In this document: positions 1-64,000 of the stretch, one piece after another
How the letters are laid out: each line of letters opens with the position of its first letter
Position numbering within the stretch: position 1 is the first letter of the stretch
Source: a virus
Length of the DNA: 64,000 nucleotides
Reading direction: 5' to 3' (one strand)
Virus record (IMG/VR): IMGVR_UViG_3300024262_006558
Span: 310,001-374,000 of that record
Translations under genes and position numbers: made by a program
Notes under the pieces: model-generated
Database searches by the model: none
Seen by the model: only the letters and a program-made list of their open reading frames with translations
What the model was told of the DNA's origin: nothing

Positions 1-274
1 CTCCATTAAGCATTTCAATATAACAAACAGGAGTTCCGCTGTTAGCATTTATCAATACAAAAGAATTATATTTACCTAAAGCATGTCTAGCTGTATCAAT
101 GTCTTCCCAGTGATTTTCCAAATATAATCCATACATTAGATAAGCTTCTAATGTTAATGGCTTTACTAATTGCAAATCATTTTCTTCTATCTCAAGAGCT
201 ATTTGATAATCTTGATCCTGGACTAGTTCTATTTTATCAAAGAAGGATTCATTTTTATCTTGTTCTGAGATCAT
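1..274 (-). CDS. Hypothetical protein, 3' end outside window
   Basis: Reads leftward from an ATG at 274 off the left edge of the window, so only the first 91 residues are visible. They are acidic (start MISEQDKNESFFDKIE) and contain an alpha-helical-looking stretch with LEAYLMYGLYLENHW. I do not recognise a family. The frame is open throughout and the gene lies 10 bases downstream of the stop of the next leftward gene, as expected for an operon member. Confidence 0.6.
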   Translation of the reverse strand, partial: MISEQDKNESFFDKIELVQDQDYQIALEIEENDLQLVKPLTLEAYLMYGLYLENHWEDIDTARHALGKYNSFVLINANSGTPVCYIEMLNG

Positions 275-284
275 AAGAGTTTAT

Positions 285-602
285 TTATATAATTTCTACA
301 GACTTCCAAGTGTCAGTCACCTTCTTGCGGCATACTACAAATTCACGAAGAACGTTTTCAAATATCATGTAATGCACTAATGTATCATCATCATGATCCT
401 CTTCTAGTATGCTAAAAAGATCTTTAACAACATCAGCTTTAGTAAATGTGCTATTCATAACAGAAGGAGCACTCAGATCATAACTATCTGTTATTACTGC
501 TTCTTTTATTAATTTCAATTCAGCAATTGTAATAGTCTCTTTTTCTTTTTCAACCCCGTTAGCGTTAAACACTTTCGTAACTGTTGTAATTGGTCTTTTC
601 AT
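285..602 (-). CDS. Hypothetical acidic protein, 105 aa
   Basis: Small soluble protein of unknown function. The middle carries an acidic run (EEDHDDD) and the C-terminus is basic (VVCRKKVTDTWKSVE). No signal peptide, membrane segment or catalytic motif is visible. Its start overlaps the 3' end of the metallopeptidase-like gene upstream by 38 bases, which suggests translational coupling in one leftward operon. Confidence 0.6.
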   Translation of the reverse strand: MKRPITTVTKVFNANGVEKEKETITIAELKLIKEAVITDSYDLSAPSVMNSTFTKADVVKDLFSILEEDHDDDTLVHYMIFENVLREFVVCRKKVTDTWKSVEII

Positions 603-1266
603 CTTTGTTTATTTGATTTAACATGTAATCGATAAGTCTGTCAGCTTCATCTTCAAGATCTTTGAAGTTATACTCTGAATTTTGCTCGCATATCACTTCA
701 ACAAACTTACTAAAAATATTTGAATTAAACCACATTATTTGGTTTAATTGCTTAATGTCTGGGTTTGAAATTAAACAAGATTTAATTGAAAAATATGTTA
801 CAAGTAGCTCCTCTTCAGCTTCTATGAAATCCATCTCTTCTTGAGTTAAGTCTTCATTTATGGTATGAAACACTTCTCTATTCATTCTTTTAGGGTGCAT
901 AGTGCTATGGCCTAATTCATGAAACATGAGTTGATAATACATTAAAGGGTTTGAAAAAAACCCTTTAGATAAAGTGTGTATCTTGTCATGTTTGGGATGA
1001 TATATAGGATCTTCATAATCTCCAGACATATAAATTATTTTAGGTTTGCCTGACCAATTATCTATTAAGTTTTCTAGAGTTTGATTGGGTTTAAAAGTTT
1101 CTTTACGTTTATTGCTAAATCTTAAAAATACACCGCAACTACCAGTTAAGTTCTTTTTAAACCAACTGAAAATAACTCTTATAAAATAAGGTGTCTTCAC
1201 AGTTTTTCTATGAAGACGTATTAATTGTAAAGTTATAGATATGTTAGGATCAAAATTATTTATCAT
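565..1266 (-). CDS. Zincin-type metallopeptidase (polyvalent-protein/ArdC-like)
   Basis: Carries a clear gluzincin-type motif, FHELGHSTMHPKRMNRE, at about residues 115-131: an HExxH helix followed by a basic NRE segment, then a Glu-rich helix (EAEEELLVTYFSIK) that can supply the third zinc ligand. This arrangement matches the metallopeptidase domain found in phage polyvalent proteins and in ArdC anti-restriction proteins. The roughly 110-residue N-terminal part (KIIYMSGDYEDPIYHPKHDKI) also fits that family. It probably acts in the host cytoplasm on an unknown protein; an anti-restriction or take-over role is inference. It overlaps both neighbours by a few bases. Confidence 0.7.
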   Translation of the reverse strand: MINNFDPNISITLQLIRLHRKTVKTPYFIRVIFSWFKKNLTGSCGVFLRFSNKRKETFKPNQTLENLIDNWSGKPKIIYMSGDYEDPIYHPKHDKIHTLSKGFFSNPLMYYQLMFHELGHSTMHPKRMNREVFHTINEDLTQEEMDFIEAEEELLVTYFSIKSCLISNPDIKQLNQIMWFNSNIFSKFVEVICEQNSEYNFKDLEDEADRLIDYMLNQINKDEKTNYNSYESV

Positions 1267-1846
1267 ATTTATTATTTAATTTATGACCTAAAACTGCCAC
1301 GAATATACACATAACCTCTACCGCTACAAAATCTCTAAAACCATTTCTTGCAGATATGTTTTTTGTATTTTTTATAACTCCTTCTGTAACATTTTGATTG
1401 CCGCTTGCATACTTGGTGATAACTTCAATATTATGTTCTCCATCAACGTTAACTACTTTAATCATTGCTTTTGCTAATACCTTTTTATCTAATCTTCCAT
1501 AAATAGATACATAGGCTTTAGCAAACTCTATATCTTCTTCTGGCCAAGGTTCAGCATATCCAGTAGTAGATATCCCATAGTCTGATTTCATTTTGTCAGA
1601 TATACCTTTAGACATTTCATCAGCAACCCTTTCACTTACACAATTTACCTCTTTTGCATGTAAATAATTTACACCTAAAATGTTTACTTTATGAGTTAAA
1701 TTGTATGCAGTAATACCTCCTTCAAAGAAACTTGATGATCCCGATATACTAGCAAACGCGTCCTGAAGTTTACCTGCAGTAATACTTTCCGCAACAGCTA
1801 CAGTAGCCCCTTCTAAAATTAATAACTTCTTTATGGAATCAATCAT
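1256..1846 (-). CDS. pncC: CinA C-terminal/PncC-like NMN amidohydrolase
   Basis: The protein aligns by eye with the CinA C-terminal domain: TVAVAESITAGKLQDAFAS, then SGSSSFFEGGITAYN, VNILGV, VSERVADEMSKG and GISTTGYAEP. Established members (PncC) hydrolyse nicotinamide mononucleotide to nicotinic acid mononucleotide and ammonia in the NAD+ salvage cycle. The serine and glycine-rich segments expected around the active site are present. At 196 aa it is the stand-alone C-terminal domain with no CinA N-terminal part, plus a tail of about 35 residues. Its presence with two nicotinamidases and a PRPP synthetase elsewhere in the window supports an NAD+ role. The substrate is inferred. Confidence 0.82.
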   Translation of the reverse strand: MIDSIKKLLILEGATVAVAESITAGKLQDAFASISGSSSFFEGGITAYNLTHKVNILGVNYLHAKEVNCVSERVADEMSKGISDKMKSDYGISTTGYAEPWPEEDIEFAKAYVSIYGRLDKKVLAKAMIKVVNVDGEHNIEVITKYASGNQNVTEGVIKNTKNISARNGFRDFVAVEVMCIFVAVLGHKLNNKYDK

Positions 1847-2156
1847 CCTTTTCTTGTTTTAAGTCTCTCATAAGCCCTCTGTATGCTCCTATATTTGTTA
1901 ACAAGGAGAAAAGTCCAGTTCCTACAAACAGAAGACATATTATTTCAGGTCTAGCTGTTTTATTTTCTTGATCCATTTCATAATGAGACACGAAAGTTTT
2001 CACCACAGACATGTATGGAACTTTTTGTTTATTGTCATGCTCTATTCTAAGCTTCATAGTGTAGAAGAATAGGGCTAATGAAACATATCCTAAACTAAAC
2101 CAAATTATTACAATTATAATAGCGGTCACGCTAATTGTTGTCGATATCATATTCAA
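1839..2156 (-). CDS. Small membrane protein, 105 aa
   Basis: Two hydrophobic segments are visible: an N-terminal one (about residues 8-32, IIIVIIWFSLGYVSLALFFY) and a second near residue 72 (IICLLFVGTGLFSLL). They are separated by a basic loop, and the protein ends in a charged tail. Function unknown. It overlaps pncC downstream and the phosphatase-like gene upstream, so it is one link in a tightly packed leftward operon. Confidence 0.6.
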   Translation of the reverse strand: MNMISTTISVTAIIIVIIWFSLGYVSLALFFYTMKLRIEHDNKQKVPYMSVVKTFVSHYEMDQENKTARPEIICLLFVGTGLFSLLTNIGAYRGLMRDLKQEKDD

Positions 2157-2502
2157 TTCCTTTTTTTAATGCGATTTGTAAAGCGGAAACTAGTTTAGCG
2201 TCTCCATATGCAAATAATGGAGGCACATATAAAGTGACAAGTTTCTTATCAAACTTCTTTTTCCATAATGTTGATATGAAAATCTCAGCCATTGGTTCAA
2301 AGACAAATACTTTATCAGCCCACTCTAACATTTCTTCCGTAACAAATTTAGCCCCTTCCCAATAATCTCTTTTTGTAATTTCTACATCAACAGGACTAAC
2401 TCCAGCAGAATCATGCTCATCCTTCATATACATCTCAGACATTATATCTAAAGCTGTACGGGATGTGTTTCTATTTGATGAGCAGATGTATAAGTACCTC
2501 AT
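2131..2502 (-). CDS. Low-MW protein tyrosine phosphatase-like, altered P-loop
   Basis: Overall resembles predicted low-molecular-weight tyrosine phosphatases of the COG4551 type: an N-terminal catalytic-loop region YICSSNRNTSRTA, then DSAGVSP, a WADKVFVFE segment, and a C-terminal proline-rich region where family members read LDIPD (here LYVPPLFAYGD). The catalytic signature should be C-x5-R. Here the Arg is displaced (CSSNRNTSR is C-x7-R), so catalysis is doubtful. It could be a binding-only or re-engineered member. It overlaps both neighbours slightly. Confidence 0.6.
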   Translation of the reverse strand: MRYLYICSSNRNTSRTALDIMSEMYMKDEHDSAGVSPVDVEITKRDYWEGAKFVTEEMLEWADKVFVFEPMAEIFISTLWKKKFDKKLVTLYVPPLFAYGDAKLVSALQIALKKGIEYDIDNN

Positions 2503-3017
2503 TATTTTTCTGGTCCAGAAATAGCTTTTTTACCAAACTTAAACAAGGCAATCAAAACTACAATTATAATTGCAAATGTAATAAATGAACCTCCGAAGAA
2601 TAAGAATATTCTTGTCTTTACAATTATAAGAGCTATCACAAACACTGTTGTTAACATTAAATATAATCCTCTAAGTTTTTCAAATCCTGGAACATATTTC
2701 ATGTTAACATTTTTCTTGATGATAGTCATCGTTATAAACATAGATATAATTGGCAGTATTGTACTAACTAATTCCATGTTAAGTATATTTCCTTTAACAA
2801 AGAACATGGTATATGCTATAATAACCACCGCAAATACTCCAGGAAGTGATGTTAAATATACCAACAGACTATACACATATCTATGAGGCCTTGCATGACC
2901 ATTTTCACCTGCTATTAACTTTGCATATACTAAAGCTGTTAGAGGTATTGCAGTTAGCAAAATGAATATAAGTAATGTGTATTGAGATAGCAATACAATT
3001 AGATCATTGATTGTCAT
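2502..3017 (-). CDS. Multi-pass membrane protein, 171 aa
   Basis: About five hydrophobic helices can be drawn: residues 9-35, 48-75, 82-98, 115-135 and 140-162. A short basic loop (KKNVNMKYVPGFEKLRG) follows the third and a lysine-rich end (KFGKKAISGPEK) follows the last. No transporter or holin signature is recognisable, and it is too long and too polytopic for a typical holin. It shares a base with the next gene's start. Confidence 0.6.
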   Translation of the reverse strand: MTINDLIVLLSQYTLLIFILLTAIPLTALVYAKLIAGENGHARPHRYVYSLLVYLTSLPGVFAVVIIAYTMFFVKGNILNMELVSTILPIISMFITMTIIKKNVNMKYVPGFEKLRGLYLMLTTVFVIALIIVKTRIFLFFGGSFITFAIIIVVLIALFKFGKKAISGPEK

Positions 3018-3028
3018 AGTTCTTATTG

Positions 3029-3784
3029 TTAAAAGGTTAATGATGCGACAAAATATACGGGACTAGTTCCAACTCCTGGCACATCTGCAATGTTAATGTG
3101 ATTAGGACTAAGTATTAAAGATGTGGATAAAACAGAAGAGAATTCTTTTAGGCTCAACTTTTTAATTGTAGTAATACCAACATTTGTAACTCCTCTTTTG
3201 TCCATGAAATTTAAATAACTAGATCCAGTTAAAAAACCAGTAAAGACTGATATATTATCGTTAATGAATACAGTAGTTTGAATATAAACACCATCAGTAT
3301 TATCTATTGAAGAACTGTAGATATTGTAACCAATCAAGATCTCAACTGATTCTTTCCATAAGTATCTTGCTTGAGCTTCAATGTAATGCTGAGTACCACT
3401 TCCATATTCAAAGTAGTTATCTAAACTATCATGAGAATTAAAAAAATAATAATCATCTATTGTCAAGGAAAGATTATCTAATATGTCATAACTAGCATAC
3501 ATCTCTAAAGTGTTGCCATAACCAACTCTAGTTCCATTAGAAGTAACCACTCCAAAAGCTCCAATATTTAATTTGCAATAATTAAAATTCATCAAACCTT
3601 GAAGTGATGGCGAATCTCCAAAGCTAATTCCTCTCCACACATTTCTAGTAGCAAATGCTAATGATGAAGTTGTTTCTAATTTAACTTTTAGCGTATCTGA
3701 AACATTTAAAGAATCTTCTTGGATTCTTGCAAATGAAAATGTGACTGTTAATAAAGCAAATGTAATTAATAAGATGTTTTTCAT
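3029..3784 (-). CDS. Exported outer-membrane beta-barrel protein
   Basis: Residues 1-19 form a standard signal peptide (MKNILLITFALLTVTFSFA). The mature part alternates polar and hydrophobic residues in many short strands (for example LSLTIDDYYFF, YIEAQARYLW, VYIQTTVFI) and ends in a terminal Phe, the usual BAM recognition signal. The NVWRGISFGDSPSLQG segment resembles the bacterial Gcw_chp family (TIGR02001), an outer-membrane protein of unknown function. A phage-encoded outer-membrane protein may alter the infected cell surface, for example by superinfection exclusion; that is inference. Confidence 0.68.
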   Translation of the reverse strand: MKNILLITFALLTVTFSFARIQEDSLNVSDTLKVKLETTSSLAFATRNVWRGISFGDSPSLQGLMNFNYCKLNIGAFGVVTSNGTRVGYGNTLEMYASYDILDNLSLTIDDYYFFNSHDSLDNYFEYGSGTQHYIEAQARYLWKESVEILIGYNIYSSSIDNTDGVYIQTTVFINDNISVFTGFLTGSSYLNFMDKRGVTNVGITTIKKLSLKEFSSVLSTSLILSPNHINIADVPGVGTSPVYFVASLTF

Positions 3785-3791
3785 ATAGTTT

Positions 3792-4730
3792 TTAATTTAA
3801 TTTTAAATTCATTTTAACTTGTGCCCAGACAATCTCCTTGAACTTGTCTGATTCATGATCTTTCCACATACTAAACATTACTTTAGGATATCTACATGTC
3901 TTAAAGTATTCAGCGTATTCACGTGGACTTTCTCTTTCTTGATATTCCGATTCACATATGGAGATGATATCATCATACTCTTCAATTGAACTTTCAACAT
4001 CTTGCTGAGCCCACCAAGGGACAGATTTTTCTATTGCTAGTTTTACACTATCATCTAAAGCTGTTATTATGCCATGCTTGTTGCTGTACAATACAACTTT
4101 ATTAACTCCTTTCACTAAAACCTCTCTATAGGTGGTGCTCTTGTTCTTTCTATAAAGAATCTCATCATCACCCTCTCTTATTTGTCGAGTCATTTTAGCA
4201 AAATCGGATTTATCTATTTCAATACCCCATCTTTCCTGAGCTCTCTTTATTGTATGTTTTAGATTGTAGTCATCAAAGTCGTCATTGACTACGGCTTCAA
4301 AATATCTTTGAGGCAACACTCCTTTTCTAGTGTTGCATACGCTACACATTGGCTGGTAATTATCCATTTCATCAAGACCTCCATTGGCTTTAGCTAAAAT
4401 ATGGTCTTTAGTCATTAAAATTTCTCTTCCTATATAATCTTTAGCATACACGTTAAAATGCCAATCATTGTATATTGTTTTCTTTGGGCCTGGAGTTCTT
4501 TCCATTGCAACAAAGTCAGCTTCAGCTCCACATGAAACGCAGGTACATCCTTTTATTTTAAGAACTTGAAGAGTATCCCAATCCATAGGCATTAATACTC
4601 CATCATATTCTTTTACGGCAAACTTACCATCAAGAGAAACAAATGGAATAACCTCATCTAGTGAGTAAACCTTCTTTCTAATCATAGATGTGTTTTTATG
4701 ATTTCTTTTACTTGTTAGTTTTTTATCCAT
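3792..4730 (-). CDS. HNH endonuclease
   Basis: Has a zinc-knuckle HNH module in the middle third: a CTCVSC pair, then ILMTKDHILAKANGG with the catalytic DH, then a DNYQPMCSVCNTRKG segment holding the Asn and the second CxxC. This is the layout of free-standing HNH nucleases in phages, which act in homing or in DNA processing. The other parts (basic N-terminus, acidic C-terminus) are not recognisable. It lies in line with its neighbours rather than antisense, and a terminator hairpin lies just upstream of its start, so it heads its own transcription unit. Confidence 0.78.
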   Translation of the reverse strand: MDKKLTSKRNHKNTSMIRKKVYSLDEVIPFVSLDGKFAVKEYDGVLMPMDWDTLQVLKIKGCTCVSCGAEADFVAMERTPGPKKTIYNDWHFNVYAKDYIGREILMTKDHILAKANGGLDEMDNYQPMCSVCNTRKGVLPQRYFEAVVNDDFDDYNLKHTIKRAQERWGIEIDKSDFAKMTRQIREGDDEILYRKNKSTTYREVLVKGVNKVVLYSNKHGIITALDDSVKLAIEKSVPWWAQQDVESSIEEYDDIISICESEYQERESPREYAEYFKTCRYPKVMFSMWKDHESDKFKEIVWAQVKMNLKLN

Positions 4731-4742
4731 GCTTTCTAAACG

Positions 4743-4770
4743 AAAAAAGCAACAAAATGTTGCTTTTTTT
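4743..4770 (-). terminator. Rho-independent terminator after the AAA ATPase gene
   Basis: Inverted repeat AAGCAACA / TGTTGCTT flanked by A and T runs. Read leftward it is a hairpin followed by TTTTTT, placed just after the AAA ATPase stop and before the HNH gene start. Confidence 0.75.
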
Positions 4771-4785
4771 GAAACTTAATTAGAA

Positions 4786-6150
4786 TTAATGTTTAAAACC
4801 AGCTGATTCCTTCTCTTGGTTATACTCATCTTCATCAAGAGAGAATATTTCACTAAGCCTAGTGTCTTGAGTTATCAATTCTGAATCAAACCCTATTTTA
4901 TCTGCTAATTTCTTAGCTTTTTCTATATCCAAAGCTTTGAATTCATATTTAGAGATCAATCTTCCTTTTCTAAGTAAAGCTTGATCGATCTTCCCTATAT
5001 CTGCATTGAAAGTGCATAAAACCTGAATACTAAGCGCATCAGATAAGATTCCATCAGAAAGATTAAGAAGGTTGGCCACTGCTGCTTGATTTCCTCCCGC
5101 TGATTCCCCTCTACTTAAAATAGCATTCTCTGCATCTTCTATTACTAATATAGAATTAGAGTGTTGCATAAGAAATGCTATAAACTCTGGTCTACTAATA
5201 GAAGCTGTTAAATCTGGTGGTATATAAATAACTTTCTTGGTCATAACACTTAATAAGTGTTTAATTAAAGTTGTTTTACCTGTACCTGGAGCTCCATGAA
5301 ACATGACAATACCTTTATCTTTAGGAGTGTTTAATCTCTCAATAATTTTTTCATACTCAGGCATAAAATCATCATTGTAATTCAAAGTCAAATCCATTTT
5401 AGGATCTTTAATGTCATAACTAACAAGATCATATCCATTACTTGTTTGGATTACAATATTAATAGTAGATTTCTTTGAATCTTGTGTTTTAATCTTAGCG
5501 CTGCTGAACGTATTCATCAAATCACCTGCAATTACCGCATCATCTTCGCTGTGTATTAAAATGACATCAGCCTTACAAGCAATGTTAATGTTATCGCTTT
5601 TAATTATATCTTCACTATCATCAAAACTACAATCTCGTGAAGGCGCTATTGTCAGTTTTATGTAGAAAAGTTTATTTTTAAAAGTTAATTCAGCAACTAC
5701 CGCATTGGGATATTTGAAATCTTTAATTTCAGCTTCTGGTATTGATTCTATTGATCCATAAATTTTTTTACTTGATGAATCTGTAATAGGCGCATCCTCA
5801 CTTAATCCACAACTAGTATGAGTAATGTTGGTGATTGTAAACCCTTCAAATGTTTTCAAAATCTCTAACAAAGATTCATAATGATAATATTTATGACCAG
5901 AAAATGTAAATGATGGATAAGTGCCAAAATCAATAATCCATTTTTGGACATATGGAAACACAGACCCCTTGGATGTGTCTAAAGATGATATATAAGCTGC
6001 TTTCTTTTCGTCCATTTTTTCTATAAGTTGTGAAAATTTATTTTTTGAGTTTTCTTGAGATATAGACACTTGTCTATCGTAAATAGTTAGTTGATTAGCC
6101 TTATCACTATCGTACATCTCTGCCCTTTCATTTGTTATATGTGAAATCAT
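4786..6150 (-). CDS. AAA+ ATPase, BCS1/classical AAA type
   Basis: The C-terminal half has a full AAA core: Walker A FHGAPGTGKTTL near residue 283, Walker B SILVIEDAENAIL near 335, sensor-1 region VLCTFNADIG, and the arginine-bearing LLRKGRLISKYEF. The N-terminal 260 residues hold no motif I recognise and may be the substrate-recognition part. A role as a remodelling ATPase for a phage or host complex is inferred. A second AAA protein of different design lies at 36226-37323. Confidence 0.8.
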   Translation of the reverse strand: MISHITNERAEMYDSDKANQLTIYDRQVSISQENSKNKFSQLIEKMDEKKAAYISSLDTSKGSVFPYVQKWIIDFGTYPSFTFSGHKYYHYESLLEILKTFEGFTITNITHTSCGLSEDAPITDSSSKKIYGSIESIPEAEIKDFKYPNAVVAELTFKNKLFYIKLTIAPSRDCSFDDSEDIIKSDNINIACKADVILIHSEDDAVIAGDLMNTFSSAKIKTQDSKKSTINIVIQTSNGYDLVSYDIKDPKMDLTLNYNDDFMPEYEKIIERLNTPKDKGIVMFHGAPGTGKTTLIKHLLSVMTKKVIYIPPDLTASISRPEFIAFLMQHSNSILVIEDAENAILSRGESAGGNQAAVANLLNLSDGILSDALSIQVLCTFNADIGKIDQALLRKGRLISKYEFKALDIEKAKKLADKIGFDSELITQDTRLSEIFSLDEDEYNQEKESAGFKH

Positions 6151-6151
6151 A

Positions 6152-6400
6152 TTATTTCCTCCTGCCTTGCTGTTTACGTAAAGTGTTCATGAAAATATGT
6201 TTAGATTTATCTATTTCTTTTTTTCTTGCAGACCTCTTTCCAAATTCCCACCATTCTGGTTCAGAAGAAACTCCAGAGAAGTCTTTAGAGCTTAAATTGA
6301 AATTATTAGATGCTACTCTCTTGTCCTGTTTATTTTTTTGCTTCTGATAAGCTTTATATAAAACCGCTGCAATTATTATTATTAATAATATTTTAAACAT
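6152..6400 (-). CDS. Small single-pass membrane protein, 82 aa
   Basis: An N-terminal hydrophobic helix (ILLIIIIAAVLYKAY) is followed by a long positively charged cytoplasmic-type tail (KRSARKKEIDKSKHIF, then RKQQGRRK). Function unknown. The stop is one base from the AAA gene start and the start overlaps the upstream gene, so it is co-transcribed. Confidence 0.55.
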   Translation of the reverse strand: MFKILLIIIIAAVLYKAYQKQKNKQDKRVASNNFNLSSKDFSGVSSEPEWWEFGKRSARKKEIDKSKHIFMNTLRKQQGRRK

Positions 6401-6728
6401 TTTTGTTTCTTTTAAGTTTATCTAATAACTTCCAACTATATTCATCTTCTTTATTAAAAGAAAGGTTAATAGTACACACCTTACATTTAGCATCTAATAG
6501 AATAGTGTTAATAGTATCGCCATCAACTCTCTCTTTTTCGCACTGATCTTCATTATATAAGAATGTGCATGTAGCAAAACTAGTGTAACCATCTTCTATC
6601 CATTTCCAATAAGGACATATGATTAAAGGAGTGTTTTCCTCATTTAGCCCTTCCACATTCACAGCCTGGTCTATGTCTATTTTATAACAATATGGACCTC
6701 TTGGTATTTTACTTTCCTCTTTTGCCAT
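6393..6728 (-). CDS. Hypothetical Cys-rich protein, 111 aa
   Basis: I start it at the ATG at 6728 (MAKEESKIPRGPYCYK) rather than a TTG 33 bases upstream. Five or more cysteines occur in spaced positions (PYCYK, IICPYW, ATCTFL, QCEK, KCKVC), suggesting a metal-bound or disulphide fold, perhaps a small zinc protein. No family is recognised. The last eight bases overlap the membrane protein gene downstream. Confidence 0.5.
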   Translation of the reverse strand: MAKEESKIPRGPYCYKIDIDQAVNVEGLNEENTPLIICPYWKWIEDGYTSFATCTFLYNEDQCEKERVDGDTINTILLDAKCKVCTINLSFNKEDEYSWKLLDKLKRNKNV

Positions 6729-6766
6729 TTTATCACCTATTTTAAAAAGTGAATTTACCAAAATAT

Positions 6767-6982
6767 CTACAAATCTTTATGATAGTCTGCCGTCATTTGC
6801 ATAATAATTATAGACTTCTTAATATTAAGCTTTCTATTATCATCCAAATCTTTGCTATAAATCTCATCAACATTGGAGACCCATTCCTCATTTGCTTTAG
6901 CTTTAACCTTTTTTGCACTTCTTTGTGAGGCGCATATTCCATTATCATATGATTCTAATTGACCCTCAAATATAAGGTTGTT
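6767..6982 (-). pseudogene. Decapitated ORF with coding-like sequence but no start codon
   Basis: This frame is open for 71 codons between stops and reads like a real protein (LIFEGQLESYDNGICASQRS, then a basic stretch, then NEEWVSNVDEIYSKDL). It has no ATG, GTG or TTG until near its C-terminus. It would be the first gene of the leftward run ending at 6393. The promoter of the rightward cassette begins where its N-terminus should be. Most simply it is a gene cut off by arrival of that cassette; an unusual start codon is the alternative. Confidence 0.4.
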
Positions 6983-7002
6983 TTATTTTAATCACAACAA
7001 AG

Positions 7003-7034
7003 TTTGCTAAAAAGTTTTCTAATTTCTATTTTTG
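7003..7034 (+). promoter_or_regulatory. Bacteroidota-type promoter, leaderless
   Basis: TTTG at 7003-7006 and TATTTTTG at 7027-7034 with a 20-base spacer, matching the Bacteroidota consensus TTTG-N19-TAnnTTTG. The ATG of the rightward gene follows four bases after the -7 box, so the transcript would start at or next to the start codon. Confidence 0.6.
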
Positions 7035-7038
7035 TATC

Positions 7039-7584
7039 ATGACAAGAAAAGAGTTAGAGGCCTTAATACAATTAAATGGATTTAATGCAATTTATCTTCA
7101 AAAATCTATTCCAATGGACTTTGTAGAGGACTATATTGAATTTTTGGATATCCCATACCTTTTCTATATGGGATATTTAACTCATGACTTCGCTGATAAA
7201 AACAGGTGTGAGATAGAAGAATTCATTGGAGCAGGAGGGGTTAATGTGTATCTTAACCTGCAGGAATATACACATAAATATTTCAAAAAGGAATTAAGCG
7301 TTAAGAATTACGGACTACCTAAACAAAACTCGCAAAACATTTCAAAAACAGGAGTGAAGCTACAACTTGATTATGGTGACTATGAAATCACTTTTTCAAT
7401 AAACAATAACACTATAACTATATACTTCGAGTTATCACGCTTACCAAAAAATGCGGCTTTAGCTAACGTGTCATTTACCAATACCACACAAATTAAATCT
7501 GAAAATTTTGATGAAGACACATTTCTTCAGACAATTAATGGCGCATTAATAGGAATTATGTGGAATTTATATTTTGATTTCTAA
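7039..7584 (+). CDS. Hypothetical protein, 181 aa, first gene of rightward cassette
   Basis: Soluble protein of unknown function with no motif I recognise. The C-terminal half is rich in beta-strand-like sequence (YEITFSINNNTITIYFEL, IGIMWNLYFDF). It opens a four-gene rightward block that contrasts with the leftward genes on both sides, and it is preceded by a Bacteroidota-type promoter. Confidence 0.6.
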   Translation: MTRKELEALIQLNGFNAIYLQKSIPMDFVEDYIEFLDIPYLFYMGYLTHDFADKNRCEIEEFIGAGGVNVYLNLQEYTHKYFKKELSVKNYGLPKQNSQNISKTGVKLQLDYGDYEITFSINNNTITIYFELSRLPKNAALANVSFTNTTQIKSENFDEDTFLQTINGALIGIMWNLYFDF

Positions 7585-7607
7585 ATATAAACTATTAAAT
7601 TTACCTT

Positions 7608-7976
7608 ATGACAAGAGAAGAATTCGTAGATAAAGTAGGGGTAGCAAACAGAGCTATTGAAAGTACTACTAATTTACTAAACGAGATGATTCGAAAAAGA
7701 GATGAATCACTTTACATATACATCAAAGAAAATAAAAAATATAGCGCTGGAGACAGAGTTAGAGTATATAAGTTTGAAGGTGATGTACTTGATGAAAAAA
7801 CCGAGTTAGGAATCGGTTATGTAGATGATATTTTCGTAGACAATGCTGACGGTCTTATTATTTACCAAATTTCAAAAGAAATAAATAAAGAAAAAAGCAC
7901 TACCAGATTTTTTAATGAATTTGGTTGTGATATTGAGTGTTACAAAGAATATAATATGTTAATTGATAAATTATGA
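7608..7976 (+). CDS. Hypothetical protein, 122 aa
   Basis: Begins MTREEFVDKVGVANRAIE with a helical N-terminal third, then beta-type sequence with KKYSAGDRVRVYKFEG that looks like a small barrel. Not recognised. Its stop overlaps the next start as ATGA, so translation is coupled to the following gene. Confidence 0.6.
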   Translation: MTREEFVDKVGVANRAIESTTNLLNEMIRKRDESLYIYIKENKKYSAGDRVRVYKFEGDVLDEKTELGIGYVDDIFVDNADGLIIYQISKEINKEKSTTRFFNEFGCDIECYKEYNMLIDKL

Positions 7977-8608
7977 GTTCTACAAAAAAAATGAACAAAG
8001 AAGAAGCTATAGCTTATGCTAAAAAAATAGCAACACAAGACTTGTTAAAGATGGCTAAAAAAGGCTCCGATGGAGAATCTTATGACTGGACTTTCTTGTC
8101 TACTTATTTTGCATTACCAGAATTCTTCATGGAAGAATTTGCATCAGAGCTTGACTGGGAAGCTGTGTCTGTCTATCAGCCTATGGCTCAAAGTTTCATG
8201 AGAAACTTTAAAGAAGACATTATTTGGAAAGAGGCAACTCTAACTCAACATATGGATGAAGATTTCATAGAAGAGATGAAAGATTTTATAGATTTTGATG
8301 TTTTGTTTTACAGTAGAGTTTTATCTCGCGAGTTTCTTGAGAAGCATATCCATAGATTCAAAAACTGGATCAAAAACTGTCATGAGGATTCTAAAACAGA
8401 ATACTCTATCTCAAAACAAGAAGATTGGTATAAATGTGCGGAAGGAGCTAAATTAAAAAATAACTTATTCATCAATTTAAGAACTGTTGGAGCTCTTTGT
8501 CTTCATGAAGAAGACTATGAAAATGAAGTTTCTATGGGGGATATTTATGATTTAATACAATCATCACAAAAAGTGATGGAAGAAGAAACTGAAAAAGAAA
8601 ATAATTAA
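7973..8608 (+). CDS. Repeat protein with DW/YQ helical repeats
   Basis: Shows a degenerate repeat of about 22-24 residues: an F(x)EEF or FI start, a DW or W(x)xV core, then YQP or TQH, as in FMEEFASELDWEAVSVYQP and FMRNFKEDIIWKEATLTQH. Repeats of this style recur in phage and large-virus proteins of unknown function and probably stack as alpha-helices for protein binding. The C-terminal half is different and ends in an acidic tail (MEEETEKENN). The same repeat style occurs in the next gene and in the protein at 34710-35840. Confidence 0.6.
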   Translation: MSSTKKMNKEEAIAYAKKIATQDLLKMAKKGSDGESYDWTFLSTYFALPEFFMEEFASELDWEAVSVYQPMAQSFMRNFKEDIIWKEATLTQHMDEDFIEEMKDFIDFDVLFYSRVLSREFLEKHIHRFKNWIKNCHEDSKTEYSISKQEDWYKCAEGAKLKNNLFINLRTVGALCLHEEDYENEVSMGDIYDLIQSSQKVMEEETEKENN

Positions 8609-9333
8609 TGTCAGTTATTAACGAAGAAGAATTCAATAAGGCTATCTTTTCTTCATACAAAAAAAAGTATGAAGAATTGATAGCCTCTTGGTTTTCGAAA
8701 GATGCTCTTGGTAATATAGAAATTCATTTACCTGAATATTTAGATGAGAATACTTCTCCTGCAGAAACTTTACAAGCTATTAAGGAAATAGTGGCTCACG
8801 AATCTTTCATTTATTCAGTAAATGATGTAATCAAATATTCCAGAGTTACCATGGATGTCATTCGTGAATATGCCGAATATGTAGATTGGGAGATTGTAGC
8901 AACAAAGCAAGTGTTAGATGAAAGATTTATAGAAGAGTTTATAAATGAATTAGACATACAACAAGTATTGCTATATCAGGATACAAGTGATGAGTTTATC
9001 AAAAAGTATGTAAAAAAAGCTAAAATAAAAATTAAATCAAAAATAAACAAAATAATAGAAATTAAAGATGTGAAACATTTAATTGATGATTTAGACATGA
9101 ACAATCTTAACATAAACCCTCTTAACATAAACCCTAATAGTATTTTTGGAGGGGCAAATAATGTTTTCACTACATATGGAGGTAGCGTCATAAACTCAGT
9201 TTCTAATTTAAATGAAGAGCAAAGTAAATCATTGGATTCTGAATCAGCAAAAGAATTATTAAACAACTATTTTAATCTACCCGAAGCTAATAAAAGCGCT
9301 TTAATAAGAAGTAAACTTTTTAAAACAAAATAA
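8608..9333 (+). CDS. Repeat protein, paralogue of preceding gene
   Basis: Contains the same helical repeat as its upstream neighbour (VIREYAEYVDWEIVATKQV, FIEEFINELDIQQVLLYQD), followed by a lysine/isoleucine-rich segment and a short tandem NINPLNINP sequence encoded by a near-perfect 15-base DNA repeat around 9105-9135. Start and upstream stop overlap as TAATG. It is the last gene of the rightward cassette and ends in a shared bidirectional terminator. Function unknown. Confidence 0.6.
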   Translation: MSVINEEEFNKAIFSSYKKKYEELIASWFSKDALGNIEIHLPEYLDENTSPAETLQAIKEIVAHESFIYSVNDVIKYSRVTMDVIREYAEYVDWEIVATKQVLDERFIEEFINELDIQQVLLYQDTSDEFIKKYVKKAKIKIKSKINKIIEIKDVKHLIDDLDMNNLNINPLNINPNSIFGGANNVFTTYGGSVINSVSNLNEEQSKSLDSESAKELLNNYFNLPEANKSALIRSKLFKTK

Positions 9334-9360
9334 AAAAGGGAAGTATTACTTCCCTTTTTT
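9332..9360. terminator. Bidirectional terminator between convergent genes
   Basis: AAAAAAGGGAAGT / ACTTCCCTTTTTT inverted repeat. It ends the rightward cassette and contains the stop codon of the leftward RNA ligase, so it serves both strands. Confidence 0.8.
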
Positions 9361-10059
9361 AATTTCCCAATTTAGCTTATGTCTCATTTCCTCCCGCTGA
9401 TCTCGATTAGCTGTTATCCATCTCCTGGCCCAAAACTCATCCGTTTTAACATGATCCTTTCTCACCCATTTTAATAAATGAGAATCAGAATCATTCTGAT
9501 GAAATCCTTCTACAGTTCTAACAACAACACCCTCCATTGTACAATCTTTTTGCTCCGCGCTATCTACGCTGCCAAAAACAGAAGGTCTTTTGACGATTTC
9601 TTCAACTTCAGCTTTTATATCAGAGAACACGCCTCTTTTTAAAACTGGAACAGTTGGAAGCTCTAGCATTTCAGCATATAAACAAATTTCATCCCAAGAT
9701 AAAAAATTACCATTATCTCTCACTCCGAATACATAGAAGAAAGTGTCTAATTCTTTATATGTTATCGAATGTGGAGCAAACATATTTTCACCAAAGACAA
9801 AATCATCTTCGCCTAACTGGTGTTTTATTCTATCGTGAATAGACCAAATGCAATTGTTCCATGGTTTCTCAGCGAAAGCCCCGTGAGACCTGGCATAGAC
9901 ACCTCTGTTGCATATAGAGTTATTTTCTCCATCCATCTTCTCTAGGATCACAACCTCCTTGTTTTCTAGAAAGGAATAATCTTGAGTTATTCTATCATCC
10001 GAAGTCGTACCTGGCGACCATGGAAAATGCATTGAGCGGAAGTATTTGGTTTTTTCCAT
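9346..10059 (-). CDS. RNA ligase, small Rnl2-like nucleotidyltransferase
   Basis: A covalent nucleotidyltransferase with motif I EKMDGEN (residues about 40-46, adenylated Lys), motif III region FYVFGVRD, motif IV MEGVVVRT and motif V LLKWVRKD. It is about 237 aa with no extra C-terminal domain, close to compact Rnl2-type RNA ligases. It would seal 3'-OH/5'-phosphate RNA ends using ATP. It is the first of two unrelated RNA ligases in the window. A terminator hairpin lies just upstream of its start and one overlaps its end, so it is a single-gene unit. Confidence 0.82.
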   Translation of the reverse strand: MEKTKYFRSMHFPWSPGTTSDDRITQDYSFLENKEVVILEKMDGENNSICNRGVYARSHGAFAEKPWNNCIWSIHDRIKHQLGEDDFVFGENMFAPHSITYKELDTFFYVFGVRDNGNFLSWDEICLYAEMLELPTVPVLKRGVFSDIKAEVEEIVKRPSVFGSVDSAEQKDCTMEGVVVRTVEGFHQNDSDSHLLKWVRKDHVKTDEFWARRWITANRDQREEMRHKLNWEIKKGK

Positions 10060-10074
10060 AGCTATAATGTAAAC

Positions 10075-10103
10075 AAAAAGGTGTTGTTTTACAACACCTT
10101 TTT
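10075..10103 (-). terminator. Terminator after gcvH-like gene
   Basis: Perfect AAAAAGGTGTTG / CAACACCTTTTT inverted repeat with a five-base loop and flanking T run. It lies between the GcvH-like gene and the RNA ligase gene. Confidence 0.8.
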
Positions 10104-10147
10104 GACAGTAATTTGATTAAATGTCAAATATCTAAATATTTTGACAC

Positions 10148-10534
10148 TTACTGACCAATCATTTCAGCGTATTTTTCTGAACTAAGAAGTGATTCAATTT
10201 CTGAATCATGACTGATTTTTATCTTTATGATCCACCCCTTTTCATAAGGGGATTCATTTAAGCTTTCTGGATCATCTTCTAAATCCTCATTGATTTCTAA
10301 AACTTCACCAGACACTGGAGAGAATATATCAGCAACGGTCTTAACCGCCTCAATAGTTCCAATAACTTCTTCTTGAGAAACATCGTCACCAACAGCAACA
10401 TCAGTTTCTACATAGACTATATCACCCAGTTCTCCTTGAGCAAAGTCGGTAACTCCAATAGTTGCTACGCCATCTTCAATCATGATCCATTCATGATCCG
10501 CTGTGTATTTTAAATCTTTTCTAACCTCAGACAT
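10148..10534 (-). CDS. gcvH: Glycine cleavage system H-protein (lipoyl carrier)
   Basis: Nearly full-length GcvH (128 aa). N-terminal YTADHEWIMIEDGVATIGVT, then LGDIVYVETDVAVGD, then the lipoylation site IGTIEAVKTVADIFSPVSGE with the target lysine at residue 65, and the C-terminal PYEKGWIIKIK. In cells H-protein carries the aminomethyl group between the P, T and L proteins of glycine cleavage. No P, T or L gene is visible here, so it would work with host enzymes. Possible roles are boosting methylene-tetrahydrofolate for nucleotide synthesis or acting as a lipoate decoy. The identity is clear; the role is open. Confidence 0.93.
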   Translation of the reverse strand: MSEVRKDLKYTADHEWIMIEDGVATIGVTDFAQGELGDIVYVETDVAVGDDVSQEEVIGTIEAVKTVADIFSPVSGEVLEINEDLEDDPESLNESPYEKGWIIKIKISHDSEIESLLSSEKYAEMIGQ

Positions 10535-10569
10535 TATTTTTTTTTTATACTTGTAACATTTATTAAACC

Positions 10570-10809
10570 TTATACTTTCTTATGAGTGTTACATATTAAA
10601 ACCATAATTATAGATGCCGATATCATGCTAAATAATAAATCAAAAGAAAACCAATACTCTGGATATAAAGTCATTAGATGAACCATAGATTTTCCTCCAA
10701 AAACAATCCAAACAATAAAGATTGGAAGGTAAAATATCCAAGGTATACCTAGTTTCTGGTATATCCATTGGTGTGACCTGGTTAACATAGAGTTAAGCTT
10801 TTCCATCAT
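10570..10809 (-). CDS. Small two-helix membrane protein, 79 aa
   Basis: Two hydrophobic helices (IFYLPIFIVWIVFGG, then FDLLFSMISASIIMVLIC) with an amphipathic N-terminal segment and a basic C-terminus. The size and two-helix topology would allow a holin-like role, but no lysis gene is adjacent. It sits two bases from the YqeY gene upstream. Function unknown. Confidence 0.55.
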   Translation of the reverse strand: MMEKLNSMLTRSHQWIYQKLGIPWIFYLPIFIVWIVFGGKSMVHLMTLYPEYWFSFDLLFSMISASIIMVLICNTHKKV

Positions 10810-10811
10810 TA

Positions 10812-11216
10812 TTAATTTAGTAATTCTCTCGCAATAGTACTTACCAATTTGCCATCGTACAAACCTTCATGGTTCTTTTTGAAATGACCCATGATAGCCC
10901 CAAGGTTCCCAGCTCCATCAGCAACCATATTCTCGATTGTTTCTCTAATGTATGCTTCAGTCAACTCAGTAGGTAAATACTCATTTAGAATATCTATTTC
11001 CTTCTGAGCAGTCTCGGTACCAACCTCTTTCAGGTTTTTAACAACTTTCTTAATGATAGCCTGGCATTCGGTATCACTCAATTGTTTAGTTGCATCTTCT
11101 ACTCTTGAGAATTCAGATACAACTACTTTTAATAACTCTTTTTTAAGAGCTCCAGCTTCTCTTTCTTTCATAGCGACTTTTATGTCCGCTAATATTATTT
11201 CTTTTAATGTTGACAT
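10812..11216 (-). CDS. yqeY: GatB/YqeY-domain protein
   Basis: Recognisable YqeY-type helical protein: an N-terminal MSTLKEIILADIKVAMKERE, central ELLKVVVSEFSRVED, IIKKVVKNLKEVGTETAQKE and C-terminal GAIMGHFKKNHEGLYDGKL. This domain is related to the tail of GatB in tRNA-dependent amidotransferases, where it contacts tRNA. The role of stand-alone forms is poorly known. I take the ATG at 11216; an in-frame ATG at 11222 and a TTG at 11225 also exist. A promoter of the phage GCAACA/CGTTATAT type lies about 25 bases upstream. Confidence 0.85.
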   Translation of the reverse strand: MSTLKEIILADIKVAMKEREAGALKKELLKVVVSEFSRVEDATKQLSDTECQAIIKKVVKNLKEVGTETAQKEIDILNEYLPTELTEAYIRETIENMVADGAGNLGAIMGHFKKNHEGLYDGKLVSTIARELLN

Positions 11217-11240
11217 GATCATCAAATTTTAAGTGTAATA

Positions 11241-11270
11241 ACATAACGAAATTATGTTATGATTTGTTTC
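11241..11270 (-). promoter_or_regulatory. Phage promoter family member before yqeY
   Basis: Read leftward: GAAACAAATC, then TCGTTATGT with 23 positions from the first G to the C of CGTT. It is a weaker match to the GCAACA / WCGTTATAT motif shared by other leftward genes in this window. Confidence 0.5.
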
Positions 11271-11272
11271 AT

Positions 11273-12115
11273 TTATTTTTTATAAACTTCGGGGGCGTAT
11301 TTACTTCTAAATATCTGGTCATAATCTAAGATCTTCTTAGATAAACGTCTATGTTTACCTTCATTAAAGCTAAGTGATCCTTGTAAGCAAATTATTGCAG
11401 CTGTGTCTCCACTTTTATTTTTAAGTGTAGGATTAGCTCCTTTACTTAATAAAGTTTCTACAGTATGTTCTCTTCCATATCTAGCTGCTAACATTAAAGC
11501 GGTTTCACCAGACTCATTACGAACATCAAGGTCAGCCCCATCAAAATAGTAGCAAGTAATTAATATACTTCCAACATCATCATTCTCCAAACAACATAGT
11601 TGATGGAATGCAGATGATTTAGCTAATTCAGATGTTGTGAAGGGGTTTGCTCCACTTTTTATGAGGAATTTCCAAACTTCTAACTTTTTACGCCTTTCGT
11701 TTTCTTTTTCTATAAAAAAGTTGTTTAAACCAAAAACTGAAGCGTTAAGCATATCCATCCCACTACTAGCTTTTTTATTGATGTCAAAACCTAATTCTAT
11801 TATAAATTTCACTTCTTTTAAACTACCTTGATTGGCAAATATAAAAGCAAATCTCATAACTTCGATATCATTAATATCAAGTCCGTTTCTTAAAGCTCTA
11901 TTAGCAGCTGATTTGTTTTGTTTAGAACAAGACCATTTTAAAAGATCTATATCATCTATTTCATCCTTAAATTCATCAAAAAATTCATCAGAGAAATTAT
12001 AAATAGCTTTAAAGTGATCATCCCATTTTTTAATAGTATCGGCGTTAGACACATACCATTCTTCACTTTTATTTATTAAAGGAGCTTCAGTTTTCTTTCT
12101 ATTCCAAAATGCCAT
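11273..12115 (-). CDS. Ankyrin-repeat protein
   Basis: The C-terminal half holds ankyrin repeats, the clearest being DVRNESGETALMLAARYG followed by VETLLSKGANPTLKNKSG. More degenerate copies precede them (VKFIIELGFDINKKASSG, WKFLIKSGANPF). The N-terminal 90 residues are charged and helical and resemble the DW-type repeats of other proteins here (FFDEFKDEIDDIDLLKWS). Ankyrin repeats mediate protein binding; the partner is unknown. It is separated from the dCMP deaminase gene upstream by one base. Confidence 0.75.
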   Translation of the reverse strand: MAFWNRKKTEAPLINKSEEWYVSNADTIKKWDDHFKAIYNFSDEFFDEFKDEIDDIDLLKWSCSKQNKSAANRALRNGLDINDIEVMRFAFIFANQGSLKEVKFIIELGFDINKKASSGMDMLNASVFGLNNFFIEKENERRKKLEVWKFLIKSGANPFTTSELAKSSAFHQLCCLENDDVGSILITCYYFDGADLDVRNESGETALMLAARYGREHTVETLLSKGANPTLKNKSGDTAAIICLQGSLSFNEGKHRRLSKKILDYDQIFRSKYAPEVYKK

Positions 12116-12116
12116 A

Positions 12117-12560
12117 CTAATAAAATTCTATTTCCACACCACCCTCATCAAGAATATTTTTTGATATAGTGAACTCTTCTAGCCATCGCTGATCTCTCTC
12201 ATGGGTTTCATCAATCTTTGGAGCATATGCTTTAGATATTCCCGATTGCACAATTGCGTTGGCGCAACTGCTGCAAGGACATAGTGTCACATAAATACTG
12301 GCCCCAATCAAAGATATACCTTCAGCTGCAGCATTGTATATTGCGTTAGCTTCAGCATGAGGTGTATAGCTGTATTTTAAAGGACGTTCTTTTCTTTCTT
12401 GAACACTATCATTAACTCCACGAGCAAATCCATTATATCCAATTGAAAGCACTGTTCCGCGATCATTTACGACAACGGCTCCAACCTTTGTGCTTTCATC
12501 CTTACTCCAAGTAGCTACATGACCAGCTAAGCCAATCATTCTTTCTTTCCATTTACTCAT
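12117..12560 (-). CDS. dcd: Deoxycytidylate (dCMP) deaminase
   Basis: Classic zinc deaminase signature: the HAE motif in YTPHAEANAIYNAA and the PCxxC motif in LCPCSSCANAIVQSG, plus the N-terminal STKVGAVVVNDRG typical of ComEB/dCMP deaminases. It makes dUMP for thymidylate synthesis. Length (147 aa) is near the usual 130-190 aa. It has its own Bacteroidota-type promoter with a near-leaderless start and is followed by the ankyrin gene. Confidence 0.9.
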   Translation of the reverse strand: MSKWKERMIGLAGHVATWSKDESTKVGAVVVNDRGTVLSIGYNGFARGVNDSVQERKERPLKYSYTPHAEANAIYNAAAEGISLIGASIYVTLCPCSSCANAIVQSGISKAYAPKIDETHERDQRWLEEFTISKNILDEGGVEIEFY

Positions 12561-12564
12561 AGAG

Positions 12565-12596
12565 CAAAGTTAGCCATTTATATATTTACCAGCAAA
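12565..12596 (-). promoter_or_regulatory. Bacteroidota-type promoter of dCMP deaminase gene
   Basis: Leftward TTTG (12593-12596), 20-base spacer, TAACTTTG (12565-12572), then four bases to the ATG. It is a good match to TTTG-N19/20-TAnnTTTG. Confidence 0.65.
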
Positions 12597-12617
12597 CTCT
12601 GGATCATATTTCTCAAA

Positions 12618-12980
12618 TTAAAATTTCTTTCCTTCTTCTGACATGTGACTTTCTATAGCTATAAACACTTCAGGATGTTTATCAAAATATTCCTTAGGAT
12701 TAAAGTTTGTATTTAGAACATTAACAAAAGTTGCGGTTTCAAAATGAAAACCCATTCTTTTAACCTCACTGTCTTCAGATTCATTTTTATTCATTACAAT
12801 GAATATAGGACCTTTTGCTGTATAAGCTTTAAAGTAAACTTGAAGACTTCCACCTTTAGCTATTGGACCTATAGCCCAATAAGTGTCTTTAGCATAAAAT
12901 GCTGATGCTGAATGACTAAGAGGTTGTACTATTAACCAGTTGTCATTTTCTAATATGATATTTGCTTTGTATTTCGGCAT
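12618..12980 (-). CDS. Short degenerate member of the WCTA-domain family
   Basis: This 120-aa protein aligns by eye with the central domain of the two larger proteins at 14733-17428: NDNWLIVQPLSHSASAFYAK, then KGPIFIVMNKNE, then GFHFETATFVNVLN and YFDKHPEVFIAI. The hallmark KGTxWCTA of the larger proteins is replaced by KDTYWAIG, so the Cys-Thr pair is missing and any activity tied to it is likely lost. It could be a regulatory or antagonistic short form. The family's function is unknown to me. Confidence 0.6.
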   Translation of the reverse strand: MPKYKANIILENDNWLIVQPLSHSASAFYAKDTYWAIGPIAKGGSLQVYFKAYTAKGPIFIVMNKNESEDSEVKRMGFHFETATFVNVLNTNFNPKEYFDKHPEVFIAIESHMSEEGKKF

Positions 12981-12984
12981 AGTA

Positions 12985-13638
12985 TTATTGTTTCTTTTTT
13001 AAATCTAGATAGAAGGTAATTCTTGACAAGCCCCTTGAGTAGCTTACTCTTAAATTACAATTAATTTTTTCGGCCATTTTCTTACTGAAATATAAACCAA
13101 ATCCACTCCCAGGGTTTGGCTTGGTATCATCTACATACTCTAAATCAAATAACCTGTCTATATTCTTAGGTGTATCACAAGGGTTTCTAACATAAATTCT
13201 AGAATTATTAATTACTAATTGAGGCTTTGATTCTCTATCATTTCTATACTTGAAAGCATTGTTTAACAGTTCATGTATAATAGCAAACAAAACAGCTTTA
13301 TCATTAAAAACTTCAACATCATCCTCGCATTCAAACTCGATCTTGTCACTGATAAACATTTTCTCAAAATCTTCTTTCTTAATGATTTGTCTATATGTTG
13401 ATTTTTTGTGATAACAAGTATTTAGCACTGAACGTACTTGACCCATAGTGCTTTGATATAATTTTTTTATATTATCGTACTCTTCAGGTAGAGACTCAAT
13501 TTGATAACTAAGACTGCTGGTTCCAGCGTTAAAACCATGGGTTAAGGAATGACCCATCATACCTATTAAAGCATATTCTTCCAATCTGGAAATATACTCA
13601 TTTAATTCTTTTAAACTTTTTTCAATAATATGATCCAT
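12985..13638 (-). CDS. Histidine-kinase-like ATPase (GHKL) protein
   Basis: The C-terminal half has a HATPase fold: N-box HELLNNAFKYRND, then a G2-type loop GSGFGLYFSKKMAEKI. The N-terminal helical part has a possible H-box-like segment (LIGMMGHSLTHGFNAG) followed by a coiled region. No membrane or sensor domain is present, so it would be a soluble GHKL ATPase, perhaps a phosphodonor or a decoy for host two-component signalling. The gene is preceded by the phage promoter family motif. Confidence 0.72.
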   Translation of the reverse strand: MDHIIEKSLKELNEYISRLEEYALIGMMGHSLTHGFNAGTSSLSYQIESLPEEYDNIKKLYQSTMGQVRSVLNTCYHKKSTYRQIIKKEDFEKMFISDKIEFECEDDVEVFNDKAVLFAIIHELLNNAFKYRNDRESKPQLVINNSRIYVRNPCDTPKNIDRLFDLEYVDDTKPNPGSGFGLYFSKKMAEKINCNLRVSYSRGLSRITFYLDLKKKQ

Positions 13639-13662
13639 AGCAATAATTTAGTTTACATTATA

Positions 13663-13690
13663 CAAACGTAAAAAAAACATAAAATGTTGC
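13663..13690 (-). promoter_or_regulatory. Phage promoter family member before the GHKL gene
   Basis: Leftward TTTGCAACATTTT, then TACGTTTG; the C of CGTT is at position 23 counted from the G of GCAACA. It also satisfies the Bacteroidota form TTTG-N19-TAnnTTTG, so it appears to be a hybrid of both signals. Confidence 0.55.
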
Positions 13691-13720
13691 AAAAAATGGA
13701 GACTTTTTAAAAGTCTCCAT
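13691..13720 (-). terminator. Terminator overlapping end of T4-type Pnkp gene
   Basis: ATGGAGACTTTT / AAAAGTCTCCAT inverted repeat followed, leftward, by TTTTTTG. It spans the last codons of the Pnkp gene. Confidence 0.75.
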
Positions 13721-14636
13721 ATGCTACTTGAAAAACGGTGATACCCATGGATCTCCATTTACGCACCACTTGATCTCTATCATCAAGAATAAAATCAATA
13801 TAAAACTTATCTCTTATATTTTCATTAAACATCTCTTCTTTAAGAATAGAATCGGATCTGAAATCACCTTCTTTTCTCATGACAAGCTTATGATACTGGA
13901 CATGGTTTTTTTCTAAGAACTTACTTGTCTCTTCTATATATGCATCACTTCTACCAGAGAATAGATACACTCTATAACCTAAATCAAAGTAATTCTTAAG
14001 CACTCCAGCAACTGGTTTAACTAATGGGTCGTTTTCACAGTCGGAAGCGTCATATGGATCTCTGTGATCTATATTAGCTAGAGTTCCATCAATGTCACAG
14101 ATAATACACTTTGGATTACTTGGATCGTTGACAATCAAGTTTTGACCTGGATAAAGAGCTTCGTATACATTTTTAACAAATCCACTAGAAACACCTTTAA
14201 CATAGTTAGCGTGCATCTTTTCGATTACCTCTTTACCTACAGTACGTTCTCTTTCCTCATCTCTTTTGATGCACACTTTTACATCTACATCAAAAGTTTT
14301 TCTTTCGATTCCTATTACTTCACCAGTCTCATCACAATAAGCCTGTATATATTCTTTTAACTTATTGAAATACCTTTCATTCAAGTTAGTATCATCAACA
14401 ATTACATCATGACCAGCTCTAAGAGCTGTTCTGATTGCAAAGTGCTGTAACTTAGTTACCTCTTTCTCAAATTCAGGATTTAGGCACAAAGAAGAGTCCC
14501 CAAACAAAGATCGGATATCATCTCTATTTGCTCTACGGTAGTTAGTGTCTCTGCACTGACGTATAGCCCAGGTTGACTTACCTGATCCAGGGATCCCCTG
14601 AGTTACTTTTACCTTCTTTATTCTATCCGTTGACAT
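13707..14636 (-). CDS. pseT: T4-type polynucleotide 5'-kinase/3'-phosphatase
   Basis: N-terminal P-loop kinase (GIPGSGKSTWAIRQ at residues 14-27, then DVIVDDTNLNERYF) joined to a C-terminal HAD phosphatase (CDIDGTLANIDHR with Asp181, then LFSGRSDAY). Length 309 aa and domain order equal T4 Pnkp (301 aa). It heals 2',3'-cyclic phosphate and 5'-OH RNA ends so that an RNA ligase can seal them, the established route by which T4 repairs tRNAs cut by anticodon nucleases. Both RNA ligases in this window could be its partners. It has a Bacteroidota-type promoter. Confidence 0.93.
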   Translation of the reverse strand: MSTDRIKKVKVTQGIPGSGKSTWAIRQCRDTNYRRANRDDIRSLFGDSSLCLNPEFEKEVTKLQHFAIRTALRAGHDVIVDDTNLNERYFNKLKEYIQAYCDETGEVIGIERKTFDVDVKVCIKRDEERERTVGKEVIEKMHANYVKGVSSGFVKNVYEALYPGQNLIVNDPSNPKCIICDIDGTLANIDHRDPYDASDCENDPLVKPVAGVLKNYFDLGYRVYLFSGRSDAYIEETSKFLEKNHVQYHKLVMRKEGDFRSDSILKEEMFNENIRDKFYIDFILDDRDQVVRKWRSMGITVFQVAYGDF

Positions 14637-14656
14637 AATTTATAATTGTTATTTAA

Positions 14657-14687
14657 CAAAGTTAAACAATAAATGGTGAATCCCAAA
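14657..14687 (-). promoter_or_regulatory. Bacteroidota-type promoter of pseT-like gene
   Basis: Leftward TTTG (14684-14687), 19-base spacer, TAACTTTG (14657-14664), about 20 bases before the ATG. It overlaps a terminator hairpin of the upstream gene. Confidence 0.6.
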
Positions 14688-14706
14688 AAGAAGTTCACCA
14701 TTTATT
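14668..14706 (-). terminator. Probable terminator after the LRR/WCTA gene
   Basis: AAATGGTGAA / TTCACCATTT inverted repeat with a 17-base loop between the WCTA-domain gene and pseT. The loop is long, so strength is uncertain. Confidence 0.55.
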
Positions 14707-14732
14707 TCATCAATGTTATATGTTGTTAATCA

Positions 14733-15992
14733 TCATTCAAGAAAAATTCTTCTTTTAATGTTGTGGTTTTTAGGAAGAGACTTTATCCCAGTGTCTCTTG
14801 CATAAAAATGAGTATTAACATATAAGCTTTCAGGGACTTCTGTTATACGGTTATTATTCGAAACATATAAGTTTCCACCTATAACGCTGTTAGCGGGTAA
14901 CCTCGAAAGGTTGCAACCTATCATCTTACAAGTGCCTCCTATTTTTATATTATCTGGCAGTTCTTTTAAATTACTGCAGTAATCAGCTAACAACATTTTA
15001 CCTACTTCAAGATATCCTGTTATTGATTCCACAGAGCTACCCTTTAATATTAAATCACCAGTAACCTTCAAATTATGAATTCTCTTAATATTTTGAGCTC
15101 CTCCTAATTTTAAATCACCATCTATTTCTAAACCTGGAGTTAAATCTTCTATTTGAATTTTAGTTAAATCAAGGTCTCCGCTGATCTTTTTATTTTCATC
15201 TTCTATTGGAAGATTGAATAAAAGTCTCATAGTAAAAGCTTGCGTATCTTTGATATTATCAATGATAGCTAATAAAATGTCTTGGTTTTTCTTTAAAAAA
15301 GCCATTTCATCTATTCTATCATCAGTAGCATCCATGAATTGAGATGTCTCATAGTGAAACTGATGCTTATAAGTCTTCTTATCCTTATCATGTTTATTTA
15401 TGATAATTATTAAAGGACCTTGTCTATTGTAATAATCAAAATTAGATGCGCCTTTAGTTGCTGTACACCACCTAGTTCCTTTTCCATAAAGGACAGCAGC
15501 TTCTTGAGTAGTTGGCATTAATACTAACCACTCTTCATTGTCTAGCCAGACCTCAGCGCCTTCTTTAGCTACTTTATCAGCCTGACTTTGACTTACAAAT
15601 TCATCTTCTTTTCTAATTTTAGAAAGAGACTGATACAAATCTTGAAGTGATTTGTAATTTTTTATATTTCTTTTGTCTACAGGTAATTTAGAGTGATGTT
15701 TAAATAAAAAACCAAGGTCGTCTTTAGCTTTCTCTAAATCTTCAACCATTAATCTTTGAGCATCGTCTTTATTATCTAAAAACCTAAACAACATCCACTC
15801 TAAATATTGAGAGTTGGGAGTTGGATCTGAATTAACAAAAGAGACAAATATGTCTTCAGGAGTTGGTTCAGTAAGATTACCTTTAAATTTATCATCAGAT
15901 AAAGACAGTTGAAGTTGAGCCTCCTTTAAAAAGGGGCTCGACTCAATCTTTGGTATAAACTTTTCTTTTAGAAAATGGATTCTATTTGACAT
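14733..15992 (-). CDS. WCTA-domain protein with leucine-rich-like repeats
   Basis: Three parts. An N-terminal helical region of about 150 residues; a central domain with NEEWLVLMPTTQEAAVLYGK, GTRWCTATKGASNF, GPLIIIINKHD and HQFHYETSQFMDA; and a C-terminal solenoid of about 150 residues with short leucine-rich-like turns (LKELPDNIKIGG, LSRLPANSVIGG, ITEVPESL). This central domain recurs in phage proteins but I cannot assign an activity. The solenoid suggests protein binding. It is a paralogue of the next gene upstream, overlapping it by one base, and of the short form at 12618. Confidence 0.65.
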   Translation of the reverse strand: MSNRIHFLKEKFIPKIESSPFLKEAQLQLSLSDDKFKGNLTEPTPEDIFVSFVNSDPTPNSQYLEWMLFRFLDNKDDAQRLMVEDLEKAKDDLGFLFKHHSKLPVDKRNIKNYKSLQDLYQSLSKIRKEDEFVSQSQADKVAKEGAEVWLDNEEWLVLMPTTQEAAVLYGKGTRWCTATKGASNFDYYNRQGPLIIIINKHDKDKKTYKHQFHYETSQFMDATDDRIDEMAFLKKNQDILLAIIDNIKDTQAFTMRLLFNLPIEDENKKISGDLDLTKIQIEDLTPGLEIDGDLKLGGAQNIKRIHNLKVTGDLILKGSSVESITGYLEVGKMLLADYCSNLKELPDNIKIGGTCKMIGCNLSRLPANSVIGGNLYVSNNNRITEVPESLYVNTHFYARDTGIKSLPKNHNIKRRIFLE

Positions 15993-17428
15993 TATTTTAT
16001 CATTTTTCTCATTCCAGCAATTAACTCTTGATTTTTAATATCTCCTCCGATATATCTAATCTTAACATCTCTGTTAACTATCTTTAATCCATGAAGATAA
16101 AGATGGTTACCAACGCTTATATCTGGCTCTATGCGAGTGATATCGGTATTAGAAAGGTAAAGGTTTGCGCCTACTTCTAATCCTTTAGGTATAACTTTTA
16201 ATTTACTACCAACAAGCGTTATACTTCCTTTAACTGTGGTATTTTCTGGAAGGCTTTCTAATTTACAATATTTACCTTTAATAGATCTGCCAACATATAA
16301 TGATCCAGTAATATGTGTAATTTCAGAACCTTCAAGAATTAACTCTTTTTCAACGTAAAGATTGTCTATACTAGTAGCTTTACATCCTCTAAAATCACAA
16401 TTACCTCTAACTGTCAAACCACTTGGTATCTCTACCATTTCAAGTTCAGACATAGTCAAATCTTGATCTATGATTTTATCTTCTGGAGTTAAATTCTTGT
16501 TAAATTTAAACCTTAGTTTCAAACCATACGGAGTGCTTAACTTAGTAAAAACATCCAACAACTCTGGGTGTTGATATAACCATTCATCAACATCTCCAAC
16601 ACTTCTGTTTTGAGCGTTTTGGAACTGACCTGTCTCCCAGTGAAATTGAAACTTGTGATTGACTTGATCTTCTCTAGGGTCAGCATGTTTATCAATCATA
16701 ATATACAATCTTGATCCTGGGTACCTATCTTGAGTGTATGTCTTGAAATAGTTGCTACCATGCATGGATGCAGTACACCAAGTCGTACCCTTACCATAAA
16801 GTATAGCCGCTTCTTTTGTTAAAGGAACAATGATTTTCCATCTATCTGAATCCAATAACACTTCCGCATCTTTTAACTTCTGAACTTTTAACAATTGAGT
16901 ATTAGACATCAGTTCTTCCTCTGAAAGATTTCTATAAGGAAGAACTGTGTTAAATAAATCATCAATATTTTTATAGTTCTTGATGTTTCTCTTTTTCTCG
17001 TCGAGTCTGTGCTTACACTTATCGAAAAGTAAAAGATACTCATGCATTCTTCCCATGTCTTCCATTAAAAATCTACCTTTTGCATAGATAGTTAATACCC
17101 ATTCAGAGTATTGCTTATTAGTGGAAGGATCAAGATCAACAATTTCTAAAAACGCAGACTTCTTTATAGACTCATCGTATAGCTTACGTTTTTTCTCATC
17201 AAAGTCTTCATCATTTTCTGGTATAGAAATCTTTCTACCGATATATCTATCAGAAAGAAATTCAACTCTACTTTTCTTCTGCTTTTTAACTTTTTTCTGT
17301 TGAGGTTTTTCTTCCTGTTTAGATATAGTATGACCCACTACTTTATCAGTAGTTTCTTTTACCTTTGCTTCTACTGCTTTCTTTGCAGTATTTTCTCTTT
17401 TGGATCTTCCCCAATTAATTTTGCTCAT
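15992..17428 (-). CDS. WCTA-domain protein with leucine-rich-like repeats, paralogue
   Basis: Same plan as its downstream neighbour: basic N-terminus (QQKKVKKQKKSRVEF), a central domain with SDRWKIIVPLTKEAAILYGK, GTTWCTASMHGSNYF and KFQFHWETGQFQNAQ, then a repeat solenoid (LYVEKELILEGSEITHITG, LESLPENTTVKGS, LKVIPKGLEVGANL). The conserved KGTxWCTA and FHxExxxF pieces suggest an enzyme or nucleotide-binding site shared by the family. A tandem duplication explains the pair. Its start overlaps the stop of a small proline-rich ORF as ATGA. Confidence 0.65.
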   Translation of the reverse strand: MSKINWGRSKRENTAKKAVEAKVKETTDKVVGHTISKQEEKPQQKKVKKQKKSRVEFLSDRYIGRKISIPENDEDFDEKKRKLYDESIKKSAFLEIVDLDPSTNKQYSEWVLTIYAKGRFLMEDMGRMHEYLLLFDKCKHRLDEKKRNIKNYKNIDDLFNTVLPYRNLSEEELMSNTQLLKVQKLKDAEVLLDSDRWKIIVPLTKEAAILYGKGTTWCTASMHGSNYFKTYTQDRYPGSRLYIMIDKHADPREDQVNHKFQFHWETGQFQNAQNRSVGDVDEWLYQHPELLDVFTKLSTPYGLKLRFKFNKNLTPEDKIIDQDLTMSELEMVEIPSGLTVRGNCDFRGCKATSIDNLYVEKELILEGSEITHITGSLYVGRSIKGKYCKLESLPENTTVKGSITLVGSKLKVIPKGLEVGANLYLSNTDITRIEPDISVGNHLYLHGLKIVNRDVKIRYIGGDIKNQELIAGMRKMIK

Positions 17429-17583
17429 GATAAAAACGCTTTTGGTCTAGGTTCAACTTTAGGTTTGGTTGGCCTAAAAGGTGATCTTCCAGGCTTTTTC
17501 CCTGGACTCGTGTTCGGCTTCGTACTAGGTTTAGTAGGAGTCGGCGCAGGAGCGGGAGAAGGATGATTAACAACGTATTTCAT
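17425..17583 (-). CDS. Small proline/lysine-rich protein, 52 aa
   Basis: An ORF from an ATG at 17583, rich in Pro, Thr and Lys (NHPSPAPAPTPTKPSTKP, then GKKPGRSPFRPTKPK). Its TGA overlaps the ATG of the WCTA-domain gene in the ATGA arrangement used throughout this genome, supporting real translation. It is probably unstructured and could be a linker-like or nucleic-acid-binding peptide. Function unknown. Confidence 0.5.
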   Translation of the reverse strand: MKYVVNHPSPAPAPTPTKPSTKPNTSPGKKPGRSPFRPTKPKVEPRPKAFLS

Positions 17584-17627
17584 ATGTTAAAATTACTGTT
17601 TTTATTTCAATTAGACAAGCTTTTGTG

Positions 17628-19148
17628 TTATTTTGTCTTTTTAATTTCTTCGATTCTATTTTTGCACTTACCTGCTAGTGAATAATCTTCATCAGCAATA
17701 GCTTGTTCTTGTAGAGTTGCAAGCTCATCCACAGTAAGTGTATCAAAGTCTTTGGAAGATAAATCCTCTTCGTGACTAAAGTCTCCACCACCTATATCTG
17801 TTCCAGTAGGCAAAATTTCAGGTATGACACTTTCAGGTTCATACACATCTTCCTCTTCATCTTCACTAGCTTGAAGCTCTTCCATATATTCTTGAATTGC
17901 GGATACAGCTTTATCTTTGTCATGAACTATGTACACACACATTTCAGCTAATTCTTCATATGGCAATGAACATAAAAACTCTAGTGTTTCTGGAATTTCT
18001 ACCTCATCATTTAAATCTGTATTGTCAGATTTAAATTCTTCATTTATTTTGTTGACCACAGTTACCATATCAGACCAAAGTGTTGGCGCTAAGAAATAGA
18101 ACCAAGGCTCTAATACATAGTCATCACTTATCTGGTAGTACAATTGTAGTTCTTTAACAGAGAAGTCTGTAGGTATAGCATGGTAAGAAATCAATTCAAC
18201 TACTCCTTTGGAAAGCTCATGAAGTAATACAGGGAAGTTCATTCCAACACCAGTTACTACTGGCACTTCTTCATCCTCATTATCTTCTGGACGTTCATCC
18301 TCATTACAATCCTCATTACAATCCTTTTGTTTGAAGCCTACTTTATTCCAACCTTGATTGACAGCTTGATTGCTTTCAATCATTTGCCTCATCTGTTCAG
18401 CAGGGAACATCCACATAAGAAATGAAACCAATGCCGCATATTTGTCATACCACTCAATTAATTGAGGATTTAACGCATTCAAACGCTCTTGCGCAATATA
18501 GTAAGAGCTTTTCCAAATATGTATAGCTGAACCATGAGCAAACCCATTCATGATAAGTCTTTTTTGAGCCTCTTCACGAACATAAGCCTCTCTCTCTGGA
18601 GATATTGGAGCATCAGGATCTTCTTGTACCTGATCTTCAATTGGAGCTTCTGAGCCCATCTCTGGAGCTTCTGATCCCATGTCAGGCATGTCTCTTTTAA
18701 AATCTGGTATTTCTTCTGAGTTTCTAGAATCGAAACCATTATTGCCTGGAGGCAAAATGTCTGGATTGAATTCTACATCTTCAGGCTCAATTCCATAGAT
18801 TTCTCTTACAACATCCTGAGAAAGAGCTAGCAACTCGTCTTTTATTGGCGCCTCTAAACGCTGTAATTCTTGATTAGCTCTCATCCACTCCATCATTAAT
18901 GGATTGAAAAAGTTTTCAGGAGTTAGGTTAGGCATGTTTGGTAATAATCGATTTTCAAATAACCTTAAACATCTTTGCCACTCTTTGTCAGCATTATGTT
19001 GCGGACAAAAACCAAAAAACAAATTGTCAGAAATAGGAAATTGTCTATTATCTATTGCGCTTATAATACTTTGGTCTGGAGAATAATTTCCTCTACCTGC
19101 TAATTGTCTAAAAGTTCTTACTTCTCTTATAATGTCTCTAGTATTCAT
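17628..19148 (-). CDS. Large acidic protein with C-terminal UVR-like motif, 506 aa
   Basis: Not recognised as a whole. It has two compact regions (about residues 1-130 and 190-400) joined by an acidic linker with a tandem DMGSEAPEMGSEAP repeat and a second acidic repeat DCNEDCNEDE. The C-terminus (TVDELATLQEQAIADEDYSL, then AGKCKNRIEE) resembles the UVR helical-hairpin motif used for protein contacts in UvrB/UvrC. The same ending style occurs in the next gene and at 28890-29291. It could be a structural or DNA-metabolism protein; no evidence decides. Confidence 0.5.
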   Translation of the reverse strand: MNTRDIIREVRTFRQLAGRGNYSPDQSIISAIDNRQFPISDNLFFGFCPQHNADKEWQRCLRLFENRLLPNMPNLTPENFFNPLMMEWMRANQELQRLEAPIKDELLALSQDVVREIYGIEPEDVEFNPDILPPGNNGFDSRNSEEIPDFKRDMPDMGSEAPEMGSEAPIEDQVQEDPDAPISPEREAYVREEAQKRLIMNGFAHGSAIHIWKSSYYIAQERLNALNPQLIEWYDKYAALVSFLMWMFPAEQMRQMIESNQAVNQGWNKVGFKQKDCNEDCNEDERPEDNEDEEVPVVTGVGMNFPVLLHELSKGVVELISYHAIPTDFSVKELQLYYQISDDYVLEPWFYFLAPTLWSDMVTVVNKINEEFKSDNTDLNDEVEIPETLEFLCSLPYEELAEMCVYIVHDKDKAVSAIQEYMEELQASEDEEEDVYEPESVIPEILPTGTDIGGGDFSHEEDLSSKDFDTLTVDELATLQEQAIADEDYSLAGKCKNRIEEIKKTK

Positions 19149-19579
19149 AATTCGTTGTTCTTTTTATTTATCATGTCTCTATACTTTGCCGCTTCTAAAT
19201 AACTTTCTTCCTTTGCAGATTTAATCATTAAATATTTCATTTCTCTAATTGATAGGTCTTCTATGTTTCCATGCTTTGGTTTGGTAAATGTATCAGACAA
19301 CTCTTCAAAAACAGTTACTGGCCATCCATCATTTAAATCCAACTCTTCGGTTAATACATCTATAAACTTGGTAGGCAACTTTTCTTCACCAAAATTATCA
19401 ATTATGAAACTGATATACACTTTATCTTTTTCTTGAGTGCAAAGTATATAGTTTTCATCTGAAAAAAACAAGATAAACCTATTGTATTTGTCTACCACGT
19501 CTTTTTCAGCGTATATAATCAAACCAAGTTCTTCGATTCGATTAATCAACTCACCATATTTCTTTTTTCTATTAAGCAT
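19145..19579 (-). CDS. UVR-motif protein, 144 aa
   Basis: The last 40 residues (LSIREMKYLMIKSAKEESYL, then EAAKYRDMINK) fit the UVR motif, a helical hairpin with a conserved E-x-A-A-x-x-R-D core. The preceding 100 residues look like a small alpha/beta domain (LFFSDENYILCTQEKDKVYI). UVR motifs mediate UvrB-UvrC contacts and also occur in stress proteins. It overlaps the acidic 506-aa gene by four bases, and both share the motif, which suggests a functional pair. Confidence 0.6.
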   Translation of the reverse strand: MLNRKKKYGELINRIEELGLIIYAEKDVVDKYNRFILFFSDENYILCTQEKDKVYISFIIDNFGEEKLPTKFIDVLTEELDLNDGWPVTVFEELSDTFTKPKHGNIEDLSIREMKYLMIKSAKEESYLEAAKYRDMINKKNNEL

Positions 19580-20561
19580 TAATTAAGCTAAATAAGAAGT
19601 TTACGTAGTTTTCCATATTGTCTTTGTCAGCTCTAAAAACATCAGCAGGAGAATGGCACACAGACCAAGTTCCTGGGAATCCTAAAGACGCCTCTTCTGT
19701 AGGTAATATACCAAAACATACAGCTTGAGGAATTCCACTTGATCTATAATACATAGCATCACTTGGAGGGCAACGCTTCTCCACTATATTTTCATCATAC
19801 TCTCTAGCCTTTTCCATATAAACCACAGATTCTAAAGTATCTACTGATTCCATCCAAATAGATTCTCCAATAGCTGTTAATTCAGAGTTGGCAATGAAAA
19901 CAACCTCTCCATATTTACCATCTTTTATTTTAGTAGCGTTATGAGACGCTCCTCTTCCTCCTGTTTCTTCACAGTCTAAGAATATGATATACACATTTTT
20001 AGTTAAATCTGGTTGTTCTTGCTTTAATTTTCTAGCAAGGTCTAACAAATTAGCTACAGAAGCTCCATTATCTTGACAATTGTCAGAATCAGGCCTTACA
20101 ATATCGTGATGAGCAGTAAATATGATTGATTCATCAGTTGGTTCACTAGCTTCAAACTTAACCACAATGTTGTGATAAGTAGGTACAATATCATGAATTA
20201 TACCTTGCTCTAGTAACTCTTCTGCATTGAAATTGAAGTTGAAATTACCATCTTCTTCAGTCATCTCAAATGTAGCTTTAGCACGATCAACAAAAGAAAG
20301 ATTATCAATTGCTCTAAACACTTCTTGAAACATTAAAGCTTTATCATTAGACTCTCGTTCATCGCTGAAAGATTCTAATTCATAGTCTAATTTTAAGAAA
20401 TCCAAAACTTCTATTATGAATTTTGCTCTCGGAGTTATATTAAGAACCCCTGAACGGGATCCTTTATAATTCCTAACGCTACATAACTGTTCTAGAACAT
20501 CAACAGCTTCGAAAAGCTTTTCTTGTGATGTATTATTTTCTGCCGTTGCTGTTACGCTCAT
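19572..20561 (-). CDS. M28-family zinc aminopeptidase-like protein
   Basis: Co-catalytic metallopeptidase signature of family M28: FTAHHDIVRP (first His), DNCQDNGASVANLLDLA (bridging Asp), FLDCEETGGRGASHNATK (Glu base and ligand), an Asn-Ser-Glu ligand segment FIANSELTA, and a final His in VCHSPADVFRADKDN. All five zinc-ligand positions look intact. There is no signal peptide, so it would act in the cytoplasm. Peptidases of this kind are uncommon in phages; peptide recycling or processing of a host peptide is possible. Confidence 0.78.
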   Translation of the reverse strand: MSVTATAENNTSQEKLFEAVDVLEQLCSVRNYKGSRSGVLNITPRAKFIIEVLDFLKLDYELESFSDERESNDKALMFQEVFRAIDNLSFVDRAKATFEMTEEDGNFNFNFNAEELLEQGIIHDIVPTYHNIVVKFEASEPTDESIIFTAHHDIVRPDSDNCQDNGASVANLLDLARKLKQEQPDLTKNVYIIFLDCEETGGRGASHNATKIKDGKYGEVVFIANSELTAIGESIWMESVDTLESVVYMEKAREYDENIVEKRCPPSDAMYYRSSGIPQAVCFGILPTEEASLGFPGTWSVCHSPADVFRADKDNMENYVNFLFSLINA

Positions 20562-20573
20562 ATTTTTAAATTT

Positions 20574-21665
20574 TTAGTCCTCCACAAAAGGAGTGTTATA
20601 AGTTGGTCTCATTTCAGACCATAAAGCACGTTTTACCGATGTTTCAGATCCATATTTCAAAGATAAGAACAAAGATGCGTCTTTCTTACTAATTTTCCTA
20701 GCGTTTATAGCAAAATCTTTTCTATCAATCTTTCCTTCAGATATCATTTTGTCATTAAAAGCTTTAAAATCAGACTTTACCACTGCTAATCTTTTTTCAT
20801 ATTCTTTATCGAAATCATCGAGAGTCTTATGTATCCAGTCATAAAACTCATCAGGGACCTTGTCTAATATATCATCTAAAGTAAACTTCCATTCAGGATA
20901 ATATTCTGGAGCAATTTCAAACATTCTCATTCTCCAAAGGTCCAAATTTGAAATTCCAGTCATTACTCTGTGAAGTCTTACATACTCGTCAAACTTCACC
21001 TTCAATCTAAACCCGTTCTTAAAAAGAACAACAAATCCTTCTTCATTCTCCACCTCTAAAGCTTCCAACTCTTTGATATCCTTGATACCATCGTGCTTTT
21101 TCGCTATTGGCATACCAATATCCTCTAAAGGTAAGTCTTTACCTGTATCGGTATCTAAAACAGCTAATAGAACTAATTGCCTTTTACCTCTATAGTCCAC
21201 AACTATTCTATTATTTGGATAGATTATCTCAAAAATGTAAGTCTTATCTATATTTTCCAATATAGATTTAGATGCGCTTGGATATAGCTCATCCAACATC
21301 TTAGACGCTTCTACAGCCTGGTCTGATGTGAATGATCCTCTAGAGGCCGCGTAAACCTTACCATTTAATACATAAGAAACCCCATAAGATCCATCCATCT
21401 TAGTGAATACATCAAATGATTCATTAGGTATTTCTTCAGGCTTATGCTGTGACAGGTTAAAGAATTTAGGAAGACATTGAGATACAACTTCCCCGTTACC
21501 ATTAAGTATTAAGCCGCGACATGATAATGTAACCTCATTCCAATAATCCTCAAACTGAGCCTTCTTAGAATAATTGTAAATATACAGATCAGCGCTAGGG
21601 TGTTTTTGTGACATCACATAACCCTCTTTGATCATTTCTTCAAAAAGCTCTTTATTAAATACCAT
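20574..21665 (-). CDS. rnlA: T4 Rnl1-like RNA ligase
   Basis: ATP-dependent RNA ligase 1 family: CRGLILNGNGEVVSQCLPKF upstream element, motif I TKMDGSYGVSY (adenylated Lys), motif III TYIFEIIYPNN, motif IV EGFVVLFKNG and motif V RLKVKFDEY. The C-terminal helical domain of about 130 residues corresponds to the tRNA-contacting domain of T4 Rnl1. At 363 aa it is close to the T4 enzyme (374 aa). It would seal tRNA anticodon loops healed by Pnkp. A possible -7 box (TACATTTG) lies about 25 bases upstream. Confidence 0.9.
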   Translation of the reverse strand: MVFNKELFEEMIKEGYVMSQKHPSADLYIYNYSKKAQFEDYWNEVTLSCRGLILNGNGEVVSQCLPKFFNLSQHKPEEIPNESFDVFTKMDGSYGVSYVLNGKVYAASRGSFTSDQAVEASKMLDELYPSASKSILENIDKTYIFEIIYPNNRIVVDYRGKRQLVLLAVLDTDTGKDLPLEDIGMPIAKKHDGIKDIKELEALEVENEEGFVVLFKNGFRLKVKFDEYVRLHRVMTGISNLDLWRMRMFEIAPEYYPEWKFTLDDILDKVPDEFYDWIHKTLDDFDKEYEKRLAVVKSDFKAFNDKMISEGKIDRKDFAINARKISKKDASLFLSLKYGSETSVKRALWSEMRPTYNTPFVED

Positions 21666-21719
21666 TATTTCTAAAATTAAATTTAGACAAATGTAATTAA
21701 TAAAAGAAGATTTAAAAAA

Positions 21720-22001
21720 TTAAATTGGTTTTATTTCAGATAAACCAATTAATTCTACAATTTCTTCTTCCTCTTCATATTCATATTGAATATATCCATT
21801 TTTAACTTCAGTAATTTCAATTGTATTACCCTTTTTGATTCCTATTACAAACCCATTTCCGCTTGCTATTTTTCGGATAGCAATTTCCTCCTTTGAATCT
21901 TCAAGAGATTCATTTATCTCTTTATGCCACTTTTTTATTGATGAATCGCTTACTTGTGAACCATCTTCAAACGAATACATGTTATCTAATTTAGCTTTCA
22001 T
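21720..22001 (-). CDS. Hypothetical protein, 93 aa
   Basis: I start it at the ATG at 22001 (MKAKLDNMYSFEDGS) because the longer frame would run through most of the upstream gene. A central helix (SIKKWHKEINESLEDSKEE) is followed by a beta-rich part that ends with a strongly acidic run (YEYEEEEEIVELIG). Not recognised. It overlaps the upstream gene by 11 bases. Confidence 0.5.
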   Translation of the reverse strand: MKAKLDNMYSFEDGSQVSDSSIKKWHKEINESLEDSKEEIAIRKIASGNGFVIGIKKGNTIEITEVKNGYIQYEYEEEEEIVELIGLSEIKPI

Positions 22002-22230
22002 CTTTTGTTTTTTTATCACATATTCTTTTGTAAGTAATATTACTTTCTTCATGAAACTTGTCAGAAGAAACTGGAGTGAACTCATGAGGCATTTCTCCAT
22101 AAGGAATTTCTTCATCCAACTCTACCACTCCTACAATCTGAAGTATTTGATGAAATCTCAAATCAGGATGTTCTTCTACTAAAATAGTAATTTCTTCTAA
22201 TATTTTCTTATTATAACCTTGTCTGCTCAT
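21991..22230 (-). CDS. Small conserved phage-type protein, 79 aa
   Basis: The pattern KILEEITILVEEHPDLRF, HQIL, then EESNITYKRI at the end is one I associate with short phage proteins that share an N-terminal helix, a HPDLRFxQIL core and a C-terminal EESxxTYxRI. The function is not known. It is probably soluble and helical, and is co-transcribed with the following gene. Confidence 0.5.
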   Translation of the reverse strand: MSRQGYNKKILEEITILVEEHPDLRFHQILQIVGVVELDEEIPYGEMPHEFTPVSSDKFHEESNITYKRICDKKTKDES

Positions 22231-22247
22231 ATGTATAATGATTAAAT

Positions 22248-22268
22248 CCCATTGCTATTAACAATGGG
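22248..22268 (-). terminator. Hairpin after pheRS gene, weak terminator
   Basis: CCCATTG / CAATGGG inverted repeat with a seven-base loop a few bases after the PheRS stop. The following T run is short (ATTTAATC), so termination may be partial. Confidence 0.5.
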
Positions 22269-22275
22269 CTTTATT

Positions 22276-23379
22276 TTATCTTACTTCTACCCCTAAATTG
22301 TCAGTAATAGAATTTTCTATCCTATTATGAATCTCATTTATTTCATCATCTGTTAAAGTTCTGTTTGGAGATCTATATACCAATGAATAACAAAGAGAGG
22401 TTCTATTCGTCTTAGGGTTTGTGAATTTATCAGATAAACTGATAGATTCAATCAAATCATCTCCTTCAGCTCTAGAAATTTCCATGAATTCATTCTCATG
22501 GAATCCTTCAGGAGTCCAGAAAGATATATCTCTATTAACTGGAGGGTATTTAGAATATTCTTTGAACTCAACTACTTGACCTGATGCGAATTGCTTCAAG
22601 AATCTTTCGTCTTCAGTCCAAAAATATCTAATATCCTTTATGTTGAATAAAATCATAGCAAGCCTTTCAAGCCCTAGGCCGAAAGCCCAAGCTTGTTTAC
22701 CACCTAACCCAATAGAGGACATTATATCTGGCTCTACAGTTCCACCTCCTAATACTTCTACCCATTTATCTTCTCCACCCATATTGAATAGCACCTCTAT
22801 TTCAGTTGAATCATAGGTGAATGGGAATTCTGTTTCTGGATCGAACTTTTCTTTCTCATATTCTTCTGCAGACAACTCTGCTTTAATAGAATCATCAAAT
22901 TCTTTATTATCTTTGAATCTATATTGTTGTCCAGGGAAAAGTGTCTCCACCATTTTAGACATCCAATGCCTTAATTCTTGAGCTGGATCTTTATCAGCAA
23001 GACAGAACCCGTCAATCTGATGGAATACTGGAGCGTGCGTAGCGTCTACGGTGTCTTTACGGTAAACATCTCCAGTAACTAAATATTTAGTGTGACCTGA
23101 TTTTACCAAAGGTACTAAGTGAGCAGTCATTTGAGTACGAAGAACCGTTTCTTCATCTTCATAGTAAGTATCTGTAATAGCTCTTGCAGGATGGTCTTTA
23201 GGAACCAGTAACATGTCGAAGCAATGAGCTGCAGGAACTTTAGGTTCTAACCCTTCAATTTTCTCGAACCCTTCAAATACTTCGTAAATTTTTCTTTTAA
23301 CAATCTCTAATGGATGGTTCTTTTGTTGGTAGAGATTTCTACCTAGTTTTTGCTTAATAGCATCTGTGATGTTGTTCAT
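22276..23379 (-). CDS. pheS: Single-chain mitochondrial-type phenylalanyl-tRNA synthetase
   Basis: Class II core of PheRS alpha: motif 2 TQMTAHLVPLVKSG and GDVYRKDTVDATHAPVFHQIDG, then motif 3 region AFGLGLERLAMILFNI. The catalytic core runs straight into a C-terminal ferredoxin-like anticodon-binding domain (KYPPVNRDISFW through the end, about 90 residues), normally the last domain of the beta subunit. This alpha-core plus FDX-ACB fusion is the layout of mitochondrial PheRS, which works as a monomer. No pheT is nearby. I use the ATG at 23379; a TTG lies at 23385. Expected reaction: Phe-tRNA(Phe) formation. Confidence 0.88.
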   Translation of the reverse strand: MNNITDAIKQKLGRNLYQQKNHPLEIVKRKIYEVFEGFEKIEGLEPKVPAAHCFDMLLVPKDHPARAITDTYYEDEETVLRTQMTAHLVPLVKSGHTKYLVTGDVYRKDTVDATHAPVFHQIDGFCLADKDPAQELRHWMSKMVETLFPGQQYRFKDNKEFDDSIKAELSAEEYEKEKFDPETEFPFTYDSTEIEVLFNMGGEDKWVEVLGGGTVEPDIMSSIGLGGKQAWAFGLGLERLAMILFNIKDIRYFWTEDERFLKQFASGQVVEFKEYSKYPPVNRDISFWTPEGFHENEFMEISRAEGDDLIESISLSDKFTNPKTNRTSLCYSLVYRSPNRTLTDDEINEIHNRIENSITDNLGVEVR

Positions 23380-23425
23380 ACTCAATTGCTTTTATTATGT
23401 ATATCAAGAACAACAAATATATGGC

Positions 23426-24193
23426 TTATTTTTTTCTTCTGCTAGTTTTTCTAGTAGTTTTTTTAACAGTTTTCTTATTTTTATTCTTTTCTAATTCAAG
23501 GTGAGGATACTGAGGTTTATACCTTCTAGAACTACCTCCTGAATTTCTTAGATCATATGGAGCATAATCTCTATTACGTACTATATCCTCTATATGTTGT
23601 TTCTGAAGTTTACTAGGTTTTTCAGATAGGTTTTGTTGATATCTATCTATTGCTTCATCAAGCATCGCTTGATAAGCTCTTACGATTGGAGTTATTGGAT
23701 AATTAGTAGGATCTTTAACTGGATCCTTTTTGACAACTATCACCTTTTCTTTTTTAACAACCTTTGTAGAAATTACCTTTTTGACAGGCTTAGGCTTTAA
23801 AGCTACAGATGGCTTTTTAGGAGCGCTTGGTTTTTGAGCTACAGTTTTAGGTTTTACCGCTGTGCTAACTGGCTTCTTTGGAGCAACTGGTTTTGCTGTT
23901 ACATTTTTAGATTTAGTTACTGTAGGTTTTTTGGGAGCAGCTGGTTTCTTAGTTACCGACTTAGTTACTGTAGGTTTTTTGGGAGCAGCTGGTTTTGCTG
24001 TTTTAGTTCTAACTGGCTTCTTTGGAGCAGTTGGTTTCTTAGTTACCGACTTAGTTACTTGTTTAGATTTAACAACAACAGCGGCTTTTTTAGGAGCCGC
24101 TGTTTTTTTTGGTGTAACTGGTTTTTTTACAGCAGGTTTCTTTGGAGCTGCAGGTTTCTTATTTACTGTTTTAGCTGTTATTTTCTTAGCCAT
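23426..24193 (-). CDS. Histone H1-like Lys/Pro/Ala-rich protein
   Basis: Start taken at ATG 24193 (MAKKITAKTVNKKPAAPKKP). The first 160 residues are tandem variants of KKPAAPKKP/TVTKSVTKKP, the composition of histone H1 tails and of bacterial Hc1/AlgP-like DNA-binding proteins. The C-terminal 80 residues are different: a helical segment (IVRAYQAMLDEAIDRYQQ) and a very basic end (KTTRKTSRRKK). It probably condenses or coats DNA. The tandem DNA repeats make length variation likely. Confidence 0.72.
   Translation of the reverse strand: MAKKITAKTVNKKPAAPKKPAVKKPVTPKKTAAPKKAAVVVKSKQVTKSVTKKPTAPKKPVRTKTAKPAAPKKPTVTKSVTKKPAAPKKPTVTKSKNVTAKPVAPKKPVSTAVKPKTVAQKPSAPKKPSVALKPKPVKKVISTKVVKKEKVIVVKKDPVKDPTNYPITPIVRAYQAMLDEAIDRYQQNLSEKPSKLQKQHIEDIVRNRDYAPYDLRNSGGSSRRYKPQYPHLELEKNKNKKTVKKTTRKTSRRKK
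23820..24180. repeat. Imperfect tandem repeats inside the H1-like gene
   Basis: Repeated units encode the KKPxAPKKP and TKSVTKKP modules. An exact repeat is the block around GGTTTCTTAGTTACCGACTT, seen near 23947 and again near 24031, with TTAGTTACTGTAGG copies near 23915 and 23964. It looks like slippage-prone coding DNA, not a CRISPR array. Confidence 0.7.
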
Positions 24194-24219
24194 ATAGTAA
24201 TATAACACTTGCCATGACC

Positions 24220-24624
24220 TTATTTCAAGACTTTTTTAACATTTAAAGAATCTAAACAACATTTTTGAGGTTTAGTATAAACTCTGAATGTAACATATTC
24301 TAAACCATCTTCATCAAGTTCTATTTCAACATATTTACAAATACCTCTTATGCATACATTATGATAAATTAAGGTGCAATCATTTGGACCAGTCCAATCT
24401 TCAGTATTAGGTGCTCTTCCCATAATTTCCACTACTTCATTATAACTAAGTCCTCTCTTGTTTAAAGAAAAAGCAAGTTCTCCTTCTTCATAAGGAGTGT
24501 AATCGGAATCAATTCCTATTAATTTTTCAGCTTTATAATGAGGTAGTTTATTGTCATTACATGAAAACCCAAACAACACACCTATCATTAAACCAATTAT
24601 TGCAATTACTGTTCTTTGAGCCAT
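24220..24624 (-). CDS. Lipoprotein with SmpA/OmlA (BamE)-like domain
   Basis: N-terminal signal with a lipobox: a hydrophobic stretch AIIGLMIGVLFGFSC ending in Cys22, the expected lipidation site. The mature part has LNKRGLSYNEVVEIMGRAP, which resembles the G-x-s-x-x-E-V-x-x-x-x-G-x-P core of SmpA/OmlA/BamE domains, and four cysteines that could pair. It would sit in the outer membrane or periplasm. Phage lipoproteins often block superinfection; that role is inference. It overlaps gltX by 19 bases. Confidence 0.7.
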   Translation of the reverse strand: MAQRTVIAIIGLMIGVLFGFSCNDNKLPHYKAEKLIGIDSDYTPYEEGELAFSLNKRGLSYNEVVEIMGRAPNTEDWTGPNDCTLIYHNVCIRGICKYVEIELDEDGLEYVTFRVYTKPQKCCLDSLNVKKVLK

Positions 24625-26183
24625 AATAATACATTTTTAATTCTAAATATTGTTTCATCTGATCCTATTAATTCCATAATTGGAAATAATTCAGGTCCGC
24701 CAGTTTCTTGTGTTATAATATACCTTAATGGTTTTAACACATCACCAAACTTCACACCAAGGTCATCACAAGTAATCTTTAAGTAATTCTTTGTTTGAGC
24801 AGTTGGGACCGTTGTATAGTCTTCATAAAAATCAGTAAGAACCTCTACAACATTATCAGTCAATTGCTTTTTAAGAATGCTCCAATCATAATCTTCTTTA
24901 TTAAGTGGAAGGAATAAATACTGAGATTTTGGCATCAGATCAGTTATAAACTCTACTCGATCCTTAAGGAGATCGCAAGCTTTAGTAGCGTATACTTCAT
25001 TAAGCCTGGATAATGTAAAGTGAGGCTTATAAACCTCACCCCAACTTTCAACCTCATATTTCCAGTCTTTCAATAAAGTTTCAGCTAATACACTTGAATC
25101 AGTTTGGCGAATATACTTTCCATTCATCCAAGTAATCTTTTCATTGTCATAGCGAATACCTGCTTTGTTAACTCTATCCATAGAGAATGCATTTACCAAT
25201 TCTTCAAAGGTAAAAATCTCTTGATCGTTGCCAGGGTTCCACCCTAACATCGCCATAAAATTTACTACAGCATCTTTATCATAACCTCCCTCTTTATAAC
25301 CTAAACATGTAATTTGTTGTTTCTTTTTATCGTCATACACTTGACATTGAAAAGGATAGATAGGAAAACCTAATCTATGAGCCGTTCTCTTACTTAATTT
25401 ACCTTTACCATCAGGGTTTAAAACTAATGGCAAGTGGGCAAATTCAGGAATATCCCACCCTAAAGCTTCGTACAACATAATATGTAATGGAGTGGATGGT
25501 AACCACTCTTCCCCTCTTATCACATGAGATATCTTCATAAGATGATCATCTATGACAGCAGCTAAGTGATACGTTGGAACACCATCAGATTTCATAAGCA
25601 CTTTATCATCCACTTCATTAGAATTGAATGTGACTTTATCTCTGACCATGTCAGTAAATGTAATTTCTTTATCTTTTGTAACTTTAAATCTTATTACGTA
25701 AGACGCGCCAGAAGAAATTGCTTTTTTAACATCGCTTTCCCCCATTGTAAGAGAATTAGACATCAAGTCTCTAGTGTTATGATCATATTTAGGCATAGGA
25801 TTAATATCCGTTTTAAGATCTTCTCTCATAGCATTCAATGCCGCAGGAGTATCAAAAGCGTAATAAGCATGTCCAGATTTGATTAACTCTTGAACATATA
25901 CCTCATATAACTCCAACCTCTCAGATTGTATATATGGACCATCAAGGCCGCCTATGCCTGGACCTTCATCAAACTCTATACCGCACCAATCCATAGATTT
26001 CTTGATATATTCTTGAGCTCCTTCTACGAGCCTTGAACTATCTGTATCTTCTATTCTGAGTATTAATTCACCACCATATTTAGCTGCGAACAAATAGTTG
26101 TAAAGGGCTGTTCTTATATTACCACAATGTATTGGACCTGTCGGGCTTGGAGCAAATCTAGTTCTAATGCGTTTTTCTTCCAT
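24606..26183 (-). CDS. gltX: Glutamyl-tRNA synthetase, Bacteroidota-like
   Basis: Full-length class I GluRS (525 aa). The HIGH-type signature is FAPSPTGPIHCGN at residues 10-22 and the KMSKS-type signature is GKLSKR near residue 261. The Rossmann core has LRIEDTDSSR, VIRGEEWLPS and GVPTYHLAAVIDDH. After KLSKR an insert with LGFPIYPFQ and LGYKEGGYDKDAVVNFMAML matches the form seen in Bacteroidota enzymes. It charges tRNA(Glu) with Glu. The gene follows a GIY-YIG homing endonuclease inserted antisense upstream, beyond which lies a 14-codon ghost of another gltX start. A TATTTTTG promoter-like box lies within the 80-base gap. Confidence 0.93.
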   Translation of the reverse strand: MEEKRIRTRFAPSPTGPIHCGNIRTALYNYLFAAKYGGELILRIEDTDSSRLVEGAQEYIKKSMDWCGIEFDEGPGIGGLDGPYIQSERLELYEVYVQELIKSGHAYYAFDTPAALNAMREDLKTDINPMPKYDHNTRDLMSNSLTMGESDVKKAISSGASYVIRFKVTKDKEITFTDMVRDKVTFNSNEVDDKVLMKSDGVPTYHLAAVIDDHLMKISHVIRGEEWLPSTPLHIMLYEALGWDIPEFAHLPLVLNPDGKGKLSKRTAHRLGFPIYPFQCQVYDDKKKQQITCLGYKEGGYDKDAVVNFMAMLGWNPGNDQEIFTFEELVNAFSMDRVNKAGIRYDNEKITWMNGKYIRQTDSSVLAETLLKDWKYEVESWGEVYKPHFTLSRLNEVYATKACDLLKDRVEFITDLMPKSQYLFLPLNKEDYDWSILKKQLTDNVVEVLTDFYEDYTTVPTAQTKNYLKITCDDLGVKFGDVLKPLRYIITQETGGPELFPIMELIGSDETIFRIKNVLLWLKEQ

Positions 26184-26263
26184 ATTTAATCATTTAACAC
26201 AAAAATACAATTATAAATCTAAAAAAAACAATTTTTTATAATATTTAATTATAAAGACTTATT

Positions 26264-27217
26264 ATGAAAGATAAAATAAAAATATACCAATTATCAAGTT
26301 CTAGGAACCCTGAAAATGTGAGATATATTGGTAAAACTTCAAATAGCATAAAGTGTAGATTGCAAAAACACTTAAGTAATTTAAAAGGAGATACAACTTA
26401 TAAAGGGAACTGGATAAGAAAAGAAATAAGTGATGGGTTTCATATAATTATAAAAAGTATTTATATCGTTTTAGAAAATGAGAACTGGCAAGATGTGGAA
26501 ATAAAACTTATTTCTGAATACAAAAAAAAAGGTTATAAATTGACAAACTTAACCCCAGGAGGAGAAGGGATGCATGGAAAAGATAATCCTTTCTATAATA
26601 AATCACACACTGAAGAATCTAAGCAAAAGTTGAGAATATCACAACCTTCAAGAAAGGAAGTGATTCAATATAATAAAACAGGTAAAATAATTAATAAATA
26701 TGATTCAATAGCACAAGCTTCAAAAGAATGCAAAATACCTATATCATCCATTTCTAATGTATGCAAAATAAAAAAGAAATATAAGACGGCTGGAGGTTAT
26801 GTTTGGAGATTTAAAGGTGATTCTTTTTCTTTAGAATATGAAAATCCAGCCAAAAATTTAAGAAAGAAGGTGGATCAATATAATAAAAAAGGTGAGTTAA
26901 TTGCAACGTATAATTCAGTTTCAAAAGCTTGTGATATAACCAGTATACCTTCTGGCAATATTTCTAGATGCTGCAATAAAAACCTTAAAACTGCTGGTGG
27001 ATATGTATGGAGATTTGAAAATGACCTTTTCGAAAAACCTTCTGTAAGGAAGGGTTCCAAAAATATCATTCAATTTGACGTAGATGGAAATAAAATTATG
27101 GAATACAATTCTATATCAGATGCTGTCAAAAAAACTGGAATTAATTATTCAGGAATATACCATTGTGCTAACGGTAAGGTTAAAACTATAAAAGGATATA
27201 TTTTTAAGTTTAAATAA
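26264..27217 (+). CDS. GIY-YIG homing endonuclease with NUMOD repeats
   Basis: N-terminal GIY-YIG domain (IYQLSSSRNPENVRYIGKT, then a catalytic Arg/His/Glu region with CRLQKHLSN and EIKLISEYKKKGYKLTN). A NUMOD3-like motif follows (GMHGKDNPFYNKSHTEESK), then three NUMOD1-type DNA-binding repeats of the form QYNKxGxxIxxYxSxxxAxK, each closed by GGYVWRF or GYIFKF. This is typical of free-standing phage homing enzymes. It is antisense to gltX, and its stop lies in a perfect 38-bp palindrome whose other strand ends the gltX ghost. Confidence 0.9.
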   Translation: MKDKIKIYQLSSSRNPENVRYIGKTSNSIKCRLQKHLSNLKGDTTYKGNWIRKEISDGFHIIIKSIYIVLENENWQDVEIKLISEYKKKGYKLTNLTPGGEGMHGKDNPFYNKSHTEESKQKLRISQPSRKEVIQYNKTGKIINKYDSIAQASKECKIPISSISNVCKIKKKYKTAGGYVWRFKGDSFSLEYENPAKNLRKKVDQYNKKGELIATYNSVSKACDITSIPSGNISRCCNKNLKTAGGYVWRFENDLFEKPSVRKGSKNIIQFDVDGNKIMEYNSISDAVKKTGINYSGIYHCANGKVKTIKGYIFKFK

Positions 27218-27243
27218 AAATTTATAAATTTTTATTTAAACTT
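27206..27243. repeat. Perfect 38-bp palindrome at the endonuclease 3' end
   Basis: Two 19-base arms (starting AAGTTTAAATAAAAATTTA) with no loop. It contains the TAA of the endonuclease on the top strand and the TAA of the truncated gltX ghost on the bottom strand, both reading Lys-Phe-Lys-stop. It could also act as a bidirectional terminator. Confidence 0.85.
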
Positions 27244-27285
27244 ACCTGTTGGCGAAGGCGCATATCTTACTCTTACTTTATTCAT
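27232..27285 (-). pseudogene. gltX: Ghost of a second gltX 5' end (17 codons)
   Basis: From ATG 27285 the frame reads MNKVRVRYAPSPTG, the canonical GluRS N-terminus up to the residue before the HIGH-type motif, then KFK and stop supplied by the palindrome. It differs from the intact gltX start in both protein and silent codon positions (for example GCGCCTTCGCCAACAGGT against GCTCCAAGCCCGACAGGT), so it is not a simple duplication. It keeps its own phage-type promoter upstream. I read it as the original gltX start, displaced by endonuclease insertion. Confidence 0.8.
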
Positions 27286-27289
27286 AATT

Positions 27290-27318
27290 ATATAACGAAA
27301 TTATAATCATTTTGTTGC
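27290..27318 (-). promoter_or_regulatory. Phage promoter family member before the gltX ghost
   Basis: Leftward GCAACAAAAT, then TCGTTATAT with 22 positions from G to C. It now drives only the 17-codon ghost and whatever lies antisense to the endonuclease. Confidence 0.6.
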
Positions 27319-27372
27319 TTGACTTATTAAATGATTATGATTAAATTCTTATAAAGATACAAAATCTATGCC

Positions 27373-28092
27373 ATGAGAAAAAGATTTTACATAAAACCTG
27401 ACTTAAAACTTTTCTTAGACCAAGATCCGCTTAGGTTTTCCAGAAGTCAAATAACAGATTTAATTGAAAACCACTTCAATATATATAGCAGTAGATTTGG
27501 TAAAAACATTCCATTCAAACTAAATAATAATCAGAAACAAATTATTAAATCTGTTTCTGAAAACAAGATAACTGTTATTTCTAAAACTAGACAATTAGGC
27601 GTTTCTACAGTTATGCAATCAATTTTAACTTTGTTAATGGCTGATGCAGATGTTACTGTTTATTATATTTGTCATAATAAACAGTCTGCTAAATCTCGTA
27701 AACAATCGATGATATATTTACTTGAATGCTTGAAAGAGTTTGAACTTCAATACAAATCTCCTGACAACCCTTCTTCATTTGATATTATAAAAGAAACTGA
27801 AAATTCTTATACTTTATCAAACTTTAGCAAAATAAAGTTCACAACTTACGATCCTAACCTTTTTAGAGGAAGTAATGCTATGCATGTTTATTTTGATGAA
27901 TGTTTACCTAACAATGTAGCTGATGCTATGATTATGTTAGGGCCAATTACGAATGCGATTAAAGGTCATAGAATTATTATATCAAACCCTACAAGTGAAG
28001 CTGAATACATTTCTCAATCTTTGAGAAACTTAAGGCATCATTTTTTAAATATACCTAGAGGTGAATACCATTTATCTCCAGCCACTTACTAG
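27373..28092 (+). CDS. Terminase-large-subunit-like ATPase domain, no nuclease domain
   Basis: TerL-type ATPase core: FKLNNNQKQIIKSVSENK adenine-binding region, Walker A VISKTRQLGVSTVMQ near residue 75, Walker B MHVYFDEC near 176, and coupling motif IIISNPTSEAE. It ends at residue 239, before the RNase H-like nuclease domain expected in a TerL of 450-600 aa. It may be a split TerL half, a free-standing ATPase, or a remnant. The N-terminus MRKRFYIKP carries the MRKxFY tag seen on nine other proteins here, eight of them in the array at the right end. Confidence 0.72.
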   Translation: MRKRFYIKPDLKLFLDQDPLRFSRSQITDLIENHFNIYSSRFGKNIPFKLNNNQKQIIKSVSENKITVISKTRQLGVSTVMQSILTLLMADADVTVYYICHNKQSAKSRKQSMIYLLECLKEFELQYKSPDNPSSFDIIKETENSYTLSNFSKIKFTTYDPNLFRGSNAMHVYFDECLPNNVADAMIMLGPITNAIKGHRIIISNPTSEAEYISQSLRNLRHHFLNIPRGEYHLSPATY

Positions 28093-28571
28093 CCATATGC
28101 TTTAATACATCTTAGTATGTATTCAGAATGCTCTCTCCTTCCTGAATCTTCTGGTACTAACCCAATAGATAAATGGAATCCATAAAACGGATCACCAAGA
28201 CCAGCTTCATTTCTAATAGATTGACCTTCGGGACAATTAACTTTTAACCACCAATGAGCAGCGTTTGTTCTCACATTCACATCATAGTAAAATGTTACTA
28301 GTGTTCCGTGATATTTTTCTTTTATAGCTTCAAAGTTTTTAGTTAACTCAGGAGTATTGATCCTATCATTTATGATAGTAACATGATTCCCTCTAAGAGG
28401 TGTATTAAGTTCTAAACCATATCTAGCCTTAACAAACCAAGCATAATATTCTGGAAGATCATCATTAATGATAATCATAGCAGTTCTCTTCCAACTACTT
28501 TGTTTATTATGCTTCTTTGTTTTATTGTCTGGATCAAAGAAAATTCTACCCGTTAACTTAATTCCTTCCAT
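28089..28571 (-). CDS. 2H phosphoesterase-superfamily protein
   Basis: Two H-x-T/S-x motifs at suitable spacing, GNHVTIIND and GFHLSIGLV, are the hallmark of 2H phosphoesterases (LigT/CPDase fold). At 160 aa it matches the compact members. These enzymes open 2',3'-cyclic phosphates or cleave 2'-5' bonds; the phage anti-CBASS nuclease Acb1 also belongs to the superfamily. Which activity applies is not decided by sequence alone. Its end overlaps the end of the convergent terminase-like gene by four bases. Confidence 0.68.
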   Translation of the reverse strand: MEGIKLTGRIFFDPDNKTKKHNKQSSWKRTAMIIINDDLPEYYAWFVKARYGLELNTPLRGNHVTIINDRINTPELTKNFEAIKEKYHGTLVTFYYDVNVRTNAAHWWLKVNCPEGQSIRNEAGLGDPFYGFHLSIGLVPEDSGRREHSEYILRCIKAYG

Positions 28572-28574
28572 TTT

Positions 28575-28883
28575 TTAAATAGAATTCATGTAATCTAAAT
28601 ATCTATCTACTAACTCGTTTGAGTCAACTATTTCAACCGTAGTTAGGTTCTTAGTTGTTCTCCATCCTTTAGAAGTTTTTTTGTAAACATGATCCCCAAC
28701 TAAAACAAAAGAACCTTTCTTGTTTCTGGAAATTGTGTTCATAAATACAGAATGATGCTCAACTTTATCTTTACTATCAGCTTTTTTCAATGACTCACTA
28801 GTCAATAAAGCTTTAAAAAACACATCTACACTCTTCGGCGGTTCCACTCCAACTATATCCTCTAAAATTCGTTCATCACTCAT
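28575..28883 (-). CDS. Hypothetical protein, 102 aa
   Basis: Soluble, mixed charge, with a DEMRD-like helical N-terminus (RILEDIVGVEPPKSVDVFFK) and a beta-rich centre (GSFVLVGDHVYKKTSKGW). No family recognised. Short spacing places it in the operon with the 2H phosphoesterase. Confidence 0.5.
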   Translation of the reverse strand: MSDERILEDIVGVEPPKSVDVFFKALLTSESLKKADSKDKVEHHSVFMNTISRNKKGSFVLVGDHVYKKTSKGWRTTKNLTTVEIVDSNELVDRYLDYMNSI

Positions 28884-28889
28884 ATGTTT

Positions 28890-29291
28890 CTATTTAGTTT
28901 GTTCTAAGAACTTTATTCTATCTCTACATATACTAGCAAAAGTATAATCTTCAATTTCAGTATAATAATTCATTAACTGATTTAGTTCTTCAATATTTAA
29001 TAGCTCAAAATCTCTAGCTTGCAATTCTTGTATAGAAGAGTTTTTGTCAGCCTCAAAAGTAATATTATAAAGCGTTATAAGTTGTTGCATCTTCTGAATA
29101 GTAGCTTTATAATTTAAAGCTATTATCATCCACTCTTTACTTTTTTTCTGCTCTTTTCTTCTATCATTCTCCAGGTTTTCAATCCTAGTTTTTTGCTGAA
29201 TTAAAATGTATATAAAAATAGGGGAAAACATAATCACTCCAACTAAAATAATACACACTACATTCAAAACAATAATACTTATTAATTCCAT
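28890..29291 (-). CDS. Membrane-anchored UVR-motif protein, 133 aa
   Basis: An N-terminal hydrophobic helix (IIVLNVVCIILVGVIMFSPI) is followed by a coiled-coil-like charged region (RIENLENDRRKEQKKSKEW). The C-terminus (IEELNQLMNYYTEIEDYTF, then ASICRDRIKFLE) resembles the UVR motif found in the proteins at 17628 and 19145. It is probably anchored in the inner membrane. It is preceded by a clear member of the phage promoter family. Confidence 0.55.
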   Translation of the reverse strand: MELISIIVLNVVCIILVGVIMFSPIFIYILIQQKTRIENLENDRRKEQKKSKEWMIIALNYKATIQKMQQLITLYNITFEADKNSSIQELQARDFELLNIEELNQLMNYYTEIEDYTFASICRDRIKFLEQTK

Positions 29292-29312
29292 ATTGTTATC
29301 GACTTCACACTT

Positions 29313-29341
29313 ATATAACGTCTATTATAGTATTTTGTTGT
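29313..29341 (-). promoter_or_regulatory. Phage promoter family member
   Basis: Leftward ACAACAAAAT, then ACGTTATAT with 22 positions from the first base to the C, about 20 bases before the ATG at 29291. Confidence 0.6.
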
Positions 29342-29350
29342 TATTAAATC

Positions 29351-29379
29351 AAAAAAAAAGGCGGAATATCCGCCTTTTT
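29351..29379 (-). terminator. Terminator after clpP
   Basis: AAAGGCGGA / TCCGCCTTT hairpin followed leftward by a run of nine T residues, just after the ClpP stop. Confidence 0.85.
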
Positions 29380-29396
29380 CTAATAAACACTATAAA

Positions 29397-30203
29397 TTAT
29401 TTAGCAACTGCTTTCTTTACGATAACAGAATCAATGATTCCATATGCTTCAGCCTCTTCAGATCTAAACCACTTATCAGTAATACAATCTTCTTCAATCT
29501 GCTCATAAGACTTGCCAGTAGCTTCTGCTAAAATCTTATAAAGATCCTCAGTGTATTTTTCTAATTCAGCCATAGTAACTTTCATGTCACTACGTTTACC
29601 TTGAGCTCCACCTGAAGCTTGGTGAATCATTGTACGAGAATACTTTAAAGAGTGTCTCTTGCCTTTTGTACCAGAAGCTAACAAAATAGCTCCCATGCTT
29701 GCTGCCATACCTGCAACAGTTGTTCTAACGTCTGGGTTTATGTAGTTCATAACATCAACCGTTGATAGACCGTGAATAACACTTCCACCTGGAGAATCAA
29801 TATACATATTGATCTCTTTCTTGCTATCCGTATTCTCTAAGAATAGAAGTTGAGCGTTAACAATATTTGTTACTTGAGAATCTACTGGTGTACCGAACCA
29901 AATAACTCTGTCTTTCATAAGACGAGAAAACACGTCTAAGATAGCCATGTTACCTGGTCTCTCTTCTACAATGTTTGGAGTTAGGTTATAAATGTCTGAA
30001 GCGCTTTGGGATATTCCAGAAACCTCCATAACGTTTGCACTAATACCTGCTTGGTACTGATGCATAGCCGCATTAGAGATACCAGCCATTACTTCAGCGG
30101 AAAATCTTTTAGGATTAAAAACCTTATTTTGATAATCCTCTAAAGTAGTTGTTGGAACACCTTGATCTTTTGCAAATAATTTAAATTCTTTTTCGATATT
30201 CAT
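29397..30203 (-). CDS. clpP: ClpP-like serine protease with N-terminal extension
   Basis: ClpP fold with the catalytic triad in order: Ser169 in GMAASMGAILLASG, His194 in RTMIHQASGG, and Asp in QIEEDCITDKWF. The oxyanion region IDSPGGSVIHGL is present. At 268 aa it exceeds ordinary ClpP (about 195 aa) because of an extra N-terminal region of roughly 75 residues (through TPNIVEERPGN). It could hijack host Clp ATPases, process a phage protein such as a prohead component, or act as a SppA/ClpP-type head protease. It is transcribed alone between two terminators. Confidence 0.85.
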   Translation of the reverse strand: MNIEKEFKLFAKDQGVPTTTLEDYQNKVFNPKRFSAEVMAGISNAAMHQYQAGISANVMEVSGISQSASDIYNLTPNIVEERPGNMAILDVFSRLMKDRVIWFGTPVDSQVTNIVNAQLLFLENTDSKKEINMYIDSPGGSVIHGLSTVDVMNYINPDVRTTVAGMAASMGAILLASGTKGKRHSLKYSRTMIHQASGGAQGKRSDMKVTMAELEKYTEDLYKILAEATGKSYEQIEEDCITDKWFRSEEAEAYGIIDSVIVKKAVAK

Positions 30204-30265
30204 TACTTAATATTTAATGAGTTAATATGAAAACAAATATAAGACTTTATAAAAACTTGTGCAAT

Positions 30266-30298
30266 AAAAAAGCCCCTTTTTTTTAGGGGCTTTTTTTT
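30266..30298 (-). terminator. Strong terminator between the 165-aa gene and clpP
   Basis: AGCCCCT / AGGGGCT stem flanked by long A and T runs, symmetrical in both directions. Confidence 0.85.
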
Positions 30299-30794
30299 AT
30301 TTTTTACTAAAAAGGCTTTTAAACATGCTCCAACCAGAGCGATTCAACTTTTCTTTTTCCAGTTTAAGCAAATGCTTATACTTAGAAACAATATTAGCAA
30401 CCTCAGCGCATTCCTGAAGTAAACCATCTGTTGTGTCTATGTTAACTGCTTTTAATTCACTTTTGAATCTTGCGAATATGTTGTATCTAAAATCAATAAA
30501 CTCTTGACTGTTTTGAAAGTCAGTGTGAGTATATCTCCATTTGATTTGACCCTTGATCATTACAGGTATCATTCTCATGTTAAACCCAGTGTAGTTAATA
30601 GTATCCTGTAAAGCGGCCATCTTTTCTACACTTTTTACTTTCCAACCATGTTGTAAATAGTTAAATACAAGATCTCTTGCTATTAAACCAAGTTCCTCGT
30701 TTTCATTCATGCATTTTTTAAAACCTTCATTGGTTAATGCGTACTTTGGCACAGATTTGGACTGAGCTTTAGTAAGTTTCAATTCCTTTGACAT
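30297..30794 (-). CDS. Hypothetical basic protein, 165 aa
   Basis: Lysine-rich at both ends, with aromatic-rich central part (IKWRYTHTDFQNSQEFIDFR) and a helical C-terminus (YKHLLKLEKEKLNRSGW). No family recognised. It stands alone between a 102-base gap upstream and a strong terminator that overlaps its stop. Confidence 0.5.
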   Translation of the reverse strand: MSKELKLTKAQSKSVPKYALTNEGFKKCMNENEELGLIARDLVFNYLQHGWKVKSVEKMAALQDTINYTGFNMRMIPVMIKGQIKWRYTHTDFQNSQEFIDFRYNIFARFKSELKAVNIDTTDGLLQECAEVANIVSKYKHLLKLEKEKLNRSGWSMFKSLFSKK

Positions 30795-30896
30795 TTTGTT
30801 ATTCTTTTTATTATTTTTAATTAAGTTATTACAAAGTTATAAAATTAAATACTTATAACTAAAATAAAACATGATATTTATTTGTTATTTTTTATT

Positions 30897-31793
30897 TTAT
30901 TTTACCCATTGAGCTAAACGACCATCTTGAGTGAAGTATAAATCTTTATCTTCCAATTCTTCTTTGATGATATATTTTTTAAAGTACTCATAAAAAATTT
31001 GTCCAGGTATTCCAACTAGACTATTATATTCATGATGACAATAGTCATTATACCTCTCCTTAAGGTACTCACCTTTTCTCATGCCATCAGCCTTCACCCA
31101 TTTCAAAACAGATAGTTTGAGAGGTACACCAAGTTCATGTGAAGGTAAAGCTCTAGTTGCTATTCCAGATAATTTCATCCAATCCTCATAAGCATTATCC
31201 GTTGACACAATAACTTCATCATTACTGATATAAGCTAAGTCAAATCCTTCTTTCTCTAATGCGTCAGCTAACTGATTCATTTTCATTAGCTGTATCTTAC
31301 CATTTCTATTAGGGTTAAGGTTTCCAAACACTACTTGCCTAAATGATTTAGATTTAACCAGAGTTGGATAAATCATTAAACTAATACAAAGCTCTTCCCA
31401 ACTTTTACCTAACTCATTATCCACATCAAATGTTTTCATGGTAGAGAAATTAGCGCTCTTTATATCAATCGATATAAACATGCTTCCAGACTTAACAAAC
31501 CTTTGATCTAAAGTTCTAAACTCATGACTTGAATAATCATACTCCTGAAAACATGTATAAGCTACAGAATGTTCAATATGGTGTTTTATCTTAGAAAGAC
31601 ATTCTTTTTTATATCTACCAATATGTTCATAACCATGTTCTTTAACCCACTTTTCAAAACCTTTAAACTCTTCTACAAGAGCAGGTAAATGAGAAAACTC
31701 AGGTGACTTAGATAATGTTTCAATATAGTAATCGAACAACGTATCCACTGGAACACTTATTTTAAACATTTTAGCAAATTCTTTATTGTCCAT
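30897..31793 (-). CDS. Uncharacterised protein, possible polymerase-like palm
   Basis: Start placed at the ATG at 31793 (MDNKEFAKMFKIS); a TTG precedes it at 31802. Two acidic motifs stand out, FISIDIKSANFSTMK near residue 105 and AYISNDEVIVSTDN near 190, separated by SKSFRQVVFGNLNPNRNGK. The spacing and the hydrophobic-D-x-K / D-E-hydrophobic pattern recall motifs A and C of a nucleotidyl-transferring palm, but this is only a visual impression. No family is recognised with confidence. It overlaps the MRKRFY-tagged gene upstream by 11 bases. Confidence 0.45.
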   Translation of the reverse strand: MDNKEFAKMFKISVPVDTLFDYYIETLSKSPEFSHLPALVEEFKGFEKWVKEHGYEHIGRYKKECLSKIKHHIEHSVAYTCFQEYDYSSHEFRTLDQRFVKSGSMFISIDIKSANFSTMKTFDVDNELGKSWEELCISLMIYPTLVKSKSFRQVVFGNLNPNRNGKIQLMKMNQLADALEKEGFDLAYISNDEVIVSTDNAYEDWMKLSGIATRALPSHELGVPLKLSVLKWVKADGMRKGEYLKERYNDYCHHEYNSLVGIPGQIFYEYFKKYIIKEELEDKDLYFTQDGRLAQWVK

Positions 31794-32064
31794 AATCTCC
31801 AAATCTATCTTTTAAAACTTTTTTCTCACCATACCGATCTGTAAACACAATCAAGTCTGCTCTATTCATTCTATTCCTAGAGTCTACAGCCACACCGCTT
31901 GTAAAGAACGACATACCTGTAGACCTATGGAAGTTAAAGTCATATAAATTAATATCATTTATATGCTTATATCTAGACCCTTTCACCAAATCATTCTCAG
32001 TTAAATATATTGGTTCCCTATATGGTCTCCACTGTTTGACTGTGTGGTAAAAACGCTTTCTCAT
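31783..32064 (-). CDS. MRKRFY-tagged small protein, 93 aa
   Basis: Starts MRKRFYHTVKQWRPY, the tag also found on the terminase-like ATPase and on the small-protein array at 61.5-63.6 kb. The rest (YLTENDLVKGSRYKHINDI, then a C-terminal VFTDRYGEKKVLKD) is not recognised and looks beta-rich. It lies far from the array, between the RlaP-type gene and the 30897 gene, and overlaps both. The scattered location argues that the tag marks a function and is not just local duplication. Confidence 0.6.
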   Translation of the reverse strand: MRKRFYHTVKQWRPYREPIYLTENDLVKGSRYKHINDINLYDFNFHRSTGMSFFTSGVAVDSRNRMNRADLIVFTDRYGEKKVLKDRFGDYGQ

Positions 32065-33434
32065 ACAGAATAAAACTCTTTACGGATATTAAGAAGTATT
32101 TCTTTACCTTTTTTAGGATCAGAATCTTTAGGCAAATCACTTATAGCATAAGCTTTATCTGATTGCTTCATAAGATCTTCCGCTCCAGACAATATAGTAT
32201 CATAGTCTTGAGCTCCTTTGCGTATCGCTAAGAGCTCTTCTCTATTGTCACGCCTAACGTTAACACCTTTGCCTTCAGCGATCTCTAGAGACATCTGTAG
32301 AAGCCTATAGCAATGCATCATGTTCTTGGTATCATAACCTTTCTTAGCTGAATCTTTATAACGCTCAGGATTTCTTTCTTCAACCCAGTCCCAATATTTT
32401 TTATGAGACTTGCAGTGTTGAGTATAAGCATCCTTTGAATAAACAAAGATTGCTACAGACTCTTCAGACTTAGGAACAGAAGAAGATCTAAGAGAATTAG
32501 AAGTCTCATGCATTATCCCTTTGTATCCAAGGCCCATGAATTCACCAGCGTCCTTAGCAATTTTCTTTCTTTCTTTTCTATCCTCTTCGGGAACCATTTC
32601 AGAAAACATGTTATGCGCAGACCAATCATAAAACAATGCGAAATTATCTTTTGCATTAGGTATACTTACTATACCGCAAAACTTTTGATCATAACCATAA
32701 TGTTCTAATACCTTCTTTAATGGAATAGTCTTATGACCTTCTATTGCATAACAGAAGTCCAATGGAGTTTTTCTAGCTTTTGGCATCTCATTAACAATCA
32801 TTTTGTTTTGCCCTCTAGCTTTTGATATTTGCTTTTTAGCATATCCACCAAATGAATCTTTACATCTTTTTGACAAGAAATCTTTAGCATTAATTTGATC
32901 TAGTAACTCAGATTTAAATAACACACAATCATCTGGCATGTTTAACAACTCCAACACTGTTGGGTTGTTGCTAGTCAACATATCCATATACTTTCTAATT
33001 TCAAAATAAGAGTAATCATCTTTCTTTCTCAAGAAAGTTTGAATTGGCTCTATACCATCATCACTTACAACAGAAACTCCTTCCTTGTTTTCTATAGGAA
33101 GTTTGTCTACAATTACATTTTTATATCCTACATCAGAACATTGCTCTTTTAGAAGGTTATGTAATGCTTCTTGCATTTCATCTCTATTTTCCTGGTTCTC
33201 GCTTTTCTCTTTGAATTCTTCGAAAACGTCTTTTACTTGTTTCTTTACAGTACTTTCAATTACGTCTGGATATTCACCTAACAGTACATCATCTAACTCA
33301 GCTACAAAGATACCTCTTCTATCCTCATCTGATGTTTCTATAGCCGTGTTATAAGCGTGTGATCCAGCTATAACTTCTAACAAAAGAAGTTTATTCTCTT
33401 TGATATACTCTATAGTGTATTTGTCTTTTGACAT
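32061..33434 (-). CDS. RlaP/YcgL-type nucleotidyltransferase
   Basis: N-terminal pol-beta fold signature: VIAGSHAYNTAIETSDEDRR, the G-S-x-A-Y-x-T...S-D-x-D-x-R-G pattern of the RlaP (RNA ligase-associated) nucleotidyltransferase family, PF10127. The long remainder has DPLDFCYAIEGHK-like and helical segments (MMHCYRLLQMSLEIAEG) also typical of that family. RlaP proteins occur next to RNA ligases in predicted RNA-repair operons, and would add or rearrange nucleotides at RNA ends. A LAGLIDADG endonuclease sits immediately upstream on the other strand. Confidence 0.75.
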   Translation of the reverse strand: MSKDKYTIEYIKENKLLLLEVIAGSHAYNTAIETSDEDRRGIFVAELDDVLLGEYPDVIESTVKKQVKDVFEEFKEKSENQENRDEMQEALHNLLKEQCSDVGYKNVIVDKLPIENKEGVSVVSDDGIEPIQTFLRKKDDYSYFEIRKYMDMLTSNNPTVLELLNMPDDCVLFKSELLDQINAKDFLSKRCKDSFGGYAKKQISKARGQNKMIVNEMPKARKTPLDFCYAIEGHKTIPLKKVLEHYGYDQKFCGIVSIPNAKDNFALFYDWSAHNMFSEMVPEEDRKERKKIAKDAGEFMGLGYKGIMHETSNSLRSSSVPKSEESVAIFVYSKDAYTQHCKSHKKYWDWVEERNPERYKDSAKKGYDTKNMMHCYRLLQMSLEIAEGKGVNVRRDNREELLAIRKGAQDYDTILSGAEDLMKQSDKAYAISDLPKDSDPKKGKEILLNIRKEFYSV

Positions 33435-33487
33435 TTTTTAATATATTTATAATTAAAACAACTCTAATTGTACACTATCAACTTACT

Positions 33488-34522
33488 ATGTGGAACCGTA
33501 TAAAATTAGACTCAGAAGAAATAGTAAAATTATATCAATCTGGATTATCTGCAGCAAAGATAGGTAAAAAATTTAACACTAGCAATACTCCAATATACAG
33601 AATTTTAAAAGAAGAGGGAGTTCAACTGAGATCTTTTAGTGAAATGAATAGAAAATATAAAGTAAATGAAACCTATTTTGATGTAATAAACTCTCATGAA
33701 AAAGCTTATATTTTAGGTCTGATTTATGCTGATGGATGTAATAAGGTTTATAAAAATACAATAGACATTTCTTTACATAAAAAGGATGTTGACATTCTAA
33801 AAAAAATAAAAAATATAATTCAGCCAGATAAACCTCTAGGTTTTAGTAAAAAAATGAATCAATATTCATTTAGAATTGAAAATAAACATATCTCTAAACA
33901 ACTAGAGCTAAAAGGAGTTATTCAAGCAAAGAGTTTAAAAATAACATTTCCCACTAAAAAAATTGTTCCTAAAAAATTTGTTCATTCCTTTGTACTTGGA
34001 TATTTTGATGGTGATGGCAGCTTATCTATTAGTAAACAAAAATACAATAGAGGATCTATAAATATTACTGGAACTGAAAATTTTGTAGATCATATAATTA
34101 GATTATCAGAAAATATAAAATGCAATTGGTATAAATATCAAAGATTCCCTGAAAGGAACAATAATAACTACACTATACAAATGTGTGGATCAGTTCAAAG
34201 TATTAGATTTCTAAAATGGATGTATAAAGATTCTCCTATTTTTATGCAAAGAAAACATGATACATTTAATAAACTTTTATTTACTCAATTAGAAAAGGAA
34301 AATAGAAAACAGGAAATTAAAAACAGAAAACAGGAAGATCAAAAAAAAAAAGAAGACAAATATATTAAATATAAAAAAGAGTATAATATGGTTATTTCTC
34401 TTTATAAGAGAGGAAAATCTATAAGAGAAATACAAGATCTAATTGGTGTCGATCGTAGGAAATCAAGTAAATATATTAAAGAACAGGGTATTAACATTAA
34501 AATGGGAGGATGGAATAATTAA
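33488..34522 (+). CDS. LAGLIDADG homing endonuclease with terminal HTH modules
   Basis: Two LAGLIDADG-type motifs, YILGLIYADGC near residue 76 and FVLGYFDGDGSLS near 173, with flanking beta sheets. N-terminal HTH (EIVKLYQSGLSAAKIGKKF) and C-terminal HTH (VISLYKRGKSIREIQDLIG) may help target recognition. Start taken at ATG 33488 (MWNRIKLD), since a longer frame would run into the start of the antisense RlaP-type gene. It lies in the gap upstream of that gene and does not break any recognised ORF. Its stop overlaps the stop of the small membrane gene. Confidence 0.88.
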   Translation: MWNRIKLDSEEIVKLYQSGLSAAKIGKKFNTSNTPIYRILKEEGVQLRSFSEMNRKYKVNETYFDVINSHEKAYILGLIYADGCNKVYKNTIDISLHKKDVDILKKIKNIIQPDKPLGFSKKMNQYSFRIENKHISKQLELKGVIQAKSLKITFPTKKIVPKKFVHSFVLGYFDGDGSLSISKQKYNRGSINITGTENFVDHIIRLSENIKCNWYKYQRFPERNNNNYTIQMCGSVQSIRFLKWMYKDSPIFMQRKHDTFNKLLFTQLEKENRKQEIKNRKQEDQKKKEDKYIKYKKEYNMVISLYKRGKSIREIQDLIGVDRRKSSKYIKEQGINIKMGGWNN

Positions 34523-34695
34523 TATTTTTTATTAATCCAAATCCTTAAAATGAAAATAAGACCTATTGGACCAATAATAAATATAAAAAATTCATCATAA
34601 TAATCTTCGCCTTTCTTTAACCTGAAATTATTAACCCAAATGTGTACAGAAAAAACTCCACATAAAAACCATATTATAATATTAGCAAATAACAT
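34519..34695 (-). CDS. Small membrane protein, 58 aa
   Basis: ORF from ATG 34695: hydrophobic helix (MLFANIIIWFLCGVFSVHIW), a short charged loop (LKKGEDYYDE), and a second helix (FFIFIIGPIGLIFILRIW) ending NKKY. Two-helix hairpin topology is holin-like in size, but there is no lysis context. It converges with the LAGLIDADG gene. Confidence 0.55.
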   Translation of the reverse strand: MLFANIIIWFLCGVFSVHIWVNNFRLKKGEDYYDEFFIFIIGPIGLIFILRIWINKKY

Positions 34696-34709
34696 ATATA
34701 CTATAAAAA

Positions 34710-35840
34710 TTATTTAGAAATAAAAATATATTTTTCAATATACTTTTTTTCTAAATCTGGACTTAGTTCTTGATATTGTAAAACTATATTATAAAGAGTC
34801 TTTTTATTGCTAAAAACACCCCCGTTTTCTATGCCTCCAAAATAAGCATCGCCCGTTTTTTTGACTTCAGAATAATCAAGCAATGCTTCTAAAGTTTTTT
34901 CTCCTAATTGCCATTGCGACAACAACTCACTTACAAAATTATCATCAGCATATCTTTTTTTTATGATTTCAGAAAAATATTCATCGTCCTCAATAGGATC
35001 AAGTCCAAAGTGCATTGTTTTTTCAATTAAATCAGAAGCACGTCCTCTGAAACCATGTGAAATTAAAACCCAATCAAACTTTGACCAGCCCTTTTTTTCG
35101 GCCACAAACATAGTTAAGTCCTTAATTGTTTGCTTGTTCTTTATTCTTTTTTTCAAAGAAAAGCTTCCCAAGTACATATCAATATCATGTATATTAAACG
35201 CCCCCAAATTATTTCCTCCTCCTCTTGGTTTTTCATTAGAAAAGAAAATATTCATATATTTGTTCACTAAATCATCATTAATGTAATCATTGTGTAATAA
35301 TTCTTCAGCATAAGAAAAGTCTTCATGTATATTTTTTTCTACAAAACTTATAATGTTTTTCTTACATAATTTATGGTGGGTTATAATTATAGAAAAAATC
35401 TTACTTTTTTCACCAAAAGATAACGTATCAAACATTTTAATAAAATGAGAATCGCATCCATATAAACTTATATATGAATAAATAGGAGCGTTAGATACAT
35501 AATTAGGCATGAAAAACTGATTTTTAAACTTAAGCAAATCTACCTTTTTTAGTTGCCTACGCTTTATTACAACTCTCCAATTAATTACGTCTTTATATTT
35601 TTCTATCAGATCCATAGATAATCCAGTAACCCCATTTGCTTTTGAATAACGTATCATATCAAATTCTGATTCAAACTCATCTATGTAGCTTGTTATATCA
35701 TTTACGTCAATATAAGGAGAAAAAACAGACCAATCAATTTGGTCAGCTTTTTCTCTTACACTGTTTATAGCAGCCCCATCTCCTAAGAGATAACCTCCTA
35801 TTCTTTTAGATAATAAGAATTTTTTATTTTTTTTTAACAT
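34710..35840 (-). CDS. Large helical repeat protein, 376 aa
   Basis: Degenerate repeats of the same kind as at 7973-9333: VREKADQIDWSVFSPYIDV, LIEKYKDVINWRVVIKRRQ, FKNQFFMPNYVSNAPI. The later two thirds carry more weakly related helical units with aromatic anchor residues. Function unknown; a protein-binding solenoid is likely. It is preceded two bases away by a ferritin-like gene. Confidence 0.55.
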   Translation of the reverse strand: MLKKNKKFLLSKRIGGYLLGDGAAINSVREKADQIDWSVFSPYIDVNDITSYIDEFESEFDMIRYSKANGVTGLSMDLIEKYKDVINWRVVIKRRQLKKVDLLKFKNQFFMPNYVSNAPIYSYISLYGCDSHFIKMFDTLSFGEKSKIFSIIITHHKLCKKNIISFVEKNIHEDFSYAEELLHNDYINDDLVNKYMNIFFSNEKPRGGGNNLGAFNIHDIDMYLGSFSLKKRIKNKQTIKDLTMFVAEKKGWSKFDWVLISHGFRGRASDLIEKTMHFGLDPIEDDEYFSEIIKKRYADDNFVSELLSQWQLGEKTLEALLDYSEVKKTGDAYFGGIENGGVFSNKKTLYNIVLQYQELSPDLEKKYIEKYIFISK

Positions 35841-35842
35841 TA

Positions 35843-36208
35843 TTAGTCTAAACTTAAATGATGGTTTAATACATAAAGCGACTTGCTTATGTTGTCAACA
35901 ATATCACATAAATCATCATTATCAAAATCTTCTCTTCTAACTAAGAACGACTTGATCTCTTTTACTTTTGTAATAAGATCACCAATTTCAAAATCCTGCT
36001 TAACTGTAATTGTTAATGTTGGACTCGGAGTCAACCTCTTAGCAAACTTGCCTTGAAACACTTCCACGAATTCATCCACACAAGGCCTTATCTCATCTAG
36101 AGCTTGATCTGTATATTGATGCTCTGTGTGCTTATGAGTATTCCAATGAGTAACTTGTAACTGGTTAACTACTGTAAGTAAATTACCTAAAATATCTTCA
36201 ACTTTCAT
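35843..36208 (-). CDS. Dps/ferritin-like small protein, 121 aa
   Basis: Four-helix pattern with QVTHWNTHKHTEHQYTDQAL followed by DEIRPCVDEFVEVFQGK, which recalls the HW...H...E/D of Dps-type ferritins and of the DUF5856 family in phages and large viruses. The helix-end Asp/Glu ligands are partly present. Iron or DNA binding is not proven by this. The second half has two more helices, ending NHHLSLD. Confidence 0.5.
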   Translation of the reverse strand: MKVEDILGNLLTVVNQLQVTHWNTHKHTEHQYTDQALDEIRPCVDEFVEVFQGKFAKRLTPSPTLTITVKQDFEIGDLITKVKEIKSFLVRREDFDNDDLCDIVDNISKSLYVLNHHLSLD

Positions 36209-36225
36209 TTTTTTTTATTTATAAA

Positions 36226-37323
36226 TTAATAATCTTCTTCTGGATTTAAATCCTCTTCTTCTAGCGACTCTCCACATACTTCGTCTCCTTCTGATAGATA
36301 TTTTGCCTTCCATTCAATATCATCTATATCATCTTCATATTCTTCAGTATCATTGTGAAATCCAGCAGCACCTCTCTTAGACTCATCATCATAAGATGAA
36401 GGTATCTCTCCAAGTTTTTTTAACTCTTCAGCTACTTTGTCCATATCCTTTCCTTTGATAACTATCTCGGCAAAGAACTCTTTACAATGAGCAAGTGTAA
36501 ACATGTCAGTAACTTCAACCATTCTCTTTAAGTCAAATTTATTAACATCGTCTTCAATGAATTTGCTTTCAAAGAACCTCTTTCTAACGCTAGCTTTTGG
36601 ATATCCAATTTTTATCCTTTTATCAAACCTACCTGGTCTATTAGCTACTCTTTTAGCTAATTTTTCTGGATAGTTAGTTGTGGCAATATAAGCCACGTTT
36701 TCAATCTGATTGATTCCATCTAAAAGATTAAGGACCATTTTTTCATACCCTCTATCTCTTACTAAATCATCAATATCTTCTATGATTGCAATAACTGGAC
36801 GATCTGGCTCAATCTTTCTAAAAATAGTGGAAATGAAATCACTATATTTCCTAAGCGTGTCGGGATCTTCTATTGAAAATAGAACTCCATTCCTGTTTTC
36901 AACTAAATCTTTAACTAATAGATTAATTACACAACTCTTACCTGATCCTGGAGGTCCATAAAGTAAAACCCCTCTTTTGTGAATGAAGTTATATCTATCA
37001 TATTGACTTTTAAGGTCCCAGAAGCTTTTTACATCTTCTATAACTTCTTTAATTTCTTCGCTAGATAAATCGATTAATTCATCAGTATGAATCTCTTTCT
37101 TTTGAAGATAAGGACCTCTGTTTCTAGATATTTGTATTGTGTAATACCCTGGAGGTATCTCGTTTACAACTTTTGGCTTATTAATTGGAAAAAATACTTC
37201 CCCATCTTTCTGTTCTTCCCATCTACAAAAACCTTCTATGAAATCTTTTTCTTTTTTTTCATTTTCAGAAACAGCCTCTTCTAAAACTTTACCCATAACC
37301 TCTTTTAGTTCATCGTTTTTCAT
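36226..37323 (-). CDS. AAA+ ATPase, classical (Cdc48/FtsH-like core)
   Basis: Complete AAA module: Walker A LLYGPPGSGKSCVINLL near residue 122, Walker B VIAIIEDIDDLVRDRG near 180, sensor 1 IATTNYPEKL, and the second-region arginines RVANRPGRFDKRI near 225. The N-terminal 110 residues contain a beta-type segment (GYYTIQISRNRGPYLQ). An acidic C-terminal tail follows. It is unlike the AAA gene at 4786. A probable unfoldase or remodelling factor in the cytoplasm. Confidence 0.82.
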   Translation of the reverse strand: MKNDELKEVMGKVLEEAVSENEKKEKDFIEGFCRWEEQKDGEVFFPINKPKVVNEIPPGYYTIQISRNRGPYLQKKEIHTDELIDLSSEEIKEVIEDVKSFWDLKSQYDRYNFIHKRGVLLYGPPGSGKSCVINLLVKDLVENRNGVLFSIEDPDTLRKYSDFISTIFRKIEPDRPVIAIIEDIDDLVRDRGYEKMVLNLLDGINQIENVAYIATTNYPEKLAKRVANRPGRFDKRIKIGYPKASVRKRFFESKFIEDDVNKFDLKRMVEVTDMFTLAHCKEFFAEIVIKGKDMDKVAEELKKLGEIPSSYDDESKRGAAGFHNDTEEYEDDIDDIEWKAKYLSEGDEVCGESLEEEDLNPEEDY

Positions 37324-37360
37324 ATCACAAATTTATAGATAAAAAACAAGACAAACAATA

Positions 37361-37387
37361 AAAACCCTATAATTTATAGGGTTTTTA
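37361..37387 (-). terminator. Terminator after phosphatase C-half gene
   Basis: AAAACCCTATAA / TTATAGGGTTTT stem followed leftward by T-rich sequence, just after the phosphatase stop at 37390. Confidence 0.75.
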
Positions 37388-37389
37388 TT

Positions 37390-38118
37390 TTATGATAAGA
37401 AGAAATCTAATAACCCTTCCGAGGTTTTCTTTTGTTTAGACAAAACGCAATCAATAGACATCTTTTCTCCAGGCTTTATGGTAGCATATGTTAATTTACC
37501 ACCTTTATAACATCCAGTGTCTATATTAATCTTATTAAATACGGTCATATATCCGCAGGCAATATGTCCAAAAAAATGGGATGGATGAATAAGTGAAGCC
37601 TCTTGTTTCAAAAAAGAGAAAAATATTTCGATCTCTTTAATGTAAGCACTTTCTCTATCCGACATCTTTTTAGTTTTCTTGTTCACCTTCCTATAAAAGA
37701 ATTCAACAATTTTATCAACAATAGATTCTGCTCCAGGCATTTTAGGATACATTACATGTTGCTGATACTTCAAACTTTTACCGTGAAGCTTGCCGATGTA
37801 TTTATTTCTACATGGAGCATGAGTAACTACAAACTCTTTATGTATATAAAATGATTTAGCATTTTCAACAAGCTCAAAGAACTTTTCTCTTAACTCCTCA
37901 TCATCTTGTAATAAAAGAACTGTGTCAAAGTAGTTCTCAATCAATCCAGGCTCAACAGATTTAGCTGGTATAATACCTTTTAAATATTTGTAAACCCAGT
38001 TCTCATGATTTCCTACAGTAAGAAAGAACCATTCTTGGTTATTATAAATAAATTCTATAACACCTCTAGAGTCAGGCCCTTTATCTATCCAATCACCTAA
38101 TAATAATATTTTTTTCAT
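37390..38118 (-). CDS. C-terminal part of split PPP-family phosphatase
   Basis: Starts MKKILLLGDWIDKGPDSRG, which is motif II of PPP metallophosphatases, followed by motif III TVGNHENW near residue 36, a His-bearing VVTHAPCRNKYIG, and the last metal and substrate motifs FFGHIACGYM and IDTGCYKGGKLTYA. Motif I (GDxHG) is absent; it is found at the end of the leftward gene at 39215-39745, on the far side of a LAGLIDADG endonuclease. The two pieces join as ...NNKI / LLLGDWIDKG. It is probably made separately from its own promoter and may assemble with the other half. Confidence 0.85.
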   Translation of the reverse strand: MKKILLLGDWIDKGPDSRGVIEFIYNNQEWFFLTVGNHENWVYKYLKGIIPAKSVEPGLIENYFDTVLLLQDDEELREKFFELVENAKSFYIHKEFVVTHAPCRNKYIGKLHGKSLKYQQHVMYPKMPGAESIVDKIVEFFYRKVNKKTKKMSDRESAYIKEIEIFFSFLKQEASLIHPSHFFGHIACGYMTVFNKINIDTGCYKGGKLTYATIKPGEKMSIDCVLSKQKKTSEGLLDFFLS

Positions 38119-38150
38119 ATTTATAATAGTGTTTAAAAACGCTAGTTTAT

Positions 38151-38180
38151 ATTAAAACGTAGTATTATATAAAATGTTGC
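38151..38180 (-). promoter_or_regulatory. Phage promoter family member before the phosphatase C-half
   Basis: Leftward GCAACATTTT, then TACGTTTTAAT with 22 positions from G to C, about 35 bases before the C-half ATG. It lies between the endonuclease start and the severed gene, so it restarts transcription of the downstream half. Confidence 0.6.
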
Positions 38181-38186
38181 AAAAAA

Positions 38187-39218
38187 ATGGGAAAAAGGTG
38201 GAATAAAAAAGAAGAAGAATTTTTAAAAGAAAACTATCCTACTCAAGGACTAGAGTATTGTCATAACAAATTAGATAGAAATAAAAAGTCTATAATATGT
38301 AAAACGAATAAATTAAACCTAAAATTAGAAGATAAGGTTAAATCTAAAATTCTAAAAAAGTTTCGCATTAAAGATGTGAAAGAGTATAAAATAAACCCAA
38401 ATCAATTCTTTAATATCAAATCTAAAAAAGTTGCTTATTTTTTAGGTTTTTTATGGGCTGATGGACATATAACCAAAACTGGGTATAATATTAACATAGA
38501 AATTAAAAAAGAAGACATGAATTATGTTAAGCCTATATTTGATTCGTTAGGTATATGGGGATACTATGAAAGAAATCGAAACAATTGGGCTACTCAATCT
38601 AAAATAAGTACAAACAATTATCATATACACAAATTTTTAAAAGAAAATGATTACCATATTAAATCTTATGAATCTCCAGATAAAATTTTATCTAAAATAC
38701 CTGAATATTTAAAACATTATTTTTTTAGAGGATGGAGTGATGGAGATGGTTGTTTCATAAGTAATCATAATTATCACAATTTTGTTTTAACTGGTGATAA
38801 GTCTCAAAAATGGAATGCAACAAAATTTTTAGTGCAAGAGTTGGGTATTAAAAATTATAGGATAATAATAAATGAGAATAAAAAAAGTTCCTCTTCATAT
38901 CTGAAAATATCAAATAAAAAAGATATAGCACTTTTAGGAGATTACCTTTATCAAGGATTCAGTAAAGATAAAATAGGATTACCTAGAAAATATCATACAT
39001 ACGAAACAATAAAGGAAAAATCTTCCAAAACTAGATACCTCACACCAGAACAAAGAAATAAAGCAATAGAAAATAACTTAGGAGCAAAAAATCCAGCTTA
39101 CAAAAATGTTAATGTTGGTGTGATTACGGAAATGAGAGAAAAAGGTCAAACTCTCCAAAATATAGCTGATCATTTTAATGTTAGCATTTGGACTATAAGA
39201 ACAAGGTTAAAACCTTAG
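38187..39218 (+). CDS. LAGLIDADG homing endonuclease splitting a phosphatase gene
   Basis: Two motifs, YFLGFLWADGHI near residue 84 and FFRGWSDGDGCF near 180, mark a single-chain LAGLIDADG enzyme. The N-terminus (RWNKKEEEFLKENYPTQG) looks like a small SANT/Myb-type DNA-binding helix set, and the C-terminus is an HTH (LQNIADHFNVSIWTIRTRL). It sits antisense between two pieces of one metallophosphatase, and its stop codon lies in a 21-base palindrome shared with the stop of the phosphatase N-half. Confidence 0.9.
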   Translation: MGKRWNKKEEEFLKENYPTQGLEYCHNKLDRNKKSIICKTNKLNLKLEDKVKSKILKKFRIKDVKEYKINPNQFFNIKSKKVAYFLGFLWADGHITKTGYNINIEIKKEDMNYVKPIFDSLGIWGYYERNRNNWATQSKISTNNYHIHKFLKENDYHIKSYESPDKILSKIPEYLKHYFFRGWSDGDGCFISNHNYHNFVLTGDKSQKWNATKFLVQELGIKNYRIIINENKKSSSSYLKISNKKDIALLGDYLYQGFSKDKIGLPRKYHTYETIKEKSSKTRYLTPEQRNKAIENNLGAKNPAYKNVNVGVITEMREKGQTLQNIADHFNVSIWTIRTRLKP

Positions 39219-39235
39219 GAGTTATTAACTCCTAA
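39215..39235. repeat. 21-base palindrome carrying two opposed stop codons
   Basis: Arms TTAGGAGTTA / TAACTCCTAA with one central base. It contains the TAG of the endonuclease (top strand) and the TAA of the phosphatase N-half (bottom strand). It is equivalent in position to the palindrome at 27206-27243. Confidence 0.75.
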
Positions 39236-39745
39236 AATTTTATTGTTTACCATATCGATCTCAAACCCATTTTTAACTAATGCTTCTTTAAACTCTTCTA
39301 AGCATCCATGAATATCCCCGACAACAATCCACTCTTTTGTTTCATCTAATTTATGAGTCAACAAAGTTTCATGTGATGTAGAAACTATTTCATTATCGAT
39401 ATCCTTTATGAAAATCTCAATCTCTCCTTTTTTCTTAGAGTTCTTTCCAGAAAGTAAAGCCTCATCAAATATCAAAGAAACTAAGTTGTAGTTATTTCTA
39501 TCCGCAATACTTTTGATACCTTTTTTTGTTAAACCATCTTCAGCAATTACAAAATAAGTATTCTTAGGATATTCGGTTGATTTCTCAATCTCATCCAAAT
39601 CACCTAAAATAACAACAGAAGAATCATCTAATGATTTTAATGCTGGATGCAGACGATCTTTTACGAAAGTATCTCTTTCTACATCTGTAGCTCCAACTAA
39701 CATTATGATGCTGTGTACTGGAATATCGATTTTTTGTTTCTTCAT
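39215..39745 (-). CDS. N-terminal part of split kinase-phosphatase (Pnkp-like)
   Basis: Residues 1-135 look like a P-loop kinase fold with a worn-out Walker A (IIMLVGATDVERDTF where GxxGxGKS/T is expected). Residues 138-172 hold PPP motif I, EWIVVGDIHGCLEEFKEAL, then NGFEIDMVNNKILG, after which the frame runs into GVNNS and stop inside a palindrome. The missing motifs are in the gene at 37390-38118. A kinase domain followed by a PPP phosphatase is the order of bacterial Pnkp, the RNA end-healing enzyme. The kinase part is probably inactive. Confidence 0.8.
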   Translation of the reverse strand: MKKQKIDIPVHSIIMLVGATDVERDTFVKDRLHPALKSLDDSSVVILGDLDEIEKSTEYPKNTYFVIAEDGLTKKGIKSIADRNNYNLVSLIFDEALLSGKNSKKKGEIEIFIKDIDNEIVSTSHETLLTHKLDETKEWIVVGDIHGCLEEFKEALVKNGFEIDMVNNKILGVNNS

Positions 39746-39766
39746 AGTTATATTTACCTTATAATA

Positions 39767-39796
39767 ATATAACGTTATTATTCACCCTTTTGTTGC
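39767..39796 (-). promoter_or_regulatory. Phage promoter family member before the phosphatase N-half
   Basis: Leftward GCAACAAAAG, then AACGTTATAT with 23 positions from G to C, ending about 20 bases before the ATG at 39745 and overlapping the last codons of the upstream gene. Confidence 0.6.
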
Positions 39797-40200
39797 TTCT
39801 TGATGTCTAATTCTTTTTCTCTGATCTCTTCATACAACTTTTCCAGGAACGCATTCTTCTCAAAAGTTAATATAGATGTTGTGAAACCATCTATCTTATC
39901 AAAGTCAGTTGGTTGATCAACCGAGTGAAGCGGGATGTTTATTAAAGCAGCTTGAATCTCTTCTATTGTAAAAGTTTTCTTTTCTTTCTCTGGATCATGT
40001 CCATATAATCCACCACCTCTTTTTTTAAGAGTGTTTTCGCATTGTATTATTGCGTGATCCATACCCTCTTCAGGCATAGTTTTATAGTCACCATGCATTT
40101 TTTTAAAAAACGATTGTTCCTTTTCCGTACAATAAAATAAGAGGTTACCCAAAAGTGACCTCTTATATTCTTTTACTTTTTCTAATGTCTTGCTTTTCAT
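39778..40200 (-). CDS. Hypothetical charged protein, 140 aa
   Basis: Highly charged, largely helical protein with a glycine-rich turn (KKRGGGLYGHDPEKEKK) and a basic-acidic tail (REKELDIKKQQKGE). No motif recognised. It is the gene upstream of the split kinase-phosphatase, with a phage promoter overlapping its 3' end. Confidence 0.5.
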   Translation of the reverse strand: MKSKTLEKVKEYKRSLLGNLLFYCTEKEQSFFKKMHGDYKTMPEEGMDHAIIQCENTLKKRGGGLYGHDPEKEKKTFTIEEIQAALINIPLHSVDQPTDFDKIDGFTTSILTFEKNAFLEKLYEEIREKELDIKKQQKGE

Positions 40201-40257
40201 TTTTAATTGTATGAAATTTGTTGATACGTGTTACTTCCTACAACTATATCAACAAAT

Positions 40258-41208
40258 TTATTTTTTGAAAAATGTGTCAGCATGAACAAATCCCATCCCA
40301 AGTCTTGTAGCTGTCGTTTTATCACTGGTCTGGTCTCCTACGAAAATACTGTTTTCAATGTCTATCTCATCACGCATCACATATTTCATAACCATACCCA
40401 TTTGTGGCTTTCTACAATAACAAGAAGGTGGAACATTATGTGGACAATAAGATATTTCGATGTCAATACCAAGTTGTCTATTAGTTTCTTCAAAACATTC
40501 TATAATGTCTTCTTCAGGTATATTATTTCTATCGATCCCACTTTGGTTGGAAATACCATAAACTTTATATCCCTTGGTAATGAAGTCTTTGATTATTTCT
40601 GTTCTATTTTCAAGAACAACAACTTCATCTGTTTTGATTGGGAACTTATAAGGTGAACCATCAGGGACATCTCTTACTGTACCATCATAGTCCAGAAATA
40701 AAGCTTTTTGAGTAAATCTTTGATTGTATCTTCTGACAAACTTTCTTTTTTCGATGTTAGAAAACCCTTCTTTCAATTCGGGTTTTTCAAATTGTTTTTT
40801 CATTTTAAAAAGAACAACAATTGGAAACATGTTAGGATCTTTTGATGCTTCTTTATGGTCAGCAATGTCTTTTGCCACCATAAATAATTCACCATATCTA
40901 TCCCACATCCGAGTTAATGCATTGATTTGACAATCTTCTGTTGTGGTAGTCTGCCAAACACATTCGATCTCTACATTGTTTTTGATAGCTAACTCAATAA
41001 ATGGTTCTCTAGAAACCTTAGTAGTAAAAGTAGCATCTAAAATAACAGAATTATCATCGTCTATGTGTTTTTGTAGTTCTGGTAATAGGTCAGCTATAAG
41101 ACCGCCTGAAACATCCCTACTTAATATATCTAATGATTCGTATTTTGCTTCTTTACAAATACTAGATTTCCCACTTGCGGGGAAACCGCATAACATAGTT
41201 ATTTTCAT
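40258..41208 (-). CDS. Bifunctional P-loop kinase / HAD phosphatase (PNKP-like)
   Basis: N-terminal kinase with Walker A MLCGFPASGKSS (residues 5-16) and DILSRDVSGG; NSVILDATFT is the second acidic motif. The C-terminal HAD phosphatase starts at FLDYDGTVRD (171-180) and has YGISNQSGI and the metal-binding PPSCYCRKPQMGM and VGDQTSDKTTA. The C-domain is of the histidinol-phosphatase/eukaryotic PNKP class (with a Cys cluster), distinct from the T4-type HAD at 13707. A second, independent nucleic-acid end-healing enzyme is the likely role; DNA or RNA is not resolved. Confidence 0.82.
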   Translation of the reverse strand: MKITMLCGFPASGKSSICKEAKYESLDILSRDVSGGLIADLLPELQKHIDDDNSVILDATFTTKVSREPFIELAIKNNVEIECVWQTTTTEDCQINALTRMWDRYGELFMVAKDIADHKEASKDPNMFPIVVLFKMKKQFEKPELKEGFSNIEKRKFVRRYNQRFTQKALFLDYDGTVRDVPDGSPYKFPIKTDEVVVLENRTEIIKDFITKGYKVYGISNQSGIDRNNIPEEDIIECFEETNRQLGIDIEISYCPHNVPPSCYCRKPQMGMVMKYVMRDEIDIENSIFVGDQTSDKTTATRLGMGFVHADTFFKK

Positions 41209-41256
41209 TTCAGCACTTTTTATAAGGTTTCAAAATTAAGTAAATAATGTTTCACA

Positions 41257-42237
41257 TTACATCTCTTCTATTTTATCTAAAATAGTTTCAGCAATTGACC
41301 TAACCTCATAAGGTAGTTTGTTATCAAATACACTGTACGCCATTGGGTGCGTATCAGTCACGGTAACATGATCAATACCTCCACTATCAATAATTCTAGC
41401 TAAAGAATTCTGAGGGAAAATACCATGAGTGGCAATTGCATATACATGTTTAGCTCCAGCTTCTTTGTATGCTTTACCCGCATTTATAAGACTTCCCCCA
41501 GTACGAATCATGTCATCATATATAACAACATTCTTACCCTCAACGTCTCCGTACACCGCCTTAACTTCAGTCTCTGTACCAGATATCCTTTTCTTCATTA
41601 TATAAGCGGCATCAACACCCATCTCGCCAGCAAGCTTTTCAATTTGCTTAGCCCTACCTGAATCAGTTGACGCGAACACAAAATCATTACCACCTATTTT
41701 CTGAGCCGCATCCTTTATGATATGATCACATCTAATTTGTTTAACAACAGTGCTTCCTTCGAAATAATGAGTTAATCCATCAACATGAAGATCAAACAAG
41801 TAAATAGTGTTTCTGTTTGATTGAGGTATACAAGAAAGTATTCTGGCCCTTGTTTTTGCTTTAACTACTTCTCCATCTTTTACTGCCCTCTCCATTGTAG
41901 AGTAACTGAAATAAGGAATGAATAAAGTAAGTGTATGAGCTCCATTCTTTACGGCAGCACATGCAAGATCATATATTTCCATAAGATCCATATCATGAGG
42001 AGTCCCTCCTATAATAATAACATCTTTGTCATCTACATTAGTTGCTAATCTATGATAAGTTTCCATATCAGGAAATTCTTTCACTTCTACAGTTCCTTCA
42101 ACTAGTGAATCAAACAATTTACTTGCTTCAGGATTCTCGTCAATAATTGGAGCATATACCTCATCTCTAGTTTGAAGAACTAACTCTAAAAGAGAAGCAT
42201 AGTTTTTTGTGCTGAATATAATTTTTTGTCTTTCCAT
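41257..42237 (-). CDS. prs: Ribose-phosphate pyrophosphokinase (PRPP synthetase) family
   Basis: Type I PRPP synthetase family protein, 326 aa. The metal/ATP loop is in FDLHVDGLTHYFEG and the PRPP-binding loop is VVIYDDMIRTGGSL, with the flexible loop KKRISGTETEVKAVYG and the FVFASTDSGRAKQIEKLA segment. Standard members make PRPP from ribose-5-phosphate and ATP. Some phage members instead pyrophosphorylate ADP-ribose as part of an NAD+ rebuilding pathway, and this copy may be such an enzyme. Sequence alone does not decide. Other NAD-linked genes lie in this window, but no obvious partner transferase was seen. Confidence 0.82.
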   Translation of the reverse strand: MERQKIIFSTKNYASLLELVLQTRDEVYAPIIDENPEASKLFDSLVEGTVEVKEFPDMETYHRLATNVDDKDVIIIGGTPHDMDLMEIYDLACAAVKNGAHTLTLFIPYFSYSTMERAVKDGEVVKAKTRARILSCIPQSNRNTIYLFDLHVDGLTHYFEGSTVVKQIRCDHIIKDAAQKIGGNDFVFASTDSGRAKQIEKLAGEMGVDAAYIMKKRISGTETEVKAVYGDVEGKNVVIYDDMIRTGGSLINAGKAYKEAGAKHVYAIATHGIFPQNSLARIIDSGGIDHVTVTDTHPMAYSVFDNKLPYEVRSIAETILDKIEEM

Positions 42238-42241
42238 AATA

Positions 42242-42616
42242 TTATAATAATTTTATAATGTCAAATTTATATATAAAGTGATTAACAGCCAAGAATATTA
42301 ATAATAATATACTCAGTATAGCATCTATTTTAAACGCTTTGTTCTTTGGTACAATATATCCTAATCCTATAAGAAATAAAAACCATGGCCATTGAAATGT
42401 GAACATTCCTAATGCTGTCCATAAAATATAACAAAACTGTAAAATTATGAAGACAGCCGCTTTTTGGCTAACTTTATTAGGATCTATCTCTTTTTCATTT
42501 AATACCTTAGTTAATTCTTTAGCTTTTAAAGCATCACCATTCAAGTTAAATAATACGGTGAACTCCCAAGCTAATGGAAATACTATTAATAAATAAAATA
42601 TATTAATCATGCCCAT
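42242..42616 (-). CDS. Small membrane protein, 124 aa
   Basis: About three to four hydrophobic helices (IFYLLIVFPLAWEFTVLF; AVFIILQFCYILWTALGMF; WFLFLIGLGYIV; ILSILLLIFLAVNHFIY) with a lysine/glutamate loop (AKELTKVLNEKEIDPNK) after the first. Unknown function. It overlaps the upstream gene's end by 14 bases. Confidence 0.55.
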   Translation of the reverse strand: MGMINIFYLLIVFPLAWEFTVLFNLNGDALKAKELTKVLNEKEIDPNKVSQKAAVFIILQFCYILWTALGMFTFQWPWFLFLIGLGYIVPKNKAFKIDAILSILLLIFLAVNHFIYKFDIIKLL

Positions 42617-42818
42617 TTTCTTTTAAAATTTTAGTGCATAACACTTCTATCTTTTTAAGATTTTTCATTTCATCTTCAGGAATTTCTCCAGAATCTCCCA
42701 ATCGATAATCTACACACATTTTTTCTAAATGCCAAACAAAGTCCAAAAATCCTTCTTCATTCATTTGTAAAATACTGTCAAATAGTTCTTGTTTAGAACT
42801 GTCAATGTATTCACTCAT
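42603..42818 (-). CDS. Hypothetical acidic helical protein, 71 aa
   Basis: Short, acidic and helical (QELFDSILQMNEEGFLDF, then DEMKNLKKIEVLCTK). No motif recognised. It is co-transcribed with the downstream membrane gene, overlapping it. Confidence 0.5.
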   Translation of the reverse strand: MSEYIDSSKQELFDSILQMNEEGFLDFVWHLEKMCVDYRLGDSGEIPEDEMKNLKKIEVLCTKILKENGHD

Positions 42819-42822
42819 AACT

Positions 42823-43023
42823 TTATATTACTAAAGTTTTCTTAATTTCTTCATGAGTTGAAATTACCTCTTCCTTGGAAGGGCGTCTATTTCCTTTTTC
42901 ACATAAAATCCTTCTTACCATTGAAGCTTCGATGGATATTAACTTATCCATCAAGTCTTCATTAGTATTGTCTTGCAATAATGCAACATATATTTTTTCC
43001 CACTTTTGTCTTAGTTTTTTCAT
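42823..43023 (-). CDS. Hypothetical protein, 66 aa
   Basis: Basic helical peptide (MKKLRQKWEKIYVALLQ) with a central RRILCEKGNRRPSKEEV. Not recognised. The start overlaps the last base of the DNA ligase gene, so it is translated in the same operon. Confidence 0.5.
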   Translation of the reverse strand: MKKLRQKWEKIYVALLQDNTNEDLMDKLISIEASMVRRILCEKGNRRPSKEEVISTHEEIKKTLVI

Positions 43024-45071
43024 TAGAATAAACTTAATTGTTGTGATTGAGGCTCTTCATCCTCCTCTTCTGGCTCATCTGCAGGAGCAGCAACGATTGC
43101 GTCAAAAGGGCCATACTTAGCTTCAAAATCTTTAGCATTCATTAAATTAGTTCCATAATTTCTAGCCTTAGACAATTTACCAGAGTTACCACTTACATCA
43201 AGCGCTACAAGTATAGTAGTTTTCTTAGAAAGAGAACTCCCTAACTTTCCTCCTTTATCTTCAACTGCAGCTTCCCATTCAGGGTTTCTAAATCCTGTGA
43301 AGACAATTATTTCACCTTCTAATTCATCAGAACTTGCTTGTTGTTTCTGAGCTATAGTAATAGGAAGATCCTTTACAAACTCTTCATAATCAGAAAGTCC
43401 ATTCAAATAGATGTCTACGCTTTTCTCAGCAAATCCACCAATCTTCAATAAAGCTTTCTTATCTAAAGCTACACCTTCTACCAATTCAAGCTTCTTACTT
43501 CCTAATCCTTCAAAGAATCCAGAAGCATGTTGTAGTTTGGCCAAAGTAACACCTTTCATTTTACTATGAATGCTTTTGTAGATAAGATCAGCTTTACGTT
43601 TTCCGAATCTATCAATAGACTCCATGTCTTTCTGAGACATTTTTAATATCTTAGGTACACTATCATACCCTGCATCAAAGAACGCTTTAATATTACCCTC
43701 TCCAACACTATCAACATCAAGTATTTCAAAGAATGAAATAGCTTTTTGTAATAACTGATCCGAACAACCGCTATGGTTCGTACACATCAATTCAATATTA
43801 GTTTCGTTCCAAGTTAATTCAGTACCACAACTAGGGCAATGAGTAGGAGTGTCTATATTAATATGATTACGAGTTTCAGCAAACTCTGCCACAGCCTTTT
43901 TATCAGTTGCTGGAGGAAGAGAAATTCCATCTATAGCTATCACTTGAGGTATTACCATACCACTTCTACGTACAGTTATTTCTTCACCAACAGCAAGGCC
44001 CATATTAATTAAGTAACGCTCATTGATACCTGTAACATTTTTTACCATGGCACCATCTAACGATACTCCAATAACTTCAATAATAGGTTTTAGATAACCT
44101 TGCTTAGAAATATTTCTTTGTAATTTTTTTATCCTTGTGTCTTTTCTTTGCTCAAAATTATTTTTATAAGCTTTTGCAAAATGAGGATTATTGCTAGTAT
44201 CTCTTCCTAACTCTTCTCTGAGATCATGGTCATTTACGTCAATGATAAGACCATCAATTTCATACTCAATACACCATTGATCAAATAAAGAAGCTAAATA
44301 TTCTTCAGTCATTTCATCAACCGTAGCAACTTTATATGGAACTTGAACTTTGTTCATTTTGTTCAAACGATCCAACTGTTCTTCTTTAGATAAAGTAGTT
44401 TCTTTGTTTTTGTATTCCATACCATAACGGATATAGTCTACATCAACAAGTATAATATTAGGTTTGTCATCATTAAATTTTCCTCCAACCATATTACGGC
44501 CATTAGCAAACCCTTTCTCCTCACCTAATGCTTCATGAGAGTATCTACTATCAAAAGTAGTCCTCTTCATTATAGCTTCTCCGAAACTATATATTGGAAC
44601 TGGCTTAGGATATATGTCACCCATTTTATCAAAGTGAGAATCAGAACATTGACCTTCAACACCATCACCTCTAGTCCAAGCTTGATTAGTTTCTTCATCT
44701 ACACAAAGAGAAATTCCATCATATTTAGGAGTAAGTACAAACTTAGTACCTTTTGGAATCTTCTTAAGACGTAACCAATCTAATACATCTTGATATGACT
44801 TCATTTTATTCATTGAAGCCATTGTAATTGGAAGTTTAGATTTTCTATCACCATCAACTGTAAAACCTATTTGATGTGGATTAAACTCTAATGTTTCATC
44901 TCCTGGAGCTATCTTTCTCATCAGACCTTGTAGCTGCTCAATTTCTTCAAGCAATACATCAAATTCAGGATCAGACAAATCCGACTTACCTAATTTTCTG
45001 TAGTCGTAATTACTTTTGATTGCTTTGGCAATTTTTTCCTGAAGTTTATTGCTAATAGTATAATAATCCAT
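43023..45071 (-). CDS. ligA: NAD+-dependent DNA ligase
   Basis: Full LigA: an N-terminal Ia-like region (LSDPEFDVLLEEIEQLQ), adenylation motif LTPKYDGISLC, GLIIDVNDHDLREELG and the OB fold (GLAVGEEITVRRSGMVIPQ), a four-Cys zinc finger (HCPSCGTELTW through CTNHSGC), HhH segment (IDRFGKRKADLIYK) and a C-terminal BRCT domain (GEIIVFTGFRNPEWEA). Start taken at ATG 45071; a TTG lies nine bases upstream. It seals nicks using NAD+, linking replication to the cell's NAD+ pool. Confidence 0.93.
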   Translation of the reverse strand: MDYYTISNKLQEKIAKAIKSNYDYRKLGKSDLSDPEFDVLLEEIEQLQGLMRKIAPGDETLEFNPHQIGFTVDGDRKSKLPITMASMNKMKSYQDVLDWLRLKKIPKGTKFVLTPKYDGISLCVDEETNQAWTRGDGVEGQCSDSHFDKMGDIYPKPVPIYSFGEAIMKRTTFDSRYSHEALGEEKGFANGRNMVGGKFNDDKPNIILVDVDYIRYGMEYKNKETTLSKEEQLDRLNKMNKVQVPYKVATVDEMTEEYLASLFDQWCIEYEIDGLIIDVNDHDLREELGRDTSNNPHFAKAYKNNFEQRKDTRIKKLQRNISKQGYLKPIIEVIGVSLDGAMVKNVTGINERYLINMGLAVGEEITVRRSGMVIPQVIAIDGISLPPATDKKAVAEFAETRNHINIDTPTHCPSCGTELTWNETNIELMCTNHSGCSDQLLQKAISFFEILDVDSVGEGNIKAFFDAGYDSVPKILKMSQKDMESIDRFGKRKADLIYKSIHSKMKGVTLAKLQHASGFFEGLGSKKLELVEGVALDKKALLKIGGFAEKSVDIYLNGLSDYEEFVKDLPITIAQKQQASSDELEGEIIVFTGFRNPEWEAAVEDKGGKLGSSLSKKTTILVALDVSGNSGKLSKARNYGTNLMNAKDFEAKYGPFDAIVAAPADEPEEEDEEPQSQQLSLF

Positions 45072-45090
45072 GTCTTCCAATTGTTTATGT

Positions 45091-45993
45091 TTAATTTAAT
45101 AAATTTTTCTCAAAAGGACCAATAAATTTTTTGTCATCTGAGTAGTCAAGAACAGCAAACCTAGCTTCTTTAAAAAAGCCTTTGAACTCATTCTCTAATT
45201 TGTCCTTGAAAATTTTAGAAATAACATCAGGGTCATTGCCGAAAACTCCGCATCCCCATGCTCCTAAAATTAATTTATCATAACCTTTATCAGCCGCAAA
45301 AGTTAATACAATTTCAATTCTTTCATCCATTGTTGAGTTTATTAACCCAACATTATCTGGCTCATTTACTGTAACCGCTCCAGCGTTAACTGCGGGAGAA
45401 GTAAGAACCGATATTTGATATGGTTCATCTAAAAGATTTCCATTATCATCCTTAAAAAAGGTAACTCCTGGAGAATGTATCAAGCCATGACTATACAAAG
45501 ATGAACCAAAATAAGCATTGTTATCATAAAAGTTATTAGAATTTTTAGTGATCAATGTGTGATACAAATCAGAAGATCTAGCTAAACATTCTTCTTGAGC
45601 TTGAGCTCCATTTAGAAAACCTCCGCCTGGATGTTTTGCTGAAGCAAAATTAAGCATTAAAGTCTTGCCATCGGTTTCAAGTAATTCTTGAGCGGCTTCC
45701 ATAGTAGTTTGATTCACTACGGTAATATTCAAAGTATGGTCAGGGTTTTCTTCAGAGTGAGAAAAACATTCATAAACTTCCTTCACCAACTTTCTATCAC
45801 TATTAAGTTCAATGGTAATGCCATGATCATAATAAGTGGCCAAAGTCAACGCTTGTTTAGTGTTGCCAGACAAACTAACAACTTTGCCCTTTGAATTAGT
45901 ATAAGATCCCTCTTGAACCTTTTTCATGGTGTCATTAGCAATCTCAATTCTATTATGAGATGGGTATTTTGAATTTGTCGTTTTTTGGTTCAT
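45091..45993 (-). CDS. Microbial PARG-type macrodomain hydrolase
   Basis: TIGR02452-type microbial poly(ADP-ribose) glycohydrolase/macrodomain: the signature SAKHPGGGFLNGAQAQEECL matches the PARG GGG...QEE catalytic loop, with the catalytic Glu pair at QEE. Upstream VNQTTMEAAQELLETDGK and downstream LTSPAVNAGAVT and GAWGCGVFGNDP complete the macrodomain. It would remove ADP-ribose from proteins or nucleic acids. In a phage this could undo toxin-type ADP-ribosylation used in host defence. A strong phage-type promoter precedes it. Confidence 0.85.
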   Translation of the reverse strand: MNQKTTNSKYPSHNRIEIANDTMKKVQEGSYTNSKGKVVSLSGNTKQALTLATYYDHGITIELNSDRKLVKEVYECFSHSEENPDHTLNITVVNQTTMEAAQELLETDGKTLMLNFASAKHPGGGFLNGAQAQEECLARSSDLYHTLITKNSNNFYDNNAYFGSSLYSHGLIHSPGVTFFKDDNGNLLDEPYQISVLTSPAVNAGAVTVNEPDNVGLINSTMDERIEIVLTFAADKGYDKLILGAWGCGVFGNDPDVISKIFKDKLENEFKGFFKEARFAVLDYSDDKKFIGPFEKNLLN

Positions 45994-45999
45994 ATACTG

Positions 46000-46028
46000 A
46001 TATAACGAAAATAATAGGCAAATGTTGC
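46000..46028 (-). promoter_or_regulatory. Phage promoter family member before the macrodomain gene
   Basis: Leftward GCAACATTTG, then TCGTTATAT with 22 positions from G to C. It ends seven bases before the ATG at 45993 and its upstream box is part of a hairpin. Confidence 0.65.
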
Positions 46029-46033
46029 CTATT
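46013..46033 (-). terminator. Hairpin at the end of the thg1 gene, overlapping a promoter
   Basis: AATAGGCAA / TTGCCTATT inverted repeat with a three-base loop, followed leftward by ATTTTCG. It covers the Thg1 stop and the GCAACA box of the next promoter, so it may be a terminator, an operator, or both. Confidence 0.55.
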
Positions 46034-46814
46034 CTTCTAATTGAAATAATTTATTTTCATACACAGGAACTATGCTTGATAAGAATGTCCAATCCTTAGA
46101 GAATATTGGAGGCTCCAACGCTTCCCATCTAGACCTTTTAACTCCAGGCTCTTTTTCATATTCTTTTCTAGCGATCACGGTCCCTCTTTTAAAACGAACC
46201 TCATAATCATTCCAATTAATCCCTTTCTCAAGCATTAACTTATCTTGAATCTGACCCCCATTCTTGCCTTGCAACTCCTTGTGAGAGAACTGAGCTTGAC
46301 CCGCCATTGAAACTGAGTTTCTTGTACAGTCTTGCTGTCTCCAAAGAAAGTAGTTTAATACATCATTTGGATTTGGTATTAGAAAAGCTCTAGAATCAAA
46401 GTTAGCCCAAATAAAAGAGTCTAACTTGAAACCTTCCTCGGAAATAGCTCTCTTAAGTCTAAGGTTGTTAAAGATAGTTGTTGCTAATGAAGCAGCTATA
46501 GAATTGATCTTATCCACTCTACCATCATATAATTGTTGACTCTTAATGTTCTCAAAATCAGTGAACAATAAAGATATCTCATCAGATTGAGTATATGCCA
46601 TTCTACAACATTGCAGTTCAGAACATAACTGTCTAGCCGTCTCAATCATATCGTCAGATAAACCAGAATCAAATGGCTTTTCAACCTTTTTAGTGTACTT
46701 TGAAAATTTTTTCCCGTCTAATCTAACTAAAACATAGCTGCGAGGAGACAGTTTAATAGTGGAGGCTGATTCGTATTGTTTTATACGTTCACCTAATGTT
46801 ATTTCTTTACTCAT
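46029..46814 (-). CDS. thg1: tRNA(His) guanylyltransferase / Thg1-like 3'-5' polymerase
   Basis: Thg1 family: RLDGKKFSKYTKKVEKPFD (first metal-site motif), then AYTQSDEISLLFTDF (second), and SMAGQAQFSHKELQGKNG-type downstream core. Length 261 aa is standard. Thg1-like proteins add nucleotides in the 3'-5' direction; in bacteria they repair tRNA 5' ends. It fits the RNA-repair group in this window (RNA ligases, Pnkp, RlaP, Tpt1). It overlaps the radical SAM gene by eight bases. Confidence 0.9.
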   Translation of the reverse strand: MSKEITLGERIKQYESASTIKLSPRSYVLVRLDGKKFSKYTKKVEKPFDSGLSDDMIETARQLCSELQCCRMAYTQSDEISLLFTDFENIKSQQLYDGRVDKINSIAASLATTIFNNLRLKRAISEEGFKLDSFIWANFDSRAFLIPNPNDVLNYFLWRQQDCTRNSVSMAGQAQFSHKELQGKNGGQIQDKLMLEKGINWNDYEVRFKRGTVIARKEYEKEPGVKRSRWEALEPPIFSKDWTFLSSIVPVYENKLFQLEE

Positions 46815-47700
46815 TACGTTCTAATTTTACTTTCGAAAATATTTCCTTAATTCCTTTTCCACCAATCCTATGTCTTTTTTCAGCCGTAGATGAAACTCCA
46901 TATTCTTGTTCCACTCCACAGATATACATAGAAAACTCACCTTCATCTCCCATAAAGAATTGTTCCCAAGACTCCTTAGAAAGGAACCTCTTAAGATTCA
47001 ATTGATCTATAGCTAGATTATCAAATGAGAAAATAATCTTTTTAAAATACAAAGGCATTTTTGTATACCATTGATAGATGTTACTCTTAACATCTTCACT
47101 GTAGTAACGTTTACCTTTGCCAAATTGTTTGTAACCAAGTACAAGTATTTTTGCATTCATTTCCAAAACCTCATCTAAACATTCAATAGGGTTGATTCCC
47201 GCAATCACGTGAAGAACAGTGTTTGGAGTTAATTCTACAAATTTCTTAACCAAAGCTACATGCTTACCTGCATAAGTAAGCCCTAGGCCCCAAATAAGTT
47301 TCTCATTAACGAACCTTTCGATTGTATCCTCATATTTCTTGAGGTGCAATTCATTCATGGTCATATTAGCAATAATGCCGCGCTCTTTAAGCGTCTGTAA
47401 GAAACGTTCTATCTCTGGATGAGCCAATGGATTACCTCCACCAATAGCTAGCTCTACACCTGCTGGCAATTCCTCTAAACAAGAAAGAAGCTCATCTATA
47501 TCAGCATGTTTTCCTTTAAGATTAGATTGCTCATGACACCATAAACAGTGAGATCCTAAATCACAAAAATTAGTGATTTTAACATCTATGCTACAAGGGA
47601 AATCTGGTTTAGCCTCTCCAACGTATTCTCTAATGCTGGTCCCATCTTCCATAACAGTAACTCCTACGTTACCATTAATATATTGATGAAGCCTAGACAT
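46807..47700 (-). CDS. Radical SAM-like protein with CX5CX2C cluster
   Basis: TIM-barrel radical SAM pattern with an iron-sulphur cysteine cluster in ITNFCDLGSHCLWCHEQSN, spaced C-x5-C-x2-C instead of the usual C-x3-C-x2-C, followed by ELAIGGGNPLAHPEIERFLQ, a typical GGxP SAM-binding/second strand, and later VLGYKQFGKG. An N-terminal segment (YINGNVGVTVMEDGT) may be a small domain. The substrate is unknown; neighbours are Thg1 and a conserved phage protein, so a nucleoside or RNA target is conceivable. Confidence 0.72.
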   Translation of the reverse strand: MSRLHQYINGNVGVTVMEDGTSIREYVGEAKPDFPCSIDVKITNFCDLGSHCLWCHEQSNLKGKHADIDELLSCLEELPAGVELAIGGGNPLAHPEIERFLQTLKERGIIANMTMNELHLKKYEDTIERFVNEKLIWGLGLTYAGKHVALVKKFVELTPNTVLHVIAGINPIECLDEVLEMNAKILVLGYKQFGKGKRYYSEDVKSNIYQWYTKMPLYFKKIIFSFDNLAIDQLNLKRFLSKESWEQFFMGDEGEFSMYICGVEQEYGVSSTAEKRHRIGGKGIKEIFSKVKLERNE

Positions 47701-48499
47701 CTTCTATCGTGTAGTTAAATGTTTTATCCACACCATCTTTTCCCCACCCAGACTTAGCTGTAACAGTAAGGTTTTCAGTGTTTACCATAAAACTCCACAG
47801 ATCATCATCATCAATTAAAGCCTCAACTGATCTAAGTAATTCTTCCGAGCTTTCTTTATCTGTCAAGTTACCTACATTGCCAAACCCTTCAACTCTCATT
47901 TTATATTTAGCTTCATTGTCATTGCAATAGAAATTAAGAGGAGCTGAAGAGTTATCGTTACCAGTATGTAATGCAGATTTAGGATTGAATATGAACTGTC
48001 TTATCTTTTCTTTATCAAGAAGAATTTCACCATCAGAAGCATCTTCAAATGACTGGTGATCTATGTAAGAATAATGTCCATCATTCCAATTAGTAGTTCC
48101 TAACACAACCACTTCTAATGCTCCAGTTTGCTCTTTAATAGCCTCTTCGAAATTCTTACGACATTCTAAATAATCAGATGCTGCAAATTTATATAATCCG
48201 TACTGAGAAATTTCATCCCCAGGCTTACCTTGTATATATTTAAGCATATCTTCAAGCGTTAACAACATAGTTGCTAAATAGCTAGCTTTAGTTTGCGCAT
48301 CATTAAATTTTTCCCATTGCCATCCGAATTCATCACCCTTAATTATAATTGCATTCTGAACTACTTCTTCTAATTCATCTATGTACCCACTTTCAATAGG
48401 TAATGTTTCATACACATCAACACTATCATCAATATGTAAACTATGACTACTGGAGCTGTTTGTTTCAAATACAGCTTTTCTAATTTTCTTGTTCTTCAT
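47693..48499 (-). CDS. Conserved phage protein with NSSSSHS motif, about 268 aa
   Basis: Starts MKNKKIRKAVFETNSSSSHS, a head sequence I recognise from many phage and bacterial proteins of unknown function (IRKxVFETNSSSSHS). ATG at 48499 is chosen over a TTG at 48529 and an ATG at 48511. The rest mixes helical segments (ATMLLTLEDMLKYIQGK) with beta-rich C-terminal sequence (NLTVTAKSGWGKDGVDK). It overlaps both neighbours. Confidence 0.65.
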   Translation of the reverse strand: MKNKKIRKAVFETNSSSSHSLHIDDSVDVYETLPIESGYIDELEEVVQNAIIIKGDEFGWQWEKFNDAQTKASYLATMLLTLEDMLKYIQGKPGDEISQYGLYKFAASDYLECRKNFEEAIKEQTGALEVVVLGTTNWNDGHYSYIDHQSFEDASDGEILLDKEKIRQFIFNPKSALHTGNDNSSAPLNFYCNDNEAKYKMRVEGFGNVGNLTDKESSEELLRSVEALIDDDDLWSFMVNTENLTVTAKSGWGKDGVDKTFNYTIEDV

Positions 48500-48842
48500 C
48501 GAATAATTCATCTTTACCGTATTCAACAATATCTCTAATCAAGTAATCTATGATTACTTGATTAAAATCTTTTTCAGCTTTCTTCTCACCTTCTTCACAG
48601 AATACGCTGTACACACCTTTGTGTTTTTTACCATTCATAATAGCATTGTATTCAAAGGTGTGATTATTTGCAGCATCTACTGAAATTAACACATACTGAA
48701 CTATAATATTACCTTTAACCCATTTAACTAAGTCAGCATCAATCGATTCTTGATCTAAACAATCATCTACATCCAATACGCTTTCAATGTAAGAATTTTT
48801 GTTACCTTTAAAATTAGCATAGAATAAAAGTTTACTTCCCAT
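48480..48842 (-). CDS. Hypothetical protein, 120 aa
   Basis: Small alpha/beta protein (LFYANFKGNKNSYIESVLD, then IIVQYVLISVDAANNHTFEY) with an acidic C-terminal tail (ELFDEEQEN). Not recognised. It lies between the nicotinamidase gene and the NSSSSHS protein with overlapping ends. Confidence 0.5.
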   Translation of the reverse strand: MGSKLLFYANFKGNKNSYIESVLDVDDCLDQESIDADLVKWVKGNIIVQYVLISVDAANNHTFEYNAIMNGKKHKGVYSVFCEEGEKKAEKDFNQVIIDYLIRDIVEYGKDELFDEEQEN

Positions 48843-49762
48843 TATAGTTTTATATTTTCAAGTTTAACAAACTCAACTCCCATATCTCTAGCTTCCTGAA
48901 ATATGTCATCAGCAATATTTTCAAACCCAGGAACTGAACTCATACAATCTTCTACAATTACCACCCTATCTAATAGCCTTTTGAAATCATCGTCTTCTTT
49001 TGAAAAGTCAATTATTTGTTTAATTGAAGTGGCTACACAATGCGACTTTGCTTCACCGCATAAATATATTTTATCCATTCCATTATCATAGCCAAACTGA
49101 GCCGTTCCAACAAGATAATTTACTAGATTCTGAACCATCATAGAATGCCTTGTTGTTTCTGATACTTGTGGCACAGGAACTTCAGCTTCAAAAATTCCAT
49201 AATGCTCAGAAAACGCGAACTGACCTTTATATAGTATTTTGTGATTATTAGCTGTAGCTATACTCCAGTCTTTAATGACTTTCATTAACGGATCATATAT
49301 AGCGTGCCCCCAACTACCCGACACGCAGTGTATAGGCCAAATTGTATGCTCTTTACCTGCTTCCTCAAGATCGCTCAAATACTCCACAGAACCTCTTTGA
49401 TATGTCATGTGAGTATCGAAGTCGTAACTTGGATCTTTCAAGTCTACTTTTTTAATGCCTCCAAACTCATCTTGAGTAATAGCTGCAGTATATTTTCTAC
49501 CTTTAGCCTCTTTGTGTTTGATTGTGGTAAATGGCTCAACTGGATTACCCTCTGGATCCATCCAGAAAGTGGGGTGCGATATATCAATCACATCATGCGT
49601 ATCTAATGATACAGCTATCCCGCTAATCTTATCTTGATTAGCTGCTATGAACTTGGATAATCTATCCATGTCATCATCCGCCCCTGGAACATATAAAGAT
49701 CCTTTTGGGTCAACGAAGTCATTTTGTGGATCTATACAAAGTATTGAAATTCTCTTTTTCAT
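48842..49762 (-). CDS. pncA: Nicotinamidase/isochorismatase-family hydrolase
   Basis: Nicotinamidase-type catalytic triad: Asp in LCIDPQNDFVDPKGSLYVPG, Lys in YKGQFAFSEHYGIFE, and Cys in CGEAKSHCVATS. The metal-site DxH is in SLDTHDVIDISHPTFW and the WPIHCVSGSWGHAI element is typical of PncA. It would turn nicotinamide into nicotinate for the Preiss-Handler route to NAD+. At about 306 aa it is longer than PncA (about 210 aa), with inserts in the first half. A second close paralogue lies at 54409-55239. Confidence 0.85.
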   Translation of the reverse strand: MKKRISILCIDPQNDFVDPKGSLYVPGADDDMDRLSKFIAANQDKISGIAVSLDTHDVIDISHPTFWMDPEGNPVEPFTTIKHKEAKGRKYTAAITQDEFGGIKKVDLKDPSYDFDTHMTYQRGSVEYLSDLEEAGKEHTIWPIHCVSGSWGHAIYDPLMKVIKDWSIATANNHKILYKGQFAFSEHYGIFEAEVPVPQVSETTRHSMMVQNLVNYLVGTAQFGYDNGMDKIYLCGEAKSHCVATSIKQIIDFSKEDDDFKRLLDRVVIVEDCMSSVPGFENIADDIFQEARDMGVEFVKLENIKL

Positions 49763-49772
49763 ATAATTTTAC

Positions 49773-50270
49773 TTATTTTATTAATTCTTCTTTTTTGATT
49801 CCTAGAAACTCTTGATAGATGTTTTCTGTCCTATCTTGGCATATTCCCTCCCACACTAGATAGAAACTACGACCTTCGGAATAAATCATTGAAACCGTTG
49901 GTTTACCTATTTTTGTGATATGTGTAAATTTATGGTGCCTACTATTATATGTCAATATAAGAGAATCTTTTATATTAATCAAGCTTTCAGTGTTTTCGTC
50001 TTTCACCCAATCATCTGGATATAACTCAAACCTATCTCTCATCTGACTTATTCCTGGTCGTAAATAATCTAGCGTATTATGTTTAAAAGTTAGAATAGAA
50101 ACTGTAACTACTATTACAACTGTTAAAGCTGTATACAGTTTTCTTTTATCCTCATATAACTGTTCTCTTTTAGTGTATAGGAACTCCCAAGTTCCCCATA
50201 ATGTAAATGCACCTATGGCTAATCCACCAAAAATACAATATAACATGAAACTATCAAAACTAATAATCAT
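49773..50270 (-). CDS. Two-helix membrane protein, paralogue of next gene
   Basis: Two N-terminal hydrophobic helices (MLYCIFGGLAIGAFTLWG; YTALTVVIVVTVSILTF) and a soluble tail containing RPGISQMRDRFELYPDDW and an ending ITKIGKPTVSMIYSEGRSF...EELIK. The next gene upstream ends in the same EELIK and has RPAVESVYIEFRENPENW, so the pair seems to derive from a duplication. Function unknown. Confidence 0.55.
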   Translation of the reverse strand: MIISFDSFMLYCIFGGLAIGAFTLWGTWEFLYTKREQLYEDKRKLYTALTVVIVVTVSILTFKHNTLDYLRPGISQMRDRFELYPDDWVKDENTESLINIKDSLILTYNSRHHKFTHITKIGKPTVSMIYSEGRSFYLVWEGICQDRTENIYQEFLGIKKEELIK

Positions 50271-50277
50271 AATACTT

Positions 50278-50766
50278 TTATTTTATTAACTCTTCTACTT
50301 TAGAGTTTTCTTCAAACTCTTTATATCTATTTTTATCGGCATCTTCACTCCTCTTGTATATTGCTAATTTAAGAAAAGAATCTTCTATTTCAGTAAGTTT
50401 AAATGAATTTTTGCCATATGGAGCCATCCAATCTCTATCTTTATTAAACCTTAAACCATCACTCTTTCTAATCCAAACATCTCCAGATAGACTCCAATTT
50501 TCTGGATTCTCTCTAAATTCTATATAAACCGATTCCACTGCTGGTCTCATTTTTATGTGATATGTTTCTATCCATAAATAAAATAATGATACTATAACAA
50601 AAGAAATCACTGGAGCCATTATAAAAATGTTTTCACTTACCCAATCACATGCTTCATTATTATAAGAAGTTTTACCATTATCGAAAATTCCATGTCTAAT
50701 TATAGCCGCTAATACAACAAACAAAACCACGCAAAAGCATATACAAAATTCTTGCAAACCTATCAT
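50278..50766 (-). CDS. Two-helix membrane protein, paralogue of preceding gene
   Basis: Same layout as its downstream neighbour: two hydrophobic helices (FCICFCVVLFVVLAAII; IFIMAPVISFVIVSLFYLW), then a tail with RPAVESVYIEFRENPENW and the C-terminus VEELIK. They lie between a nicotinamidase and the kinase gene of the TerY-P-like cluster, so a membrane sensor for that system is possible but unproven. Confidence 0.55.
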   Translation of the reverse strand: MIGLQEFCICFCVVLFVVLAAIIRHGIFDNGKTSYNNEACDWVSENIFIMAPVISFVIVSLFYLWIETYHIKMRPAVESVYIEFRENPENWSLSGDVWIRKSDGLRFNKDRDWMAPYGKNSFKLTEIEDSFLKLAIYKRSEDADKNRYKEFEENSKVEELIK

Positions 50767-50767
50767 A

Positions 50768-52462
50768 CTATTTTTTATTTAAAAGATAAACATCATCTTC
50801 CCACGCTATGATTCCAGCGTTAGTTACATACAAAGATGTGGAATCTGAAGTAAAACTGCAAGAGATTGAAGCTATTTCTTGAAAATCTGATGTTCTAATA
50901 ACTTTAATACCTCCATCATTCGGTTCAAATATCATACCCGCAGCCTTTCCTCCGAACTCATACATTCTCTTAACTTCATTTGGAGAAAATACAACCTTCA
51001 TCCCATCTATTTTGAAATACTTGTATTTCAACTCTGGGCCTTCTATATATTGAGCTATTCCTAAATTAGCTTTTTGGAAAACTAATTTTACATTATCCTG
51101 AAACGCTACATTATTCATAGCTTTGCCTGAATTATATAACAACCTCTTTTTGCCTCCAAGATTTTGCATATACGCTCCACGATTGATAAATCCTTTTGAG
51201 AAAACATCTTGAACTTCTACTCTCAATCTATCATTAGATGGCTGAAAAATCTCATCAAGATACACGTTGGTCATTTTATCATCCCCAATCATAACCAACA
51301 TATTTTCATATTGATTAAATGAAGGTTCATCATCAAAAGTGAAGTTTTTTATCTTAGTTCTTTCTTTTTCCGATTTGATATAATATAAACTATTCCCTCT
51401 CTTTCCATAAATAAATTTATCTGTAAGGAAGATGAATTCATATTCATCTCTAGAAAGAGCAAATTTCTGTCTTACATGCCCTTTGTTGGAGCTGTCATAA
51501 ATGATGTAATTTTCATCGGTAGCTATATAGCCTTGATTCTCCATAAAAAAGACATTGTTCACCTCTAGTGAACTAGTAATGCAGCTCACGTTTACATCTT
51601 TGTCAGAGAACTGTGCAGGCTTTATTTTTTTAACTTTCTTAGTAGCAGCTACTGGAGTTCCAGCTAATGACATGAGAAATCTGTCACCTTCACAGTATAA
51701 CAAATCATATTGATTGGTTAAAGATACATCCGTTATAGGCTCATACGCTTTGGGTATTTTTATATCGGGATCTTTTTTAAATACGGGGAGCTTCAACTTC
51801 ATACGATCCTCAATTTTCTTATGCACTTTATGCACTCCTTTAAATGGGTGTATGTGCGTAAGCATGTTGAATATGAGGACAGACAACGCGAAGAAGTCGC
51901 TAGTTTCAGCAACTGTTCCTCCATGTAAATAATCTCTTATGTCTTGCAGTAAAATTCCAGAGTGAGGATGGTTTGGAGTCTGATAAGAATCCACATCAAT
52001 CAGTCTTAAATCACCTTTGTTATTGATCATAACATTGAACTGGTTTAGATCTCCTATAACCACTTCATTCTTATGAGCGTATTCAACGGATTTAATTAAT
52101 GCTTCACCAATCTTTCTCTTTATCTTGTCAGTGATATTGTTTCTTCCGCAAAAGTTCTTGGCAAATATACTAGACAAAGGAAAGAATCCTTGCCCTAAAT
52201 ACTCCATGGTAAACCCAACGATCTGGTCGTTCTGATTCATTAACAGCTCTCTAGGGGACACGAATAGAGTCTGATCTAAACCACTAAGGTAATCAAACTG
52301 ATCTTCCGTTATAGGGGTTATATTGTCATGATATATTTTCGCAACAATACTTGAATCGCTCTTGATAGATATGATTCTACCTTCCCCTCCTCTATGTATC
52401 TCATCTACCTCGTCAATCGCATATCGATTCCCTAAAGGTGTCTTTAACTGAAGTAATGCCAT
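50768..52462 (-). CDS. Protein kinase of TerY-P type with C-terminal propeller-like region
   Basis: Ser/Thr kinase-like core: glycine loop RGGEGRI (residues 24-30), Lys42 in VAKIYHD, catalytic loop IGDLNQFNVMIN (136-147) where HRD is changed to GDLN, and metal motif LIDVDSY (154-160) where DFG is changed to DVD. These alterations are like those of the kinase in TerY-P systems. The last 260 residues are beta-rich repeats (for example YIATDENYIIYDSS, KFIYGKRGNSLYYIKS), perhaps a propeller. PP2C and vWA genes follow upstream. Confidence 0.78.
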   Translation of the reverse strand: MALLQLKTPLGNRYAIDEVDEIHRGGEGRIISIKSDSSIVAKIYHDNITPITEDQFDYLSGLDQTLFVSPRELLMNQNDQIVGFTMEYLGQGFFPLSSIFAKNFCGRNNITDKIKRKIGEALIKSVEYAHKNEVVIGDLNQFNVMINNKGDLRLIDVDSYQTPNHPHSGILLQDIRDYLHGGTVAETSDFFALSVLIFNMLTHIHPFKGVHKVHKKIEDRMKLKLPVFKKDPDIKIPKAYEPITDVSLTNQYDLLYCEGDRFLMSLAGTPVAATKKVKKIKPAQFSDKDVNVSCITSSLEVNNVFFMENQGYIATDENYIIYDSSNKGHVRQKFALSRDEYEFIFLTDKFIYGKRGNSLYYIKSEKERTKIKNFTFDDEPSFNQYENMLVMIGDDKMTNVYLDEIFQPSNDRLRVEVQDVFSKGFINRGAYMQNLGGKKRLLYNSGKAMNNVAFQDNVKLVFQKANLGIAQYIEGPELKYKYFKIDGMKVVFSPNEVKRMYEFGGKAAGMIFEPNDGGIKVIRTSDFQEIASISCSFTSDSTSLYVTNAGIIAWEDDVYLLNKK

Positions 52463-52466
52463 ACTA

Positions 52467-53243
52467 TTAAAATTCTAAGTGTAATTGATCATCAGATATT
52501 ACAATTCTGTAAATACCCAAATCATCTCTATGATTCCATCCTTTATTTCTAAGGATGTTTACTTTTCTCTCCAACATTGTTGGGTTACCTAAAAACCTTA
52601 TGTCTTCTGAAAGATAAGCGGCTGGATCCTCTATATCTGGAGAAACGCCATGGTTAGGAACATATGAAGTAATCCCATCTGTAGCAATAGTCACGTCTCT
52701 AATTTGAGGCACAGTGAAGTCTATTACATTCTTTGCAAATCTAGGAGTTTCTACTATTCCATCATACCAATTCTCAAAAGAAGACAGGTCATTAATATCT
52801 CCCAAATGATATGCAATATAATTGGGAGCATTACTTTGCTCTATTTCATGGCGTTGACCATTAATTGAAACAAAACCATCTCCAATAACAGCGATGTAAC
52901 CACTATTATCTCTCACATCTCTTACTAGAAGTATGATAGTCGCTAGAAGATCGTTAGTGTTTAATCCTAAATCTTCTTTAACTCTTTTGAGTCTACAAGA
53001 AAATGAGTAAAGCAATTGTTTCGAAAGTTCTTTTGGAGTTTCATCTCCAAGAACCATATGCTCTTTACAAGTGTTTTCAAATAATCTAGCAAATAAAGTA
53101 GAGGCAAAATGTGAATCTCTACCGCTTGAACAACCATCAAATACAGCGGATACAAAATACTGCCCCTCATAATCATGAAAGAAATTGAAATCTTCGCACC
53201 AATTTTTGTGATCGGCGCCTTGTTTTAACAAACTATATATCAT
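52467..53243 (-). CDS. PP2C-family protein phosphatase
   Basis: PP2C metal-binding motifs in order: KNWCEDFNFF, AVFDGCSSGRDS, GYIAVIGDGFVS, TIATDGITSYV and NHRDDLGIYRIV. It is 258 aa, a single catalytic domain. It removes phosphate from Ser/Thr. With the kinase directly downstream and the TerY-type vWA protein upstream it forms the three-gene set known as the TerY-P triad, a stress/phosphorylation module. Confidence 0.82.
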   Translation of the reverse strand: MIYSLLKQGADHKNWCEDFNFFHDYEGQYFVSAVFDGCSSGRDSHFASTLFARLFENTCKEHMVLGDETPKELSKQLLYSFSCRLKRVKEDLGLNTNDLLATIILLVRDVRDNSGYIAVIGDGFVSINGQRHEIEQSNAPNYIAYHLGDINDLSSFENWYDGIVETPRFAKNVIDFTVPQIRDVTIATDGITSYVPNHGVSPDIEDPAAYLSEDIRFLGNPTMLERKVNILRNKGWNHRDDLGIYRIVISDDQLHLEF

Positions 53244-53247
53244 TTAA

Positions 53248-53589
53248 TTATATTTGCGTAAATTCTGTGTCACTAAAATCAGCTGCTTCATATGGAGCAT
53301 AATAGAAAGAAAAGCTGAACGCTATCCCATAATCAATAAACTCACATACATTTTTTACACATCCATCAGATTTTTTATTCCAATCAGGAGTACTTACAGC
53401 TTTAAGTTTATACTTATCTTTCAAAGCAATATAAACATCGTGTAAATGATTATCTTCTGGTTCAGATTCGTCCTCGCCAGTTATATAATTAAGGAACTGT
53501 TCATGTAAACCAAGGTTGTGATTAACAACAAAAGTTTTAAAATTTATTCCTGAATCTTCAATGTCTTTTTTTATTTCTTCTAATGTCAT
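53248..53589 (-). CDS. Hypothetical acidic protein inside the TerY-P-like cluster
   Basis: I start it at ATG 53589 (MTLEEIKKDIEDSGINF) and not the TTG nine bases upstream. 113 residues, acidic, with a compact alpha/beta look (AIALKDKYKLKAVSTPDW, then AFSFSFYYAPYEAADF). No family recognised. It is the only extra gene between the PP2C and the vWA protein and is separated from the latter by a terminator. Confidence 0.5.
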   Translation of the reverse strand: MTLEEIKKDIEDSGINFKTFVVNHNLGLHEQFLNYITGEDESEPEDNHLHDVYIALKDKYKLKAVSTPDWNKKSDGCVKNVCEFIDYGIAFSFSFYYAPYEAADFSDTEFTQI

Positions 53590-53613
53590 GATTAACAATG
53601 TTTAAAGATAATA

Positions 53614-53635
53614 AAAAGGGGCTTAGGCCCCTTTT
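53614..53635 (-). terminator. Terminator after the vWA (TerY-like) gene
   Basis: AAAAGGGGC / GCCCCTTTT hairpin just after the vWA stop. Confidence 0.75.
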
Positions 53636-53637
53636 GA

Positions 53638-54381
53638 TTAGAAGTCTATATCTGGAATTCCTTGACCGCTTGATACGGATGAAATAGATTGAGAAATAAA
53701 CCCAATCATATCTCTGATATCTTTTGCGCTATTACCCATCTTAGCTAAGTGATGGATGCCCATATCTTGCTGAGCTCTAGTGAAGTCACCTTCATCCCCT
53801 AAACCAAAAAGGATAGTAGTGAAAGAGAATGCGCTACGCTCTTCAGCCGATAAAGCATCGATCTTTTGCTTAACAATATGAGCAGGGTTACGAGAAGAAT
53901 TATCATCTCCATCAGTAATGACGAAAACAAGAGTCTTCACATCAATACCAGCATCTTCCTGATCTTCTCTATAAGCAACAGCTTTATCAATCGCTGAAGC
54001 AACAGCATCATAAAGAGCCGTTGATCCCCCAAGACCACTTGCTCCAAAATCAACATCTTGTAAAGTATTGATTGGCTGGAACCCGTTTCTTACAAGAATG
54101 TTTTGAGGTTCAGAGAACTCAACAACGGATACAAACAAATTGTTTGCTACGTGTGAATTACCCATCTCTTGAACAAACTCATTATAAGCTTTGCTCATGT
54201 CCCCTAGCACTCCATGCATAGAGTAAGACTTATCAATTACGAATACCGCATTGATGATGTCGGTAACTTCGATATCATCAATATTAAAATTACCCGTAGC
54301 ATCGCCAAAGGTTACCCCTCCAAAATCGGGCGCATCATTCTGAGGCGCTACGCTTTGGACATTTTGTGTTTCATCTGCCAT
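53638..54381 (-). CDS. terY: TerY-like von Willebrand factor A protein
   Basis: vWA domain with an intact MIDAS: DKSYSM (residues 50-55; the DxSxS motif), a Thr in GLGGSTALYDAVAS and an Asp in VFVITDGDDNSSRN. An acidic, disordered N-terminal tail of about 40 residues precedes it. TerY proteins bind metal and act with a kinase and a PP2C phosphatase; both are encoded next to this gene. The set has been linked to tellurite and stress responses. A copy on a phage is unexpected. Confidence 0.82.
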   Translation of the reverse strand: MADETQNVQSVAPQNDAPDFGGVTFGDATGNFNIDDIEVTDIINAVFVIDKSYSMHGVLGDMSKAYNEFVQEMGNSHVANNLFVSVVEFSEPQNILVRNGFQPINTLQDVDFGASGLGGSTALYDAVASAIDKAVAYREDQEDAGIDVKTLVFVITDGDDNSSRNPAHIVKQKIDALSAEERSAFSFTTILFGLGDEGDFTRAQQDMGIHHLAKMGNSAKDIRDMIGFISQSISSVSSGQGIPDIDF

Positions 54382-54408
54382 GACAGTATTTTTTTATGTT
54401 AAAATTTA

Positions 54409-55239
54409 TTAAACTTGCGTTTGAGAAGTTGACTTAACAGTCCTGCCTTCTAATGCATCATTCGTGTTAGAAAAACGAATGTTATTTTGTCTAGCTCGAT
54501 CATATATTGGATCAGCAAGAGTTTCAAACCCTGGAACAACACTCATAGCATCTTCCAAAATGATAAACTTGCTTGCTAAGTCTGGAGCTAAATCCATCGC
54601 TTGCTTAAGCGTATTAGCTACACAGTGAGACTCGGCCTCTCCAGCAAAATAAACGTTTTGGAATTTCTCCAAACTTCTAATAAGCTTTTGATTTAATTGA
54701 GTTGACTGTTCCCCTTGAACTTCAACGTTAGCCCTAAAAGCTCCGAAGTGTTCAACTAAAGGATATTCCCCTTTTTGTACATATTGTACGAATTTACCTG
54801 GAGAAGCATTTACCCATTGCGCTAAAGCGTCAGCTAAAGGTCCGTAGATTGCATGACCTTCAGTACCTCTGATACAGTGAGTAGGCCATATACAGTGAGG
54901 ATATTCCCCTTGATCTTCAAGATCAGCGATATACTTAACAACTTGAGGACCAAAAGCTTTTGGAGTCCAAGTTCCATTCTCGATATCTTCAGAAGTGATA
55001 ATTGTGAAAGGATTTGGACTGTTTCCATCTTTATCTTCCCAAAGAGTTGGGTGAGCAATGTCGTTAATGTGATGCGTGTCAAGCGTTACCGCTATAGCAT
55101 CAATAGTCTCAATGTTGTTGAGAATCCATTCAGCAAGACGTTCCATGTCTTTATCCGCTCCAGGTACATATAAGGACCCTTTTGGATCACAAAAATCTAC
55201 TTGAGGATCTATACAAAGTAATGCATTTTTAGTTGCCAT
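54409..55239 (-). CDS. pncA: Nicotinamidase-family hydrolase, second copy
   Basis: Close paralogue of the gene at 48842: LCIDPQVDFCDPKGSLYVPG (Asp), TLDTHHINDIAHPTLW (DxH metal site), WPTHCIRGTEGHAIYG, VQKGEYPLVEHFGAF (Lys) and AGEAESHCVANTLKQ (Cys). All triad positions are retained. It is 276 aa. Two such enzymes in one phage suggest either dose or different substrates. It is immediately upstream of the vWA gene. Confidence 0.83.
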   Translation of the reverse strand: MATKNALLCIDPQVDFCDPKGSLYVPGADKDMERLAEWILNNIETIDAIAVTLDTHHINDIAHPTLWEDKDGNSPNPFTIITSEDIENGTWTPKAFGPQVVKYIADLEDQGEYPHCIWPTHCIRGTEGHAIYGPLADALAQWVNASPGKFVQYVQKGEYPLVEHFGAFRANVEVQGEQSTQLNQKLIRSLEKFQNVYFAGEAESHCVANTLKQAMDLAPDLASKFIILEDAMSVVPGFETLADPIYDRARQNNIRFSNTNDALEGRTVKSTSQTQV

Positions 55240-55250
55240 AATTTTTCTTT

Positions 55251-55844
55251 TTAGTTTATGTAAAATTTCATTTCTTGTTCAGTGTCACAATTGTAACTTT
55301 TCAAATGCCCTTCTTCACCTTGCATGCCGATGGTGCAAAGAACATACTGAACACCTTCTCTGCCTTCATCTAATTGGGATAATTTGAATTTTTTTAAAAC
55401 ATCTTCACGATCGGAAATGTATGAATTACGCTGTATTTGTTGAGTAACAATAACTTCATACCCATCTTCTTCCTGAGAAATATTATAAAGGTCTTCATCT
55501 ATCTTACCTATAATTTCAAGATAGCTAAGATCATTTTCTGACCCATCTCCTAGAGTTAAATTACCTATACCATCAATAACAATAGAGTCATATCCTGGAT
55601 AATTTTTTAACTTCCTAATAATATCATTAACGCTAGATCCTAAATCCAACTCTACAATTTTTATGTTATTACCACCACTTAATAAATTATTACTATTAAG
55701 TAACATATCCATCCTATTGAGCACATCTTTCATTCTCCACTCAGACACAAAGAAAACAAAATTAGTTTCTGGTCTAGATATCATATGAGCAAGCAATGAA
55801 ATGTTATTACCACTCCCAACAGTTCCGCAAAATTTCTTATACAT
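55251..55844 (-). CDS. Possible RecA/DnaB-fold ATPase-like protein with worn Walker A
   Basis: Has the flow of a RecA-like domain: KFCGTVGSGNNISLLAHM where Walker A GxxGxGKT is expected, then DSIVIDGIGNL as a Walker B-like segment, and EVIVTQQIQRNSYISD as a sensor-like motif. The missing Lys/Thr in the first loop makes ATP hydrolysis doubtful. A degraded recombinase/helicase-like protein or a structural variant is possible. It overlaps the Tpt1 gene. Confidence 0.45.
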   Translation of the reverse strand: MYKKFCGTVGSGNNISLLAHMISRPETNFVFFVSEWRMKDVLNRMDMLLNSNNLLSGGNNIKIVELDLGSSVNDIIRKLKNYPGYDSIVIDGIGNLTLGDGSENDLSYLEIIGKIDEDLYNISQEEDGYEVIVTQQIQRNSYISDREDVLKKFKLSQLDEGREGVQYVLCTIGMQGEEGHLKSYNCDTEQEMKFYIN

Positions 55845-56367
55845 TTTTTATATATTTTAAAGGTACAAACTCCGTTAAATAAACTCCATTCTCAGAACGA
55901 TAAAACACATATCCATCGTTATGCATTCTCTTAGCTTCAATAGTTAATATTGAATGCTCTCCTTTACGAGATCCTACATTATCTGCAGTCTCTACATCTT
56001 CAGAAAGATGTACAGCATGTCGTTTCATTTTACTAATACCGTCTTCCATAATTAAAGGTACAGTTTTAGTTGCGGTCCCATGATATAGATCAAATGGAGG
56101 AATAACTGCCTCAAGTTGTAAATCTATATTTTCAACCGAGTGCCCTTGATTCGCTCTTATCTTAGATTTATCTTCACTGAAAGCGAATCTCTTTTTATTA
56201 TTTGTTTCAACGATTTCTTCTAATATCTCCATAGTTAACCCTTCAATCTTATCCAGTAGAAAAGACACATCGGCCCAACCATTTTTATCCAACTCTAAAC
56301 CAATAGCCTCTGGCTTATGTCTAAGTACTTTTGAAAGTAGTCTAGATGTATTGTTTTTGTTTCCCAT
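55837..56367 (-). CDS. kptA: RNA 2'-phosphotransferase (KptA/Tpt1)
   Basis: Tpt1 motifs in order: LLSKVLRHKPEAIGLELDKN (Arg-His), FAFSEDKSKIRANQGHSV (the RxNQGHS motif), DLYHGTATKT, RHAVHLSEDVETA and the final FYRSENGVYLTEFVP. Length 176 aa is normal. The enzyme moves an internal 2'-phosphate from RNA to NAD+, giving ADP-ribose 1'',2''-cyclic phosphate and nicotinamide, so it links RNA repair with NAD+ metabolism. It suits the other repair genes here. Confidence 0.92.
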   Translation of the reverse strand: MGNKNNTSRLLSKVLRHKPEAIGLELDKNGWADVSFLLDKIEGLTMEILEEIVETNNKKRFAFSEDKSKIRANQGHSVENIDLQLEAVIPPFDLYHGTATKTVPLIMEDGISKMKRHAVHLSEDVETADNVGSRKGEHSILTIEAKRMHNDGYVFYRSENGVYLTEFVPLKYIKNV

Positions 56368-56368
56368 T

Positions 56369-56668
56369 TTAGAATAAAATAAGTGCAGTTACCCAAGTAA
56401 ACAATAGAGAAATTAAACATATAAATCCTCCATTTAAAATTTGCTTAAGTAAAATTGTGGTGACATCTTCACCTTCATCTTTGGGAGTCTTGTAAAATAA
56501 TAAACCTTTTACAGCAAATAATATATAAGCTTGTGTAGCTGTTATTTTGAAAATGCCAAATGCTGGCACCATCAAAGAATTCCATTGATATGCAAATACA
56601 TTTGCGAATGCAATAGCCATTAATGCTCCTACTATAATAGCTACTGTTATTTGTCCTATTGCTTTCAT
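56369..56668 (-). CDS. Small membrane protein, 99 aa
   Basis: Three hydrophobic segments (ITVAIIVGALMAIAFANVFA; AYILFAVKGLLFY; GFICLISLLFTWVTALILF) with an acidic loop between the second and third. No family recognised. Three bases separate it from the next upstream gene. Confidence 0.5.
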   Translation of the reverse strand: MKAIGQITVAIIVGALMAIAFANVFAYQWNSLMVPAFGIFKITATQAYILFAVKGLLFYKTPKDEGEDVTTILLKQILNGGFICLISLLFTWVTALILF

Positions 56669-56671
56669 TTT

Positions 56672-56887
56672 TTAATCTTTATAAATTACACATGTTAAAA
56701 TTACCGATAAATACAACGTAATACCAAACCAATATAAAGGATCAAATATACCATCTATTTCTGATAAAACCCATGAAACTACATATATGACGCAGGAACT
56801 ATAGAAAATAATTTTCCTTATTTTCCATCTACCCTGCTTGGTCTCCATTAATTTGTCTATTGATATTTTACTAATCTTTTCTATCAT
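56672..56887 (-). CDS. Small membrane protein, 71 aa
   Basis: A basic N-terminal helix (KISIDKLMETKQGRWKIRK) is followed by two hydrophobic stretches (IIFYSSCVIYVVSWVLS; LYWFGITLYLSVILTCVIY). Unknown. It is preceded by the phage promoter motif, so it starts a transcription unit with the Tpt1 region. Confidence 0.5.
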   Translation of the reverse strand: MIEKISKISIDKLMETKQGRWKIRKIIFYSSCVIYVVSWVLSEIDGIFDPLYWFGITLYLSVILTCVIYKD

Positions 56888-56910
56888 TCTATGGAACCTA
56901 CATTACCTTA

Positions 56911-56943
56911 CTATATCTAACGTTGTTTTCCATTAAATGTTGC
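56911..56943 (-). promoter_or_regulatory. Phage promoter family member
   Basis: Leftward GCAACATTTA, then AACGTTAGATATAG with 22 positions from G to C, about 25 bases before ATG 56887. The downstream box departs from TTATAT. Confidence 0.5.
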
Positions 56944-56945
56944 AT

Positions 56946-57623
56946 TTAATATGCGCCAATATTGAATATGTATGCTACACGATCTAATTTTCCTTTGTTA
57001 CCATCTGATCCATGTATAGTCCCGCCTAAATGCATAGTAAACCCTCCAGCTTTAATGGGGAATGATATTGGGTCTCCAAAATTGCCAACTGCTTCTATTA
57101 TTCTATCTGGAGCATAAGGATCACCTGCCGCAACTATATGTTCAACCGTTTCGCGAAACCTTTTTGGAACATAATACAAACAACCAGTCTCCTCCGTTGT
57201 ATCAATCAATGGCACCCAAAATTGAAGGGTTCTATCTATTTTTGTTCCAGCATCAGTTGACGGTTCTTTAGAGTATGCAAAATCTTGATGTAAAGCCACT
57301 TTTGATGGTGACTCCGCACCTTTCACCACTAACATAGACCAGTTAAATGTTTCATCTAACCCAAACACCTCTTTATAAACTGCTAAGGCTTTATCTATAA
57401 TTTCATTTCCTTTAAAATACTCATCTACATCCTCAGGTCTCATTAATTGCTTATGAGTACCTCCTAATACTCTATCATTTTCTCCAAGCTTACTATCTCC
57501 AGACATTAAGTTGTGACAATGGTTTCTTAACTCTTCAAGAGCTTTATTACTAAAAGCTTCTTGAAGAACAGCAAAACCATGTTCAGGTATCCTAGAAGGG
57601 GAATATAATTCGTATTTATCCAT
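56946..57623 (-). CDS. Phytanoyl-CoA dioxygenase-like Fe(II)/2-oxoglutarate oxygenase
   Basis: PhyH-type jelly roll: iron ligands His-Asp in VALHQDFAYSKEP near residue 116, and a distal His in MHLGGTIHGSDGNKG with the 2-oxoglutarate Arg following in LDRVAYIFN. An aromatic-rich strand (LQFWVPLIDTTEETGCLYYV) is typical of the family. The substrate cannot be told from sequence; in phages such enzymes can modify bases or small molecules. It overlaps the P-loop kinase gene by eight bases. Confidence 0.78.
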   Translation of the reverse strand: MDKYELYSPSRIPEHGFAVLQEAFSNKALEELRNHCHNLMSGDSKLGENDRVLGGTHKQLMRPEDVDEYFKGNEIIDKALAVYKEVFGLDETFNWSMLVVKGAESPSKVALHQDFAYSKEPSTDAGTKIDRTLQFWVPLIDTTEETGCLYYVPKRFRETVEHIVAAGDPYAPDRIIEAVGNFGDPISFPIKAGGFTMHLGGTIHGSDGNKGKLDRVAYIFNIGAY

Positions 57624-58143
57624 TTAACATTTCAATTATTTGATCCGCTATCTTCTTAGCATTCTCTGGAGAGCTGGAAATCTTTGTAAATGTTACGTCA
57701 TTTTCTACTAATATGTTTTCAATATCCTTATCCAAATCTTTAGCCTCATCTTCATTTTGATATCTACCTGTTTGTTGATACTCATGTTCTCTAAACAGAA
57801 GTATATCAAAACTATTTAGCTTTTTATGTTCACTAATAGCTAAAGCTCTAAGCTCTTTGTTATTATCTGAATCATAAAGAATAGTATTCAACAAAGGAGA
57901 GTCACATATAACTACATCATTTTGTTTTAATAAACGAAATAATCTATGATGCTGTTTTCCAAATATATAAATCTGATTTGTAAGGGTTGTAAAACTCTCT
58001 TCATAAACTTTGTCTTTAGCATACTCTGGAGACTCTTCACATATAACCCCTTTATACTTTAACTCGGTAAATAACCTAGCTCTAAATGTTGATTTTCCAG
58101 CTCCTGGGCCACCGTAGATTTGCACGATTATAGCTTTTTTCAT
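57616..58143 (-). CDS. P-loop kinase, AAA_28/nucleoside-kinase-like
   Basis: Walker A IYGGPGAGKSTFRARLF (residues 9-25) followed by CEESPEYAKD, an acidic segment typical of NadR-type and phage AAA_28 kinases, and a Walker B-like DVVICDSPLLNTILY. The final LLFREHEYQQTGRYQNEDEA looks like a LID. Substrate unresolved: nucleoside, nucleotide or nicotinamide riboside are all possible, the last being attractive next to the NAD genes. Confidence 0.62.
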   Translation of the reverse strand: MKKAIIVQIYGGPGAGKSTFRARLFTELKYKGVICEESPEYAKDKVYEESFTTLTNQIYIFGKQHHRLFRLLKQNDVVICDSPLLNTILYDSDNNKELRALAISEHKKLNSFDILLFREHEYQQTGRYQNEDEAKDLDKDIENILVENDVTFTKISSSPENAKKIADQIIEMLNG

Positions 58144-58601
58144 TTTCTATTATTTTGATATATGTTATACAATCCTAACACTAAATATAAAACGCTAAAG
58201 AACAACATTGAATATCTCAAAACGTTATAAGTCAGTAATTTATTTTTACATGAAGCTCTCAACTCTACTAAATTATCTGCTTCTTTTATTTGTTCATCTC
58301 TCATTTTTACAAATACATCAAATCTTCCTGAGTATGAACCTTTGTGAAAAATAAATACACTCTGCTCATCTAAAGTCATAGATCTATACTCGTTTTGAAC
58401 CTGTATAGCTGAATCGGCAAAGCATTCCAACTCTTGTAACTCAGCATTTAAACTAGACATGTTATTAATTAATAGTTCAGATCTCACATCATAAGTCGTA
58501 ATATCTATTAATATATCACTTTTTTTAAACATTACAACGAAAAACAAAACTAAGAATAGGATAAGCGAAATATTCTTAATTATTATTATTTTTTTTTCCA
58601 T
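58140..58601 (-). CDS. Two-helix membrane protein with central coiled region, 153 aa
   Basis: N-terminal helix (ISLILFLVLFFVVMFKK), a roughly 85-residue extramembrane helical part (ITTYDVRSELLINNMSSLNA, then FVKMRDEQIKEADNLVELRA) and a C-terminal helix (YSMLFFSVLYLVLGLYNIY). The central part would lie on one side of the membrane. Unknown; spanin-like or sensor-like roles are guesses. Confidence 0.5.
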   Translation of the reverse strand: MEKKIIIIKNISLILFLVLFFVVMFKKSDILIDITTYDVRSELLINNMSSLNAELQELECFADSAIQVQNEYRSMTLDEQSVFIFHKGSYSGRFDVFVKMRDEQIKEADNLVELRASCKNKLLTYNVLRYSMLFFSVLYLVLGLYNIYQNNRK

Positions 58602-58605
58602 AATT

Positions 58606-59529
58606 TTATAATCCCATATGAGAGGTTATTGTTTTATTGTTAATAGATGTTGCCTTTTCACCAAGAGTATCTAACATTTTTTCTAGTGTAAGATCACAAT
58701 ACTCATCAATCCAATCGGCAATGAAATAAAGCTTAGTACTGTTTTGCATTACGCCAAAAAGTATTGGATCTTTCTCTATTTCCTTTTCAGCTTTCGTGCT
58801 ATCACTACCATTACCTAATGGATCATAATGCAAAATCACATAGTTGTCGAAGATGTTAAGATCATCCGCCTTCTTCTTCAAAGCAATTACATCAGAAGGG
58901 ATAACCCTAGTGAAATTCTTAATGAAATTCATTTTAAGATTAGCTGGCATGCCTACCTTCTTGTAGAAATCAATCACCTGCTTCTCCGTTACATATTTCT
59001 TTACCCCACCCTCTTTCAAAGCGCATTCATTAAGTATTGCCCCCAATTGATCTTTTAATTTCTCAGCTAAAGCAACTTGACCTAACTCTATGGCTTGCTC
59101 CATGTTTTTCACATAGCTTTTCTCAACCTCTTTTGAACCATCTATCTCCGCGAAGTTGCCTTTGACTCCGTCAAAGAATTGTTTAATATCAATAGTTGGA
59201 GCCTTTTTGAAATCTCCTTTTTGGAAATTAATACATCTCGTTATAAGGAAGTATTTCAACTTGTTTTTCCAAGTAGGTTGAATATCTCTAATGTTTCTGA
59301 AGAAGAACTTTAACTCTTGAGCTCTTGTTTGAGCTGGACCCTCTAAACCATTTTCTGTATTAACAAATGTCCAAGGGTTTGTGCCCGATATGTTAACCCT
59401 AGTATCTCCATCAAAGCTAACATTAGTTAATTCTGACGACTCATCATGCTCTTTTTTGAATTTTGGTAAATTAGTATCCGCATGGAAATTCTCAAACACT
59501 TCTAACCTTCTTAAACTTGTAGTTAACAT
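58606..59529 (-). CDS. Uncharacterised protein, 307 aa
   Basis: No family recognised. A Gly/Asn-rich N-terminal third (SFDGDTRVNISGTNPW, TENGLEGPAQTRAQEL) is followed by helical segments, then FTRVIPSDVIALKKKADDL, VILHYDPLGNGSDSTKAEK and a C-terminal KLYFIADWIDEYCDLTLEKM. It is soluble and lacks cysteine-metal or P-loop motifs. It could be a structural or assembly protein. Confidence 0.5.
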   Translation of the reverse strand: MLTTSLRRLEVFENFHADTNLPKFKKEHDESSELTNVSFDGDTRVNISGTNPWTFVNTENGLEGPAQTRAQELKFFFRNIRDIQPTWKNKLKYFLITRCINFQKGDFKKAPTIDIKQFFDGVKGNFAEIDGSKEVEKSYVKNMEQAIELGQVALAEKLKDQLGAILNECALKEGGVKKYVTEKQVIDFYKKVGMPANLKMNFIKNFTRVIPSDVIALKKKADDLNIFDNYVILHYDPLGNGSDSTKAEKEIEKDPILFGVMQNSTKLYFIADWIDEYCDLTLEKMLDTLGEKATSINNKTITSHMGL

Positions 59530-59533
59530 ATAA

Positions 59534-60010
59534 TTATTTTTGTTGTAATTTTTCTCTTGCTTCCATCCAAATCTTACCTAATATATTGTCACCTTTCCAA
59601 TATCCAGTCTGCTCATCTTTAGCTGCGCCCCAAAACTGATGCCTTCCTCCAATTCTGCTGGTTGTATCTTCCACAATCCATTTATCTTTTGTAAGTATCA
59701 AGCCGTCACGAAGCTCCTGATGGAACTTTAGCTTCAACTCTACACATAGCTTCATATTATCCACATCCTGCTCAGACATAGGCTTTATGGACATCTTACT
59801 AGTTTTCTCCATCGCCAACTCTTTAGCTAACATTGGATTGCTTACAAGACGTATTTTTTCCCTAATTACTTCATCGTCAAAACGGAGAGCTTGGAACAAA
59901 CCTTCAGTATGTTCCCAGCGTTTACCATCATGCTCGACAGGATATGGAGCCATGTTACTCATCCATCCGTATGGTAACTTAACTTTCGTAAATGCTATAA
60001 TTTCACTCAT
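59534..60010 (-). CDS. NADAR-family (YbiA-like) protein
   Basis: NADAR fold: FTKVKLPYGWMSNMAPYPVE, then KRWEHTEGLFQALRFDD with the conserved Glu in xEHxFQA position, VSNPMLAKELAM, and a C-terminal FWGAAKDEQTGYWKGDNILG. It is 158 aa, a single domain. Members act on ADP-ribose derivatives, and some remove ADP-ribose from guanine in DNA, countering DarT toxins. In this phage it may be an antidote to nucleic-acid ADP-ribosylation. It overlaps the next gene by four bases. Confidence 0.82.
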   Translation of the reverse strand: MSEIIAFTKVKLPYGWMSNMAPYPVEHDGKRWEHTEGLFQALRFDDEVIREKIRLVSNPMLAKELAMEKTSKMSIKPMSEQDVDNMKLCVELKLKFHQELRDGLILTKDKWIVEDTTSRIGGRHQFWGAAKDEQTGYWKGDNILGKIWMEAREKLQQK

Positions 60011-60399
60011 AGATAATAAGCCCTATGTCTTTTAAATTTAACTCTATCACGCATAATTTCTTTTACCAAATTAGCGTGACCCAACATGGACTCATCCCAT
60101 GTTTCATATCTTATCTGCAATTCATTCCATTTATGATCATCTGAAAATGTCATGGTTTCAAATATAAGTGGTTGATAATCTTCCTTTTGCATGTCTTCTT
60201 TTGAAGCTCCATAGAAATGATCGACTCCAAGAAATACTGTAGACATAAGAACTTCATTAGCTTTACCTTTATCGATGATTGTTGTTTTAACTCTTCTTTT
60301 AGAATCATCCCCAAAGAACTCGCCCCAAACTTGGACATCACTTTCCCTAACGGATTTCTTATCAACAAGTATATAATTTGTTAAGATTATAAAACTCAT
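60007..60399 (-). CDS. Conserved phage-type hypothetical protein, 130 aa
   Basis: Beta-rich protein with KTTIIDKGKANEVLMSTVFL, GVDHFYG, then QPLIFETMTFSDDHKWNEL and YETWDESMLGHANLV, a block order I recall from other phage proteins of unknown function. The C-terminus is basic. No enzymatic motif. It is co-translated with NADAR downstream and the CYTH gene upstream, sharing four-base overlaps. Confidence 0.55.
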   Translation of the reverse strand: MSFIILTNYILVDKKSVRESDVQVWGEFFGDDSKRRVKTTIIDKGKANEVLMSTVFLGVDHFYGASKEDMQKEDYQPLIFETMTFSDDHKWNELQIRYETWDESMLGHANLVKEIMRDRVKFKRHRAYYL

Positions 60400-60896
60400 T
60401 CCATAGAATCAGCTAAATTGTAGTTCTTAAACTCTTCAAATTCAGACACTTCCATTATGAGAACATCTTTTATAGATTGAGGCATCTCAAATTCTTGACT
60501 TTCTGATTCTAATTCTACCTCTACGGTTACAAGATCCATGTTCATGAATTTATCTATTTCCCATTTCAAACCTTGATGGTTCATAATGTATCTTAATTTG
60601 CCAATTCTTTTACTTGAAGCTCTAAATTGTTTAACGAATTCATCTTTAACAATATCTTCTTCAGCCTCATTGTTTACGATAGCTCCAGAACCCTCTCCTT
60701 CAACTGGAGTCTTAATAGTTGTATAGAAAGATTCTTCTCCTCCATGAGTTCTTTCAGCTCTATATCTAATGTGATTTTGAAGAACATCATCCCACACGTA
60801 GCACTGCTCTATAATTTTAGGAGGCTCCTGCATATCTAGCTTAGGCAAACCTCTTAGTAAAAACTTTCTTTCTATTTCTAAATTCTCTGTATGCAT
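60396..60896 (-). CDS. CYTH-domain protein (triphosphate tunnel metalloenzyme)
   Basis: The CYTH signature EIERKFLL (an ExExK motif) lies at residues 7-14 when the ATG at 60896 is used. I prefer that start because a terminator hairpin and a TATATTTG promoter box lie between it and the upstream ATG at 60938. Alternating Arg/Glu/Lys strands follow (HIRYRAERTHGGEE, KWEIDKFMN, VEVELESE), lining the tunnel. CYTH enzymes hydrolyse or cyclise triphosphates (thiamine triphosphate, ATP, RNA 5'-triphosphate). The substrate is undetermined. Confidence 0.78.
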   Translation of the reverse strand: MHTENLEIERKFLLRGLPKLDMQEPPKIIEQCYVWDDVLQNHIRYRAERTHGGEESFYTTIKTPVEGEGSGAIVNNEAEEDIVKDEFVKQFRASSKRIGKLRYIMNHQGLKWEIDKFMNMDLVTVEVELESESQEFEMPQSIKDVLIMEVSEFEEFKNYNLADSME

Positions 60897-60936
60897 GCTT
60901 AATTTCTTTGTCACAAATATAAAAAACTTTTGGGAC

Positions 60937-60961
60937 AAAAAAAAGGCCCGAAGGCCTTTTT
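60937..60961 (-). terminator. Strong terminator after the RNase H-like gene
   Basis: AAAAAGGCC / GGCCTTTTT hairpin with a four-base loop followed leftward by a run of eight T residues. Confidence 0.85.
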
Positions 60962-60984
60962 GTTAATTATATAACATTTACTGT

Positions 60985-61524
60985 TTATGTAGTACTTTTG
61001 TTAAGTGCATAATCGGCTGCACATGTAGCTGCGAAAGCATCTGGTTTTATCTTAACTCTATACCCTTCGCCTTTAAGCCAGTCAATAGTAGCTTTGTATA
61101 CTTTATAAGATTTATTCTCTTGGTAAACCTTTCTAACTCTACGTCCAGCTTGAGCATTGTAATCCAAATGTATTTCGCAAAGCTTATCATGCCCGCCCCT
61201 TGGGATAACTCCCTCAAGTTCAATCTCTAGCATATCAGCAATTTCTTTTGATAATTCCGCTTCTTTCCAAAGTCTAACAAAGTTATCTGTTATTCTTGGG
61301 AAACTCTGATCTATACGAACAATATGCACTCCAGCTCTTATGTCTTCATTATAAAGACAGATAGCTGTAATATAGGCAGTCTTAGTCCCTTGCTGATCAG
61401 AGTCAGTTCCGATATACACTTTATGTGTTGGGTTTTCCTTTAAGTATTCCCTTAAATACTCCCCAAGATCATTCATGCTTTTTCCTTTCCAAAGCGTGAA
61501 TGGGATTTTGCCTATGTTACTCAT
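60985..61524 (-). CDS. DUF458/YkuK-type predicted RNase H-like protein
   Basis: Begins with a strand-Asp motif VYIGTDSDQQG (compare TDSQ of DUF458), then HIVRIDQSFPRITDNFVRLW, EAELSKEIADML, HLDYNAQAGRR and a final VKIKPDAFAATCAADYAL, the KP-x-A-x-AA-x-AD signature of that family. It is thought to have an RNase H fold. No proven activity. It is the last gene before the small-protein array. Confidence 0.7.
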   Translation of the reverse strand: MSNIGKIPFTLWKGKSMNDLGEYLREYLKENPTHKVYIGTDSDQQGTKTAYITAICLYNEDIRAGVHIVRIDQSFPRITDNFVRLWKEAELSKEIADMLEIELEGVIPRGGHDKLCEIHLDYNAQAGRRVRKVYQENKSYKVYKATIDWLKGEGYRVKIKPDAFAATCAADYALNKSTT

Positions 61525-61572
61525 TTTACCTACATTTATTAAACTACTACTCTTGTATTGATATTACATATT

Positions 61573-61791
61573 TTATCTATCACTTCCTAATAAGCCACGT
61601 TGTAAAGTTCTCCATCCACCTTCTTCATAAATCTGAAGCGTTTGAAATGTTGAATTGAATAACATGATACCAGGTGTCGGTTGTGAAATGTTTTCCCTTT
61701 CTCTTTGTGTATAAATTTGAAAATTTATAGCTTTAACCTCCCTTACTTTAAAAGGCATATAAAACCTTTTACGAATTGTCTTGTGCGCCAT
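61573..61791 (-). CDS. IRKRFY-tagged small virion-like protein, 72 aa
   Basis: Starts MAHKTIRKRFYMPFK: the tag is preceded by five extra residues. The C-terminal half, GIMLFNSTFQTLQIYEEGGW, resembles the GxxxYNxxxxxLxxYxxxxW segment common in phage tail-fibre and capsid-decoration proteins. It overlaps the next array gene by 23 bases. It is the last gene of a leftward array of tagged proteins. Confidence 0.6.
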   Translation of the reverse strand: MAHKTIRKRFYMPFKVREVKAINFQIYTQRERENISQPTPGIMLFNSTFQTLQIYEEGGWRTLQRGLLGSDR

Positions 61792-61987
61792 TGTTATCTA
61801 TTATGTTTCCATAATAAATAGGATTCACTTCTGCAAGGGCGTATCTAGATCTCAAATTTACCTTTGAGCTAAATGAAGGATCACATATAACCTTCGTAGT
61901 ATTAACCATTATATATGGCATAAACACAAGCCCAGGCATACTTAGATCCACACACTTATTATACGCAAAGTAAAATCTCTTTCTCAT
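61769..61987 (-). CDS. MRKRFY-tagged small protein, 72 aa
   Basis: Begins MRKRFYFAYNKCVDLSMP. The remainder is beta-rich (LVFMPYIMVNTTKVICDP, LRSRYALAEVNPIYYGN). No other family seen. Its ATG overlaps the TAA of a 23-codon open stretch continuing the upstream gene, in the TAATG arrangement. Confidence 0.6.
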   Translation of the reverse strand: MRKRFYFAYNKCVDLSMPGLVFMPYIMVNTTKVICDPSFSSKVNLRSRYALAEVNPIYYGNIIDNNGAQDNS

Positions 61988-62058
61988 TACACTAAATTTG
62001 CTTGAGCCTCTAGTTCAGCCCAATAGTCTATGCCAAATGTTTCAGCATTATACCTGAT
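61987..62058 (-). other. In-frame 23-codon extension beyond a TAA of the upstream gene
   Basis: Directly after the stop of the 149-aa array gene (TAA at 62059-62061) the same frame stays open for 23 codons of coding-like sequence (RYNAETFGIDYWAELEAQA) and ends in a TAA that overlaps the next ATG. This suggests the stop at 62059 is a recent nonsense change or an assembly error, or that the two parts were one protein of about 173 residues. Confidence 0.5.
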
Positions 62059-62508
62059 TTAACTCGTGGTTTGCTCAACTCTACGAACTTCATCACCAAC
62101 CCTTACATTAGTAAAGAAAGTCATTGGTTCAGCAAATACATGATAAAACTTTTTAATAGTCCTCCCGTCTGCATGTGCCTTATGATCCAAGTCTCTTCTA
62201 ATTTTCCAAATATACCAAGGCTCATCTTCTGAACATGTATTTGAGGCTGAATAAACGAAGTCTAAATAATTCAAAATTCCTATAGGCCCATTCATAGGCC
62301 GTACTTCAACAAGTTCTTGAGCTAGCAGTGTAGAAACAGGTCTTCTAGCTACAATAGATCCCTCATCTCTTGACGAGCGTCCTTCTTGCAATTTTCTCAT
62401 ACTATACCATTCACTAATGGAACACTCTTTTTCTATAGGAACATACCAGTCTTCATCAATGAATAAATCTGGATAAACATTATATCCTACATAGAAATTC
62501 TTTCTCAC
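62059..62508 (-). CDS. MRKNFY-tagged protein, 149 aa, GTG start
   Basis: Reads from a GTG at 62508 as MRKNFYVGYNVYPDLFID, so it has the tag with Arg changed to Asn at position 4. The middle contains WYSMRKLQEGRSSRDEG and a Trp-rich EPWYIWKIRRDLDHKAH, then a beta-type end (PMTFFTNVRVGDEVRRV). Its stop may be premature, as the frame continues in coding style for 23 codons. It is the largest member of the array. Confidence 0.6.
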   Translation of the reverse strand: MRKNFYVGYNVYPDLFIDEDWYVPIEKECSISEWYSMRKLQEGRSSRDEGSIVARRPVSTLLAQELVEVRPMNGPIGILNYLDFVYSASNTCSEDEPWYIWKIRRDLDHKAHADGRTIKKFYHVFAEPMTFFTNVRVGDEVRRVEQTTS

Positions 62509-62555
62509 TATTATGCTTTTATTAAAACATAATGATAAATAATATAAAAATCAAA

Positions 62556-62777
62556 TTAAGACTTTGGTTTACAGAAGTGTTCTTCTCTAAAATTCATGTA
62601 TGTAGACATCATTACAGCATCACACATGTCAGTAAGATCATGGTTCTCTTTCAAGGCGTCTAACAGTCCTGTTTCAGACCATTTAGTTACTAAATGTTCA
62701 CGTTGAATTTGTAAAGTTCTACTACCCCACAATTCTTTTGGAGCTGGATTGTATGCATGATAAAAGTACTTCCTCAT
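62556..62777 (-). CDS. MRKYFY-tagged small protein, 73 aa
   Basis: Begins MRKYFYHAYNPAPKELWG. The rest is helical (LVTKWSETGLLDALKENHDL, TDMCDAVMMSTYMNF). Tag residues 1-10 closely match the next gene (MRKQFYHAYN). It has a 47-base gap downstream that carries nothing recognisable. Confidence 0.6.
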   Translation of the reverse strand: MRKYFYHAYNPAPKELWGSRTLQIQREHLVTKWSETGLLDALKENHDLTDMCDAVMMSTYMNFREEHFCKPKS

Positions 62778-62779
62778 TA

Positions 62780-63025
62780 TTATAAATTCAAATCTTCTAT
62801 ATTAATACCAAAACTGCTCAAATTAATTGTAGCTTTCATACGTTCTCTTGTTTGCTCATTGTTTGGTTCTCCAACAAACTGTTCCAAGGCTACCCTCATT
62901 TGTTCTTGAGCATCAACTCCAAACACATTAAAATTGCTATCTGGAAGATTTAGTTCAATGGGAAAACGTACAGACACACTTGGAAACTTGTATTTGTTAT
63001 ACGCATGGTAAAATTGCTTTCTCAT
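62780..63025 (-). CDS. MRKQFY-tagged small protein, 81 aa
   Basis: Begins MRKQFYHAYNKYKFPSVS. The C-terminal half is helical (FGVDAQEQMRVALEQFVGE, TRERMKATINLSSFG). It overlaps the upstream array gene as ATGA and is separated from the downstream array gene by two bases. Confidence 0.6.
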   Translation of the reverse strand: MRKQFYHAYNKYKFPSVSVRFPIELNLPDSNFNVFGVDAQEQMRVALEQFVGEPNNEQTRERMKATINLSSFGINIEDLNL

Positions 63026-63267
63026 ACTCTAGTCATCTTAAAAGGCATAATTTTAGACAGTTGCCTAAAAGAATCTGGAGCCCCTCTAAGAACTTTAAAT
63101 GTTGTGAAATCATTCTCACTTACAAGAGTGTCAGATATATCAACATTATATTTGTTACATATCTGCTCTATGCTAATCCCGCTGATCATAATTAAGTCCT
63201 GAACACTTTCAAGACTTATCTTCATTTTTATTTTATAAGGATGACCTATATAGAATCTCTTTCTCAT
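63022..63267 (-). CDS. MRKRFY-tagged small protein, 81 aa
   Basis: I start it at ATG 63267 (MRKRFYIGHPYKIKMKISLE); the upstream ATG at 63285 would add six residues inside the previous gene and hide the tag. The start overlaps the previous stop as ATGA. The rest contains SVQDLIMISGISIEQICNKY and a basic C-terminus, looking like a small HTH-type helix set. Function unknown. Confidence 0.6.
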   Translation of the reverse strand: MRKRFYIGHPYKIKMKISLESVQDLIMISGISIEQICNKYNVDISDTLVSENDFTTFKVLRGAPDSFRQLSKIMPFKMTRV

Positions 63268-63476
63268 GCTACAACTTGGACCCATCGTCCATTTAAATAA
63301 ATTTTAACAGAACCTTCATCCCTATCATAAATAGACTGACCATCAAATGGGCTTGCCACCTCTTCAGGTAAATAACCAGGTAAAGTATCTTCTATAATAA
63401 CTTGATGGTGTCTTTCTAACTCTTCTAAAGTTATAACTGCTTTAAGATTTCCGTTTAAATAGAAGCGTTTTCTCAT
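63264..63476 (-). CDS. MRKRFY-tagged virion-like small protein, 70 aa
   Basis: Begins MRKRFYLNGNLKAVITLE. The C-terminal part FDGQSIYDRDEGSVKIYLNG, then RWVQV, resembles the GxIxYxxDExxxxxYxNGxW segment common in phage tail and capsid-decoration proteins, as also seen in the gene at 61573. It overlaps the upstream 57-aa ORF by 35 bases and the downstream gene by four. Confidence 0.62.
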   Translation of the reverse strand: MRKRFYLNGNLKAVITLEELERHHQVIIEDTLPGYLPEEVASPFDGQSIYDRDEGSVKIYLNGRWVQVVA

Positions 63477-63615
63477 ATGCGTGTTCTCTCATTTCTTTTG
63501 CTAATAAATCACGTTTCTCTACACTTATTTCAATTCCATATTGAGACAACTGATCCCAAGGAACTCCCAATACTGTAAGCGCTGGCATATATGCAAAATA
63601 AAACTTCTTTCTCAT
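63442..63615 (-). CDS. MRKKFY-tagged small protein, 57 aa, too short for routine calling
   Basis: From ATG 63615: MRKKFYFAYMPALTVLGVPW, then DQLSQYGIEISVEKRDLLAK and a short basic end, stop at 63442. The tag is intact apart from Lys at position 4. It is the first array gene after the tRNA-Leu gene, whose 3' end lies three bases upstream of this ATG. Confidence 0.65.
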   Translation of the reverse strand: MRKKFYFAYMPALTVLGVPWDQLSQYGIEISVEKRDLLAKEMREHAYEKTLLFKRKS

Positions 63616-63617
63616 TG

Positions 63618-63701
63618 TACTCGAAGAGGGAGTCGAACCCTCATGCCCATAAGGGCGCTAGATCCTAAGTCTAGTGCGTCTACCAATTCCGCCATCCGAG
63701 C
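63618..63701 (-). tRNA. tRNA-Leu (anticodon UAG)
   Basis: Class II tRNA of 84 nt on the minus strand. The acceptor stem GCTCGGA pairs with TTCGAGT (with two G-U pairs), the anticodon stem CTAGA/TCTAG holds the loop CTTAGGA with anticodon TAG (reads CUA Leu), the variable arm is long (CGCCCTTATGGGC), and the T stem GAGGG/CCCTC holds TTCGACT. The CCA end is not encoded. It is adjacent to the MRKxFY array. Confidence 0.93.
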
Positions 63702-63752
63702 AAGTAAATAAATTTAAACTTTTTTTATGATATTATCAAATTATGCTAATAC

Positions 63753-63783
63753 AAAAAAGCGAAGACTCACGCCCTCGCTTTTA
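63753..63783. terminator. Terminator hairpin between tRNA-Leu and the edge gene
   Basis: AAAAGCGA / TCGCTTTT stem with a 12-base loop, T-rich on both sides. It lies 25 bases after the stop of the leftward gene at the window edge. Confidence 0.7.
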
Positions 63784-63807
63784 AACTACTATTATTTCAA
63801 AATGTGA

Positions 63808-64000
63808 TTATTTCTTCTTCAGCATTCTATAAATAGGTTCGAAACCTATTCCAAACGCTAATCTCAATATAACAAAGTCAATAACTAGATTATCTGTAAT
63901 AGGTTGAAATAACACCATTCCAGCAAAGAAACATAAAAACATTGCAGCTTGAGCAAAATGCCACCCATCCGTTAATGAGACAAACACTGTCGCGCTTAAT
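63808..64000 (-). CDS. Membrane protein, C-terminal part (5' end outside window)
   Basis: 63 residues ending at the TAA at 63808: SLTDGWHFAQAAMFLCFFAG, then LFQPITDNLVIDFVILRLAF and IYRMLKKK. Two hydrophobic segments and a basic C-terminus indicate at least a two-pass membrane protein. The start lies beyond the window, and no family is recognised. Confidence 0.55.
   Translation of the reverse strand, partial: LSATVFVSLTDGWHFAQAAMFLCFFAGMVLFQPITDNLVIDFVILRLAFGIGFEPIYRMLKKK

Follow-up and report, generated by a model that had tools for sequence, protein, structure and literature searches.

The closest known parallel to the locus described here is found in fungal mitochondria, where the mORFs of Allomyces and Glomus replace the 3′ end of atp6, atp9, cox2, and nad3 and displace the native end (PMC3630166). 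In phages, T4-type endonucleases are intergenic, cut hundreds to thousands of base pairs away, and spread via flanking homology, and the insertions of mobE in nrdA of Aeh1 and of mobA in gene 60 of T4 leave these genes split and encoding two polypeptides (PMC2988022). Replacement of a 5′ end by a phage endonuclease was not reported in the literature searched (mostly open-access, with few subscription papers or preprints), and a survey of phage nucleases at exchange boundaries (PMC10448857) yielded no such case in the passages searched; within this literature, 5′ replacement in phages is apparently undescribed.

The window analyzed here, a 64-kb stretch of DNA (positions 310001–374000 of a 388,594-bp virus record), contains two starts of gltX. 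In leftward order, a displaced ("ghost") start comes first, followed by a palindrome of 40 bp, a GIY-YIG homing endonuclease gene in antisense orientation, and the complete gltX, whose own start differs from the ghost. The complete gene (24606..26183, minus strand) encodes a glutamyl-tRNA synthetase of 525 amino acids, which was aligned with seven phage gltX, matches Pfam PF00749 (tRNA-synt_1c, 6e-91) and PF19269, and includes both the HIGH-type (HCGN) and KLSKR motifs. Its start reads MEEKRIRTRFAPSPTGPIHCGN, and the first 16 codons (MEEKRIRTRFAPSPTG; 26136..26183, minus strand) are the proposed cassette-borne replacement, as judged from their silent differences from the ghost and by analogy with the kinase loci L129 and L130 described below. 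The ghost comprises 14 codons (MNKVRVRYAPSPTG; 27244..27285, minus strand), with its ATG at 27285 and its last codon, GGT, at 27244, and is broken where the intact gene goes on PIHCGN; chance KFK codons and a stop follow. Four of the six APSPTG codons differ silently between the ghost and the present start (GCG/GCT, CCT/CCA, TCG/AGC, and CCA/CCG), which excludes a recent tandem duplication. Moreover, as the differences include a serine encoded by TCG in one and AGC in the other, the two starts must be old, diverged alleles.

The motif PSP[TS]G is found twice in the six frames of the window, in the ghost and in the intact gltX start, and nowhere else. Chance resemblance, or a metagenome mis-assembly at the gltX junction, can be dismissed almost entirely. 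The window is a virus contig without a read check, which leaves mis-assembly conceivable, but the ghost aligned with the gltX N terminus with a score of 51, as compared with a maximum of 36 among 200 shuffles of the flank, a separate contig reproduces a sister locus, and the same pattern recurs in unrelated phages (both below). A truncated second large terminase, with the ATPase half only, adjoins the ghost at 27373–28092, and a longer terminase match is located elsewhere in the same phage (G000:56254–57843).

The palindrome (27205..27244) is perfect and has its last base exactly at the ghost break, and no perfect inverted repeat in the window is longer; the shuffled window contained no palindrome with an arm of ≥11. 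It folds with an energy of −17.1 kcal/mol (z −4.0) and is likely to act as a bidirectional terminator where the endonuclease and the ghost converge, a function inferred from its sequence. On the other side of the endonuclease, 24 nt before the gltX ATG and within the proposed cassette, lies TATTTTTG (26200..26207, minus strand), a Bacteroidota-type −7 box (TAnnTTTG). This motif is enriched in the phage of the window: of 63 upstream regions on the minus strand, 15 contain it, where about 4.9 would be expected. The proposed mobile cassette (26136..27243, about 1.1 kb) would thus comprise terminator, endonuclease, promoter, and new gltX 5′ end, with the ghost-side edge set by the ghost break and the gltX-side (right) edge inferred via the L129/L130 analogy. 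A preliminary description of the locus had reported the order of ghost, palindrome, antisense endonuclease, and intact gltX, the break exactly at PIHCGN, and the silent differences between the two starts, all of which held, and a palindrome of 38 bp, which is corrected here to a perfect 40 bp.

The endonuclease gene (26264..27217, plus strand) encodes 317 amino acids, with matches to NUMOD1, NUMOD3, and I-HmuI-NUMOD, and these DNA-binding repeats are located in the C-terminal part. Searched on its own against Pfam, the protein reached no GIY-YIG match. It aligns over its N-terminal part to a family whose members match Pfam GIY-YIG (PF01541) in 10 of 11 cases and whose profile matches the catalytic domain of I-TevI (1mk0) with an E value of 0.0022. 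Tyr8, Tyr21, Gly23, Arg32, Glu79, and Asn95 are invariant across the 11 aligned endonucleases; among them are the Arg, Glu, and Asn expected of the catalytic domain. The sequence of the window enzyme therefore meets the criteria for a GIY-YIG endonuclease, with a catalytic domain and separate DNA-binding modules, whereas site-specific cleavage and homing are inferred.

The window also contains two endonucleases of the LAGLIDADG type, and no ghost starts were found when sought at either. The first (38187–39218, plus strand) splits a metallophosphoesterase gene (37390–39745), an outcome unlike that at gltX: the upstream part (39215–39745, minus strand) ends shortly after GDIHGC, and the downstream part (37390–38118, minus strand) begins MKKILLLGDWIDKGPDS, with a Pfam Metallophos match from model position 34. 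The second (33428–34522) has a resolvase-like HTH, and the gene immediately downstream of it encodes an RlaP/nucleotidyltransferase.

No endonuclease-free close allele of gltX was found in IMG/VR, GenBank phages, or GTDB contigs, the nearest gltX being about 46–47% identical and the best bacterial matches being from Flavobacteriaceae; TerL failed as a handle on relatives of the phage. Consequently, the insertion model for gltX itself, including the gltX-side cassette edge and the swap of the gltX start, is only inferred. An alignment of eight phage gltX genes was used to draw 54 gltX loci from IMG/VR. Besides the window, seven distinct phage loci have a related GIY-YIG gene abutting the 5′ end of gltX, in antisense (L032, L038, L040, and L045) or sense (L015, L016, and L026) orientation, which brings the total to eight. 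None of these seven is near enough to the window to act as an uninserted allele. A possible weak ghost, (N)LKVRFAP, was seen in L026 and none was recognizable in the other six, where it is possible that the endonuclease merely sits upstream of gltX. Two suggestions regarding these genes were abandoned: that unusual PSPTG/HIGH residues in endonuclease-bearing gltX provide self-protection (the endonuclease-free L033 and L036 vary likewise), and that the other gltX-linked endonucleases share a common 5′ gltX cassette (identity is not raised in the 5′ segment). In the gltX of another phage contig (L031, 3501–3560), 6 extra bases with an in-frame TAA lie exactly in the PSPT/TG codons (CCTACGTAAACTGGG), at the same position as the ghost break in the window; these could be either a repair scar or a sequence error.

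The mobile unit itself was delimited in a dNMP kinase gene. Two contigs from different metagenomes, L129 and L130, have a common 689-bp segment (9 mismatches) in the Walker-A codons of this gene, which starts at the ghost break between CAYGG and GCTTGTAAC, runs through the endonuclease, and ends (...GGTAAAGATAC / ...GGTCACATGCGTAGTGGTAAAGATAC) inside the kinase. The new kinase start of 62 nt is identical in both, whereas outside the cassette there are differences at 16 of 38 nt between the ghosts and at 78 of 435 nt (18%) between the kinase bodies. Uninserted alleles also exist: L184 is the same as the L130 ghost over 44 nt and then runs straight into KDTLAEIL, and the endonuclease-free L162 resembles the L129 ghost. 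Since the two loci share endonuclease and new start while differing in ghosts and bodies, and uninserted alleles are available, this comparison establishes that the mobile unit in L129/L130 is the endonuclease together with the replacement gene start. The insertion lies in conserved codons, with the native start displaced and the target ORF preserved. The junctions share few bases, GG(G) on the left and AAAGATAC on the right, with almost no co-conversion on either side. Four of 29 kinase loci contain an endonuclease of the same family, namely L160 (= L130), L161 (= L129), L176, and L178. L176 is a third insertion, with the same left boundary (GG followed by GCTTGTAACTTTT) as in L129/L130; it retains CATGGGAAAGATAC, so the change of bases that is inferred below to protect the new start is not uniform. 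In L178 (1880–2461), the related endonuclease is upstream of a dNMP kinase with an altered Walker A (SARWGKD), and no ghost was recognizable.

The phage of the window carries a second, related endonuclease (L003; G000:111236–111871; 39–43% identical over the matched part), which is flanked by the ghost MENSIKIITPF on one side and, on the other, by a glycosyltransferase with the start MDGNIKNRFVIITPFYN. The endonuclease-free relatives L234 and L235 begin MNNSFKIIVPFYN and MERSFKIIVPFYN, respectively, unbroken and ghost-like, unlike the present L003 start; the two upstream genes in L234 are the same as in L003, and the L003 glycosyltransferase body is still orthologous to these relatives. Mis-assembly of L003 is argued against by L233, a separate contig from another metagenome that reproduces the locus with 100% identity over 3520 nt. 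The guanylate kinase gene of the 642-kb phage LR756502 is arranged in the same manner, with the ghost IIFLGKSGSG, and an uninserted sibling, LR745206, has a syntenic left flank.

For a wider scan, 69 distinct related endonucleases were collected, and each gene with an abutting 5′ end was checked for a second start on the far side, with the chance expectation taken from 6,498 cross-locus pairs. At a threshold score of ≥38, ghost starts were found for 5 of 82 adjacent genes (the window, L129, L112, L026, and L130), compared with 0.11 expected. L003 and L069 gave lower scores, yet are supported by uninserted relatives, and a match at L159 (score 36–40) was discounted because its sequence is AT-rich and of low complexity. 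The clearest ghosts mostly start with ATG, and those with a known motif break inside it: Walker A in the dNMP and guanylate kinases, PSPTG in gltX, and IITPF(YN) in the family-2 glycosyltransferase. The L112 gene, of unknown function, has the ghost MKTKDFIKML and uninserted relatives. The convincing cases are modest in number, comprising the window gltX, the dNMP kinase (three loci), the glycosyltransferase, the guanylate kinase, and the L112 gene, with L026 gltX being weak.

Two further explanations were considered for the window. In the first, the endonuclease arrived with a complete foreign gltX through long co-conversion, the ghost being the scar of the old gene, with no specific 5′-end cargo. 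In the absence of a close relative, there is no means of judging how far foreign DNA extends to the left of 26136, and the new start and the gltX body are alike in GC3 (25 and 27%, respectively), a composition that is uninformative on the origin of the start. However, the segment shared by L129 and L130 ends at the junction codons, beyond which the bodies are 18% different, and the orthology of the L003 body is also against it; whole-gene replacement is therefore unlikely. In the second, a complete second gltX stood upstream, was invaded by the endonuclease, and was deleted except for a 14-codon remnant. This would fit two starts that are diverged alleles, neither copied from the other, but the entire 388.6-kb record has only one gltX, the uninserted sister loci have a single copy of the target gene, and ghosts stop in conserved motifs across several unrelated genes, which makes this explanation very improbable. 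The central proposal of the preliminary description, that the element inserts in conserved 5′ codons and carries a replacement 5′ end, held directly in the relatives L129/L130 and L003, and is inferred for the window gltX; of the checks it had suggested, the search for an uninserted allele was unsuccessful (closest phage gltX about 46%), and the GC3 comparison of the first 16 codons was the uninformative one given above.

The preferred reading is that the element in the window is likely a homing cassette, in which the gene for a GIY-YIG endonuclease is linked to a substitute 5′ end for the targeted gene, with homing and expression being inferred. The enzyme would cut uninserted gltX at the conserved PSPTG/HIGH codons, a claim already made in the preliminary description and inferred from the break point only; in the kinase the equivalent cut is expected between CAYGG and GAAAGATAC of the uninserted allele. 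Repair templated by an inserted genome would then put the whole cassette into the break and leave the old start on its far side as the ghost. The new start would restore an unbroken frame into the gltX body and keep the synthetase functional; the ORF and motifs are observed, and activity is inferred. The orientation of the endonuclease appears to make a difference. Because its endonuclease is antisense, the window cassette supplies gltX with a promoter box and includes the palindrome as a terminator; both are present in the sequence and inferred in function. In the sense cassettes (L129, L130, L003, and L112), the endonuclease stop overlaps or closely precedes the new ATG, and the target would therefore be readable from the ghost's own promoter. 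The new start, with many bases unlike the ghost, would also help to escape re-cutting.

As in the fungal mORFs (PMC3630166), a free endonuclease lies in coding sequence, a gene end is carried, a native fragment is displaced, and uninserted relatives can be compared. The preliminary description had also drawn this parallel. In the mORFs, however, it is the 3′ (C-terminal) end that is replaced, with a transcript shown; in every case here it is the 5′ end, and the replacement includes the start codon and, for the window, also a promoter box. The hosts here are phages, the endonucleases belong to the GIY-YIG type and carry NUMOD repeats, and the insertions hit kinase P-loops, a glycosyltransferase, and, in an aminoacyl-tRNA synthetase, the codons of the HIGH motif. 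The mORF criterion of a displaced native end and a foreign joined end is met, with uninserted alleles, in L129/L130 and L003; the window offers the two starts only. The cassettes resemble the free-standing GIY-YIG enzymes of the T4 Seg type (PMC2988022) in the absence of an intron, their position beside an apparent target, and a bias to conserved genes; unlike these, the cassettes of the window, L003, L129, and L130 lie in target codons, at the apparent cut site, itself inferred. As with mobE and mobA, the endonuclease has entered a region of a phage gene that is critical for function, but here the gene is made whole again through the carried 5′ end rather than split. Group I introns and inteins also occupy conserved codons and leave the host gene functional; in the cassettes no splicing is needed, and the codons that precede the insertion site are provided a second time.

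On balance we favor, with some reserve, a bolder reading in which these loci represent a general class of phage cassette, pairing an endonuclease with a replacement start within sharply defined boundaries, with hardly any co-conversion, and forming a splicing-free counterpart of the mobile intron that targets the most conserved codons (P-loop, HIGH, and GT-A motifs) near 5′ ends. Such cassettes give a selfish endonuclease a way into conserved codons of important genes that requires no intron, intein, or split gene, since the missing start is carried along. They account for puzzling orphan gene starts beside endonucleases in phage genomes and create hybrid genes, with first codons and promoter from another phage. 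With its natural inserted and empty alleles, the dNMP kinase is a ready test system for homing with very short junction homology.

Follow-up and report, generated by a model that had tools for sequence, protein, structure and literature searches.

A Pnkp-like phosphatase gene very probably split by an antisense LAGLIDADG endonuclease gene in a huge phage

A Pnkp-like gene of a huge phage has, in our assessment, very probably been split in two by insertion: a pair of minus-strand ORFs (here N-half and C-half), which read together as a degenerate kinase followed by a PPP-type phosphatase, flank a plus-strand gene for a LAGLIDADG homing endonuclease (Table 1). The stretch of DNA analysed, here called the window, comprises 64,000 bases and represents positions 310001-374000 of a 388,594-base environmental viral record (IMG/VR), which may itself be a fragment. 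The first-pass annotation had proposed this arrangement, with PPP motif I carried by N-half and C-half starting at motif II; the coordinates, the strands, the colinear profile matches and the motifs read in the ORFs agree with it. With moderate confidence we favour the reading that a homing endonuclease invaded the phosphatase gene and that its two fragments continue to be produced and come together again. That homing endonucleases can break genes in two is already known, and what is new here is the Pnkp-like host gene, the antisense layout and the terminator- and promoter-like ends of the insert. In a non-exhaustive search of open-licence papers we came across no phage enzyme described as split in this manner by an endonuclease gene on the opposite strand.

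Table 1. Positions in the window of the split locus, its flanking signals and the RNA-repair genes discussed in the text.
Feature	Position	Strand	Size	Remarks
Terminator-like hairpin	37357-37389	-		directly 3' of the C-half stop; -16.6 kcal/mol, z -5.2
C-half	37390-38118	-	242 aa	remaining PPP phosphatase, motif II to NIDTGC..GGKLT; residues aligned to the metal site D9, N37, H38, H100, H185; D200 in conserved IDTG
Motif II, GDWIDKG	38077-38097			in C-half
Divergent intergenic stretch	38119-38186		68 bases	between the start codons of the endonuclease gene and C-half
LAGLIDADG homing endonuclease gene	38187-39218	+	343 aa	antisense, between the halves
Hairpin TTAGGAGTTA(T)TAACTCCTAA	39208-39242			3' end common to N-half and the endonuclease gene
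N-half	39215-39745	-	176 aa	degenerate P-loop kinase-like region and first PPP beta-alpha unit with motif I; residues aligned to the metal site D144, H146
Motif I, GDIHGC	39302-39319			in N-half
Intact T4-type kinase and HAD 3'-phosphatase	40258-41208	-		PNK3P 6.4e-10, AAA_33 4.2e-8; GFPASGKSS P-loop, DYDGT
Second intact T4-type Pnkp (kinase and HAD_PNKP)	13707-14636	-		HAD_PNKP 6.9e-47, AAA_33 2.9e-14
RNA ligases	9346-10059, 20574-21665
RNA-end/ADP-ribose set	9346-10059, 13707-14636, 20574-21665, 32061-33434, 40258-41208, 46029-46814, 55837-56367, 45091-45993, 59534-60010

The two ORFs and their unsplit relatives

The two halves match adjacent, non-overlapping stretches of the same profiles. 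In PHROG 246 (417 positions), a kinase-like plus PPP family filed as NinI-like, N-half matches positions 101-202 (5.1e-7) and C-half positions 207-398 (1.4e-22), the match spanning the kinase-like and PPP parts across the two, and in TIGR04075, the NCBIfam model of bacterial Pnkp, the matched stretches are 143-211 and 223-335, respectively. The solved Pnkp phosphatase 4j6o, which we take to be the phosphatase domain of Clostridium thermocellum Pnkp, aligns with N-half over residues 4-43 and with C-half over residues 58-173 and 206-237, the NIDTGC..GGKLT block included. C-half also matches Metallophos (PF00149), and the alignments to 4j6o and TIGR04075 identify a PPP phosphatase domain with Pnkp-type motifs, spread over the two halves. 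When the bacterial Pnkp model was run against the whole 388,594-base record, homology was confined to the two pieces that flank the insert. PPP motifs I (GDIHG) and II (GDWIDKG) lie on opposite sides of the break: N-half contains VVGDIHGC and ends in ...NNKILGVNNS, and C-half opens with MKKILLLGDWIDKGP, which holds motif II, and continues with GNHE, VTHAP, FGH and NIDTGCYKGGKLT. Neither ORF contains stops or frameshifts, and their in-frame codon usage is phage-like (0.40 and 0.31 bits per codon).

Unsplit orthologues, as sought for the first-pass reading, do occur in relatives. When viral contigs were searched with a profile, a single 790-aa ORF (positions 5311-7683) was recovered in a contig of 242,588 bases (L038); its product is 31% identical to C-half, and Pfam assigns to it a kinase (AAA_33), a PPP phosphatase (Metallophos) and a Pnkp ligase domain, in this order. 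This is the full domain order of bacterial Pnkp; the kinase-PPP part of it had been predicted for the intact ancestor, and the window protein has that part without the ligase. Unsplit homologues are also present in the Microcystis phages Ma-LMM01 and MaMV (384-406 aa), and Staphylococcus phage Twort and related phages have homologues of 754-766 aa. The kinase-PPP layout fits PHROG 246, because two further huge phages (L018 and L061) have kinase-like ORFs that are matched by positions 2-136 of this profile. Directly upstream of the three-domain Pnkp of L038 lies a gene for a Hen1-like methyltransferase (4050-7683 for the two together), a phage-borne Pnkp-Hen1 RNA repair pair similar to the Pnkp and Hen1 homologues on record for phage XacN1 (PMC5852040). 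A Hen1 partner (TIGR04074) had no match in the 388,594-base record studied here, which is possibly a fragment.

The split protein shares the kinase-PPP order, the PPP motifs and NIDTGC..GGKLT with bacterial Pnkp (Clostridium thermocellum, TIGR04075), the L038 protein and Twort gp008. It differs from bacterial Pnkp in its short kinase without GK[ST], in lacking the C-terminal ligase (adenylyltransferase), as C-half ends after the PPP domain, in its division into two pieces and in its TIGR04075 scores (27.7 and 38.4 bits), which are far under the curated cut-off of 750 bits. The kinase part is also shorter than the corresponding domain of L038. At the P-loop position GATDVERD aligns to GISHSGKT of an unsplit homologue, with GxxxxGK[ST] and its lysine absent; this bears out the worn P-loop noted earlier, and the active P-loop kinase of bacterial Pnkp is not found in this protein. 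A kinase-like N-terminus without GK[ST], followed by a PPP domain and no ligase, is likewise seen in the PHROG 246 proteins of the Microcystis phages (Ma-LMM01 gp25 and MaMV), although these are unsplit and 23-24% identical over C-half.

Closer relatives were searched for in several collections. When N-half, C-half and the adjacent kinase-phosphatase were each used as a single-sequence query against viral contigs, no relatives were returned; a DNA-level search of a phage collection gave no match, and a scan of genome contigs yielded two weak partial PPP matches in Lachnospiraceae bins. Among 19 IMG/VR contigs gathered through their NAD-dependent ligase (~42% identity), neither half was matched by single-sequence search and PHROG 246 gave only other, unsplit PPPs and kinases. 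A close relative with an empty site was not found in the viral-contig, genome-contig and phage-collection searches.

The insert and its two ends

The endonuclease gene matches LAGLIDADG_3 (PF14528) at 6.7e-8, in two stretches above the cut-off, and the endonuclease family PHROG 4645 at 3.3e-25. Its product contains two LAGLIDADG motifs with acidic residues (LGFLWADG and FFRGWSDGDG) and a C-terminal helix-turn-helix, and judged from these motifs it is putatively an enzyme that homes into the uninterrupted target. At 26%, the G+C content of the gene is lower than that of the halves (31%) and of the window (33%). With the endonuclease as query, weak matches only (23% identity) were obtained, and no copy in an unsplit or other context. 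The window contains a second gene for a LAGLIDADG endonuclease with helix-turn-helix (33428-34522, plus strand), which is intergenic with no obvious gene split and whose product is 29% identical to the split-locus endonuclease over a 135-residue stretch.

At the junction little or nothing of the phosphatase appears to be missing. When the halves are joined, motif I and motif II are 31 residues apart, vs 30-36 in intact relatives. The joined read-through, which was constructed for searches only, scores above the summed halves against LMM01 (62.0 vs 56.1 bits), EF24C (25.6 vs 19.5 bits) and LSA2308 (23.4 vs 11.0 bits), and below them against L038 (90.7 vs 92.4 bits). The residues KIL are indeed repeated on both sides of the break, as the first-pass annotation had pointed out, but so short a repeat, three residues in DNA rich in AT, speaks only weakly for a duplication.

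The hairpin at the 3' ends of N-half and the endonuclease gene has a 16-pair stem (-17.5 kcal/mol, z -4.8 on the minus strand) and is terminator-like on both strands, although its T tracts are weak; the last codons and the stop of N-half are encoded within it. By its sequence it is a possible two-way terminator.

At the opposite end, the divergent intergenic stretch contains a promoter-like sequence. TTTG-N17-21-TANNTTTG, which we take to be the Bacteroidota-type promoter consensus, occurs as seven exact copies in the window, four of which lie at most 95 bases upstream of a gene start, vs 0.4 expected from the share of positions. The record's NAD-dependent DNA ligase is ~40-45% identical to ligases of huge uncultured phages, and Bacteroides and Flavobacterium phages are among its next-best matches. 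Because of these ligase matches and the seven exact promoter copies, four of them near gene starts, the host of the phage is likely a member of the Bacteroidota. In the intergenic stretch TTTG (38180-38183) and TACGTTTT (38154-38161), separated by 18 bases, point to C-half, lie 35 bases before its ATG and are one mismatch from this consensus. Furthermore, a 48-base block of the stretch aligns with the leader at 13649-13699, which contains an exact promoter match, at a score of 45, vs 35 for the best of 3000 shuffles. The two leaders (13649-13699, and 38143-38190 on the minus strand) have TTTTTTGCAACATTTTAT...TACGTTT...AAACTA in common and precede a HATPase gene and C-half, respectively. Since the one-mismatch match is accompanied by a block in common with an exact-match leader, it is plausible that C-half has its own promoter. 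Of the earlier claim that C-half has its own ATG and a promoter-family match, the ATG stands as it was; the match is present in imperfect form. A TATAAAT by the C-half ATG was also considered as a promoter and is less convincing, because transcription would begin inside the ORF.

Predicted fate of the split phosphatase

In the reading that we favour, a free-standing LAGLIDADG gene would have inserted antisense between PPP motifs I and II of a Pnkp-like gene, turning one gene for a degenerate kinase plus PPP-type metallophosphatase into two. The homing site would have been the uninterrupted coding sequence between the two motifs, destroyed by the insertion. N-half would terminate at the hairpin by the 3' end of the endonuclease gene, and C-half would start at a new ATG behind the promoter-like sequence beside that gene. 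The endonuclease would be the cause of the split, both polypeptides would presumably be made, and the Asp and His of motif I in N-half would complete the two-metal site of C-half, by analogy with the pieces of Aeh1 NrdA.

Such an outcome has precedents. Homing endonucleases commonly occupy stretches that encode active sites and can leave functional two-piece enzymes (PMC2988022): nrdA of Aeromonas phage Aeh1, the parallel correctly drawn in the first-pass annotation, is split by mobE and its two-piece enzyme is active, and gene 60 of T4 is split by mobA (PMC2988022). Splits of DNA polymerase genes are on record as well (PMC2988022; PMC12363816). As in the Aeh1 and T4 cases, a free-standing endonuclease gene lies in a critical stretch and one enzyme gene has become two ORFs; as for nrdA, there are unsplit colinear homologues and no self-splicing intron or intein was detected. 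The earlier cases, however, involve an HNH endonuclease and a ribonucleotide reductase or topoisomerase, whereas here the endonuclease is of the LAGLIDADG type and the target is a Pnkp-like phosphatase of predicted function; the insert is, moreover, antisense and has a hairpin and a promoter-like site at its two ends. In the Jug phages, which are huge gut phages, introns, inteins and stand-alone endonuclease genes break up several genes (PMC12363816). The present phage resembles them as a huge phage with a gene broken by an endonuclease gene, but many of their splits involve group I introns, which were not detected here, and the gene concerned is a different one. Fractured genes in which an endonuclease gene intervenes between split-intein halves (Dassa 2009, via PMC10448857) share, as far as they are described there, the position of the endonuclease gene between gene halves, whereas neither half here has intein splicing domains.

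Whether two chains could form one enzyme depends on the metal site. Every residue expected from the PPP metal-site motifs is found in the alignment, and these residues are divided between the two chains (Table 1), in an assignment that we presume by motif from PPP enzymes and Pnkp. Motif II, commonly DRG, has a lysine in place of the arginine, as it does in the L038 and Microcystis phage proteins. Since the metal-site residues are present and the codon usage is phage-like, an enzyme assembled from both chains is possible, compare Aeh1 NrdA. AlphaFold models of the halves (mean pLDDT 37 and 49) were too poor to test assembly. The activity would likely be the removal of a 3'-phosphate or 2',3'-cyclic phosphate from RNA, and the pseudokinase part is likely a structural or RNA-binding module. 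That the function of the split phosphatase has been retained seems to us slightly more probable than not. Should both halves be produced and come together, the result would be a metallophosphatase whose metal ligands are supplied by chains encoded in separate genes, and it would offer a simple two-chain system in which the tolerance of gene fission can be tested; RNA end-repair enzymes would join the few phage enzymes known to be split by endonucleases, and the endonuclease would persist in an active-site-coding region without a self-splicing partner, despite separating the transcription of the halves.

Since the phage encodes two intact T4-type kinase-phosphatases close by, the chief competing account is that the insertion killed the gene and that the two ORFs are recent functionless remnants; it is less probable than continued function and yet has appreciable weight. 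The T4-type enzymes (40258-41208 and 13707-14636) are a possible functional backup, and with the RNA ligases in the window they make it probable that loss of the split phosphatase would be tolerated. The earlier loss of the P-loop from the kinase part and the one mismatch in the promoter match of C-half point the same way. Against decay, neither ORF is broken, both keep a phage-like codon usage and no catalytic motif has been lost, and C-half has a well-placed ATG, a promoter-like site and a downstream hairpin, although a recent loss would present the same picture. Were the two ORFs indeed without function, the redundancy of RNA repair in huge phages would be what lets endonucleases land in such genes.

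A more specific form of the two-chain reading is, in our view, somewhat doubtful: the insert would be an antisense cassette with, or beside, its own hairpin terminator and a phage promoter, which has made two separately transcribed genes out of one; their products would restore the two-metal phosphatase site in trans, each chain contributing metal ligands and the dead kinase serving in docking.

That the halves are joined by splicing is very improbable; in this account the insert, with its antisense endonuclease gene, would be a group I or II intron or what is left of a split intein. Group I introns often interrupt genes in huge gut phages (PMC12363816), and the same phage has an intein-like insert elsewhere, but no Rfam intron family was matched at E of 1 or less between 36000 and 41500 on either strand, nor at gathering score anywhere in the window, and the endonuclease gene fills the insert, with ~70 bases left. 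N-half ends 8 residues past its conserved part and C-half starts 7 residues before GDW, so that intein halves cannot fit; a spliced intron or intein between the halves, which would have spoken against the first-pass reading, was not found. Still less credible is that the gene is intact and that faulty assembly put an endonuclease contig into it: the record is environmental and a second independent copy was not found, but a random misjoin would not supply N-half with its own stop within a hairpin and C-half with its own start and promoter-like leader, and the codon usage and low G+C of the endonuclease gene match those of the phage's other endonuclease gene.

RNA-repair neighbours and other endonuclease-associated genes

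Enzymes acting on RNA ends or ADP-ribose are dense in the window, which encodes two RNA ligases, two T4-type Pnkps, RlaP, Thg1, KptA/Tpt1, a microbial PARG and NADAR (Table 1). The window also contains, at 41257-42237, 48842-49762 and 54409-55239, a PRPP-synthetase homologue and two isochorismatase/nicotinamidase-like genes; a NAPRTase-family gene (NAD salvage) was not found in the record.

Two further genes of this phage are associated with endonuclease sequences. A 239-aa stand-alone N-terminal ATPase domain of the terminase large subunit (PF03237, 4.9e-7) is encoded at 27373-28092 (plus strand) and adjoins a NUMOD-containing endonuclease gene (26264-27217, plus strand); a full-length terminase of 583 aa is also encoded, at record positions 56254-57843. 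A SNF2-like helicase of the record (L004, record positions ~172348-172539) contains an in-frame, LAGLIDADG-containing insert directly past Walker A (GVGK / TCSAF). As read from its sequence, this insert has an end of the VTHN type, lacks an N-terminal Cys or Ser and is intein-like, perhaps of class 3.

Follow-up and report, generated by a model that had tools for sequence, protein, structure and literature searches.

A nicotinamidase-associated vWA, phosphatase and kinase module of giant phages as a candidate switch for NAD+ salvage

We analyzed a window of 64,000 nucleotides (positions 310,001 to 374,000) from a phage record of 388,594 bp (IMG/VR IMGVR_UViG_3300024262_006558; G000 in the counts below). 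The window encodes a terminase (phrog_5989, E 1.6e-10) and a head-maturation protease (phrog_94, E 1.7e-36), which identifies the record as a phage. A first-pass annotation had pointed to a vWA protein, a PP2C phosphatase and a protein kinase as a contiguous TerY-P-like triad. We found all three genes in place, each with a Pfam match over the cut-off (Table 1), but they do not strictly adjoin one another: the vWA gene is separated from the PP2C gene by a 116-aa open reading frame (ORF) and a terminator-like hairpin. This ORF had no relative among the proteins compared. Two membrane paralogues had also been described as flanking the triad; both genes are present, but the likeness of their products is weak (25% over 97 aa, pairwise E 0.006). 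A promoter scan remained at chance level (61 found versus 63.0 expected).

Table 1. Features of the window that concern the module and NAD metabolism (positions in the window)
Feature	Position	Strand	Evidence
PncC/CinA-type nicotinamide-nucleotide (NMN) amidohydrolase family protein	1256..1846	-	TIGR00199 92.6 bits (cut-off 68.9); PF02464 E 5.6e-28
PRPP synthetase (Prs)	41257..42237	-	PF13793 E 2.4e-16; phrog_619 E 5.8e-32
NAD-dependent DNA ligase	43023..45080	-	phrog_3869 E 1.6e-97
Second nicotinamidase-like protein, 306 aa	48842..49762	-	42% identical to the 54409..55239 protein
Probable small membrane protein with weak similarity to the one at 50278..50766	49773..50270	-	ORF; pairwise comparison
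Probable small membrane protein following the kinase gene directly	50278..50766	-	hydrophobic N-terminal part by eye; no family
Ser/Thr-type kinase (residues 1-265) with beta-propeller (284-564)	50768..52462	-	Pkinase E 5.7e-10, over cut-off
PP2C-type phosphatase, 258 aa	52467..53243	-	PP2C_2 E 4.4e-14, over cut-off
116-aa ORF between vWA and PP2C, outside the conserved set	53248..53598	-	phrog_925 HTH E 0.0059, weak
GC hairpin resembling a terminator, T-rich tail, between vWA and 116-aa ORF	53613..53635	-	pattern match only
vWA protein, 247 aa, complete MIDAS	53638..54381	-	VWA E 5.5e-7, over cut-off
Nicotinamidase-like amidohydrolase, 276 aa, heading the module	54409..55239	-	closest PDB to profile: yeast Pnc1 2h0r, E 1e-16

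The two nicotinamidases reported to flank the triad proved genuine. Both have complete active-site residues and are related to each other (Table 1), though they score below the Pfam and NCBIfam cut-offs and exceed the 213-position PncA model by 60 to 90 aa. D11, D54, H56, H63, H121, K156 and C206 were present in 62/62 nicotinamidases. The Asp-Lys-Cys triad and the metal-binding Asp/His/His of PncA are thus retained throughout, and the family was aligned to Pnc1. The vWA protein of the window carries a complete MIDAS (D50-x-S52-x-S54, T121 and D157); D50, S54, T121 and D157 occur in 55/55 relatives, and the position of S52 is occupied by Ser in 50 and by Thr in 5. Its description as a MIDAS-bearing, TerY-like protein thus accords with its family and motif, the reference compared being E. 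coli YegL, to which its similarity is marginal. The PP2C residues D18, D36, G37, D122, D189 and D241 were conserved in 53/53.

The kinase had been noted for altered HRD/DFG motifs. The motifs are indeed atypical (I-G-D138 and D156-V-D), yet the catalytic Asp, the Asn and the metal-binding Asp are retained, and K42, H130, D138, N143 and D156 are kept in all 52 phage kinases. A pseudokinase was therefore rejected, and the protein looks, by its sequence, like an active kinase of unusual motif. The best matches of a model of its C-terminal part were beta-propellers, and the match to STK_OB was weak (E 0.0068). One CxxC motif after residue 200 was seen in 5/52 phage kinases, and two were seen in none.

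The nicotinamidase, vWA, PP2C and kinase genes, in this order, constitute a set that we term NVPK, which recurs in many giant-virus records and some bacteria. All four genes were found in 51 of 62 nonredundant nicotinamidase-bearing loci (clustered at 90% identity, with relatives beyond this threshold counted as independent), 49 of them with strictly identical order and strand. A search from the kinase side recovered the set in 40 of 43 loci; in one of the three misses (L190), the nicotinamidase lies just beyond the flank, as a second locus of the same contig (L041) shows. Chance neighborhood was rejected on these counts, and the nicotinamidases, treated as a mere flank by the first-pass annotation, are the key to the cluster. 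The caveat that the cluster might be host DNA trapped in an assembly has become unlikely, since copies of the module were found in numerous viral contigs and in three other huge-phage records. Phage hallmark genes were checked on the contig of the window, and some of the other, short IMG/VR contigs may be misclassified. One cluster of the 62, an unverified "Bacteriophage" fragment (MT837596, L008) first counted as a phage copy, may be bacterial, because its nicotinamidase groups in a quick tree with that of a Lachnospiraceae chromosome locus (L166). A blastn search of the triad against phages gave no match, nor did single-protein scans of viral contigs with the kinase and the vWA protein of the window.

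Genes of NAD biosynthesis accompany the module. In G000, genes for NAPRT-like, Nudix, NadD and NadE-like proteins stand in a row at 207.6 to 212.7 kb, the NAPRT, NadD and NadE genes being 153 to 156 kb distant from the module. NadD exceeds the cut-off of TIGR00482, and the NAPRT-like (NCBIfam E 5.6e-75) and NadE-like (E 1e-74) proteins fall below the curated NCBIfam cut-offs. By sequence family, nicotinamidase, NAPRT, NadD and NadE are thus all encoded by this phage, all but NadD under equivalog cut-offs. The window also encodes Prs, whose product PRPP is the cosubstrate of NAPRT; a PncC-type protein; and a DNA ligase of the type that consumes NAD and releases NMN. Among 50 NVPK records, many of which are fragments, we detected NAPRT in 22 (leaving out the divergent copy of G000), NadE in 28 and the PF01467 adenylyltransferase fold in 25. 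In 14 of the 28 records with NadE, this gene lay at most 10 kb from that of the nicotinamidase, versus 4.7 expected by shuffling, and a control gene, dCMP deaminase, lay at most 10 kb from the module in 5 of 13 versus 1.5 expected, both shuffles treating related records as independent. The enrichment of the control implies that part of the proximity of NadE and NAPRT reflects a general clustering of metabolic genes. NAD enzymes were the commonest named genes among the recurrent neighbors of the module.

A similar association was observed in bacteria. NrtR is an ADP-ribose-responsive repressor of NAD genes. Of the 9 bacterial NVPK loci, 5 have its gene adjoining that of the nicotinamidase, and the other 4 have none within the stretch. 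One of these loci (L156) continues with NAPRT, NadE and a NadM/NadR-like adenylyltransferase gene; it thus resembles NrtR-regulated NAD salvage operons, to which NVPK adds the vWA, PP2C and kinase genes. Four of five additional loci from the same phylum as L156 contain the kinase, PP2C, vWA and nicotinamidase genes in a different order. Besides, in 71 loci with stand-alone relatives of the nicotinamidase, NAPRT was nearby in 18, NrtR in 15 and NadE in 8.

Calling these genes a phage-borne TerY-P-like triad is correct as a description. The TerY-P triad reportedly goes back to Anantharaman et al. in 2012. NVPK shares with it a vWA protein with intact MIDAS, a PP2C and a Ser/Thr kinase in one operon, but the phage kinase ends in a beta-propeller where that of TerY-P has a zinc ribbon, and the nicotinamidase is a constant fourth gene. 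A bacterial relative of the kinase, from Patescibacteria (L257), does carry a zinc-ribbon-like pair (CPKC...CPVC). PMC11090510 describes the TerY-P triad, its association with restriction systems and an antiphage variant, STK_OB, in which a TerY-P-like module has a kinase with an extra C-terminal domain; that domain is an OB fold, whereas the C-terminal model of the window kinase best matches propellers. In E. coli, neighboring genes encode YegL, PphC and YegI, which correspond to the three protein types of the triad, and in PMC13232886 PphC is reported to dephosphorylate YegI. The kinase domains of the window protein and YegI are related (hhalign probability 98.3, E 2e-14), but their C termini differ, and none of the genes annotated in the 20-kb E. 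coli stretch encodes a nicotinamidase.

We lean toward the view that these genes form a switch that works by phosphorylation and serves NAD+ salvage specifically; its probable use is to replenish NAD+ in the infected cell. The link to NAD rests on genomic context, and the substrate of phosphorylation and its purpose are inferred. Weighing against this view are the distance between the module and the NAD genes in G000, the enrichment of the control gene, the records in which NAPRT or NadE was not found, the bacterial loci lacking NrtR nearby and the scores of nicotinamidase, NAPRT and NadE under their curated cut-offs. The predicted nicotinamidase would convert nicotinamide, set free by NAD-consuming enzymes, including NAD-depleting host defenses, into nicotinic acid, from which NAPRT, NadD and NadE, with PRPP from Prs, could rebuild NAD+ in this phage; the PncC-type enzyme might serve to recycle NMN. 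Kinase and PP2C would act as an on/off pair, the vWA protein as a Mg2+-dependent adaptor keeping enzymes and substrate together, and the propeller as a docking or sensing part. The likeliest target would be an enzyme of salvage, either the nicotinamidase or another one, and flux might thereby be turned on when NAD+ falls during infection, and the benefit would be resistance to NAD+ depletion.

NAD+ depletion is a central bacterial defense. According to PMC12774641 and PMC9503650, phage countermeasures rebuild NAD+ by enzymes (NARP1, i.e., Adps/Namat, and NadV) that take nicotinamide directly. NVPK phages, like those with NARP1 (PF04095 was the profile searched in this regard) or NadV/NadM/NadR, have genes for rebuilding NAD+, but differ from NARP1 and NadV in the predicted deamidating route from nicotinamidase through NAPRT, NadD and NadE and in the candidate kinase/phosphatase switch. 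The recurrence of the module in giant viruses suggests that viruses control how the infected cell rebuilds NAD. More tentatively, NVPK may be an undescribed post-translational control of NAD+ salvage common to giant phages and bacteria, in which the kinase with its propeller, together with PP2C and the vWA adaptor, tunes how active a dedicated nicotinamidase is, and by which giant phages switch on a complete deamidating pathway when host defenses deplete NAD+. We found no paper linking a nicotinamidase with such a triad in open-licence PMC, although papers on TerY-P, NrtR, NARP or YegI might mention it. If the proposal is true, a widespread giant-phage module would bring reversible signaling into the NAD+ arms race by coupling the deamidating route to a kinase/phosphatase switch, and triads resembling TerY-P and YegI, for which neither signals nor targets are clear, would gain a concrete, testable pathway in phages and in NrtR-controlled bacteria.

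Kinases that modify host proteins occur in phages, T7 gp0.7 being an example, and the triad might instead phosphorylate host transcription, translation or defense proteins, with the nicotinamidase merely a coinherited neighbor. PADLOC returned only general kinase matches, among them hits of its PD-T4-6 defense-kinase models to the kinase domain (E 1.4e-9), which kinases in general would be expected to give. We regard such a take-over function as unlikely, because the nicotinamidase stands alongside the kinase in nearly all kinase loci, and the pairing holds across phage kinases only 17 to 36% identical to that of the window and in unrelated bacteria. A phage-borne module of the TerY-P/STK_OB type that serves against other phages (superinfection exclusion) or in stress, with the nicotinamidase as effector or sensor, would fit the company that TerY-P triads keep with restriction systems and the antiphage role of the OB-fold variant, and the Lachnospiraceae NVPK locus L166 lies approximately 6 kb from an McrBC pair. 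This seems slightly less probable again, given the weak STK_OB match, the prevalence of NAD enzymes among the named recurrent neighbors and the result for TerD (PF02342), the one Ter gene searched for, which was found in 0/50 NVPK records.

It is more doubtful still that the amidohydrolase acts on another amide, such as a signal or a pyrazine-like metabolite, with a secondary link to NAD. Its scores under the nicotinamidase cut-offs and its extra length would suit this, but the closest solved relatives are nicotinamidases, the triad and metal ligands are invariant, and NAPRT, NrtR and NadE occur close to its stand-alone relatives in bacteria. Least probable is the function suggested by the first-pass annotation, a canonical TerY-P system of metal or tellurite stress or one subverting a host Ter system. 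The three domain types are the same, but the guess is not supported: TerD was absent from the 50 NVPK records, a propeller replaces the zinc ribbon in the phage kinase, the constant partner is a nicotinamidase, and genes of NAD biosynthesis often occur in the same genome.

Surveys of two bacterial groups led no further. In Lachnospiraceae, 104 of 250 genomes matched, nearly all weakly; most of the 30 loci examined have a PP2C and, in a short stretch, neither vWA nor nicotinamidase, and are thus probably ordinary kinase/PP2C pairs. In Bacteroidia, 4 of 295 genomes matched, the full match being confined to the centre genome.

The source virus record spans 388,594 bases, of which the window covers 310001-374000. 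Because the window encodes both a terminase and a head-maturation protease, the record represents a phage, one of giant size. The first-pass annotation had placed a contiguous vWA protein, PP2C phosphatase and protein kinase here, and all three genes were recovered at its positions, each scoring above its Pfam threshold. Eight tightly packed ORFs run on one strand from 55239 down to 48842, and a terminator-like hairpin (pattern match only) separates the vWA gene from the next ORF, so that two transcripts may be possible: one with the nicotinamidase and vWA, the other with a 116-aa ORF, PP2C, the kinase, the membrane proteins and the second nicotinamidase. Terminator-like hairpins numbered 14 between 46000 and 60100, against 5.3 expected from shuffles, and one lies directly after the vWA gene.

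We examined the set of nicotinamidase, vWA, PP2C and kinase in viral contigs using six nicotinamidase queries. Of 126 loci the best 80 were kept; adding the window and four loci found earlier brought the total to 85, which fall into 62 clusters at 90% identity. All four genes were present in 51 of the 62 clusters (nicotinamidase only, 5; partial, 6), and 49 of these 51 kept the strict order nicotinamidase, vWA, PP2C, kinase; the deviation in locus L051 is probably an ORF-start artefact, and that in L074 is real. A reverse scan with six kinase queries, which overlaps the first and is not an independent sample, yielded 50 loci in 43 clusters, 40 of them complete. Of the incomplete loci, L190 belongs to the same record as L041, with its nicotinamidase just beyond the flank, and L203 sits at a contig edge; in L225, vWA was not detected. 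Besides, tblastn found the whole triad in the huge-phage record LR756500.1 and part of it in LR756511.1 and LR745208.1, and ORF comparison placed a nicotinamidase near the triad in each.

The window kinase carries IGD..N and DVD in place of HRD..N and DFG. Across 52 phage kinases, G25, G26, K42, H130, D138, N143 and D156 were invariant, and position G28 was Gly in 41 and Ala in 11. The tested aspartates were invariant in 53 PP2Cs, the vWA MIDAS was complete in 55/55 (position S52: 50 Ser, 5 Thr), and D11, D54, H56, H63, H121, K156 and C206 were invariant in 62 nicotinamidases, whose profile has Pnc1 as its best solved relative. Catalytic roles among these residues are presumed from family knowledge.

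Features of the module and NAD-related genes in the phage
Feature	Position	Strand	Evidence
Kinase	window 50768-52462	-	over Pfam cut-off
PP2C	window 52467-53243	-	over Pfam cut-off
vWA	window 53638-54381	-	over Pfam cut-off
NAPRT-like	record 207645-209162		NCBIfam E 5.6e-75, under equivalog cut-off
Nudix	in record's NAPRT-NadE run		TIGR00052, over cut-off
NadD	in record's NAPRT-NadE run		TIGR00482, over cut-off
NadE-like	record 210933-212747		NCBIfam E 1e-74, under cut-off
PRPP synthetase	in window		family match
PncC-type NMN amidohydrolase	window 1256-1846		TIGR00199, over cut-off
NAD-dependent ligase	in window		family match
KptA/Tpt1 (NAD-dependent RNA 2'-phosphotransferase)	window 46029-46814 / 55837-56367, pair with Thg1		family match
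Thg1 (tRNA-His guanylyltransferase)	window 46029-46814 / 55837-56367, pair with KptA/Tpt1		family match
PARG-type macro protein	in window		family match
NADAR	in window		family match

Judged by sequence family, every step of the deamidating path that leads from nicotinamide to NAD+ is encoded by the phage, the genes lying in two places 153-156 kb apart in the full record (G000). A PF04095 search missed the NAPRT-like gene of G000; the gene run was found by reading record 200-220 kb and identified with NCBIfam. A cpYpsA SLOG gene stands ahead of these genes, and the run including it covers record 207149-212747 (L266 7149-12747). Its SLOG and Nudix genes are a hint that the NAD operon also handles ADP-ribose. 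The PncC-type enzyme could recycle NMN from the phage's NAD-dependent ligase. The RNA-repair genes Thg1 and KptA/Tpt1 stand one on each side of the module.

We searched G000 and 49 viral contigs, chosen as locus representatives; many are fragments, and most hold a complete module. Of these 50 records, 22 had NAPRT, 28 NadE and 25 a PF01467 adenylyltransferase fold. Apart from the module's own genes, the most frequent neighbour families were NadE-like (14 loci), NadM-like (13) and NAPRT (11). With G000 included, NadE lay no more than 10 kb from the nicotinamidase in 14/28 records and NAPRT in 9/23, against 4.7 and 3.8 expected under random placement; the control gene dCMP deaminase likewise clustered near the module (5/13 against 1.5), and therefore proximity alone is not specific evidence.

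A scan of a species-genome collection with nicotinamidases, of which 80 loci among at least 325 were kept, gave the four genes in 9, nicotinamidase alone in 66 and a partial set in 5. NrtR adjoins the nicotinamidase in 5 of these 9 complete loci, the NrtR_WHD domain having been tested in three loci. In the bacterial locus L156, NAPRT, NadE and a NadM/NadR-like gene come after the module. Loci L089 and L090 adjoin genes read by eye as ATP-synthase genes and are therefore chromosomal. L166 lies near McrBC on a 938-kb Lachnospiraceae contig; this chromosomal stretch (653-13836) begins with McrB/McrC, continues with a UvrD-type helicase that bears zinc ribbons, and then holds nicotinamidase-vWA-PP2C-kinase. 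In the phylum of L156, a kinase match occurred in 6/286 surveyed genomes, centre included, and four of five further loci held all four genes in the order PP2C, kinase, nicotinamidase, vWA; the five had NrtR in 2, NAPRT in 2 and NadE in 1. The nicotinamidase of L271 is visible only as a fragment in one of two readings. The partners thus stay together although their arrangement changes, which speaks for a functional link and against a neighbourhood that was simply frozen. In a quick, unfinished nicotinamidase tree, phage and bacterial copies were intermixed, and the copy in the window was closest to those on Bacteroidota chromosomes, a pattern that fits transfer between phages and hosts. The module also occurs in L109, a contig of a Lokiarchaeota MAG; since its nicotinamidase groups with phage copies and its genes look phage-like by eye, this contig may be phage DNA assigned to the wrong bin.

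The first-pass annotation had read the triad as TerY-P-like, a system whose kinase is described in PMC11090510 as having a zinc ribbon in its C-terminal part. Beyond residue 200, none of the 52 phage kinases carries two CxxC pairs. Residues 1-265 of the window kinase are predicted to fold as a kinase and align with E. coli YegI. A separate model of residues 284-564 (mean pLDDT 79, pTM 0.76) resembles beta-propellers: Foldseek matches it to Vps18 at E 1.2e-6, and VIA-align superposes 258 residues at Z 13.9 and rmsd 3.8-4.2. Thus, the phage kinase resembles one of TerY-P-like type that lacks the ribbon. A Patescibacteria relative, read by eye, has CPKC...CPVC and then a propeller-like stretch. 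The observation itself stands, but the Ter interpretation does not hold. The module works like TerY-P in its component parts, but, the zinc ribbon being absent, it is not a member as defined.

Beyond the observed family identities, conserved active sites, constant gene set and NAD context, we propose that the kinase and PP2C would act in opposition, by analogy with YegI and PphC, for which this is reported in PMC13232886. The vWA protein would serve as adaptor and the propeller as a docking or sensing part; the target would be the nicotinamidase or another salvage enzyme, and the signal NAD+ loss. NAD-depleting defences and the NARP1 counter-response are described in PMC12774641. A survey of viral NAD genes names NadV, NadM and NadR, and the words PncA, PncB, NadE, TerY and PP2C are absent from its text (PMC9503650). 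The novelty lies in the bond of the module with nicotinamidase and NAD salvage.

Elsewhere in the window, ORFs at 22276-26183 resemble, by eye, aminoacyl-tRNA synthetases (PheS-like and GltX-like), the second matching phrog_35649 and phrog_12136, both function-unknown families. Within 26264-28092, the terminase ORF (239 aa) looks short and adjoins, by eye, a homing-endonuclease-like ORF; the terminase gene is possibly split or interrupted.
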